Below are positions 1 to 64,000 of a DNA stretch of 64,000 nucleotides, in pieces. The notes beneath the pieces are model-generated. The model saw only the letters and a program-made list of their open reading frames with translations. It had not been told where the DNA came from and did no database searches. Numbering within the stretch: position 1 is the first letter of the stretch; each line of letters begins with the position of its first letter. The stretch spans positions 13,698,328 through 13,762,327 of the forward strand of contig NC_092019.1 of the NCBI RefSeq assembly GCF_042242105.1. Direction: 5' to 3'. Position numbers and translations under genes: made by a program. The stretch comes from Pempheris klunzingeri. Lineage: Eukaryota; Chordata; Actinopteri; Acropomatiformes; Pempheridae.

Positions 1-19
1 GAGCAAGACAGGGCTTGAA

Positions 20-310
20 ACAAAGTACACAACTGAAAAAACCAAACCTCCAGAACGTAACTCCAATGATCAAATACAAGAAGCAGATAGCACAGGAAGG
101 CACGACAATGGACATGATGAACTGGCACAGGACAGAGGGAGACGCAGTCAATAAATACACAGGGTGATGGGCAACAGGTGGAAACAATCACAGGCGACAG
201 GAAGTAAATTAACTGAAAGAGGGAAAACAAGGATACTACAAAATAAAACCGTAAATGACAAGACAACATGAGACAAGACAAAAACAGAACTTAACAAAAT
301 ACAGGATCAT
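20..310. repeat. possible dispersed repeat fragment
   Basis: A-rich on the + strand with no coding potential. The stretch around 145-205 resembles a sequence I have met repeatedly in teleost genomes, but I cannot assign it to a family. No terminal repeats or target-site duplication were found, and the left side is cut by the window edge. Confidence 0.3.
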
Positions 311-599
311 GACAGTACTTGTGTAACAATTTCTTTAAATTGTCTATTGTCTTGTACTGTTTTTTGTCTGTGAATTCTGTTTTGATTTACTTATTTTAGA
401 ATTGGAGAGCAAAATCCAAGACAATCTTCTCAGGGACATTTAAGTGTATTCTACTCAGTTGTGTCATATGTTGTGTTGATCTCGTATGTTGTAGCTAGTC
501 TGTCACAGTTTCAACCATCAATCATCTGGTAGATGATGGAATCTGCAGTTTCCAGTTTGCCATGTAGCACTAAGTTTACACAAAGACAAACAGGCAGTG

Positions 600-721
600 T
601 TTCGGCGCAGCAGAGGAAGGGAAAAAACTTGACGTCAGCCCTCAAAAGTGAAAACTAATGGGGAACCAGAGTCACATCCTCTTTTGGATTCCAGACAGCA
701 GGTCAGCCACGGGGAGTTCAG
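600..721 (+). other. candidate untranslated first exon of hcst
   Basis: The segment ends in CAG followed by a GTATGA donor at 722. The next acceptor in line is the TTTCAG ending at 1133, which opens the exon holding the hcst start codon. No long reading frame is present. The left boundary is a guess, since no clear TATA box or initiator could be fixed. Confidence 0.35.
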
Positions 722-1161
722 GTATGAGGATCTTAACTTACACTGACTTTCTCCTCCTTTACTACTTTAATACTTAATAATTAATACGTTTAACCATTTA
801 ATGTCTGTCAAGTTGCTTTAAACTACCTTTAAATGTAGTGTAATACTGAAAGTATACAACCAGGATATCTGGTTTGCTTTATACAACTGTGAATGCATAA
901 TCTATCACATAAAACGCAGTTGACAGAGCCAAACCTCAAACTCGTTTTCTTTTTGTCCAATGCCTGTGCAGCCACCAGTGACTTTTTGTGATACAGGAAT
1001 TGTTTATTTAGAAAAAAAAAATCTGAAATCAAATACTAAGGAATTTCTAGGTTATGAATGACGCATGAATGATGCACCTTCATATCTTTGAAGGCTATAA
1101 CAGAATGGGATTTTGCCTCTTTTTGTCTTTCAGGAGGCAAATAACTGACCTGTCAAACTTG

Positions 1162-2438
1162 ATGATGGTGTATGACAAATTTATTATTGTTGTCCTATTT
1201 TTTCTCACTGGTAAGTGAGTTTAAGTAGTGTTCTTCTTCTTCTTCTTCTTCTTCACACATGCACATAAAGGTGGTCTTAAACAGGAAAACCACAAACACT
1301 TTGCATGATGGAAACTTAACTGACAGAGGTGTTGCTGCACAACATTAACAGCAAAAGCAAAAGTTTTGAATCTGAATGTTTTTCTGTTTGTTTCTTTTTC
1401 TTTCTCTAAGATCTGGCTGCAGTGCTCTCAGGTATGTAGCCTACAACAAAAAGATGATACAAACAATTTCAAAATTCAGCTATTATGAATGTAAAAACAA
1501 CGAGCAGCACAAATACAGAGGTGGGCAGCGACAGTTGATGAATCATCCTTTCTAGTCTGTCTTGGTTCACATCTTCCAGCCCACTCTTTTCATCTGTCTA
1601 GCTCTTCATTCGCCATCTGTCTGTGTTTCCCAGAGAGCACTGTGTCTTGCTACAGGATTGAGCCGGGGACAATAGCAGGCATCATCTGTGCAGATGTGTT
1701 GCTGACCCTTATCATTGTCATTGTCACCTACCGCTGTGCCAGCTTTCGGCGTCAGAAGATAAAAAATGGTGAGGCAACAGAGCTGAAATGAGAATGTTTT
1801 TGCAGTGTTGTGTGTTATAGTAAATGCTTTGTGGATGAGAGGGTTTATCAGGGCTCAGTAATTGTTCCAAAGGCCTTTCAGAGCGGCTCGTGCCTTTTCA
1901 TAGTCCTGCTATATTATTATATTGAAAGGATTTTTTTCTTTTAGCCTTTTTGTTTATGTATACATGTAAATCCAAGATTTCTTTATTTGTCATCTTTATG
2001 CTCCAGCTAAAAATGAAATAGTGTGTCACACATGCCATCAGTCGATAAATATGTTTCAGTGCAATAAGTATAAGGTTATATAATGTATATTGAATTAGTC
2101 CTTTATCCCTGTCTGTGCTGTGATATCAACATATTCTCACTCCCTTATGATGCTTTTTTATGCAATTGATATCGTTTTATTTTCAAATAGCTATTGCTAT
2201 TTTTTCTTCTACTATTGCTTCTGCTATTGCTATTTTTTCTTCTTCTATTGCTTCTTTTCACTCTCCCTGTTCAATTGTTGCTGCTGTAACATGAAAATTT
2301 TCCCCCTATGGGGGATCAAATAAAGAAAAGTCTAAAGTCTAAAGTCTAATAAATTCTCTCTCCTTTTCTGTCTCTGTTCTCTGTCTCTTCACAGCTAACG
2401 AAGTGTACATGAATGTGCGGGCCAACTGCAAAAGCTAA
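1162..2438 (+). CDS. hcst: hcst: DAP10-like transmembrane signalling adaptor
   Basis: Coding pieces are 1162-1210, 1411-1431, 1634-1768 and 2395-2438, together 82 residues, with all internal junctions in phase 1. The protein is a hydrophobic leader (MMVYDKFIIVVLFFLT), a very short extracellular stalk with one Cys, and a transmembrane helix carrying an Asp (ICADVLLTLIIVIVTY). The basic cytoplasmic tail ends in EVYMNVRANCKS. The family docks through the membrane Asp onto a basic residue in the membrane helix of activating receptors on NK and myeloid cells. Human DAP10 has 93 residues and a YINM site that recruits PI3K p85 and Grb2. Here the site reads YMNV: the Grb2-type YxN is kept, but the +3 Met expected for p85 is Val. 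The gene lies about 3 kb upstream of tyrobp on the same strand, as a related pair. A poly(A) signal lies at 2559-2564. Identity rests on the Asp-containing helix, the single Tyr motif and the position beside tyrobp. Confidence 0.82.
2200..2346 (+). repeat. truncated LINE-like 3' tail in last hcst intron
   Basis: A pyrimidine-rich stretch leads to a tail that says, in effect, 'stop, GGGGGATCAAATAAAG, then AAGTCTA repeated about three times'. Such a GATCAATAAAG-like end followed by a short tandem repeat is typical of the 3' end of CR1/L2/Rex-type non-LTR retrotransposons in fish. No reverse transcriptase is left, so only a 5'-truncated tail is present. Confidence 0.5.
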
Positions 2439-2558
2439 TCTACAGATGCTGTGACACACTGAGAAATGATGTTACAAAGTTCTATATCCTTTGTGACAAA
2501 AAAAATACATTATATTATGGAATATCATTACAATTGTGTTAATGTGTAACTCTTTTGC

Positions 2559-2564
2559 AATAAA
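2559..2564 (+). terminator. hcst poly(A) signal
   Basis: AATAAA lies about 120 bases after the hcst stop codon and is followed by an A-run and a T/G-rich stretch, as expected for a cleavage site. Confidence 0.6.
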
Positions 2565-2599
2565 AAAAAAAAACACAAGTAGAGTGTCTTGTACATTGT

Positions 2600-5587
2600 A
2601 TGTTAAATTCCTGCTCAATTCATTACACATACACATACAGTTATATCTCTTTATTCACACAAACTTTATGACATAAAACTCTATTAGACACAAACCATTG
2701 GATCTACCATTTTAGTGTCTTATACAAACACTTAAGAAACACTTTATAAAGAACTTTTTACATTTAGTCACAATGTGTGGCTTGTGCTCTTCAGCCACCT
2801 TCTTGATGCTATTTTGTGAAACCTAAAAAAATGAAAAGCGTGTTTCGAACATCTCTGAATGCAATCCAGTTTGTGTTGCCACTGTGATGACACCATACAG
2901 CACCCTCTGCAGGTGGCTTTTGGCAGCAAAATGTGCGACTTCAGGCAAGCAGTAATGATATGAGTGATTTCAATAAATAAATGATTGACACACCGAGTGA
3001 CTTTACGTACATGTTTTACATGAGTATGTCTGACAAACCACTGAGCTGATCATGCGCAAAGATAAATGTTCATAAAATACAATTTCCATAAAATACAAAT
3101 GGACTCACTGATGGAGGCAGAATTTTTTCAGTGTATGAAACATGCTATTTTCATGCATTTCTGTGTGGCTGGATTGTTCACATGCTCGTTTTTCACACGT
3201 TATTCAGCTTTGAAAGTTGTTCATGCAGTACTTCCTGTTATCTATTTTATCAAAATGACATTTGAGAAATGTGACTGACACCGGAGACCTGATTAGATTC
3301 AGGTGGATGATGTTAAGTCTTGTGTGTTATGATGGGGTTGAGGTTAAACTGCTGTCTAACATATCAGTCAAACACACAGAACATGATGACCAAGCTAATT
3401 CAGGATCTCTGTTATGTCTGTCTGATGTACCTCCTCTATACTGTGTATACACTGTGTTGTTTTATCACTAACTGGAGGTAGTCTGTGTCTGCAGTGGAAA
3501 AACTCCTCAGTTAAAAAAAAATGAACAGTTTCTTTTTTGTTGTTGTTGTTTTTGAGAGGCCGGCCATGTGGTTGGACTGGAAGGTTTATAACTGAACTGT
3601 GGCTTCTCATCTTCACAAATTTTGGGAAGTTGTTGCGGTGATGATGCACAAGAGGAGTTCCCCCTGAGCTTGTGACTGATCTATTCTTTACTATTAGTCT
3701 TAAAGCCACCATTTGACACACTTTACCAATGAATTGTGAGAAGATACCAACAGTTGTTTGATACAGTTTGATGTCCCATTTGAAAAAAACAAAATCCAAG
3801 CATATCTTGTCATCAGCCAGTATAATCTTTCAAGTGTCTCATGTTTCAACTCTGGGTTCAATCATGCGTTCATTGTTCAAAACTTAATTTGATGAAATCC
3901 AGCAATTTCACCTCTCCTTTTTGGTTGTCTCACTGGTACGTAAACAATTTCTTCAACTCTCCCCCAAGGGGCATCCAGGTAGTCTATGGCTTTCAGTTCC
4001 TGATTCAGGTCCAGCCAATTCTTTATAGATCATTAATAAGATATAAGAACAATGTTTGCAATGTCAGATTATGAGAAATCTGGGTGGTGAGTTGTTAATT
4101 GTCAAGGCATCAATAAAAAGGCCTTAAGTGTCTCCCTTGTCATTAATGAATCCATCATGTTTTTAACTATAAATGTTAATATGTTGTTGATAAGTGGATT
4201 TTTTTCCTGCAGTACAGCAGGGGTCAGAGGTCAAACGTCCTATCAGAGGAAAATTCTGGTGAACTAACAAGCTGAAAAGAAGCTGAAAAGTGTCCTGCTA
4301 GAGAAAGATAAATGGCAGCTAAAGGGATTTTTCACAGCCTGGCAAACCAAAAGTTGGTCTTATTCATGGTTTATTAATAATCTATAAAGTATTATCAGTC
4401 AGTTAGTCATTAATAAAGCCAAAAATCACAACGTTTTACTTCTATGAATTTTTATAAAAAATATAAATCTATTTTTAATGCATGACATTTATAACTTAAA
4501 AGATAAACCACAATAGTAGTCCTATTTTAACATTCATACAGTCATTCATTCTAAAAATCTAACAGATCATTTTCACGAGTCTTCTGGCTGTCCTCATGGA
4601 GTCTGATAACTAGAGGGGATGATGTTTTTATCCGTTGAGGCACCATTGCTGCTAGAGCAGCTTCTTTGAGAAATTCAGGCTTGCCACATAGCCGTCTTCC
4701 TTTAAATCATTTTAACCTTATCTTTATTAAAAGGCTTCTAATCCTGATTTTGTGTTCCTGAAGTGTTTCTGATTAAAACGTTTTACATATGGTTCTGTTT
4801 GATTATCATACTATTAATTTAGGCTATTTTGCATTTTATATTTTCTTAGTTTCATACTTCAATATGCTGCACTTTGGCATATTAATAAACATTTAACAAT
4901 TGTTGCTGCAGTTTTGGGGTCTGTGTATGTGCGTGCTCAGTAGAGTTTTGGTTATTTTGAACATTGTGAAACTTAAAGGTGTCCTTGACAAAAACATTGA
5001 AGATGTGCTTTCATTTCGCTGACAGTACACCATCATTAAAGATAAACCTGTGGTCTAACAGAGGGTCACAGACTAGGTACCACTGACTGTGGCAGCCGCC
5101 TACACAAAACCACAGGTCATAAGGAAATGCTCTACTTAGAGAACTGATCGTACGTATTTCAGCAGAAACTGCTAGTGTAGTGAAACTGACCTTACACAGC
5201 TTCTTATCTTGGCATCACTTGGGCAAGTCAATTTGAATAATCAACATACTGTTAAAAAGTCAAAAATTAGGCCCAAATCCTGATGATCGAATGTGACAGA
5301 ATCTCTGTTTATATGAAACCAGTGACCATCACATGTATGTGAATGTGTGAAGAAACAAAACCACCAGCTTCCTGTTCACTCAGTGGACTCGTGCCTCCTC
5401 CTAACACAGTCACACGCTGACAACCTGAATGCTGCTGCCTGTGGACATTTCTGTATCTGTAATACCTCCCACCTCTGGCATCCAGCGTCTCGTTCATGGG
5501 TGAGACAACACAGCCATTTGAAAGAGAACTGGACTAGTGGCCTTCAGCCTCACACTTCCTCCTTTACCAGAAACCAAAATCAAGAAG
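2600..5587. other. hcst-tyrobp intergenic region
   Basis: AT-rich sequence with short chance reading frames only. I see no conserved protein, RNA gene or mobile element that I can name. The untranslated 5' end and promoter of tyrobp must lie in its right part, but I could not fix a transcription start. Confidence 0.5.
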
Positions 5588-6339
5588 ATGTCTGACACTC
5601 TTTGTATTGTGGGTTCGTTGTTCGGTGAGTGGTGTGCTATATGTGTTTTGATAGTGAACGATGATATTGCTGACGCTGTTGTTTTTTCTCTGAGGTTTTA
5701 TAAACTCTTTGTCTTTCAGGATCTACAGAAGGACAGCAAGGTAAAGCTTTAGGTTCCTAAACCTTTTGCTCCTGCGGAATGCTGGAATATGTTGTTGTGT
5801 ATTTTGTGTCACAACCCCATGTCTCGTCTGTCTCTTTCACAGAATGTGGTTCCTGTTATGTAATAGATATGGGGTCTGTAATGGGCATCATTGCCTCTGA
5901 TATTATCTTGACCATCTTCATCACTATTTCTGTGTTCTGCATTGCAACTCAACACAAGAGGAGGAAGGAGTGGGACTCTCACGATAGTGAGTGCTAACTT
6001 TGTGTGTATCATCGCTAAGTTCTGAGTATGCTGGGTGGTAATATGGAAGCTGGGCAGTAACTTGACTCTTTTAAAACTTTAAGCAGGTAAAAGAAACCTA
6101 CCGTCATCAATATCAAAGAAAATGGCAACAGAGGTCACAGAATCTCCCTACCAGGTAAAAAAAACTATGTAAAGAGCTATGTGGTTATTTACACCTCAAA
6201 TACACTAAATATGAAAACTGTTTGAGGTCACATTCATATATTTTTCGTGTTTCCATGATGAATTGCTTTGACTTTTTTTTAGGAGTTACATGGAGTCCAA
6301 ACAGACGTGTACAGTGAGCTTCAGCACTTTAGGAAATGA
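5588..6339 (+). CDS. tyrobp: tyrobp: DAP12 ITAM adaptor
   Basis: Coding pieces are 5588-5624, 5720-5740, 5843-5986, 6087-6154 and 6283-6339, giving 108 residues (human DAP12 has 113). The protein has a short leader, an extracellular CGSC that should form the disulfide-linked homodimer, and a transmembrane helix with the diagnostic Asp (GIIASDIILTIFITISVF). The tail holds a complete ITAM, SPYQELHGVQTDVYSEL, with YxxL, seven residues, YxxL. After Src-family phosphorylation this motif recruits Syk/ZAP-70 below activating receptors such as TREM- or NK-type partners. The first four coding exons match hcst in order, and the ITAM is split by the last intron. The predicted leader from the 5588 Met is only about 12-18 residues and weak, so a further upstream leader exon cannot be excluded. 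The ITAM and Asp helix make the identity firm. Confidence 0.92.
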
Positions 6340-6621
6340 AATAACAGAACTATAAAATGCCAGCAATGTCTGTAATTATTTTCAAAAGCTATAACTGGAT
6401 AGTAGCACACACTCGCACCTCTTGTTTTGCCACATATACTCCAGTAGTGTTATAGGTAATAACATAGTCAGTATATATATGTGTGTATGCATTTTGCATG
6501 TTATTGATACATTTTTTTCATTAAGTACGTTACTGTGTTGAATGTGATGTTTGCTGTGTCACATTCTTGTTTTTTGAAAATCTTAAATGTAAATTATGTA
6601 TTTGTATTTAACTAATTATAC

Positions 6622-6627
6622 ATTAAA
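6622..6627 (+). terminator. likely tyrobp poly(A) signal (ATTAAA)
   Basis: ATTAAA about 280 bases downstream of the tyrobp stop. It sits some 55 bases before the oppositely oriented poly(A) signal of the next gene, so the two transcripts end tail to tail. Confidence 0.45.
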
Positions 6628-6679
6628 TGACAACCAAGGAAATTAACAAAAGATGCATTCCTTACATTTTCTTTCTTTT

Positions 6680-6685
6680 TTTATT
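6680..6685 (-). terminator. poly(A) signal of the minus-strand RGD gene
   Basis: TTTATT on the + strand reads AATAAA on the minus strand, about 380 bases past the stop codon of the gene at 7063-9359. No other coding sequence lies between. Confidence 0.5.
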
Positions 6686-7062
6686 CATATTTCCAGAGAT
6701 TACATTTTCACATTACAATGAACATACTGACGTACAGGACTATCTCTTGATATTGAGGTAAAAGCGACATACTTCAAACTCTGTTCTAAGTCATCAAAAA
6801 TAGCTGTTACTGATATAATTTTCTGACATTTTGGACGCAATATTCTTCATGCTAAATATCGCACTGTAGCAGCTTACTGCGCAACCAGTTTGCATCACTA
6901 AGCCTTACACAAAATTGTCAAACCCTCTTTATTTCTTACATTTGTTCACATGATCACATGGCAAAAAAATACAACTAAATTTGGATGAAAAAGTCCCAAC
7001 TGTAGCTGTATTTGGAAGCAGCCCGTCCGCATGCTATGATTCAACAGATGGCTGCCCCTGAC

Positions 7063-9359
7063 TCACTGTGAGGAAGAAGTAGAATCTGGAAAAAGAGAGG
7101 AAAAAACAATTAAATTACATTCATACCAGACAAATTACAAAGCAAGATCTTGGAGACGGTCTCATCTTCTAATTAGATGATGATGAAATGTAACTAATTT
7201 AAATGTGCATTATGGTGTAAACATAACAACATGTCATGGAGTGGCTTCCTTAGCCAATCTGGGTGGATAGAGGCATAAGCAGAAAACATTTGTCTGATTC
7301 TAAAGTACATGAAACAGACCTCGGTATGATAATCAGGAAGTTTGGCTCTTGGCTGGAACAGACAACCTACTGGGCATGTGCTCCGGGCGTGCTAAAGCAC
7401 ATATGAGAAATAGGATTAGAAGAAATGAGAGATCTTTCACGGAATCAGGCACTGCATGCTCTGGCAACCAAACACTGTTGTTACGATATTCGCTGAAAAA
7501 AAAAAACAGTTCTTACCCACTGGATACGTTTCAGAGCTGATAAATTCTCTGGTTTCTGTGGGAATGTTAAAATCAACCGTTTGGCCTTTTATTGCTCAAA
7601 GCATAATTATTTTGTTTTATATAGTTGTTCAATGTAGAGACTCTAGTCTTACCATCATAGTCTGTATCCCCTCTGTTGCCTCCTGGAGCAGGTCTACCAT
7701 TGTTTTCCTCCAGACTGTCCCAATCCAACGGTTCTCTTTGTCTGCCTGTGGCCAACATATCATTTAACCCTGTAACTCTTTCTAGAGTTGCCCTTCTCTG
7801 ATGATCGTTGCTGTCAGAATTGAAAATGTGTTTTCCTGACAAATTTTCGGCCTCCTGAGCATCAACCATCATTCCCTCCTCACTGTTAAAATCAGTGCGT
7901 TCTCTGCTTGTCTGGTGTACTCCCCCTGGCACGCCGATCTCTCTGCTCCCCTGGTCCCAAACCAGTCTGCTGCTCACGTCCTTGGGCCCCATGCTGTCTT
8001 TATCCACTCCTGTTTTCCTACTTGATGGTACCTTATCTTTAGGAATCCTGATCTCATGGCTGTCCAGGTCTTTGAATGCATCTGGGAAAAGTAAGTTATT
8101 ATGTTATTAAGTTATTATGTTAAGTTATTGTGATGTTATTTGGGATGTTAGTTTGACTTTGAATTAAAGGTGCTGCATTCATTATTCATCAGATACTTCA
8201 GATTTTGAAATATTGGAAAAGTGTTACTCAAAGGAAATGAAATTTTTTTTCTACATTTTATGTGAAATAAAGTCCACATACCTGTAAATCCATTGGTGTC
8301 AAAACTCTCTGTCGATTTTTCCTCGGACATGTCTGTGAATGAGTTTGCTGCTATTTAAAATTGAAATCCTACTGTTCACTCTATACTTGTGTGATGTGAA
8401 GTCTATTTCTTATGTTAATGATTGATAAGTAGTCCACTTCATGGACATTGTACATTGTGTTGTCCAGAATCTTGTTGTGTGTTTGTTTCCTTTTAATAAG
8501 GGAAAGGAAGCATGTGTATCTCTACGCCATGTGTGAGAATGACATGACTCTTTGAAACAAAAATTAAAATCTTGCCGACTCAAAATTAAACTGGAAATTA
8601 AAATGATGCTTTAGTTACTAGTATATATCCCCTGTACTACTGTGTTACTCTTTCAACAGGAAAAAACTAAAAAATGTACCTTCAGAATCCTCCTCTCTGG
8701 GGTTTCTAAATGCTGCAGATGTGAGAAAATATATGATTATCATCACTGGGGTGGTTGTACGTCCTAACAATCAGATAAGTGCTTGCTACATTACACCCTG
8801 AAGTTTCAGCTAAACGACAAAGAACCACAATGTATGTTTCTGTTCTTTTTATCTCTTTTGTGACCAGGTCTTCATTTGTGTTCTCAGGGAACAAAAAACA
8901 CTTTGATGATCAGGTGAGATTAGCTGTCAACTTAATTTGACTTTCCTGTTTAAAAAGTGCTACACAGTTACATTTTGAATCACAAACCTGTTACAGGTGC
9001 AGGTATGGTCTTTTCAGTAGTTGAACCAATAGCATCTATAACAACGGTAATGAACAGGTGATGTGTTAAAAGGTCACAGGTTTGATTTAAACAGATTAAG
9101 AAATTTCTATGCATTATGCATGAAGAAAAAACATAAAATGACCTAAAAATTACAAAAATAATCTCACCATTTAGGAAGCTTAACACGTTTTCTCTTCGGG
9201 CTTGGAAAGAAAGAAAGAAAGAAAGAGTGTTATCTCTACTGACCTATTCAGTCAGTTAAGACTGAAACATGCATTACAAAAGTTGAGTAAGCTCAAAACA
9301 CTACCTCTGATTGTGGTTGTAACCACCATGGTTGCAAATGGAAGAAGTAGACAATACAT
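7063..9359 (-). CDS. unrecognised secreted acidic protein with RGD motif
   Basis: Coding exons in transcript order are 9359-9305, 9200-9168, 9035-8988, 8712-8680, 8332-8282, 8081-7653 and 7085-7063. They join in frame to 223 residues, and every internal junction is phase 1. The start gives a short leader (MYCLLLPFATMVVTTTIRA) followed by RARR, a possible furin-type site. The rest is hydrophilic, rich in Asp, Glu, Ser, Arg and Gly, with no Cys after the leader and no membrane helix. Near the C terminus it reads GGNRGDTDYDG, an RGD cell-attachment tripeptide, and it ends DSTSSSQ. Composition, secretion and RGD recall the SIBLING/osteopontin-like group, but those genes use phase-0 introns, so homology is doubtful. 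A possible extra exon (7536-7517) would change the last residues. I do not recognise the family. The consistent phasing and open 429-base exon make a real gene likely. Confidence 0.62.
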
Positions 9360-9580
9360 GAAGCTGAAAAAATATATATATACAATGGTTGGAGATGCAT
9401 GTTTGTATCAAACTTTGTGGCGTTTTGTGTCATCTGCAGCTGCCAAATAAAACATGTTTAAAAAGACAAATATCCATGAAACAAAATATGAACACTTACA
9501 TCATCATTGTTAACTTTGGTCCCCCACTGTGTCCACAGTTTGTCAGCTTGTGCTCTGTAGCTTTTATCCTGATTTCTCAC

Positions 9581-9640
9581 CTTTAATAGTCCTTCCTTTA
9601 GTTAATTATAGATCCTGACCAGATGTATCAGATTGAGCTG
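9581..9640 (-). other. candidate 5' untranslated exon of the RGD gene
   Basis: On the minus strand AAAG is followed by GTGAGAAAT, a good donor. The matching acceptor TTTTTTCAG precedes the start-codon exon at 9363. The upstream limit is unknown. Confidence 0.3.
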
Positions 9641-10255
9641 CAGTCAAAGACCACTTCTGTTTGTTTAACAGTGTGCGACTTGCTGGCAGAGGAGCAGCAA
9701 TTAGGCCTAAGGTTGAGTTTACAAAGACCTATTCATTATATCAAGTCAAGATGAAAAAATAGTTTCTAACATTCCAACTCACAAAAAAGGATTTGTCTTT
9801 CTCCCTATTGTGTATTGATTACAGGTGGTTGGTTACTCCTGGCTTTTTCTACCCTTTTAAATGATGCCACAGAACATGTTTTGTTTTCTGCCACTATTTC
9901 ACCATTGTCCATTTACCCAGTGAGGCCTATATTTTCCCTAAACAAAGACCTTTTTTAAAACCAGGCCCTACTGATCACAGGTCTACAGAAATGCCTCTTG
10001 GTAGAAACATCCTGAAATGGAAAAGCATGGAGTAATCAGGTGATGAAATGCAGTGAGTTATGAAACTATTTGAACTGTAATCTGTTTTGTGTGCCTGCTG
10101 CACTTCTACTAGTAGGCCTATATGCAAATTAAATTATGTAAGTTCACTGAATAAAAACTGCCCCCAGCAATCCTTTATCAGAGCCTGTAGAGGTCAACTG
10201 TGGATGTTGCTTGTAGGAACGAACAGGGTTTGGGGTAGGATTATGTCTGCTAATA

Positions 10256-11000
10256 CTAATAAATCTTTATTTTAGAATGACAAAACATCGCAGTTGTGAC
10301 CGAAAACACACACAGATAAAAGTTTCTGCCTCTATGAGACCTGTTGGTGGCAGAGGGACTATTATCTCCCCCATGAAACAGAGAAAGGAGAGCGCCCTCT
10401 GCAGGAAAGGCTATTCGCACTAAGCTCTTGATCCCAAGCATCGCCATATTGACGTCCCAACAACGCTGAGAGGTAATCGTGTTATTTAACCACAAATCGT
10501 CGTAGGTTCGGAACTACTGTTGGGTGTTTTACATGTGGGGGAAAGCTGGGAACAAGTAACACAACCGCGGTGCCAATATACAGCTCGATCACAGTGTTTG
10601 TAGGATGTTTTTTCAAGGCGTTGTCAGTCACTTGCCTCGCCAGTCAGCAGGCTATTCACTCCCCTAGCCTGCTAGCTTAGCACTTTATAGCTTTAGAAAA
10701 TGTGTTTTTTCGAAGCTTCTCGCTCGGCTCTACGTTAACAATGACCACAGTGCTGCCTTTTTGACTATCTGACGCGGACTGCTTGCCTCTTGAGGTTACA
10801 GTCTCATAATGTGGTCGAGAGATAGTTGTGAGTTTCCAGCCGGCTTTTCCCTCTGCTGCCGACGAGCTAATGCTAACTAGCTAGCAGCCCGACCAGCTGC
10901 CCTGTTTGCCTGATAGCTAGCTAGTGGAGCTAACAGCTAGCTAGCTAGCCTGCACTTGTGCAGGCCTTGGGCCACAGAGGGTTTGTGCGTACACTCACCT
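10256..11000 (+). promoter_or_regulatory. likely CpG-containing promoter and 5' region of csnk2a1
   Basis: This is the only clearly CpG-rich stretch upstream of csnk2a1. It contains many CG dinucleotides and a dense set of GCTAGC/CTAGCTAG palindromic units at 10862-10950. A GAGAG|GTAATC donor near 10471 could end a first untranslated exon. This fits a TATA-less housekeeping promoter, but the start site was not identified. Confidence 0.4.
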
Positions 11001-11209
11001 TTTCACTAAAGTAGTAAGCGGGCAAACGAATGAACGAGTATTTTGTACCAGAGAGACCATTATCGTTTGGATGCTTCTTGTAAAGCCATTCATCTAATGT
11101 AGCCTTACTAGCTGTGTTGGTTAGCAGTCGTTAGCTCTCAGTTTGCTCATGTTTGCTTAATTGACAGCATTGATTTTAATCAACCTACTTTCTTTCCTTT
11201 TTTCAACAG

Positions 11210-11301
11210 GAGATACTGCCTTGGTGTAGCCCCCAGTGATGACTGTATTGAACCCTGTACCTCCTGATTAGACTGGTTGGATGCCCCCATTTAACATTCA
11301 G
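11210..11301 (+). other. candidate untranslated exon 2 of csnk2a1
   Basis: A long pyrimidine tract and CAACAG acceptor at 11200-11209, plus a CAG|GTTTCT donor at 11302, bound a 92-base segment with no long open frame. It lies between the CpG-rich region and the first coding exon. Confidence 0.4.
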
Positions 11302-11874
11302 GTTTCTATATCTCACACGCCACCATATTCAGACACGCTAGACTCGACACCATTAATTTAGTCTGACTTTTATTTCCTTTAATCGCATCTGTGTTATTTA
11401 AATCACGTGCTGTTACTTAAGTTTGCAAGTTAGGAGGTTGCTGCCCGAATTTAGCACGTGATAAACATTTGTATTTTCACTGAAACTCTCTGATTCAGAT
11501 CAACATCCTGTGGGGGAAACTTTAAGTTAAAATGTCTCATCAGCTTTCATTAATGTTTCAAAATCTACATGTGGTCATTTTTATATCTGTATGCCCTTAT
11601 AGCTTTCTTACCATAAAGGCATCGCAACTGCTCCTGATCCAATTCATCTATCACCACCATCCTGGAGGGAACCTTCCAGGTATTGTGTTGTCCTATGAGA
11701 AATTTACCTTATATCGCCTATTTTTAGCTCCATCATGTCCTCTCGTGCAGAATTGTACATTAGAACACAAAATGTGTTATTTTGCTTCTGTTTATTTTTG
11801 CTGTGACTCCAAGTAACACATTCTTATATTGTTTGTATTATTGTAGGAGATTTAGAGAAGATCCTGTGTAGAAT

Positions 11875-15369
<3,495 letters not shown>

Positions 15370-15641
15370 AGCCACTTCCTCACCTGTGTTTATGTGTGCT
15401 CATGGCCATGTCCTGCCTAGCTCTCACTGCGGCCCAGGGCCATGGCTCCCCTTTTTATGTTGAAAATAACAAAGACGAAGATTTAAAAATTGCTTTTCAC
15501 ATTCAGTTATATTTTGACACCTGGACTTGACAGACATGTATTGTTGCACCTGTCAGGATTATTAGAATTAATTTGGGTGTGTTATTTGACAATGCCATTG
15601 TCTAGAAATTCTAATAAGATGTAGACATGAAGAGAATGGAT

Positions 15642-15647
15642 AATAAA
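15642..15647 (+). terminator. csnk2a1 poly(A) signal
   Basis: AATAAA about 270 bases after the stop, followed by a GT-rich stretch. Longer 3' UTR forms further downstream cannot be excluded. Confidence 0.5.
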
Positions 15648-15669
15648 ATTTATTTTGTATGTTCCAAAT

Positions 15670-17349
15670 ATACAGTCTTGCTTGAAACTGTTTGATGGGG
15701 ATCCTGCTGTATTACACTGTGAACCTTTACACGACTTCACAAATCAGAGTCAGGAATCTGGTGTGCCCCACCTAACAGTGACCGCTGGTTGCACACGATG
15801 TAATGTGCAGGAGTTGTTGGTGTTTTGAAGTTGTTAGATGCTATAATTCTTTAATTGGACTTTTGTAGATATTCTACAGTTACTGTCAGGTTGCATGCAC
15901 CCAATGCTGAGTATCACAGGGTCAATAGTTTGCCAATTTTATGTTACTTTCACTTCAATATGTGTATGTATGTGTTCATGTTTGTTTTTTATGAAGTCTC
16001 TTACACATGATTTTGATTACATAGACAATTTTGTAACTTTTTGTTTTATGTTGGGAGGAGTCTTCATCTACAAAAACAACTTCAAAAATAAACAATTTAA
16101 ACAGGGTTTTGCAGGCGCTACCTGTCATTGAGTATACCGTCTGTTGACTGGTTGCACTGACAATAATATGAGTGGATTTAAAGCAGAGCAGTAGAGGCGG
16201 CGAAGCCCACAAGATAATTTTCCTTCAATCAAGAATTAACTTTGATGCCAAATGGTTTTCTGTGTGCTCATAAGTTGTATTTCCTATTTTCTTAGCTTTG
16301 TATCCATATGTTCTCAGAACAAAGTGAGAGCACAACGTAATGCCCTTAATCATTTCCTACATAGTGTGATGGCATTGAGTGTGAATGTGTGCACGTTTCC
16401 AGAGAGCTTGAACAGAATAAAAGCTGAATGTGTGAATAAGAGCAGTGAACCACATTCAAAGGACACCTGTCACCGCCGGCCATCTACATGCACACCTCAG
16501 AATATATTAGACTCGATTACAATAAAGAGCAGGACGAGTGTGCATGAGATGAATGCATGTTCTCTGTTGAAGCTTCTATGAACACACAGTGCCAAGACCT
16601 TGTTGTTCCCAGAGGTTTAACTAAGAGCAGAATTGCACACATAGCTGACTCCTGCCTTACTTGTGCAAATGGGCCTAAGGTCAAAAGTCAGTCATGGCCA
16701 AACTCTGCAGTTCAAATCCATTTACACTGACTGCAGCCACCTCCCTCCCTGTGTGCTGGACACAGCAATCAGCTAAAGGCTCACCTACATGTTAATCTCA
16801 CTATATAGTGAGATTAAGCTTGTATACAGACAATTATAACTGCAGCCTTAGACCTGTTTTTAGATCTGATGTGTTTCCAACCATACGGAATTATGCTGCA
16901 TTCACGCGCTCTTCATATAGTGGAAATTATAGACACACCTACAAACTGGTCCTACAAACATATATGTCCTGTATTTTATCTTATGAATCAAGAGATGCAG
17001 ATCTAGGGCTTCTTTGTCCAGCAGCTGCAAGATAAAGAGAGCAACAATCATGTCCAATGCTAATGTATAATAATATAATATAAATTATACGTCCAATGTA
17101 TAAATTGCATGGGGTAATTGTAAGAAATTGACGTATTTGTATATTTAAGATGGAAAAAATGTGCAATGCATGCAATGCAAAATGGAAACGCTGACCAGTG
17201 ACATCAAAAAAAGAAAACAAAAATGCGAAGTGCGTATATTTCCGATAACCCTGAAGGCAGCATTAGTCACGTCTGGCTCTCCTCTGGCTGCAGCAGGCGG
17301 GTCGGACTGCTTCAAGTTGTTGGTAAACTTCAGCTACTGCGGTTCCAAC
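15670..17349. other. csnk2a1-PON intergenic region
   Basis: No gene recognised. It may hold extended csnk2a1 3' UTR on the left and the promoter of the first PON gene on the right. A short inverted sequence around 16793-16815 (ATCTCACTATATAGTGAGAT) is a perfect palindrome of 20 bases. Confidence 0.4.
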
Positions 17350-22193
<4,844 letters not shown>

Positions 22194-22507
22194 GCAGTAA
22201 AAATTGATGAAAAAGAAATCAAGATTCTTCTTTGCAAGGCTCTCAGTCAGACAAGCTTTACTCTGTTATACAAGATGGGTTCTGATAATAGTATCCAATC
22301 TAATCTTCCATTAGCTCCTCCCCAAGAGAAAACTTTTTTTTTTAAATTTAAAGCAATGAGCCCTTGGGAACAACAGCATATTTGAAAATAGTGTCTGACA
22401 CCGTTGACACTGAACTGCCCAGTGAACTACCACTGTGAAATAAGTATTTGTAAAACTATGCAATCCATGTAAGTGAATCTCATCACGTTTCAGTTGCAGT
22501 TGTTGGT

Positions 22508-22513
22508 AATAAA
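22508..22513 (+). terminator. possible poly(A) signal of first PON gene
   Basis: AATAAA about 315 bases beyond the stop codon at 22191-22193. No closer canonical hexamer was noticed. Confidence 0.4.
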
Positions 22514-22559
22514 AATGGCCAATTTGTTTCAGGAATGTAAATAAATCAACAGATTTATG

Positions 22560-23157
22560 CTTCAACTTGAGTTTGTCTTGTGGTTTATAAATGTGTACTA
22601 AAAAAGTTGCAATCACAGAGTAAAACGATGCTTGAAAAGCAGAGCAAAACATTTTAGTACATGTTAATGTAACTTGCATAACTCAAGTCAAACATGTTGA
22701 ATCTTGTTTTCCACCCACAAGAAATCAGTTTGAAAGCTTGAAATCTGTCAAAGTCTGTCCAACTTCCTCCCCCGTATATTTTTACCCCCTCCAGTCTACA
22801 ACGCATAGACAGTACAGTACTCATAATTCACATGTTTGAGTTGTTGTTGTTCTTATGTTATTTACTTTTTATGTTTGTGTTCTTTTCCTCTTTTGGCCCA
22901 AGTCATTTTTCCAAGGTGTGCTGACATGAATTGAGTCATTAAGATTTCTACATAAAAGAAAGATGGTCCATAGCTGTTGCTGTGAGAAGTTTTCATTATA
23001 ATGCGATGCAATTTGGAGTACCCCATCCAGTTTTTTTTTTTTGGAGTACATAATGGTGTTAGTTGTATACGCAGTGATATGCACTTTGGCTCCATCTTTG
23101 GTGGAGTTTTGTAAATGCACTGGGAAAGTTTTCCTGTGTAACCTTTGACTCCTAAAC
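22560..23157. other. short spacer between the two PON genes
   Basis: About 600 bases separate the first 3' UTR from the second start codon, so the second gene's promoter must lie here. No TATA box or other motif could be assigned with confidence. A 14-base T run lies near 23030. Confidence 0.4.
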
Positions 23158-26640
<3,483 letters not shown>

Positions 26641-26739
26641 CCTGCGTGTTCTGTATGTATGATCAGCACTGTTCTTCAAACAATAGTGAAATTTGGAAAT
26701 ATTGTAACAAAAAAATTTGGATGGATTTTGAATGAAGAA

Positions 26740-26745
26740 AAATAA
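26740..26745 (+). terminator. poly(A) signal of second PON gene
   Basis: AATAAA about 100 bases downstream of the stop; another occurs near 26836. Either would end the transcript before the convergent channel gene begins. Confidence 0.5.
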
Positions 26746-26989
26746 AATCTTAATTCACTATTTGCAAGAGAAAACTGATATTTTACCTGACACACTTTAC
26801 ACTGGCTTTTTGTGTAGCTAATAATTGAAAAGTTTAATAAAATCATGTTATTGCACCGCAGGAAACCATCTAACAGTGCACCCATAGTTTGTATCATTAA
26901 ATATCATTTTCAAAAAGTTCTGTTTGTTGTCTGGACACACAACAGTATTTGTGATGCCTTCAATTTTCGGGATGGCTTTAGAAAATCTT

Positions 26990-29822
26990 TTACCCTTTTT
27001 CATCTTTAACCAGAGACAATTTTTCCTCTACTACCTTGGATATTGTAAACCTAGTCCCCCCACCGTCAGGATGTGGTACACTTTCCTTTTCTGTAGCATC
27101 GTTACGAGGCACAGTGAAGATTATACCATTAGTTTCAGAGTCAAAGGCACTACTGTCCTCGTTCTCTTCATTGTCTGTCCCCACACATTCTGCAGATTCA
27201 GGGTCTCCTTTGCTTTCTGGTAATAGAGAACACCCCTCTTGTTCATGTTTTTCCACGACAACCTTTGCATTCATGAACACTTCGCTGACGCTGATCATGC
27301 GTCTGTGCCGAGGCGAGTGATCCAGGGTCTGGATGTGGGTGCCCAAGATGTCACTGCAGCTCTTTGAGCGATTTATGTTGTCTGCAGGCTGTCTTTGATT
27401 TGCTGTTGTGCCAATCGCTTTAATGACAGTGCTGTAGTCTTCATCCTTCGGGAAGTCGAAGATGTCGATAACTGTTGGCTTTTCGTCTGGGTGCTGCCTG
27501 TCCTCCTCAGGTTGGGGTTCCTCATCATAGAAGTGTCTGTGCCTGTGTCTTCTTTTCTTTAGCACCTTGTGAGCTTCCACTACCATGTTGACGTTCCAGC
27601 TGAAGAACAGAGACAGCCAGGCCAGACCCATGTAGATCCATAACTCTGCAAACACTCTGTACAGTCTGGGGTATTCTATGTTTGGATTTACACCTGAAAC
27701 GCAGAGTGGACGCACCAGCGTGACAAAACACAAAGTTCAGACTCAGGAATGACCTCACGGAAATGAGTAGCATTGTGCCATGAATCAAACCTACCTGCCA
27801 CATAATCTCCAAAACCAACTGTTGTGAGTGTGATGAAAGAGAAGTAGAGGCCTTCCAGGTAGCTCCATCCTTCCAGAGACATGAAAACAAAGGGGGGGAT
27901 CACCAGGTGCACCAACAGCCCCCATAACAGGAATATGGCTGTGCAGGTTAACTGGACATTTTTCTGACAGAAGGGAGAAAAATATGACATATTTATGTTG
28001 TATCAAAATACTTTGACTACAGCATTCAGACAAAGACTAACTCCAGTCAGATTCTCACCACAGAAACGCCTTTACGGATGAGAACCTGGGACAGACGTTT
28101 GGCCCGGTCTCCAAAGAATGAACCCAGCTCGCTTATCCATACCAGACACAGGGGGATCCCACACAGACCGTACAGGATGCAGAACACACGGCCACCTATA
28201 GTCTTTGGAGCAACATTACCAAAACCTGTAGATCACAAGAGGAAATACTATCAAGGCGCAACACAGAGATATAAGAGACACTTTATAAAGGTTTAGACAC
28301 TGGCTTTATTAATGGTAATAAGTCATTATGGATAAAGTTCAGCTTCAAAAAAACATGGCTGCTATCGTGTTTTTTTTAAAATCTTTTTATCTTCCTTAGT
28401 TCTTCTTGCAGGAAGAATGTGCAGTTCGATCACTTGCAACGAACTCAGTTACATTTCATTGGTTACAAATTAACCATCACAACTATATTTTACCATCGTA
28501 AGCCAGCATGTGTGCAGTTATTGATGCTGTGAAGTCATTACTCAGGATTGATTTCAAGAACTGACAAAAGATGTTTTTTGAATTTTATGACTTTATGGCT
28601 TTTTGTGTCTCTATATGTCAGAAAGCATTCAAGAACTGACAACTATACAGTACTCTCTCAGATTCAAACAGAAGTGTATCAAATAAATACTGTGATACTT
28701 CACATGAATGCAAGACAGTTGTTGGAGTTTCAGCATGGATTAAATTAGTGCCAAACACTGTAGATCCCATACATACGTTTTCCTTTTTTACATTTTTTTT
28801 ATTGGCAGATTTTCTCCTCCAAGCTGCCATCAGTCAATTAGTCAGTCAGTCATACCTATAGTGGTGACAATGGTGGAGGCGAAGATGACAGAGTTTCCCC
28901 AGTCCCACGTGTTGCGATAGGTGTCCCCAGTGATGGTCACACCTTGGCCCGCAGCCTCAGACACAATCTGCGCGTAAAAACTGTAAATCAGACTCTCACA
29001 AACTACTGGAACCTCTGCTTCCACCTGTCCGTGCCACACTGATACCAAACGCACTGAAAAAAAAAACTTTATTAGGGCTCGTTGAACATGCTATCACAGC
29101 CACAACTCAGGTGGCGATTAAAACGAGACACACCTTTGGCAAACATGCAAATATTTGTGGCTGCAGGAGACAGGCACCTTCACGCCCGTGTGCTGTTTCA
29201 GTTGTGAACGTTTACAACGTCCCCTGTGCTGCAGAGACAATCTGAACTTTATTGCAAAATATGTTTTTAGTCGTTTTATTGTGACCTGATCCGCGTCAGC
29301 CACACTGGTGCGTGTCTGCTGTCCCTCAGCAGCAGGAAAAACAGGTTCCGGGGTGTCCTGACATGTAAATGCAACGAACTTCACGTTTACTCTTTCGTTT
29401 ATAAGCTCACATTTGCTACGGTTATAGACATAAACTCTAATACAGGGCGACATCTACTACCAGAGTGATTTAGTTGCTTTTATTTAATGACTTAATGGGA
29501 GTTGATGGAGGCGCTTTAGTTGGTCAATCACCACAAAGTTACAGTCTCTAATCCAAATGATCCCCACATTTAACTGTAGTTTTCACTGTCAAACTATTAA
29601 AAACTGGACTTGATGGATACAAAAATGGATTCATACCTCCAGAATTTTATCCAGACCTTCTTTAGTTAGGCAGGCATGGCTCTTCAAAATGTTTTCCTTC
29701 TGTAGGATATACTTGTCTCTGGCTGTTTTCCAGTTTGGCTCTTCAAGAATCTGAAATATTGCGGCCCCGATCGAAAGGAAGAAAATAATACATGAAGTTA
29801 AAAGCGGACCCGTATCAGCCAT
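26990..29822 (-). CDS. kcnk5: TASK-2-type two-pore potassium channel (KCNK5 subfamily)
   Basis: Five coding exons in transcript order are 29822-29637, 28967-28856, 28225-28059, 27963-27795 and 27693-26990, giving 445 residues (human KCNK5 has 499). Two-pore subunits dimerise to make background potassium channels; TASK-2 is opened by alkaline pH. Seen are TM1 (LLTSCIIFFLSIGAAIF), the extracellular cap helices with EGLDKILE and AAGQGV, pore 1, TM2, TM3 (CTAIFLLWGLLVHLVIPPF), pore 2 with TVGFGD, and TM4. The Arg of YPRLYRVFAELW probably matches the pH-sensing Arg of human TASK-2. The C-terminal tail of about 180 residues is acidic and unlike human. Oddity: pore 1 reads TIGFGN, built across the exon 2/3 junction, where nearly all family members have TIGYGN. 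Fish have more than one kcnk5, and I cannot say which this is. Confidence 0.9.
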
Positions 29823-29959
29823 ATTACTGTCATAACTTTAAGGCTGCGAGGAGCTCCTGTTCCCTCTGTCGTTATCCCACCCGCTCTGCCTGTCTTCCTG
29901 CTAAAACATAATGGGTTGTATCACAGTGCTCTCAGTGGGGACTGGTTCATTGTTCACTT

Positions 29960-30175
29960 AGGCAAGGCGAGGCGAGGCAAATGTATTTATATTGCACCTC
30001 TCGGACGCAAGGAAATCCAAAGTGCTTCACAGGGACGTAAAACACAATACAATAAAAAACACAATGAAATCAAGACATAGAAACATTAAATTCCATGTCA
30101 GCACAAGAAAATAAATAGTTAAAGCTTAAGAGAAGATGCGTTAAAAGACAATAAAAGCATAAATAGTTCATACAC
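29960..30175 (+). repeat. teleost dispersed repeat fragment (unclassified)
   Basis: The text 'GGCAAATGTATTTATATTGCAC ... CAAAGTGCTTCACAGGGACG' followed by an A-rich tail is a well-known dispersed fish pattern (TTTATTTGTATAGCAC...CAAAGTGCTTTACA). No ends or coding sequence were found, so I leave it unclassified. Confidence 0.5.
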
Positions 30176-30200
30176 ATTCATCAGGGGCCTTACTTTAACC

Positions 30201-30203
<3 letters not shown>

Positions 30204-30248
<45 letters not shown>
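30204..30248 (+). repeat. AC then TA microsatellite (left flank of Tc1 element)
   Basis: AC repeats at 30204-30238 run into TA repeats that continue on the far side of the transposon, suggesting a single TA-rich array was the insertion target. Confidence 0.85.
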
Positions 30249-30892
30249 CAGTACAGGCCAAAAGTTTGGACACACCTTCTCATTCAATGCGTTTTCTTTA
30301 TTTTCACGACTATTTACATTGTAGATTCTCACTGAAGGCATCAAAACTATGAATGAACACATGTGGAATTATGTACTTAACAAAAAAGTGTGAAATAACT
30401 GAAAACATGTCTTATATTCTAGTTTCTTCAAAGTAGCCACCCTTTGCTCTGATTACTGGTTCACACACTCTTGGCATTCTCTTGATGAGCTTCAAGAGGT
30501 AGTCACCTGAAATGGTTTTCCAACAGTCTTGAAGGAGTTCCCAGAGATGCTTAGCACTTGTTGGCCCTTTTGCCTTCACTCTGCGGTCCAGCTCACCCCA
30601 AACCATCTCGATTGGGTTCAGGTCCGGTGACTGTGGAGGCCAGGTCATCTGGCGCAGCACTCCATCACTCTCCTTCTTGATCAAATAGTCCTTACAAAGG
30701 GTGGCTACTTTGAAGAAACTAGAATATAAGACATGTTTTCAGTTATTTCACACTTTTTTGTTAAGTACATAATTCCACATGTGTTCATTCATAGTTTTGA
30801 TGCCTTCAGTGAGAATCTACAATGTAAATAGTCATGAAAATAAAGAAAACGCATTGAATGAGAAGGTGTGTCCAAACTTTTGGCCTGTACTG
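30249..30892 (-). mobile_element. internally deleted Tc1-like transposon, 644 bp
   Basis: Inverted terminal repeats of 198 bases lie at 30249-30446 and 30695-30892. By eye they differ at one position (CACGAC versus CATGAC near 30307), so the copy is young or the family highly uniform. The outer ends read CAGTACAGGCC and both are flanked by TA, the target of this superfamily. Between them, on the minus strand, remains the last part of a Tc1 transposase. It has WPPQSPDLNPIEMVWGEL, whose Glu is the third catalytic residue of the DDE triad. The DNA-binding half and the first two Asp are missing, so the copy is non-autonomous. Confidence 0.93.
30412..30684 (-). pseudogene. Tc1 transposase C-terminal remnant
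   Basis: About 90 codons remain open on the minus strand, from a chance Met to a stop inside the left terminal repeat. The stretch corresponds to the C-terminal quarter of Tc1/mariner transposases: PQSPDLNPIE, then VWGELDRRV, then a Leu/Trp-rich region. It cannot be active without the missing catalytic residues. Confidence 0.85.

Positions 30893-30948
<56 letters not shown>
30893..30948 (+). repeat. TA microsatellite (right flank of Tc1 element)
   Basis: Long run of alternating TA with one interruption. It abuts the right terminal repeat of the transposon. Confidence 0.9.
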
Positions 30949-30950
<2 letters not shown>

Positions 30951-31029
30951 TGATCCAATTATTACTCTATTGATATTAACCAGGGGAGAAATATACTATC
31001 ACTTATATGGTCTCATGTAAAATCAATCA

Positions 31030-31091
31030 ATCCATCTATCTATCCATCTATCTATCTATCTATCTATCTATTTATCTATCCATCCATCTAT
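31030..31091 (+). repeat. TATC tetranucleotide microsatellite
   Basis: Tandem CTAT/TATC units with a few variants (CCAT, TTAT). Simple repeat with no other feature nearby. Confidence 0.9.
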
Positions 31092-32402
31092 GATTGCACA
31101 ATAGCAGCATGAAGTAACATTCAACAGGGGGCAACACGTCCTTTGAAGGCCGAAGGGTTTCACAGACATGTGTGTACAGTACGTGTGCAGGCATGTGCGG
31201 GAGCTGCAGTGTCTTTGTGGTGACGGTTGCTCTTATCTTCATGTGCGAGCATCCAGAAGGCTGCAGCTAAGTGTGTAAAGTTGATCACACTGGGTGGATG
31301 CTGGCTGCTCAGCATGATAATGAATGAGAGGTGTTGTCCTCGGTTTGAGAATATACTGCATGCGGAAGTGTGGAAGGTATTATATTGGTACTGCAGTATG
31401 TGTATCTATCTGTCTTTGAAAACAGAAGAGAAATAAACAAATGAGCAAATACATAACCACTGTCAGACGTCTTCTGTGGCTCTGGAGGCAGCTTTCCAAA
31501 TTTTGAAAAATTAAATGTCCTAATGATAAATGTACTGCATTTATATCACATTTATCAGAAATGTTAATGACTTAATAGAGGTTAATTATCTTGGCTTGGG
31601 ACTTGAGACTGAAATTCTCTAACAGAAAGCCTTTGAAAGTAAGTGGAGGTGAGTGCAGTGTAGAATCCAGTGTTTTTTGGAGCTGTGTTGAAGGTCTCTC
31701 GGCCTCTACTGCTGCAAGTTTGACTGCTTCTTAAACTCCGTCTCTTGTGAGTCCCCCAACTTTCTGGAAGTGCAGTACTAAATTGCAGGAGTAGACCGTT
31801 AAGGCCAGATATATTTGGCTAACCTACTGGGACAGTGTCGGCACTGGCCGCTGGGTTTTAGGTAACGCTGAGACAGATGTTCCAGCTGTAGCAGCTGCTA
31901 GACTGAGGTGTGCTACACCATCAGGGAATCCACACTGTTTTTTTAAGGTGTTAACTGGGGGTCATCAAATGGAGCCATGGCTAGGATCTGTGTGTGGGCC
32001 ATAAACACCCGATGCTGTGCTTTAGCTGACGGGACACACAAGGGGAAAGTTGTGATAAAGCCACCATAAATATGTAATGGATTCTTAAAGATCCCCTCCA
32101 CTTACATGTATAAATACCCTTCTTGGAATAATAATGTGTGTTTTATGTGTGTTTTCCCACAAAAAAAGGCTTTAAAAACGAGTTTATTTGAGGGGGGGGG
32201 CACAACAATGGTGACTAATGCATTTGATAGGGATGCAATGATTATTTACCTACTCCTTATTTACACAACTATTCCACTATTTCTGGTAATTAGTTCCTGT
32301 TTTGCACCTTCGTGTCTGTATAAATACGCGTTCTTAGCTTCACGGTGAGTAGCACGTAAAACAGCGCCCCCGTGCGGAGCCACCGGGAACGTTTGCATGC
32401 AT

Positions 32403-32406
<4 letters not shown>

Positions 32407-32446
<40 letters not shown>
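32407..32446 (+). repeat. AC microsatellite
   Basis: About 20 AC units; accounts for a spurious Val/Cys-rich reading frame on the minus strand. Confidence 0.9.
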
Positions 32447-32449
<3 letters not shown>

Positions 32450-32924
32450 GAGTGACTTTGCTGCTATCAGCCTGACCGGTCAGTGAGTGTGAGACTGGCA
32501 CAAAGTTGGCAGCAGCTGAACAAAAGCTTAATCTTTGAGCACACATTCCTGTGATACCCAGCTCCTGATGCTGAAACTGCTAAAGTAAACCCATAAGCAC
32601 ACAGCAGGGGTGTTGCATGATGGGGGATCTGTGGTGAACGCTACTGCATTAACGCTATGACATTATCATTAACATTAACATGCACACCTTCCTATGTGAT
32701 GCGGTTCGCATTGCTTCACCCGCTCACGGGCTCTTTGCTGCAGGAGCTGAGCTGCACCGCACTCACCTGTAAAGGTAAACAGACACACCTCGGCATGTTA
32801 AATCTTGCCTCTTTAGAGACTACCAGCACGTCCTCACTTTCAAAACTAAGAAGTAACCGGTAATCCGTGAGGTTTTGGAGTAACGCTCCCACCTCTGATC
32901 TCCACCCATCACTTACTTAGTGCT

Positions 32925-33061
32925 TCGTCATTGCTGCGACACCGCCTCTCTGTGGAAACTTGATCGAAAGTGTCCAACTTGCTCTGAGGGGGGAAACACC
33001 GGAATAATGGCACCAAAATAAAGGTGGAGAAAACGCGCAGGGGACACATCTGTCTGCTCAG
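32925..33061 (+). promoter_or_regulatory. candidate alternative first exon and promoter of epb41 (a)
   Basis: A stretch with clustered CG dinucleotides (33030-33160) ends in CTCAG|GTACGTG, a strong donor at 33062, and has no long open frame. Mammalian 4.1R uses several untranslated first exons tens of kilobases upstream, so this is a reasonable candidate. The evidence is base composition plus one splice site. Confidence 0.3.
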
Positions 33062-33563
33062 GTACGTGTCGCCCAGTCAGATGCCGTGAATGTGTTTACA
33101 TCGCGCATCTCTTTTCCCTTCATTTCCTCGTTTGCTCCGGTTCGCTCAGAGTTCACTGCGCCGTATTTAGAGGGATTATGCCAAATGCAACGAGGTCAGG
33201 GATGTTTGTGCTGTTAGCCTACATAGAAGATAAGAAATAGGGCTCCTCGTTTAGCCCACTGTTATGCTAAAAAAAAATGACAAGAAGCGTGTGTTAAAGC
33301 TTTATTGTCATGTTTCCTTCACCAGACCACAAAGTCTGGGCCCCCAAATTACTTGGTAAACCACAGATACCCAGAGCCTAATTATCAGGAGGACACAGAC
33401 AGAGCTACACAGTAATCCCTTATACAGACACTGTTTATTGTGCTGGTGACAGAGGGAGAGATCCAGAGGAAAATCTGTTCTAACTTCACTAGTTTTGATT
33501 GGATCTAATTAAGCTCATCCACAACCAGGTTATATTGTTTTTCCCTCTGTTTTTCTGTTCTCA

Positions 33564-33592
33564 GATGATGATGATGATGATGATGATGATGC
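33564..33592 (+). repeat. GAT trinucleotide microsatellite
   Basis: About nine tandem GAT units followed by GCATG; ordinary simple repeat. Confidence 0.9.
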
Positions 33593-36500
33593 ATGTCCCG
33601 ATTAAGGCCCAGCAAATATGTGATGAATTAGTAGTTGTTTAAGTCCTAGAGCTACTTTTTTTTAAAGTATTGTTTTCACTGCTTGAATAGAGGTTCACCT
33701 GAGTACTGTGCATCTCCTTGACTACGTGTGCTATCGCCTTTTTGATTCAACTCTAAATTTTATTATGTGTGCTCTCAAATAGATGAAATAAGTATATTCG
33801 CTAAACTGTTTTTCCCTCTGTCCTTCTCCCTGACCTGCTCACACTGCCTGCGACCGACCATTCATTCTCCAATGTCATTCTACATGGATCTGATGTGAGT
33901 ATCAATCACCACTTAAGCTGTATAAAAGAATGCATTTGAGCTGCCTTTGAAGTAATAATCCTGATCCAGCCATTGAATGTTAGGGTTATTTTTAGGGTAT
34001 TGCACTGATGTTTTGAATACAGTGAATACAGAGTGATGATTATTTTCCCCTATCAAATACATACGTACAATTGAGTCCCCCTTAATGTACAACTATATGA
34101 TTCAAAGGTAATGCAGAGTAATTGTAATCAAACAATCCTGCTCTCAGCTGCAGAGAAGCATTTCATTTATATTAATGCAGTGAGTCATAGCTCATCAGTC
34201 TTTATAGAGACCATTAAATATTAATTCTTGATGACTTCTATTTGACGTGCCATCCCCTGGGATCTTTTTGCAGAGTTTGCAGACTCCGTATCTTCGGCAT
34301 GCATTTATTGGCTGTATGTGTGCCTGGTTCGAATGCTTTTCTGCCACAATTCTTTCTTTATTTGTGGGGGGAAATAATGGACTGCTATATCTGCTATATC
34401 TCAACCGTGGCTATTATTGTTTCCTGTCCCAGAAAAAAGACTTGTTTGGCATCCTTTTTAAAGTTATGAACAAGAGGTTGTGAAGGAATCCCAGTGAGAG
34501 CTGCGGTAGCTGAAATTATGGCACACTGCTGTTTTTGACCTGCTGCCGTCCACGTCAGACTAGTTTTGGGAGGGTGTGATCGTGTAACCCGAGGGATCTG
34601 GACGCAAACACATCTTTATCTCTCATGAACACATGCTCCCTGCAGATATAACAGCTCTACGTCAAGGTAGATTAGTGATGATGGGGATTCCCTGTCTCTC
34701 TCACAGCAAATAATCAATATTGAATTGGTGATTTGAAATTTCACCGTGGAGTTGTTTTTATAACAAGACTCAAAGTGCGTGTGTGCATGTTTATCCCCAG
34801 GTTGCATTATGTTTTGGGAAAACGTCAGTATAGAGGAGATATTAGAATAACAGCACAATGTTTAATATGTGTAGAGATTTTTAGGGAAATAAACATTTGG
34901 ACAGTTTTACTGCAGACCTGTCACACTGACTGTTCAATCAGCAACTAATGTAAAAAAAAAAAAAAAAAAATGTATTTACCACCATTTCTCCACCAGGTGG
35001 CAGTGTAAAATAAAAAAACATGGCCACTCACAGTAGCATTAGGTGATCTAACACAATGTAGCATGTACTCTGGCGTCCCAGGATGTCCACCAGGAGCTGT
35101 TCAACCAACTGTGAGCTCCAGGGTGCAGTGTCTTTTTAAGAGATCCCAGATGACATCCAAGTGCATGCATGTTAATAGAAGCAGTTGTGACTCACTGCTT
35201 TGCATTGTCTCTGGATGCAAATGTTTCATTAGCTGCACAAAACCCATGAGAAATGTTGTTGGAAAGTTGTCCTGTCCTATTCTCTGTATTAGGTTATATG
35301 ACAGGATGCTACAACGTAACATCCTGTCTCCTCCTGACTCCTTCTTTTTAAGACACATCGTACTGTGTAGCTTCAATCCACTAAGGTGCGTGCAGATTCA
35401 ACGCTGGCCTAAAACTAGAATGATTGGCAACATGTCGGCTGGCAGAAAGGCCCAGAAACATGGAACATTCCCGCTTCATGAATTCTTCATAACATAATGG
35501 TGCACCATGAATATTGATGTGCTGTTACCATCCATCCCGTTAGTGCTCTTGAGAGCCCAGATCCGGAGCACAAATAAAATCCCTGCAACCATGCCTCCAT
35601 CACATGCACTCAAAATTCATATTTAAAGCATTTTCAAAGCTGCACAAGTTGTTTTACATAAAATACGGGAGGCAAAGCGGCGGTGTTTGTGTGTGTGTGT
35701 GTGTGTGTGTGTGATGCATACCCAGATGCAGCATTGAGAGTCAAAGAGAGATGAACTGGGTGGAAGTGGTATGGGACATTATGTAATCACTGAGTGATGG
35801 AGCCAGATAGGGATAAAGATGTTCCAAATAAACATAACCCTCATGCCCTCAGCTGGAGCAGTGCTCTGCACCATTGTATGTGCGTGCGTGCTTGTGCTTT
35901 TGAGCAAATGAAGGAGAGCGACAGGGGAAACAGAAAGTGTGCGTCAGTGTTTTGGGTGTGTCTACTGTGCGAGTGGCTCGTCTCAGAGTCTGTGGCTCCA
36001 GTCTGTCACTGTCTCAGGGGACGGTGTGTCTGTGAGTGCCGCTCCTCTTCTCCTCCCCTCTCCGTTCTGTCTCTCCTCCCTCTCCTGGGTCCAGCTCAAC
36101 ACCTGCTCCTTGCAGTAGGCACAGGGCAGGGCAGGGGTTCCTAAGCAACTGAAGGCGACGCGAGCCTTACATATAGTCTTTGTTTCTCGCCCTCGCTCCT
36201 CTTCTATTATCCCTCTGACTTGCTCATTCCATCCCAAACTAAAGCAGAGGAATTAGAGATGAACTAAATGCCAAAGTACCCTCTGCTCGTACCCAGCTGG
36301 GATTTGTCGGATTCTTCCTGTTAATATGTTAAAGTAAATGTTTAACGGCGGTTTGTTTGCTGTAGTGTTACTGATATGCCATCGCTGTGTTCAGTGATCA
36401 AAGTCTAAAAAAAAAGAGATGATTGACTGTCACTGTACTGGAGAGAAATTTTCTGTTTCTGTTTGATGTCTCTGTTGCTCCTCCTTACCTCCTTTTGCAC

Positions 36501-37289
36501 TCCATGACAAGATTTACAGACTCGGCATTGCAAATAAATTGACTAGAAACTCATGTGGCTGTGCATGAACCTGCCTCTGTGAGGCAAACGTGATGGTTCC
36601 TATACCCCGCATGGCTGTGAGAATAATGAACCCCTTTACATCCCCCCTTCTGCCTATGAGCCGTATGGCCCTAATGGGGTCAGGCAGATGGGTGGGGACC
36701 ATGCAGGGGTCCATGAAGACAGCTTGTGTGTATGTGTGTGTGTGTGTGTACATCATCAGAAGCACATGTGGATGCTGGTTTATTGAAGATAAGATGGTAG
36801 CGGGTGGGCCATTACATTCCAAGTTGGTACTTTTTTTTTTTTTTTTTTTTTGAAACTGTGCCTCCTTTAGTGTCTCGCCAATTGGCTCAAGGTTGCAGTC
36901 CTGACACCCACATACTGTGCGGATGAATGCACCACGTTGGTGCCTGAACAGACAGGGCAAGCCCCTCTGCCACCTCCTGTTTCTGGACATTGTACTGTGT
37001 TAATGATTGCTCTCTTTGGCCTTACTCCATGCCTTTTGGGGATTGCTGCAAGGAGGCTTTGTAGAGGAGTTGAATTAAAACGTGACAGTGTAAATACCCT
37101 CTTTTAGAAGCATAAATCTGGACTAATACTAGTATAAATCTGTTGGTCACCAGCAGATTTTAACACCCATTTAGATTAGTGTTTTTTTTTTTTTTTTTTT
37201 ACACTGCTGCAGTATTTTCACATTTTCATTCTTACATTTTAATGTAGCTTTGTAATAATCTAATCCACATTGTATGAAAGTTATGTGCA

Positions 37290-37517
37290 TCTCCACCTCG
37301 GCATGCGGTGTTGGAGGCGTGCTGATCGGAGCTCAGTTGGTCAACTCCAGTCCAAGCCTCAGAGTGAGACTCCTCCCCTTTACGAGCATCGGACACCTTT
37401 CAGCACAACAAAGCATGTGTCGCTCCGCAACATTGTTTCTCCTGTGAACGTGCCGAATATAGGATTTTGTCGGATTTTGTGCCGTTTGCGTCCCCATTGA
37501 TGCTGATCCTAGAGTAG
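37290..37517 (+). promoter_or_regulatory. candidate alternative first exon and promoter of epb41 (b)
   Basis: This CG-containing stretch ends in AGAGTAG|GTAAGCC, a near-perfect donor at 37518. Like the segment at 32925 it lacks a long reading frame and could be an untranslated first exon splicing to 43457. Support is weak. Confidence 0.3.
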
Positions 37518-39780
37518 GTAAGCCACATTTGAGATGTATGCTCCTCGGGCGGTGGGGATGAGTTAGTGTTTATTTGTTTTGTTGTACATTGGGCGCCATT
37601 TTCATACACAGATTGTTTAAATACCCTGGCACGCCGGCCCGATGCAGCCTATAGTCTAATGATGAGGGTTTTTTTTTTTGCGGTTTGATCGAGGGGAAGA
37701 AAAAAAAAAAAGTTGGAAATGAAAGTCGTGTGTGGGGACATTACCATGCGACATTTAAAGGATCATTTGTTAAGGCAAATTAAAATTCTCCTGCCTGATT
37801 AAAATAGCCTCCCAACATCCCTATTTAAACGGTCCGTGTTAACGGAGGCGGCGGTGTGTTTTCTACATGTGTGAGTTGTTCGTGTAAAATGAATGGGCTG
37901 AAAGAGAGCGCACAGTTTGTGCTTATTAGGGAAACTTACACTTAAGTGTCAGCTTGTTTTTGTATGAAGACTAATACGCAATAGGCTATATTTTGAAGTA
38001 ACGTGATGGTTAATTAAATCTAGTAATTGATGACCATATGGGGAAAATTGAATGAATTTCCTGTTAAAGCTTAATGCTTTCTGCTTTACATGAAGTACAG
38101 CATAGAGGTCTGATAATATTCACTGTGAAGGCGACATGATTGCCATATTTTGTCCCTTAAATCACTCATATGTTGAAAGGCTCCTTACTGATTGTACAGA
38201 TTGTGCCTCTTTATGTCTCAGATGCTTCTCTGTTGAGTGTGTTCAAGCCGTTTCCAACATTGTGTCTGCTCAGATCTTCTGGTGTTGTTTTTTTTTTTTT
38301 AATGCCGTTTCAGAGATGGCATTGCTTTTGGATTTCATTTTCTGCATGACATGACTTGTTTTTGTGCGGGTTAAAAATATCCATCCTCACTGGAGGGTGG
38401 CGTACATGAATGTGAGTGTGTTCCCTGAGTGCGCACACCTCTGTACTACCCATAACACCTTTAAAAGAAACTCATCCAATAAGCCTCATCTCCATTGATG
38501 ATACCATAGGATATATATAGTCTGGTAATCTTTTATGAAGCGCTGCAGATATGGCGCTGGGTGGATGAGGGAGAGACGGAGGCGGTGGTAATGCAAGGAG
38601 GACTGGCGAGTGCTGGCCTGAGCGACAGAAGTAAACGCAGAGGTTAAAAAATGACAGAGATAAGACCAGGGTGCTGGGGGTCCCCTGTACTGCTGAATCA
38701 GCAGGGTTGTGAACACAGAGCTGCTGAAGTGATGCTGAAGGATGTTTCTGGCTCTGCTGTGTGAGAGTGAGGTCACCCAGGTCCCAGAAGAGCTTGCTGG
38801 TGTTAATCCTCTTTTGGGAGTTATGATGCATTCGTGCAGTTAGACTACTACTCTGTTGTGTGAGCATTACTAACCAGCGAACAGACGCCACTTACGGAGT
38901 CTTTGCACTTTTCTCCATGTCTGTGGATGTGGCTGGTCTCAAGAGAGAGAAAATGGGCAGAACCTTTTACACAAATAATGACGCAAAGCATCTAATAGTA
39001 AATCGAGTTCACAACGCAGAACTGCTTTTAAATCATTGAACTCATGACTCCTTCTGTGGAAACACAGGTCTGGTTTGTGTGTGTCCAACATTAAAAAAAG
39101 AACACTTCTCATAATGTGCGCTAATGTATAGATCTACTGTTCTTTCAATGGGCTTTGGCTGAGGTGATGTTGGAAATGGATTCTGAATTGCTTTCAGGGC
39201 AACCACAGTAAATCAATCAGACTACTTCATTCTTTTCCCATGTCGGTTCATGTTACAGCATCAGACTCGCAGACCATCTGTGTGTATTGATTAGTTCAGA
39301 CCTGAGTTCGGGATATGGTTACACAGAGGATTAAGCTAAAATAAACCTTTGTAGTCCAATATCTTTGCGTTGAGCACACACAAAAGAGAGATGTTGTCAC
39401 AGAATCCATTATTATGTGCTTGATTCAAACTTTGATCACATCTTTAATTACTTGCAAGAGTGCATAAGTGGCTCCATGATCTTGAAAGCATGCAGTATTC
39501 ATTTACAGTTTAGGAACGTACTTGTGTGCGCTACAATGACTCTAGATTTTACAGATTATAGATATTGAACATATGAACAGTTTAGCCAGGCACATGTTGG
39601 CGTGTATGTTGGCATGTGTGTCTGTGTTTACTCAGAGAGGTTAATATGAGCCACCATGCGGCCACAGGACTGATATCTTGGCCTTCCTTTAATTTCTGTT
39701 GATTTTCAGCCAGGTAGGCGGGGCTACACATAAAACCATGAATCAGCACAGCAGATCGCCACTGTGCTTCTGGCAGCTTT

Positions 39781-39845
39781 TCTCTCTCTCTCCCACACAC
39801 ACATTGACACATGGAGATGCACGCCGACCGAGAGACAGGCGGGGG

Positions 39846-39873
<28 letters not shown>
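39781..39873 (+). repeat. pyrimidine stretch and GA microsatellite
   Basis: CTCTCTCTC at 39781-39790 and GAGA repeats at 39849-39873 can pair with each other as a potential hairpin. Simple repeats only. Confidence 0.75.
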
Positions 39874-39883
<10 letters not shown>

Positions 39884-42800
39884 ATCAGAGTGGGGTGAGA
39901 CAGTGAGATAGATGCTGTAGGCAGGTAGATAGATGGAGATAATCTCACTTGGTCACTTGGGGGCTGATTAACTCTAAACTCCTTCTAATTCCTTAAGCCT
40001 ACTCTCAGCACCCAGGAAACATGCTTTCTTTTTGTCCTAGTGTTCCTACAGGGTAACACTGTGGTGGAACTTGCGGTGTTGTTAAGGGAAGAGCGGTGAA
40101 CTCTTTCAAAACAAATGAAATCTCTCTCTGTCGTCTTAAAAACTGTGCTATGTATGTAGTACCGACTTGAGCGCATTCGTGGCTGTACACTCATGTATGC
40201 ACATGTGCAAATGCGTGTTGTGTGCAGTGTGCTGAGAACAGAAATAGATGTGAGCCTGTTTGTAAAGGCTAACTAATGAGTCTCTGCATCCTGAGCGCAT
40301 GCAGCTATTTATATACTATACCTCCTCCTCCTTCTCTGCAGGCTCTTCCCCATTCAGCCCTCTCATCTCATTTCATCACACATATACACACACACACACA
40401 ATAACACGCTCAGCAGCAGCACTGCAGCATCACTGGCAAATCCAATGATGGCTTTGGTATCTAGACACATTCTTGAAAATATGTTTTTCAAACTGGAGAA
40501 TTAATGGGGAATTAGAGTGAGTTTTGGCGTCAGTAGTAGTTAAGTCATCTGTTTAGAATCAATTCAAATTTTTTTGCATAAAAAAAAGATCTCACAATGT
40601 TAGTATTGCTTAAATCTAAGTGTAAAAAATAATGATCTTCTACAAAAATGCAAGTCTTTCGAACTACTAAAGCCAAGTAAAATGAGACCTGTTCTTTATG
40701 TGAAATCCACTGAGTCAGCTCAAATTTCAAATTATCTTCCTGTGGGGACATTAAATTCAATTTAAAGTCACAAAAACCCTAAATCACACCCTGTTTCAAC
40801 CCCAGCCCTGACATTTGCACCTGATCCAGCATCTCTTTACTAGCTCAGTGTAGCTAGAGGGTGGCCTACTTCATCTATAATTTAGCTCATTAAAGACACT
40901 AATTATGTAGGATTGAGGGCAGTTTTTCTTTTTACAGTACAGCAATATTTCATCTAATTATCCCCACACCAAAAAGAAATCTGCCTCCTATTATGAGAGC
41001 TTGATGCTCTATTGAAGGATCCTGTGATGTGGCTGCCACTGTCTCAATCAGTCATGATGCATGTTAGTCCTGCTCAGCTGGCTGATAGCAGAGATGTCAG
41101 ATAGGCAACACAAAATGGAGGAGGCAGCAGACACAAGCTCAGCTGGTCCATTAGGAGCATGTCTGTTTCCTGACAATCACAATTGAGATGACAGAGCATT
41201 AAAAGACCCAGAGGAGCCCATGAGCATTGATGCATACCAGTGTGTGTGTGTGTGCGTGCATGCGCGTGTGTGTGTGGTGACCTAGGGAATAGGCCCATGG
41301 GGGGTCTTGTGGGGGGAAGGGTAGGCAGGATTAGTTATAGTGTGCAGCACAGTTATTGGTCACTGGACACAAACAATGGGAGGGCTAAAGAGGATTTGGT
41401 TTGTGTGCGTACCCCCTCCTCCTCTCCTGCTGTCCTGTAGTGCCAGTAGGAAGTATATGGTATAGAGGGCTGGCTGCACCCTTTGGGGCGGCCCTGTACA
41501 TCTGGAAGATTGGCCTGCCTGTCTGTCTGCCTGCCTGCCTGTCTAGCATTTCCCCTCCCCCACTCCATACGAGACTTGAACTACATATGGAAGAGACAAA
41601 CGCAGCCATATTAGTCACCAATTAGACGAGGCTTACCCTAGACAGGATGCAAATCAGTCTCATCACAGACAAAAATTGATTGTGATGCAAGCGTCTGTAA
41701 CTGATAGATCTCGCTTAGGAGAGGTGGAGCGTGATTGCATAATACCTGTGGTGTATTTTAGTCAGTTGTGTGACTTAATCAGCTGGTTAGAAGTTTCTAA
41801 ATATACCAGATCTGTTCTCTCGCTGCCCTGCCAGTGCATCAAAGTCGTGTTCATGAATCTCCAAGACTCTTGTACAGTTTCTGTTGTACTGCTGTCATAA
41901 TTGTGAATCACATCATTGTAGGATAAGCAGTTGAAGCAAGCATACTTGCAATGTTACATATTGACAACAGTCTGGGTATCTTCCATAATCTCTGAACAGT
42001 CAGGTTCAAAAGGACAGACTGTTGCATATTTGGAAAGTTTAAAAAATGCATTAACCATAAATTGGCTGACATACATTTTTCCAATTATGACCCCTTAAAC
42101 ATGTTTATTAAATCATTGTGACCAGCATGTAAATAAAAATCAGTATTTCTGCTCTGCAAACTCTTGTTACTTATTATCTATTATATATCGGCCTGTTCAA
42201 ATTAACCTTTTAGGCTCTAATGCATATAAGTTCAGATATTGTAAATTGTTTGTGAAATCAGTTTAGAAACTGCAGTAAAATAGCCAGACAGAAATGTCTG
42301 TTTTTGGCTAATCCAGCAATTTAAATACAGACAAATTACAATTCTTCATCATACCTATGTAAAAAGCAAAAAAAAAAATATCGCCTTAAAGCAGTCCTGC
42401 TCATTGGTTTCCATCATTGGTGATTGATTGCTTCATATCATCTCATGATATATCTCGTCATATGGCCTGGTCACAGTGCCTTAGATGACCTGTGCAGGAT
42501 GGGCTTGTGTGAGATGAAGAGCCAGGCGTGCTTGGCGAGGATGATGCAGGCCGTGCTAATATGAAGCTCCAGAGCAGAATGCCTCCTTTGTGTCAGTGAG
42601 ATTTAATGAGTCTGTGATAGGCAGTGTTGTGAGTTCACCCTCAAAAATCCATGTAGACGCAGACACACTTTTAAACAAGGAGGGCTATTGTGTGATGGAG
42701 TTATGTTTGTGTATGTGTGTGCATGTGTTTGTGTGTATGTGTACATGAGTAAGGAAATAATCTGGGTGGCAGTTGACTTAAAGTTTATTGAAATAAGTCT

Positions 42801-43456
42801 CATTTGCCTTTTGGAGTAGGCAACAAACAATAGCTTAAAACAGCATTGTAAATTACTTATTGTAAAAATTGCTAGTGGTAAATTGCTCTTGATTAGAACA
42901 TCAGATAAATGATAAAATGTTAAGTGAGAATAATTAAGCATGCTTCAATATTATTTGCATGATAAAATATAATATTTTCTGTTATATCATCACTATTTAT
43001 TGAGAAATATATTTTTTTAAAGTAGATTTTGCATATTTTGTTCATATTGTTTGGTTGTTTTGTCCCACCAGCAGTAACACAGTCATATAAAACAGAAAAA
43101 ACAGCAATTTTAAGAATCTAGAACCATTTTCTCTTGAAAATTAGTCAAATAAAAGTAAACCACTATAATATGTAGTTGTTTATCATACATGAAACACGTG
43201 AAAATACACATGAAAATAAGTGATTTAAACAACACCACACATTACTTACTTTATCAGTGTAGTACAGTCCATGTACTAAATTGGCTTGCCATTCATAGCA
43301 AAGCGTAAGTGTAATGTTTCCCACAGACAGGCTAATAGTCCACTGCTCCTAATCTTGTTTGTTGTGTTCCAAGTATAGCCGTGCTGTGCACTGTCACACT
43401 CTGTACAGCACCGTGACCTTTCTCCATCTCTGACTCCCTTCTGTTCTCCTTCCCAG

Positions 43457-46400
43457 TGGCTACCATGACAACAGAGGCAAGTGCAGTGAGCGAGGCGGAC
43501 ACTGAGGGCAAGCAGAAGGCCAGTGGCGCCGAGCCCGAACCAGAACCGGAGAACAAGAAGAAACCACAGGCGGCAGCGTCCGAGCCGGAGGGGGAGAAGT
43601 CGAGCAAGAAGGCCCAGGAGCAGGCGTCTGAGCCTGGGCCGGCTGATGTAGCCACCTCCCCTGAGGAGGAGCAGCTCAAGCCTCGTACCCGGACCTCTGC
43701 TGGCAAAGGCCTCTCTCGCCTCTTCTCCTCTTTCCTCAAACGCCGTTCACAGTGCTCTGAGGGAGAGGGGTTTGAGGTAGAGAAGGCCAGAGAGGAAAAA
43801 GCAGACAAAGCCAGAGAGGAAAAGGCAGATAAAGCCAAAGAGGAAAAAGCTGGCAAGGCAGAAGAGGAGCAGGAGGAAGAGGTGAAAAGTGAAGAGAAGG
43901 AGGCTAAAGCAGAGGAGGAAAAATCAGAGGTAAAAGAGGTGAAAAAGACAGAAGACAAAGTAGAACAAAAAGAGGAGAAAAAGAAAGAGGAGGAAAAGGT
44001 GGAGAAGAAGGGTAGTAAAAAGAAAAAGAAAGAAGCCAAGAAGAAAGCTGAGAAAAAGGATGAGGAGAAAGTAAAAAACGACGAGGAGAATAAAGAAGAG
44101 GAAAAGGTGAAAAAGAAAGAGGAGCAACAGGAGGAGGAGAAAGCACAGGAGAGTGTAGAAAAGGAGGAGGAAAAACTAGAGAAAAAAGAAGAAAAGAAGG
44201 AGACTGCTGAGGTTAAAGACAAGGGGGCAGAAGCTACAAAGAAGGAGAGCAAAGAGGAGGAGAACATCGACAAAAAGGTAGCAAAGAAAAAAGAGAAGGA
44301 GGAAAAGATAAAGAAGAAGGAAGAGGAAAAAGCAAAGAGGAAAGCAGAGGAAGACGAAAGGGTAAAGAAGAGAGAAGAAGAGAAGGCAAAGAAGAAAGAG
44401 GAGGAAAAGGCACGAGAGGCAGAAAAAGCAAAGAAGAAAGAAGAGGAAAAGGCGAAAAAGAAAGAGGAGGAGAAACCAAAGGAGGAATCAAAAAAGAAAG
44501 AAGAGGAAAAGGAGAAAGTTGAGGTAAAGAAGAAAGAGAAGGAGGAGGATAAGACAGAAGAAAAGCAAAAGAAGGAAGAGGAAAAAGGGAAGAAAAAAGA
44601 GAAGGGAAAGAATAAAGGAAAGAAGGAGGAGAAAGAAGTGAAAGGGCCGAGTGAGGAGCAGGTGAAAGCACCAATCGCTGCTCCAGAGCCTGAGCTTAAA
44701 ACTGAGCCAGACACCGAACAGGCTCCTGATCAGCACTCCATAAGCAGCGCAGAGACGCAGGTGAGTGTCACACTGATAAGTAAATACTAAAAACTCTAGA
44801 TGTAGAATAAGATTAACAGTAACACATCTACATTTTTGGAAATTCTACTCATTTGCTTTCTTGATGAGAAGATCGATGCCGCTCTCATATCTGTCTGTTC
44901 ATAGAAGACAGCAGTCAGGAGCCAATTAGCTTAGCTTAGCACAAAGACTGGAAGCAAGGAGAAATGGGTAGCCGGAGTTTGTCCAAAGTTGAGAAAAACA
45001 ATCGTTAATTGTACGGATTATACAAGGGAGGCATGGCATGTTAATTAGTGCTGGCAGACAGATTGTGTTATCTGTTTATGCCTTCATCCAGTTTTTTTTT
45101 TTTTTATTTAAAGTTTCATTTAACCAGCTGCTGGTTGTAGCATTATATTTAACACACAGATATGAGAGTGCTATCAGTATATGATAGTGCTAAGAAAGTA
45201 AATATGCACGTTTCCTAAAACATCAAACTTTTTCCTTTTTAATGAAGGTTAAAAGATAAAGGTTCAAGAAACAGAAATCTCAAACCTTACTGCAGATAAA
45301 GGTCAAAAAAGGAGCTCTCCTGTATACAAATTCTTGCTGCAGATTGGACTTGAGTAGAGGAACACATGTTCTTTTTCCTCCTAATGAATTTTTTATGATG
45401 TGGACAGCTTGGTCAGCGAAAGTAACTGTTCTGGTTTAAGCTGAAAGCTTGGTCTAAAGCAAAAACTACCCCTGCTGGTCTGAACCACAGATAGCATGTG
45501 AAAATATTTGCTGTTTACAAAAATCTGTAGTTCTAATAATTATAGAGCTGTCATAATTAGTAATATAAAGTACATTGTGTCCTCCCGCATTCTTTTCATC
45601 TGTATTTGACACACAAATGTCTTGTGTTGACTCTACCAGCCAGCTCAAGAGGAACACAAGGAGGAAGCTGAGATAAAGAAGGAGCCTGAAGTAGTGGAAG
45701 AAGCGAAGAAGGAGGGCAAAGAGAAAAAAGAGGAAGAGCCAGCAGAAAAGAAGAAAGAAGCCAAAGGAGGGGTGAAGGCAAAGGAGGAGGCGAAGAAGGA
45801 GAAGCCTGTAAAAGAAAAGAAGACTGAGAAGACGGCAGAAGAAGCTAAAGGCTCCAAACGGCAGAAAACCATGCAGTGCAAAGTCACCTTACTGGATGAC
45901 ACTCAGTTTGAGTGTGAGCTTGATGTAAGAGACCTCTCAAATGACAGCGTCAGAGTGGCTTCACTCCTGCTGAATATCAACATGATTTAACACCCCTCTT
46001 CCTCTGTATGTCGTGTGTCTCTCTTTCTCATGTAGAAACACGCTAAAGGCCAAGAACTTTTAATGAAGGTGTGTGACCATGTCAACCTGCTGGAGAAAGA
46101 TTACTTTGGCCTCGCTAACTGGGAAACACCAACCAACAAGGTAGACTGTTTTTTCTACTCCTGCATTGTCAGTTTCCCTGCAAAGTATAACCAGATATCT
46201 ACGGGAAATCGGCTGTGAGCAGTTGGTTATTTTTTTTTTTCCCTCTTTTTTTCCGCAGACATGGTTGGAAACCACCAAAGAGATCCGGAAACAGGTTTCA
46301 GGTGCCGTATATGAGTTTACATTCAACGTGAAGTTCTACCCTCCTGATCCAGCACAGCTCACTGAAGACCTCACCAGGTAAAGGCCTCCGGTGTTAAAGG

Positions 46401-49400
46401 AATAGTTCAACATTTTGGAAAAGAAGGAGGATTTGTTGAACATGTATATTAGCTTTTTTCAACTGTAGAGCCAGGATAACTCTGAGGCATGTAATTCGAA
46501 AATGCCGTCACTACAGTAAAATCTAGAATAATCTCTCAGGAAAAACCCAGTGAAGTTTTTGTCTTCCCAAGTGAGCTCATTTTTTCCTTTCACAACTTCT
46601 TCAGGTACTTTCTGTGTCTCCAGCTGAGGAAGGACATTATGCGTGGTGTTCTTCCCTGTTCCTTTGTCACGCTGTCCCTGCTGGGCTCCTACACGGCTCA
46701 GTCAGAGCTTGGGGAGTATGACCCAGAGCTCCACGGAACAGACTATGTGAAGGATCTGAGCCTGGCGCCTGGACAGAGCAAAGAGCTGGAGGACAAGGTG
46801 ATGGAGCTGCACCGCACATACAGGTAATCAAAGGGGATGGAGAAACATAGTGATGGCAGTCTGCAGCACTTACAAGCACAGTTCAGCTGAGACAAACTGG
46901 GAAAGACCCCTCGTCTGTAACTGTTTTTAAATAGATGATTTAACAACGTCTTCAAATAATCATGACGATAAAGCATATCTTGGAAAAGACCCTTCTTATC
47001 TGTGTTTTTTCAGGTCCATGAGTCCAGCCCAAGCAGACATGCTGTTTCTGGAAAATGCCAAGAAACTCGCCATGTATGGAGTTGACCTGCACCAAGCCAA
47101 GGTGAGGTTTTGTTTAAATGATGTTACCTGTTACCTGATTAATGTTGTGTGGATTAACTGATGGTGCAGGTTTTTCGTGGAAATTGTAAAAGGCCAAATT
47201 CTATAGTTCAAGTATGTGCTGACTTTCTCTCATTTATTTCTTTCATTAAAATGCATGCTTCATTGTTTTTGCAGCGGCATGCTTATATTACATCAGTGGC
47301 ATCCAGATTTTAATTACAAAATTGATGTCAGGCACCCTTTCAGAGAAAAAGGGAGAGATTAATAACATTTCAAACTCCATGACCTCAAAATCCGTGTCCT
47401 TGTAGTGTGAGAAAGTCTGCCTCCCAGTGACTGTTTATTGTAAGTGCAGGCGTAGGGTGATGGTGTGCGCTGGGATTCAATATCATAATGCTTTCGTTCT
47501 GTTTTTGTGCATGCAGGATCTTGATGGTGTCGACATTACGCTGGGGGTTTGCTCTAGCGGCCTGATGGTCTACAAGGACAAGCTGAGGATCAATCGTTTC
47601 CCTTGGCCCAAAGTTCTTAAGATCTCTTACAAACGCAGCAGCTTCTTCATCAAAATCAGGCCATCAGAGGTAAATCTGAAATTTCTTTCTTTCTTTTACT
47701 TTTTTTTTTTTTTTTTTTAGCATATTTGAATTGGATTCTTTTTTATTATTTTTCTCATCCCAACCCCATATCCCTTCCACCAACATTTTCTCCTACATCC
47801 TACTCCCCCTATCTGGTACTTTGGCCTTTAAATTATGTGAAGAACAATTAAATACTTCTATCAAATAGATCAACTATTAAGGGTTAACTCATGGACTTGA
47901 GGAATTGTGTGCTATTATTTTGAATTTGCTACATTAGTAATTAATGTTTTTGTACATGACAAATATGTAAGCATTCAAATTTGTAGGTGCCATTTTTAAA
48001 TCATTTCATAAAAAAAGGTTTTGACTTATAATCTGTTCATTGATTTGCTCTGAGATGTTTTATGCAGCACAGCGTGGTGTTGCCGTCAACGTTGTCATTA
48101 GGTTTGACTTTTTATTTGTTTCCTCACCTACAGCAAGAGCAATATGAAAGCACAATTGGCTTCAAACTGCCAAACTACAAAGCCTCGAAGAAGCTGTGGA
48201 AAGTTTGTGTTGAAAACCATACCTTCTTCAGGTAAGAGCAGGTCATTCTCGTCTTATTCTGAATGGCACTTCCCTGCCCGATGACCGAGGTCAGGTTCCA
48301 CCTATCCCTTAGATAATAGGCTAACTGGTCTCTGCAGCTTAAGCCCTAAATTGGCTCCCTGGCAGTTAAACTACAGAGGAAAAGCTGCATACCCATGGTT
48401 TTGACCTCAGAATTAAACCGGAGAAGTCTTGTCTACTTAACAAGATAAAAGTCAAAGTTGTTGCTAATGTTGTTGCATAACAATGTTACTTTTTAGGAAT
48501 TGTGAAATCATTTGGTGTGATATATTTAATTTGAACTCCTGGTATGTGGGTGTGTCACTTTGATAAAACTGATAAATGTGTAATAAATTGTGAGTGGATG
48601 AAAGCTAAATTAATGTTTTTTTTTTGCCCTCAGGGTTCCAACAGTAGAGCCCCCTGCATCACGTCGCTTCCTCGTCTTGGGCTCTAAATTCCGGTACAGT
48701 GGGCGTACTCAGGCCCAGACCCGCCAGGCAAGTTCTATGATCGACCGCCCAGCTCCTCTCTTCACACGCTCTGCGAGCAAGAGGCTGTCCCGTAATCTAG
48801 ATGGAGGTATGTGCACGTGTGTGAATCTGTGTTGGAATCACTGCATCACGTTTGTGTCTTGTAACAAAAGCGCAGGTTGGATAAGCTACTCTCTGACGTT
48901 TTTTCACTCTTGCAGCTGGAGATGAAACTCTCCAGTTCCTGCAGCGACTCTCAGCATCAACCAGATCTGAGGTTGATGATTGGTCGCTGATGCTAACATC
49001 CGACAAACCCCCGCCTTCTCCTGAATTCCCAGGTACCAGGACGTGTGTGGAGCTGCACCAGTGCTTTTTGGCAATCTTTGCAGCATTTATTTTATAGTCT
49101 CTCACAAACAGCCTTATTCCTTCATTTAACATACTTATCCGTTCTGGCTCATTTGCTTTCATGCCGATAACCGTTTGAAAAGATTGTCAGCCAGCTGCAC
49201 CACAGATAGTTAACTTGTCAGAGCACTGATCTACTCTGACATGTGGGTAATGTCACCCACCTTTTCCTTTCCCTGGCATGATCCCAGGCCATATTTAGTC
49301 TCTACGAACTAAGAAAAAGACTGTCCTCACACTCTTAACTACGCACTGGCATTTCCAGTCTTGAGACTGCTGTTCCTTGTGTTTTGGCATTTTCAGAAGT

Positions 49401-52400
49401 TGCTGCTTGATGTGTGATGCACAACGCTTTGCTTGTAGCTTGCACCTTTATACTCAGCATCTTAACTCATCACTCATCATTGCTTCAGTGTTTCACTAAG
49501 ACAGGATGAAGCTGAAACTTTAAACTCTGAAAAGTAATTGCCCTTTTCACTGTATTAATTCTCGCTTCTTTTAAAGAATAGGGGGCATCTTTCATTCAGC
49601 TTTGTACTAACTCCGCTTACTGGACTCACCATTGTCTGGTACAAATGCTTGGCATCTGGCTTTGTTCAAAAACACGCTTGAAGCACTGTGAAGCATTCAC
49701 AGTGGCCGTCATCTCGCCAGCAGAACCATTACATAACTGCCATCCCCGCGTCATCTCTTCACAGTCAGAGGAGAGTCTGAGCAGACTTTCATTCAGTCCT
49801 GGGAGGAGGGGCAGTCTGTTCACACAGTCACAGTGACTTGGCAGGACACTAGGACTGGGCAGACTGGCTCTCAAACCATTACCCAGACAGGCAGTCAGCC
49901 GTGGCAGGATCTGGCATCTGATGAGCAACAGCAGAGGAGAAAGGAAGACAAGTGGTCGGCTCTGTTCCATCGATTTCCTCCTTTTCCCTTTGTGCCACCT
50001 TTCGATTTTGTGAAACAGTCAGGTACTTGCACTTTTAAAGCCTGCCAGTAGTTATTCAGCAGTTTGCCACAAAGAAATCTGAATCCATCATAGCTTAATC
50101 TTTCACTTTGGCTTGGATTTTAAAGAACATGCATCTAAATTGTGTTTTCTTGCCACCAACATGCACTTTTATGAATTGCACTGCATTAACAAAAATCGCA
50201 CCTTTATTCCGCCCCCTTGTTTTCAGCTATTTGCACTTTGAGATTTTGTGTGTTTTTGCTCATGTGGTATGAAATTCAATATTATCCCTCTGATGTTGTC
50301 AGCTGAGCTCAGCTTGGCAAAAAGAAGTTCTTTGGACAGGCTATTGCAACCAGCACTGACACAGCAAGATGATTGGTTCCTTTACTTCGACCGAATGTTG
50401 AGCCTTTCCTCAGTTGAGCGTGCTGATACACCACGTGAGTTTCTTTGTGTGGCTTTATGTGGAAATATGACCTGTATTTTCAGAATTTGAACAAAAATAC
50501 AAAAGCCCCTTAACCTCTTTATTTATTTTCATGCTTCACTGTTTTCTCCTTTACTCCTCTCAGTCTCTCCCCGAGCTCAGTTCCAGCTCCAGGAGAAGGA
50601 TGAGCAGGGCATGTATGTGGCAGAGCAGGAACTGACCAGTGAGGAGGTCATAGAGAGGCTACAGGAAACTGTGATCCTGGTAGACAAGCTGAGAGAGGGG
50701 GATGTTTTAGAAAAGAGGCTGAGGGAAGTGAGGGATTTAGAGGAGAGGCTCCAAGAAGTGGATGAGATGGCAGCGAGACTTCAGGTGGTAATAGAAGAGG
50801 AATTGGGCAAGGAAGAGGTAGATAAGTTGAAAGAGGAAGAGGTGGATTTAGAGGAGGGGGAACGAATAAAAGCTGAAGGTATAATAGACACGGTGTTGAA
50901 GAAATCAGTAAGGATAATGGAGGCAAAAGAGGATGAAGTGGATGAACTGGAAGAAGAGATAAAGCGGGTGTTTTTAAAAGGCTTGTTGCCTGAAGAGGAA
51001 GAGGCCGAGGGGACAGACGCGAGTCCATTAGATGATAGCTTGAGAGGGAAGCTACACCAGATAGAAAGGGAATGGCAAGACATGGTGGAGGAGAGGATGT
51101 CAGATGTGACCAGCACCACTTCCGTTGTAGCATACCAGAAGGTGGAGCGTAGGACTAAGAAGAAAGTGACTATTGTTGAAGAGAGAGGGCAGCAGCAGGA
51201 AGAAATGGAAGATGTGCAGGTACGGGTTGGTGTAATGTCAGAGGAGAGGCTAGAAAAAGCAGGGACGTGGCGTAAGACAGAAATACTGGAGAGAAAAGTC
51301 ACAGAGAGGCTTCAGGCTGAGGATCCAGCTCAGGTGGCAGATAAGGACGTCTGGTTCATACTTTTTGACCGCCCTCCATACAAAGCTGTTTTCAAACCAC
51401 CAGGTATAGTATATCATTGTGCAAACAGCTTTAGAACTCCACAAATCTCTCTAATATTATAACATATTATAAAGTTCCTTCTCGAATACTTTTTTGTGTA
51501 CTATTTCCATTAACAATTGTCACAACAGCACATGTGTCAAAGTGTCAGCTGAGTCCTCAAAGCCCCATTTAGATTCAATAGAAAGCTGAAGGTAATGGAA
51601 CAATTAACAGGCTTGGTTCTAGATCATTGGCTGTCCTTCTCTTCCTCTTATGAATATAATTTGATATTTATGAAAGGTCTGTCTATGTATAGTTCTGGGT
51701 TATCTTCAGGTGGATGCAGTGTGGTGAAAGAAATGGCAGCATAGTAGACAGAAACGATGTGGTAGATTGTAGATGGTGCGAAAAGGGGTCAAAAATATGA
51801 ATAAGAAGGGCTCAGAAACAACCAGAGCCTACGTTTTCTGGTGTATCCAGGAATATTTTGAAAGTCTTGATTTTCAGTCATCAGAGTAGAGTTAAAACAG
51901 ACTGACCTACATAGAACATTCCTCTTAAACACAGCCAATGACTTCATGTGTCTGTGAACACCGATATTAACATATTAACCAACTATTTTCTTTTTTGTTC
52001 TTTTCCTGAAATTGTACTTGTCAGCTGTTACAATGAGGTTTTGGAGCTGCTTGCTCAAAGATACTGTGTCTTGACTGTCATCATTAGTTACTCCTGTGGA
52101 ACGTGCTCAAGTGGATGAAGGCGGGTATGCCACCTCAAAGACTGAGATTACAACAGTTGAGGAGAAAACAGAGATTATAGTAGAAGAGAGAAAAATAAGA
52201 GAAGAGGAAGTGTGGAGTTTACCAGAGATCCCACCACCGCAGACGACCACAGAACGAGGTGATGACTGGTATTTGTTGCTGGATGTCATTCCCAGAGAAA
52301 CATCATATGTACCACCAGGTATTGCTGAAATCCCTGAGTGTTGCTTTTCAAAACAATCTTGGCTCTCTTGTGCTTTATTTTGTGCTTGCTATTATAAAGG

Positions 52401-55400
52401 AAGTGTGTGTTACTGCCTGTGTGCTAAAAGACTTTCCCCTGACTTTACTTTTATCAGTTACCTTGAAGGAAAGAGACCCGGTGGATGCAGAAAGTTTTGT
52501 CTCTGTGGTTGGAACTGCAGTCGATGAGATTAGAGAAGTGGTAGCTGAAGAGAGAAAGATAATAGAAGAGGCACCGAGACTTCTTCAAGAAATCCCTCAA
52601 GTGACAGACAGAGATGATGACTGGTTTGTGCTGCTGGAAGTTGCCCCCAGAGAAACGATATATGTACCACCAGGTACTGCTAAAGCCCCCTGTGCCAAAA
52701 CAATTGTGGCTCTCTCATGCTTTATTTCGTCCTCACTAATATACATTGAAGCCTTTATCACTGCCTTTGCTAAAAGACTCTCTCCTGACTTTACTCATAT
52801 CAGTTACCGTGAAAGGAAGAGACCCGATGGACGCAGAAAGTTTTGTCTCTGTGGTTGGAACTGCAGTCGATGAGGAGATTAGAGAAGTGGTAGCTGAAGA
52901 GAGAAAGATAATAGAAGAGGCGCCGAGACTTCTTCAAGAAATCCCTCAAGTGACAGACAGAGATGATGACTGGCTTGTGTTGCTGGATGTTGCTCCCAGA
53001 GAAACATCATATGTGCCGCCAGGTATTGCCAAAATTCCCCGTACTGTCTCACAGCTTTATCAGAGCATTCAATTATCCTGAGTTTTGCAGACGTTCTTAT
53101 CCTTAAATCCCACATACCGTCCATAGTGTCTGAGGATTTTTATCTCTCTTGTCTTAGTTGCTGTTGCACGACGTGTTGAAGTGTCTCCAGAAGAACACGT
53201 CTCTCAGGTTGAAATAGCAGCAGTTGAGCGAAAAAGAGCGGAAGTCGTGGTAGAAGATGCAGAAGTACTGAGTGTAAAGCCGGTAGTAGCTCTGCCACAG
53301 GCTGTGAGAGAGATAGAAGATGACTGGTTTGTGCTGCTTGATGTTCCCTCTAGAGAACCATCATTTGTGCCACCAGGTATTATCGACTCGCCCTCCAGTG
53401 GTTACAAGATTATTTTGTCCTACCTGGTTTAAGTGTCTTACAATACTTGTTCGTTCTGTTTGTCATTAGTCACCATGGCAGACTACGTTCAGGTTTATCC
53501 TGAAGAAAGAGTTTCTACTGTGGCTGAAACAATAACAGTAGAGTCCAGGAAGGAGGTTGTAATTCAAGAGACTGTGGCGGACAAGATGCTTCCCAAGCAA
53601 ATTATTCCAGAGCAGCCAGTCAGAGAAAGAGATGATGACTGGTTTGTTCTACTGGATGTCGTTCCCAGAGAAACTGCCTATGTGCCTCCAGGTACCCACA
53701 GCCTTCAGATGTCTTTCTTCACTCATATTATCACACCAAAGAAGAACTTACACGTAAACTGGGTGTCAACTAAATTATGCAAAGATGATTTCCTAAATAA
53801 GATATAAGGTCTCTGTTAGATTCTTCACTTTTGGCTGAAGCTTAAGTACAAATTCTTTTTTGTTTTCAGTTTCTGTGGCAGCAATGAGCCAAATTTATCC
53901 AAGTGTTCGACCTCAAATTGAAGTGATGAGCATAGAGCGGGCATTGCAGGAGGTTGATCTTGACCAGATTAGACTGCGGCCTTCCCAGCCACTGCAGGAA
54001 AGAGATGATGACTGGTTTGTGCTGTTTGATGCTATGCGTGAAGAAGCAGCCGTACTGCCATCAGGTATTGAGTTAATATGCAGCCACTGAATTCACTCTG
54101 GAACATTAATTTTCAGACATTTGTTTGGTGGATATACCAATGTTGCTCAGCTTCTTTAACTCTAAAACTGTCTGTATGTGCCTCAGTTACTCCTGTTGAG
54201 ATTATTCCGGATATGAGGAGGACGCTTGAGGTTGAGGCGAAAATGACAGAGACTACAACATGGAAGAAGGAGATAATTGGTGTGGACAGCAGGCAAGATG
54301 AAACACATCTGTCTAAAATTAGTCAAATTGCACCACCATCAGAGAGGGAAGGAGGAGATGATTGGTTTGTCCTTTTCGACATCATCCACGAAAAGCCTGC
54401 TGTCATACCACCAGGTACCTTCTATTGCCAAAGGGTCTGCATACAAGTGGTGGCCAGTAAGTAATATTAGATATACTTGCTGTAGATTTATTTACCCTTA
54501 TTTTTCTGTGTTAGTTGCCGTGGTTGGGCGTATTGTGGATGTGGTGGCAGCCATTGAACCAAAACCACAATTTATCATGGAAGATGTGAAGCCATCTGTG
54601 AAGCTGGTGGAGATCAAACCACCACATCCAAGACAGGTGGATGATGACTGGTTTGGGCTGTTTGATGTTGCAGCAAAAGCACCAGGTATTCAGCTGTTTT
54701 TACGTGTGGCTGTTACTGTGAGATGGAATAAGACAGAACAGCATGGTGTCTGTGTGTGCCCTACAGTTTGAAATGTCTATTTCATATTTCACCTTGTTCG
54801 CAATGTGTTTAAGTGGAATCGTGATCTGACTGAGAAGGCTTTGTGTGTATCCTACATTAGTGGCTGTGGACGAACGCATCCGTATGCATCCAGCTAAAGA
54901 GTTTGCAGCTATAGAGCAAAGAGCACAGCAGAGAATTACTATAGTGGAGGAGATGTGGCAGCGAGAGAAGGTGGTGCAGCAGAAGCCAGCAGTGAGAGAG
55001 GTGGAAGATGATTGGTTTATTCTTCTGGATGTGGCCACTAAGAAATCAGGTATAATCAAAATGATTTATTCCTGCTATATACACAGACATTTCTATTTGA
55101 GTTTGTTTTATACAATTAGCACAATTGTTTTTTTGATGTTTGATCTACCCTCCTAATGTGCACCTACTGTGTCTCAAGGCCGTCATTTGATTTACCTGGT
55201 TGTATTTTATTTGTATTAGCCACTGTCCCTGAGCACGTCCAGTTCCCACGAGAGGTGAGAGCTCCAACTGCTGTGGCCAAAACAAGGATTGCTATTTCTG
55301 AGATGAGACCACGTTTTGAGGAACGGATCCTGGAGGAAAGACGTCCTCTCACACACACGCATGTCAATGATGATTGGTTTGTTCTACTAGATGTTGGCCT

Positions 55401-58400
55401 CAAAGAGTCAGGTATCTTTTATCCATTTGGGTGTGATGTTTTGCAGGTGAAGAGCTCACACCTGGCCACGCTTTCTTTGCTCCATGAAACGCTTTTTAAC
55501 ACTTGCAGCCTTTTTAAAGATACAGTTACTCCATCATTCACGGACCTCTGACTGTGCTATGTTTCGCAGATTGAAGAAATGACGCTTTCCTAATCTCAGC
55601 ATTTCACCGGTTCATCCACATTGAGCTTTGTGGCTCCTTTCAGGCTAACATCATCTGCCTTTGCATCCATTATCGGATCGTAACAAGAACTAATCCATGC
55701 TTCTGCTCTCATTCCACTTTGTGGACATTCGCTTCTGGCCCACCTCAGTTTCCGACGAGTGCTTGTCCATTTTAAAGAGACTGAACAAAGCGTACTAGGT
55801 ACAGTATACCCCTGCAGTGTGTGCACTGATGACATAGAGGCTTTAGACTGTAAGTACGACGTGGCTGTTTTGCGTAGATGGACTATTGTTTCTTGCTGCA
55901 TTTATATGTGTATATCTGTTTCAGTTGATTGATTTTTATCATGCTAAATGTGCATACGATCTTATCCCTCTATAAACCATCGTGCTAATACACATTTCCT
56001 TTAATTCACGTTTCCATTTTGTCTGTATTTTGTTTAGCAGTGAGCACACAGAAGGGCGCTCGTCCTGTCAGTGCTCCGGTCTTCTCCCAGGCTGCGCTGG
56101 CAGAGGCAGGGATCCCCATGGCTCTTTTCGATCAGCCCCAGACCTCCACTCCAATCAAGGCCGGTCGCCTGGAGGAAAGAAAGCTGGAGGTCACCGTAGA
56201 AGCTGTGGAGCCCTCAAAACTTGAGGCTGAGGCTGGGGCCAAGGTATTCAATTTCTCAGACTACTGTTTTTACATGTTTGTGATGCATTTTTAGCAAATC
56301 TCTAAAAGTTACTCTGTAGGAAAATTGTAGCATCTTGTATGTGTTTAAGCCATATGTGCCTTACCGAACAGCTGGTGCCAGTGAAAGATCAACAGATTAT
56401 TTATGCTGCGTCCTCGTACTGATTGCCTGGGTGTTTTCATTGTAGATAACGATGACTATGAAATATTAAGAACTCTTTTAATTCAGTTGCTTCATAGTCT
56501 TATGCTAAAGTAGTGAGCAGAGCTTGCTCTCTGTGTCTGAGTGTGAACTGTGTCTCTCTTGCTGCTGTAGCCAGCAGTGTGGAGGGACCAGAGAGAAGTA
56601 GACTCTTCACTGATATCCACCATCAATGGGGACATCCAGGTTAGTGTCAGACACTGGCCTCTTGCATGATGCCCCTCAGAAGACTTGTTTCAGCTGTGGC
56701 TGAGATCTGAGTGTTAAAGCCAACAAGCAGAGGATGCTAACATGTGTCCCTCTCTCCTCCCTGGGGTAGCGCGAGTCTGAGGCGGTGAGCACGGAGGTGG
56801 TGCGAATGCGAAAGGTCAGATTCCTAGCCTTGTGTGCGTCTCTGTAGCCATTTCTCCACCTCCATTCTGATGATTTCGAGCTTCTCATCCTAAAGACTAA
56901 TTTCACCCTCTTCTCATGTTGTGCTTCCATACGGCTAGGTCTTAAATGAAATCCACACCAGGTTCGATGCACATACAGTATATTTTACGAGGTAGAAATG
57001 TGAGAATAGATGGACTATGTAAACAGTAACTGCTGTTAATAGATTAATATAACTTCAATATGAAGAGACTTTGCTTGCCTCTGAATATTTTTTACACAAC
57101 TATTTAAAAGTTTAAAGGCATTCATTTCTTCTCATTGCTTGCTGTTGTAAATCCTGGAATGCACACATGCATGATTGTACTTTAAATGCGCACTAAAAAG
57201 TGGCATGACAACTGGTGTTTTATCACATTTCTGACACTCTACCATTTATTTTATTTCCTCATTATCAAAATAGAAATCTTCAGTGTGTCTTTTCTTTGTC
57301 AGTATGTTGCAGTTTGGCCCCTGTGGTCACTTAGCCACAAACTATTTTGCATGAAGACTTCTCACACCACTCTTCATCTGTTGTGCTATAAATGTAGTGA
57401 ATATTGTAGCATGCATGTCCAATGTGTGGCAGTATAGTGCCAGCACACAGGGAAACTGAAACAAACCCACACTCTTTTGTTCTTGTCATTTTCACAGAAA
57501 AGAGCTAAGAAAATTGAGCGTGACTCAATTTATATCAGACATAGCCTTTTAATGTTGGAGGTTTGTATCCCTTCTGGAGATGTTGATCTCTATCTGTATT
57601 TTCTTGCTCTATGGCACAACTTCTGCTGTGTATAATATCACGCTTGCATGTGGCATGATTCACACTTTTTGCATCAGCATAAGTGATTGGCTGTAGATTA
57701 CATTATAAGTGTGTGTGTGTGTGGCAATGTAACTCTAATCCAGTTGTTTCAGGAGATTGCTGTTGAGCTCACAACAAATAAGAAGTGGGTTATGGTCAGG
57801 GTGCTTACATTTGCATTGGTATTCGCAAACTTGTTAAAGATGCTGCACTAGCATAGTTAAACTGTCCCTAGTGATCAGCCCTGTGATGTGGTTGATAAGG
57901 TTTAACATAATCAGGGAACTTTTCTACTCCTTCATTACTACTACTACTACTTCATTCTTCAAGTCAGGATTCACAAGCAGCTCCATTTTAATGTTTTTTC
58001 CAGATCATCAGTATTCTCCTGTTCCTGCTTTTTGCTCTTTCTACCGCCATCTCATTTTCTAACTTGCCAGTAATCCGTTGCACTTTCTCAGCAGCTATGC
58101 AAATGAAGTCCTTTGACCATGGAAATGAAAATCAAGATAATTATACGTCTTTGCTGAAAGGAATGGCGTTTGGAGAAACACTTATCATTAAGTTGCTCTT
58201 TAGCACCACAATAAGTCATGATTAGATTAAAAACTTCATTGACTGTCTGCAATATGTTTAATTGAATGGGTGTCAATATCTTGAAGTTCTGAATAAAGAT
58301 CAACTTGGTGCTAAATGTTGCCAAATGCTGCTGCTGCTGCTGCTTTTGTTGGTTCGTGTTAGAAGAACAGGTTTCCATTTGCAATGAGGCTTCATCTTTG

Positions 58401-61400
58401 ACAAGGTGTACCACATCTGCCATCATCACCTCTTCTGCTCTTTTATTTGCAGCCTGTGTTCACAACGTGTTTCACTGCAAGCCTAATGCTATGAAATAAA
58501 TCCTTAATGCTGGGCTCTATAGTTCATAGCTCTTACCCATCTAAACTCCAATTAACAATCAACTTTGATGAATCACGGCACAGAGTCCTCTCACTTAACC
58601 TTTCCTTTAGAAACCAAAGTCTGGTCTGATGAATCAACTGCTAGACTTGATTATAATTTTGAAAAGAAAAATCTGTCATAGTATGATCATTTAGATCAAC
58701 AGCCCCCTCTAATCTATATTCCTTTAGGAATACCAATTAACTCAGCTTCTGCTTGTTTATTTAATCTGCAACAAGTCAATAAAAACTGTACAGAAATGGC
58801 AGAAAGCAATATAATCTGACTTTTCTTCTTTCCCTCTGTCCCTACTATGAACATATCCTTCATCTTCCCTTTCCCTCTCCATCCCATTTCCACTATCTGT
58901 CTTCACTTCTTGCATGATCCTCTTGCTTCTGACAAATTTCCTGGCGCCTTCTTCCCTGCGCCCTTCAACCTCCTCCACACCGTCGCCCCCCTCTCTTCTT
59001 TTCTCCGTATAGGAGTTCGATAAGCCTCAGGAGGACTTGCTCAGGCATCATGCCAGCATCAGCGAGCTGAAGAGGAACTTCATGGAATCCGTCCCGGATC
59101 CCAGGCCCAGTGAGTGGGACAAGCGCCTGTCCACACACTCCCCGTTCCGCACCCTGGGTATCAATGGCCAGCCTCTACCCAGTGCAGATGGGGTAAGTCT
59201 CCAACAGAAACAACTCTCCACCAAAGCCTTTTTTTTGTTGATTTAACCCAAGTCTGTCAATTCAGGAATTGGTGCAAATTTAAATTGAATTAGAAAATTA
59301 CTCATGAAGGCCAACAATTCCTGAATGGACTTTATTAAAGCTGTTTTTATACATAAATCATCACATTTGTTTTCATGTATCTGCGTTTTTAGATGAAATT
59401 TGATGTACTTAAAAACAGCATACTAGTGTGGCACACTAATGCAAGCAGTGTGCATGGATTTGTAATGGAACAGAAGAACCTGAAATTCTTCCTAATGACT
59501 TGTGTTTGAGCAATTTTGAACATTTAATTGCTGCATTCGATGGGATTACGAATATATTCAAATGAAAGAAACCGATAGAAGAGGGATCAGGCTCTTCCAG
59601 TTGTCATTCCTGGTTCTCTTTCAGTGTAATGGATTGTTTGTGCATGTGCAGACCCATTCAAAGCCATGGCATGTGGTATGCAGCACATGCATGTGTATGA
59701 AGAATGCAGTTGGACTTGTTGAATAGGGTCTGTACTTCTGTCACTTAAGGCTGATGTGGCCGAGGCATCTTTGGGACATGTTGTCGGCTCTCTGAGAAGT
59801 CACTTTGGTTCACCTTAGCCGCTTTGGATGCCTCTGAACTCTGACATGTCCGTATTGCATGACTGACAGACCTGCTGCTGAAAGTTTACCGCATGACTCA
59901 GAGTTGACCCTTGCGTGAAATTTTGCACGTTCTGACACCGAGCAGAATTGACCTTTCCCCTTTCCTCTGTCCCTCCTTCATTGATTTCTTTCTCCTTTTT
60001 TTTTGTAATACTTTTTACTTTGCACACTTTCTTTTCACACTGCTTTTACCTTTTTTTAGCTGCTGCTTTCTGAAAGCCATAGTTGTTTTTCCATGAAGAG
60101 AGAAGGCCTCATTCACACTAAACTAATGTAATTACTGGTAACTAATGCCATTACTCTTATTGATAGTTACGTTGCAGTTTAAAAGATTACTCGAAAGCTA
60201 TTCTGTGAAGTAGAAAAACAACCCTAATCTAGTTGAGCTGCTGTCACGTGGATTAACAAGTGTAATCTACTGAGGTTCATTTTGCATGCCTTTTGGGTGA
60301 GAAATTTACTCAACTGCAGTATAAGTGTTTAGACACAAAGCATTCCTACAGTTGAAGATAAATGCCTCCAAGTACATCATATTGTCAGGATGCATTAGAG
60401 CTGCACTGAAATCAACGCAAAGCCACACTGACAGCAGAGAGTCTGTGGTGATGAGATGAATCAGGACAAATGTACAAAATGTTTAACGTGAGCAGAGCAA
60501 TCTGACACCGGTGAGATGTACTCTGCCTAGAGGAGTGGACACAAACGGTCTGTGCCCAATTTGACAAGCCATTAACCTCCAGTTTTGTACAGACTAAAGA
60601 CCAAGGCCCTTAACTGTGAGAAGAGAAAACATTGATATTAACTGCACAAAATGTTGGTTTGCAAGTAGAAGCAGCAGAATTGGTCCTGCCGGTGCTAATG
60701 GACTGAAATGACATGGCTAATTAACAATAAGCTGCTTTTGGGTGTCCATATACCAGCTATAGGCTCTAAGCTACTGATATAATATGAACCGCTACTTGGT
60801 CCATATCAGAGGTGTATAAAACGCATCTCTTTTCAAAGAAGTGTGAATGACTTTCTGTCTTGTCTAAAAAAAAAGTAAATTGTTGGACATGGAAAAAATG
60901 CATGTTTAGATAAAGTGCGAGTTATATTTCCATGCTCCTGGACGACAGAAATTACTATCAAAATCACTGATCTGTGTTCACCTGAAGGCTTTTGCTATGC
61001 TATTACACCTGAATTTAATATTTTCAGTTATCAGTTATTGTGCAACTCTGGCTTTTACAAGTTCAGTTCATTGTCGGTCATTGCAAACATTTCAAAATTC
61101 CTCCCTCTCATCTCTCCTCCCTCCTCCTCCTCCTCCTCCTATTCCTCCTCCTCCTCCCCCCACCCTCAGTTTGTCATCCGCCTCCCACGCGGCCCCCTGC
61201 TAGACTTCTACTCCAAACGCAGCTGAGGGGCCGTCTCGACCCTGCGGAAATCCCACACAGGTGTGAGTGTGACCCGTGGAGACCGCACCTAGTCCCATCT
61301 ACCCATCAACCTCTTGCTTTCTCCTCTTCTTCTCCTCCTCCTCCTTCCTTCGCCTCCTCTTCAGCGTCACTATAGCATTCTTCATCTCTCATCCTCTGCT

Positions 61401-63960
61401 CCACTTGAGAAGCTGCCCTTTTTTTCTGGCGTCTGTGGAACAAGACTTTCGTTCCTTCTGTTTCCCACTGCGGCACAGTTGACCTGGTTTCTCCAGCCAG
61501 AAACAGACCTGTTCTCTAAAGACTGATTAGGACTGGAAATGACAATCAACCCACTACTCCTTTGCATTTTCTGTGATGTCTTTTGGACTTTAAATCAATT
61601 ACCTAACTGACTTTTTTCTGGAGGTTTTTAATGCCAGACCATGTCACTTTGAATCTGCTTTTATACACATTTTGAGGTACATTTATATTGGTGGTTGTTG
61701 ATGGATGTTGCTGATCACTGTGATGTGATTTTAGGATATAGAAACTCTTTTCCTGAACCCACGTGAAGTAAGCACTAGAAAACGACAGTCTTGTTCCTTT
61801 CGAAATTTATCAGTATCCTTTGTCACAGTATAGTATTTCCTTTGATGAGAGACCTTGAGGCAGCTTTGTTGTAATACATATTAATCTCTTTGTCCTTCAC
61901 CAGTATTTGGCAAGGCGGTATGTAGCAACTGCAAGAGATTTCCTCGTTGCATGACTTTTTGACAATCAACTTTGACCAAAGAATAAAAGGCATTCCATAT
62001 ACAGTTCATATGATTGTTTGGTCCTTTCAAAAGCCCTGGTTTTTGTTTTAATATTTCAGATTATTCATTATTCACTTGTTTTTAGTTGATGACAACAGTA
62101 GTGTGTCATGTCATTTTGCTATCCCTCCATATTGAAAAAAGCAGAATATTCAAGCAAAAAGTTCATTGTAATGCATACTAAATTATAGATTAAAATAAAA
62201 TATAGAGCAGCTTGTTTACAGTATCCATCTTATTTGGTCGCCTACTGTAGCATGTGTCATGTGGAAATCAGTAAGGAAAGGGGTACATTGTGACCATGAC
62301 GGGATATACATGGTCTGCATTGATGTTTTGTTAAGCTGTGTTGTCATGTAAAGTCTAATATAAATCAAATGAAATCCATCATCTTTCTACAGAGCTGTAG
62401 TACCTCATAAAATGGATACTGTACTGTACATGCCATACATGTAGTTGCATATTGTTTTAACATGCATGCATTATAATCTATGTAAATATGAATTAGTATA
62501 CAGAACATGTCAGTAGGAAACCCATGATCACATAGTGACTGTGTTGTGTCTCTTTTAGAGTGTGTGCATTAGTCTCCTTTGCAATGGTTCAGAGACAAAG
62601 ACTGCACACGAGGAAACCAGCAGCAATTTGGGCTTTTCAGGCATACCAAGTCCCACTGTGAGCCACAAGAGTGAGCCTGATATTGTCGAAGCCCACGCTG
62701 CCCCAGTTGAGGAAGAGTCATGTGATCAGGAAGAGGTTGTAGTTTTTGAGACCTCCTTGGTGCCCATCGTAGAGGTGGAGATGGCGCAGCTGCCTCCCTC
62801 CCTCGACCTCTGCTGTAGAGCTTTAGAGGAGATCCTGGAGGAAGACGTTTCTTATCCTGATGTGTCGGAGAGCTCTGGGAGGATAGTTGGATCTTCCCCA
62901 GCTTCCTATTTCAGGAGCGATGGTCCACAGGTCATACGCTGCTTCCAGGTAGCCTCCTGAGCCCTTCAGGGTGATGCTGATTCTGTCTCTGCTTGGCCTC
63001 TGTATGATTTCAGGGTTGCCACGCTTGCTCACTCCTTTGCAGCACTATTGCAAATTCAATTCTTGTGAGTCCGTAAAGGAAGTATGTAAGTGTTGTGTGA
63101 ATTCTGCTCATCATAGTCAAATTAAGCTCTGGTTGCTGCAGAGGTGTTACACAGTGGTGCGCAAAGCTCTCAACTATGGTGATGGGTCATTGTAACACTA
63201 GCACATTCTTCTCTGCTACAAGACGCACTGACTTTACTTTCATCATCTTTCCAACCCACTTATGGCTTGATATTTTCTGTTTCTTTTTTAGTAGTTGGTG
63301 GTGGAAGTAACAAGGTGATTCTGTTTTATTTCTTCAAACTTTATAATCGAAACAATTTTGGTGAGAAGAAAGGGCTGTTGGGGTGAAAATCAATCAACAC
63401 AGGCAATGGCTTTGGACGAAATGCATGTTGTGAAACACATTGGTTGCTGTGAGGTGCAAAGTGTCTGGATGAACAGCCACCCACGGGGCTATGCTCCCAT
63501 CCACAGCCCCCTCTGGTGCAGACTCAGACAGTCACCATCACAGCTGTCTCCAACTCCTTACCCAGTGGCATCTCCACCACAGAGGTCCCTGTCGTCCCGA
63601 CCAAGACCTTCATCTATGAGTCTTCAAAGGTAGGGGCCCCAGCACCTGCTCAGCCCAGATCTGTCTCGGCTTTAGCCAAACACTTTGCATGGAGGAGATG
63701 TCAGCACTGTAGAGCAAGCAGGTCTGGGAAGACCAGGCCTGGGGCTCCAGAATGAGCATGAGGCAGCACTGCTCCCTCCCTGGCTGAGGATCAGGGTCAC
63801 ATTATCAAAAAATGATTATTCACTTTTTGGTCTTTTTTCTCAGGTGACCGATGACGGGACAGACGACAAAGACAGCACAACTGTGTCTAGCTCCAAGACC
63901 GTTTCTGCAGAGACCACCAGTGGCACCACAGTTACCACCACTACCACTCACATCTCAAAG
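43457..63960 (+). CDS. epb41: epb41: protein 4.1R, all exons seen (3' end outside window)
   Basis: Membrane-skeleton protein that links spectrin-actin to transmembrane proteins. Exons: 43457-44760 (ATG 43465), 45640-45924, FERM exons 46036-46140, 46259-46377, 46605-46823, 47014-47101, 47517-47669 and 48134-48231, FERM-adjacent 48634-48806, fourteen module exons 48916-55411, then 56041-56243, 56571-56639, 56770-56814, 57498-57560, 59013-59192, 63507-63629 and 63844-63960. All join in frame to 2,255 codons by the window edge. Identity as 4.1R, not 4.1N/B/G, comes from [63 protein letters not shown] and [11 protein letters not shown]. Residues typical of the C-terminal domain begin at 63844, and the rest lies beyond 63960. 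The acidic/basic insert in the first exon and the module array are unlike the human protein. Real transcripts surely use subsets of exons. Confidence 0.93.
43777..44640 (+). other. epb41: Lys/Glu-rich single-alpha-helix region of epb41
   Basis: Residues about 105-392 of the long isoform are almost entirely Lys, Glu and Ala, in imperfect repeats such as KAREEKAD and KKKEEEKAK. The regular spacing of opposite charges three or four residues apart is that of a stable single alpha helix rather than a coiled coil, because hydrophobic a/d positions are lacking. Human 4.1R has only a short acidic headpiece at this place. The purine-rich DNA yields a long antisense open frame that should be ignored. 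A second K/E-rich stretch continues in the next exon (45660-45830). Confidence 0.8.
44828..45236. mobile_element. fold-back MITE-like element, copy 2
   Basis: The left arm (near 44828-44940, with TTTGCTTTCTTGATGAGAAG) matches the reverse complement of the right arm (45117-45236). The element shares its arms with the copy at 25699-26140. It is non-coding and intronic, in the first epb41 intron seen here. No target-site duplication could be fixed by eye. Confidence 0.65.
45871..45873 (+). other. epb41: conserved internal start codon (AUG-2 equivalent) of epb41
   Basis: The exon encodes [12 protein letters not shown], aligned with human RNMHCKVSLLDD. The human Met is the start of the 80-kDa erythroid form, produced when the exon holding the first AUG is skipped. 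The Met is at the same place here, immediately before the FERM domain. Initiation from it removes the whole Lys/Glu-rich headpiece. Confidence 0.65.
45874..48806 (+). other. epb41: FERM and FERM-adjacent domain exons of epb41
   Basis: The F1 lobe starts at QCKVTLLDD and includes [13 protein letters not shown]2 holds [24 protein letters not shown] and [11 protein letters not shown]3 holds ILGV-like [33 protein letters not shown] and [10 protein letters not shown]. The FERM-adjacent part is [18 protein letters not shown], whose Ser is the likely regulatory phosphosite. No residue typical of the domain is missing. This part binds glycophorin C, band 3 and p55 in the human protein. Confidence 0.93.
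46394..46430 (+). repeat. left-arm fragment of the fold-back element family
   Basis: TTAAAGGAATAGTTCAACAT followed by TTTGGAAAAG matches the outer arm of the fold-back elements at 25699 and 44828. Only the terminal part is present, in an epb41 intron. Confidence 0.45.
50564..51403 (+). other. epb41: 280-codon giant module exon of epb41
   Basis: This exon is several times longer than its neighbours. The long N-terminal part is highly charged and heptad-like (many [21 protein letters not shown] stretches), suggesting a helical rod or coiled coil. It ends in [20 protein letters not shown], the array's terminal motif. Frame and phase agree with the other modules, so it is an expanded member rather than a separate gene. 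Confidence 0.8.
52319..53022 (+). repeat. recent intron-plus-exon tandem duplication in the epb41 array
   Basis: Unit A is 52319-52673 and unit B is 52674-53022. The two exons differ, by my count, at about 15 bases and one 3-base indel (an extra GAG in B) over 216-219 bases. Their preceding introns (139 and 130 bases) are also alignable, including a shared TGCTAAAAGACT...CTGACTTTACT stretch just before the acceptor. The whole unit was therefore copied, as by unequal crossing-over. Confidence 0.88.
56038..56243 (+). other. epb41: epb41 exon after the array, with tandem (NAGNAG) acceptor
   Basis: The acceptor reads TTTAGCAG, so splicing can occur after TTTAG (exon from 56038) or after CAG (exon from 56041). 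Both keep phase 1 and differ by one Ala. The exon encodes (A)[17 protein letters not shown] and onward, resembling human ADRSPRPTSAPAITQG, and changes the phase from 1 to 0. Confidence 0.75.
57498..57560 (+). other. epb41: epb41 63-base exon equivalent to human exon 16
   Basis: Twenty-one codons, [20 protein letters not shown] plus E, flanked by TTTCACAG and GTTTGT. The human exon 16 product (KKRERLDGENIYIRHSNLML plus E) has the same length and is the developmentally switched peptide needed for tight spectrin-actin binding. The fish version keeps IYIRHS-LMLE but has a changed N-terminal half. Confidence 0.88.
59013..59192 (+). other. epb41: epb41 exon 17-equivalent of the spectrin-actin-binding domain
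   Basis: Sixty codons, phase 0 at both ends, containing [27 protein letters not shown] and [14 protein letters not shown]. They are nearly identical to human 4.1R, and this exon is the strongest single proof of orthology. Confidence 0.93.
61170..61999 (+). other. epb41: apparent alternative last exon and 3' UTR of epb41
   Basis: A 60-base pyrimidine tract ends in CACCCTCAG at 61169. The exon opens in phase 0, compatible with the preceding exon (59192), and reads [18 protein letters not shown] then a TGA at 61224-61226. AATAAA occurs at 61982-61987 and again at 62194-62199. Using this exon would end the protein right after the spectrin-actin-binding domain, without the C-terminal domain. The evidence is the splice site, the frame and the poly(A) signals; I do not recognise the 18-residue tail. 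Confidence 0.55.
62559..62948 (+). other. epb41: possible 130-codon cassette exon of epb41 before the C-terminal domain
   Basis: Bounded by CTCTTTTAG at 62558 and a CAG|GTAGCC donor at 62949, it stays open in phase 0 at both ends. The product starts [15 protein letters not shown] and is acidic, with [18 protein letters not shown] different donor (CAG|GTCATA at 62931) is also possible. Mammalian 4.1R has alternative exons called 17A and 17B at this position, the larger one enriched in muscle, and this may be their counterpart. Confidence 0.55.
63507..63960 (+). other. epb41: first exons of the epb41 C-terminal domain region
   Basis: 63507-63629 encodes [29 protein letters not shown], and 63844-63960 encodes a Thr/Ser-rich stretch ending TTTTTHISK. 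Both are phase 0 and parallel human PPLVKTQTVTI and TKDVPIVHTETKTITYE, and the ITSETPSSTTTTQITK region. The conserved remainder (TVKGGISETRIEKRIVITGD in human) should follow to the right of the window. Confidence 0.88.
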
Positions 63961-64000
63961 GTCAGCAGTACAATCTTGCTCTTTGTTTATTTCATCTTGT

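Follow-up and report, generated by a model that had tools for sequence, protein, structure and literature searches.

The window, that is, the whole 64,000-nucleotide stretch of DNA that was analyzed, contains a gene that, from the similarity of its exons and in agreement with the earlier note, is a protein 4.1R (epb41) gene. The exons match the Pfam families FERM_M, FERM_C, FA (FERM-adjacent), SAB (spectrin-actin-binding), and 4_1_CTD, with the domains in the order FERM, FA, SAB, and CTD, and one FERM exon had as its top chains in the PDB 2rq1, 1gg3, and 3qij (protein 4.1 or 4.1R), ahead of 4.1B. Arranged along the + strand are a headpiece exon (43465..44757; 431 codons from the first ATG, very rich in lysine and glutamate), both ends of which match the human 4.1R headpiece; the FERM exons, which span 46256..48231 with their introns (Pfam FERM_M and FERM_C; best PDB match, the 4.1R FERM domain); the FA exon (48634..48806; Pfam FA, 7.8e-21); the next 4.1R exon (56041..56243); and, downstream, the SAB exon (59013..59222; Pfam SAB, 5.6e-26). 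The C-terminal domain is represented by an exon (L040:47-127) that matches 4_1_CTD at 5.1e-10 and 39.8 bits (cut-off, 25) over profile positions 53-79 of 107. The domain appears to stop short: read by eye, the final exon gives EKAGGASSL and then a stop codon, exon 63513-63629 had no Pfam match, and tblastn with human 4.1R, run over the window and a further 10 kb, found no match past human residue 833.

Between the FA exon and exon 56041..56243, and not including the headpiece exon, lies an array of fourteen open exons or modules (48916-55411), likewise on the + strand: m1 (48916-49032, 39 codons), m2 (49765-50022, 86 codons), m3 (50303-50434, 44 codons), m4 (50564-51403, 280 codons, with long predicted helices ahead of its motif), m5 (52088-52318, 77 codons), m6 (52458-52673, 72 codons), m7 (52804-53022, 73 codons), m8 (53158-53376, 73 codons), m9 (53470-53691, 74 codons), m10 (53870-54064, 65 codons), m11 (54187-54414, 76 codons), m12 (54515-54685, 57 codons), m13 (54861-55049, 63 codons), and m14 (55220-55411, 64 codons). 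Each is a multiple of three nucleotides in length, is bounded by AG and GT, and is in phase 1 at both ends. The claim that there are fourteen such exons with 1,143 codons among them proved exact on recount (3429 nt). The FA exon leads into the array from a phase-1 donor (GAG|GTATGT), and exon 56041..56243 has a phase-1 acceptor, as do the array exons; joining 48806 straight to 56041 gives an array-less protein.

The modules carry a motif of the type acidic-acidic-Trp-aromatic-hydrophobic-Leu-Leu/Phe-Asp, the Trp of which sits 11-22 codons ahead of the exon end. At the nucleotide level, the array span contains 12 copies of GAYGAYTGG, all on the + strand, against 0.1 expected under a Markov model of the span; the remaining 57.3 kb of the window contains none on either strand. 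Eleven of these copies share an open frame with a phase-1 acceptor rich in pyrimidines and a phase-1 donor of the form AG|GT, and the twelfth, in m3, has the donor CAC|GTGAGT. With 12 copies inside the span and none outside it in the window, we reject the idea that the array is a product of chance or an artefact of reading. The proposal of a Trp-centred motif at the end of each module was upheld: the Trp and the Asp at -2 are present in all 14, and the surroundings of the motif in m7 are predicted to be disordered. The statement that almost all modules end in DDWF(V/I/L)L(L/F)D was too strong; the exact string is found in six of the 14 (m8, m9, m10, m11, m13, and m14), although DDW itself is found in 12 (m3 has QDDWFLYFD, and m2 has EDKWSALF...FVPPF). 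Similarly, E..(Y/F)VPP, said to follow the motif in many modules, does so in five (m5-m9). Leucine at +3 is found in 12 modules through four different codons and Asp at -1 in 12 through both of its codons, positions +1, +4, and +5 show about the same conservation as +3, and the linker that precedes the motif differs between modules. As a known domain or repeat, the module was ruled out by Pfam, in which the best match for ten of the array exons was at E = 0.16 and the other four had none at E up to 1, and by a PDB profile search with the motif, which gave no match at E up to 10. Searches of bacterial and archaeal genomes with m7 and of IMG/VR with m9 returned no relatives, as expected for an animal gene.

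How did the array arise? In a leave-one-out comparison, m3 to m14 each scored above all of 2800 shuffles (m4 narrowly, at 7.8 against a maximum of 7.3), which demonstrates, at the level of sequence, the common descent of 12 of the 14 exons. The score of m2 was reached by 25 of the 2800 shuffles and that of m1 by 1689, so that kinship is borderline for the one and not demonstrable for the other, and the two may lie outside the module family. The kinship of the 12, together with the close pair m6 and m7, bears out the suggestion of growth by exon duplication, and by this evidence the array is the product of tandem duplication. In a tree of 11 modules (m3 and m5-m14), the sole resolved grouping was m6 with m7 (97/99), and m6 is evidently a recent duplicate of m7 (dS 0.18, dN 0.04, dN/dS 0.25; 8.0 synonymous and 7.0 nonsynonymous changes). 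Codon comparisons demonstrate constraint on the modules at the amino-acid level: among pairs of m5-m14, dN/dS was below 1 in all 35 of 45 for which dS could be estimated, dS being saturated in the remaining 10 and close to saturation in many others.

None of the 120 possible exon-to-exon junctions creates a stop codon. Both +4A and +5G are absent from 13 of the 14 array donors, m3 (GTGAGT) being the sole one to have them, as against seven of 33 conserved FERM/FA donors from the genome's 4.1 genes, a comparison that counts duplicated donors as independent and whose controls leave out the C18 partial match and C7 (no GT or GC at the expected place) and CCC|GCTATC from the C21 partial match. Frame-safe junctions and weak-type donors fit optional use of the array exons, and we infer that these exons are both used and optional. 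The weak-type donors would also suit an array that is unexpressed, or a decaying cluster of duplicates in a dispensable ohnologue, as would the shortened C-terminal domain and the presence of epb41a, which could carry the classical function. Either possibility is nonetheless extremely unlikely in the face of 3429 nt that are open, in frame, and splice-bounded in 14 pieces, of a dN/dS below 1 in every pair with an estimable dS, and of FERM, FA, and SAB exons that look intact.

Seven further 4.1 loci of the genome, epb41a among them, yielded no module in the stretches examined. In epb41a, about 7 kb at the equivalent place contains no detected module, which makes this gene a natural experiment within the same animal; exon 56041..56243 has a weak counterpart in epb41a (39% over 54 residues, E = 0.006). 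Human 4.1R is not known to contain such repeats. Optional in-frame exons are common in the 4.1 family, and 4.1R, 4.1G, 4.1N, and 4.1B are alike in their order of FERM, FA, SAB, and CTD, from which the present gene differs by its fourteen exons after FA. This gene copy could add about 126 kDa (1143 residues x 110.5 Da) of repeated motif to a protein whose prototype isoforms are of 80 and 135 kDa (PMC3166722), an addition that would alter the view of how the length and valency of the 4.1R linker are set. Searches of the literature found neither the string DDWFVLLD nor an account of EPB41 with GABARAP and an LC3-interacting region, and the parts of the epb41b literature that were covered held nothing on point; that coverage does not extend to the zebrafish 4.1R studies (PubMed 20887560, 12183387, and 17569566).

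The earlier note saw in the array a new design for a membrane-skeleton linker, which calls for softer wording because tandem in-frame skippable repeat exons are already known. Cortactin, an actin-skeleton protein, has tandem repeats that in-frame exons encode, five of the repeats in exons of 111 nt, and some of these exons are skipped (PMC554100). Duplicated, skippable repeat exons are therefore a known kind, of which the array would be a variant in 4.1R. Whereas the repeats of cortactin/HS1 are 37-residue F-actin-binding units, modules m5-m14 run to 57-77 residues, most of which is a variable linker that leads to a short motif at the C-terminal end.

AlphaFold2, run on m7 with an alignment, gave no confident fold (mean pLDDT 56, pTM 0.18) and placed the motif outside any element; m4, predicted without an alignment, formed helices at a mean pLDDT of 55. 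Proline, glutamate, valine, and arginine together make up 0.44 of m5-m14 versus 0.22 of five FERM exons, and there is no cysteine in the 1143 array residues. As modeled, the module is a V/E-rich linker, predicted to be disordered, that ends in the motif. The PEVK region of titin is made up of many symmetric exons that are selected by splicing and encode a disordered spring rich in P, E, and V, and the array could be a comparable pure length spacer or entropic spring, with the Trp motif as a leftover of duplication or of constraint on splice signals. Composition, lack of cysteine, the absence of a confident fold for m7, and in-frame exons all speak for a spacer, but we think it unlikely. Conservation resides in the motif and not in the linker, Leu at +3 is kept through four codons and the Trp in every module, and a Trp that is 11-22 codons away from the end of its exon is not explained by donor signals. 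No conserved Trp motif is known at the ends of the titin exons, unlike those of the array.

We favor instead, with a probability of about one-half, the view that the array is a splice-tunable, multivalent docking tether in a 4.1R (epb41) gene that the fish has in two copies, the other being epb41a. A symmetric phase-1 exon would have been duplicated repeatedly within the linker between FERM and SAB. Spliced in, the exons would yield a long, cysteine-free, and probably disordered tether of up to 1143 residues, which would join the membrane-binding FERM domain to the spectrin-actin-binding domain, and how many exons are included would determine how long the tether is and how many similar docking sites it offers to a single partner. 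That the module motif binds a partner is something we likewise infer. Alternatively, the docking could be intramolecular, the motif adding a strand to the FERM domain of the same protein or sitting in one of its grooves, and the array would so regulate the binding of that domain to membrane partners. That the array follows immediately on the FERM and FA exons would suit such an arrangement, as would the hydrophobic, extended-looking character of the motif, which seems apt for strand addition. Yet one FERM domain needs no twelve or more copies, and no such motif was found in stretches downstream of seven related FERM loci in the same genome, so that we regard this arrangement as quite unlikely.

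As a further alternative, the DDW could resemble the acidic DDW motif of cortactin/HS1 and dock Arp2/3 at the membrane skeleton. In Arp2/3-binding motifs the acids continue after the Trp. None of the 14 modules has an acidic residue at +1 to +4, where the run is mostly F-V-L-L/F, and the cortactin-type combination of DDW with acids after the Trp was not found. Docking of Arp2/3 is thus very improbable, and would leave the conserved hydrophobic run without an explanation, despite the DDW letters in 12 of the 14 modules and the skippable in-frame repeat exons that cortactin also has (PMC554100).

For a multivalent docking tether, the Atg8 family (GABARAP/LC3) is the first candidate partner, because acid-W-x-x-L is the core of the LIR, though we hold it to be a tentative and on balance doubtful one. 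The LIR core is an aromatic residue followed by x-x-L/I/V, with an acidic residue or Ser/Thr at -1 to -3 (PMC7615515). A loose LIR-type pattern (W-x-x-L/I/V with E, D, S, or T no more than three residues ahead of the Trp) was present in 12 of the 14 modules, the exceptions being m1 and m3, against a mean of 0.17 for modules shuffled around the Trp, but since the modules are related these 12 matches carry scarcely more weight than a single draw would at about 0.17. No module has the GABARAP-type (GIM) core (W/F)-(V/I)-X-V, a subtype that has known exceptions (PMC7615515). Conservation at +1, +4, and +5 goes beyond what the LIR core asks for and counts against an LIR. The xLIR pattern occurs in one of the 14 modules. 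We do not class the motif as an LIR, and treat the loose match as a lead only.

Giant ankyrins reportedly carry an acid-Trp LIR motif that binds Atg8 proteins, in 2018 work of Li and colleagues. They too are membrane-skeleton adaptors enlarged by optional exon sequence; they have a single strong motif within a giant exon, whereas the array modules are a duplicated series for which Atg8 proteins are candidate partners. It is possible, if rather unlikely, that splicing turns 4.1R from a classical linker into a giant multivalent scaffold with as many as a dozen or more similar Trp motifs, which would bring a single partner, of the Atg8 family (GABARAP/LC3) or otherwise, to the spectrin-actin skeleton of the membrane, at a dose set by exon choice.

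Fourteen exons, m1 to m14 (48916-55411, + strand), lie between the FERM-adjacent (FA) exon of the 4.1R gene (48634-48806, +), which forms the upstream flank of the array, and the next 4.1R exon on its downstream flank, which starts at 56041 (+). Every one of the fourteen has a length divisible by three, is preceded by AG and followed by GT, and splits a codon after the first base at both ends. Together they amount to 3429 nt, that is, 1143 codons (39, 86, 44, 280, 77, 72, 73, 73, 74, 65, 76, 57, 63 and 64, from m1 to m14), which reproduces the figure in the earlier note. The description there of a DDW array stands as to the fourteen exons, but its exact-motif wording has been softened to an acidic-Trp-hydrophobic motif near the module end. 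The codons for DDW, GAYGAYTGG, occur 12 times in the array span, as against 0.1 expected under a Markov model of that span, and nowhere in the rest of the window on either strand. Other stretches of this genome, L020-L041, contain four in 220,000 bases, and only one of these has usable in-frame phase-1 splice sites. This one, a lone RPLEDDWLIL on contig C2 of the genome assembly (stretch L031 of G000) whose reading frame is open, lies roughly 22.8 kb beyond the FERM exon of an epb41l1-like gene and some 6 kb beyond the last C-terminal-domain match of that gene, and probably belongs to another gene.

The flanking exons are those of protein 4.1: they match FERM_M, FERM_C, FA (7.8e-21) and SAB (5.6e-26) in Pfam, an exon just past the window matches 4_1_CTD (5.1e-10), and in the PDB one FERM exon was most similar to protein 4.1 and 4.1R, with 4.1B ranking lower. 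With the FERM exon as query we recovered related 4.1 loci on contigs C16, C11, C15, C2, C21, C18 and C7. The set of duplicated 4.1 genes suggests a fish genome. The C16 locus is the closest on that exon (73%); we regard it as the second 4.1R copy and refer to it as epb41a and to the window gene as epb41b, names that are given by similarity.

Within the stretches searched, modules were seen in epb41b only. Starting from the FERM match, we collected 30 kb in the downstream direction for six of the loci and 20 kb for C7, as well as 10 kb upstream at C16, and a tblastn search of the seven downstream stretches with all 14 modules returned nothing better than E = 0.05. The FA exon was recovered in five of the seven but not in the C21 and C7 stretches, so the absence of modules is less complete at those two. 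About 7 kb separate the FA exon of epb41a from a weak counterpart of the 56041 exon (E 0.006), and tblastn with the fourteen modules revealed none in this interval. Two HMMs, one of the motif from all 14 modules (which it finds by construction) and one of the module from m5-m14, were run over 10,324 six-frame ORFs; the strong matches were all in the window array, and nothing outside it was better than E = 0.7. When the whole assembly (646 Mb in 439 contigs) was searched at the protein level with 55 residues as query, all 10 candidates scored were matches to the array itself. In listings of the open-access literature, a coverage outside which the main zebrafish 4.1R papers fall, no description of the array was found. 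The protein 4.1 family is known for optional exons, and the array consists of in-frame repeat exons, a kind already known, in such a family.

Because each exon is open and has phase-1 boundaries, every subset of the array, even the empty one, stays in frame; at all 120 junctions tested between one of the fifteen possible upstream exons (FA, m1-m14) and an exon further on, as far as 56041, the codon created was not a stop. Of the 14 array donors, 13 lack both A at +4 and G at +5, as compared with 7 of 33 conserved FERM and FA donors of this gene and its paralogues, a comparison from which no probability is drawn, as duplicated exons do not provide independent donors. Donors of this weak type would fit optional inclusion.

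The interpretation in the earlier note is supported in part, for exon duplication and for a Trp-centered motif, its many isoforms and its binding partner being putative. Growth of the array by exon duplication was borne out by kinship, by a pair of recent duplicates and by aligned introns. When each module was left out in turn and scored with a motif profile from m4-m14, m3-m14 outscored all 2800 shuffled control exons (m4 only narrowly), whereas 25 of the 2800 equalled or beat m2 and 1689 equalled or beat m1. Twelve modules (m3-m14) are therefore demonstrably related and m2 is borderline; m1 has only its position, its phase and DDW in common with the others. Modules m6 and m7 (dS 0.18, dN 0.044) are recent duplicates and form the sole grouping that a tree of 11 modules resolved. 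The introns following m5 and m6 align at 102 of 129 positions. Modules m12-m14 (54515-55411, +) are without the final PP tail present in m5-m9 and m11, which suggests a sub-lineage, a grouping that the tree does not resolve.

Among the 45 pairs of m5-m14, dS was estimable in 35 and saturated in 10; dN/dS was below one in all 35 (range 0.21-0.75), values to be read loosely as many dS are near saturation. For m6/m7, where dS is not near saturation, the ratio was 0.25. As the earlier note had claimed, the modules share a Trp-centered motif: counting from Trp, the Trp itself and Asp-2 are present in all 14 modules, Leu or Phe at +4 likewise, Asp-1 and Leu+3 in 12 each, Asp+5 in 11 and Phe+1 in 10. 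The codons differ (GAT 5 and GAC 7 for Asp-1; CTG 5, CTT 3, TTG 2 and CTA 2 for Leu+3), and so it is the amino acids that are kept, not the DNA.

In our reading, each module is a flexible linker with a short linear motif at its end. With nine other modules serving as the alignment, AlphaFold2 predicted for m7 one low-confidence helix (residues 11-42) and no element around the motif (mean pLDDT 56, pTM 0.18). The 1143 residues are cysteine-free and acidic overall, and Pro, Glu, Val and Arg make up 44% of m5-m14 as against 22% of five FERM exons. Module m4 (50564-51403, +), about four times the usual size, represents an insertion of a different kind, within a single module; predicted alone, without an alignment, it has long helices ahead of the motif (mean pLDDT 55).

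One candidate role for the motif is as an Atg8-interacting motif (LIR), whose core, according to PMC7615515, is aromatic-x-x-L/I/V with an acidic residue or Ser/Thr just ahead, Trp being the most favorable aromatic. Twelve of the 14 modules fit, against a mean of 0.17 when modules were shuffled around their own Trp; since the modules are related, these are not 12 independent events, and the match is a lead only. None of the 14 fits the GABARAP-type core and one fits the xLIR pattern. Conservation at +1, +4 and +5 exceeds what an LIR requires and counts against this reading. The closely related FIP200-binding pattern, also given in PMC7615515, fits 10 of the 14. The LIR of TP53INP2, WLII, shows that hydrophobic residues at +1 and +2 may occur. 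The cortactin Arp2/3 motif (PMC554100) has the letters DDW in common with the modules, but acid at +1 to +4 is found in none of the 14 here. A further candidate role would be docking onto the FERM domain of the same protein.

The same gene has a headpiece exon (43465-44757, +; 431 codons, 27.6% Lys and 29.0% Glu) that is greatly enlarged by a Lys/Glu repeat stretch between two conserved 4.1R headpiece ends; with this enlargement and the array, a full-inclusion product would be very large. At the other end the C-terminal domain seems to be cut short: just past the window (L040:47-650) the 4_1_CTD match reaches position 79 of 107, at DSDIDQDK, and the following exon, read by eye, gives EKAGGASSL and a stop instead of some 30 residues of human 4.1R, which tblastn did not find. 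An acidic open stretch of 133 codons between the SAB and C-terminal-domain exons (62559-62957, +), which had no Pfam match, is possibly a further optional exon. Upstream, ORFs at 12981-13352 (+), 20740-24335 (+) and 26990-27736 (-) resemble, by eye, casein kinase 2 alpha, a paraoxonase and a two-pore potassium channel, respectively.
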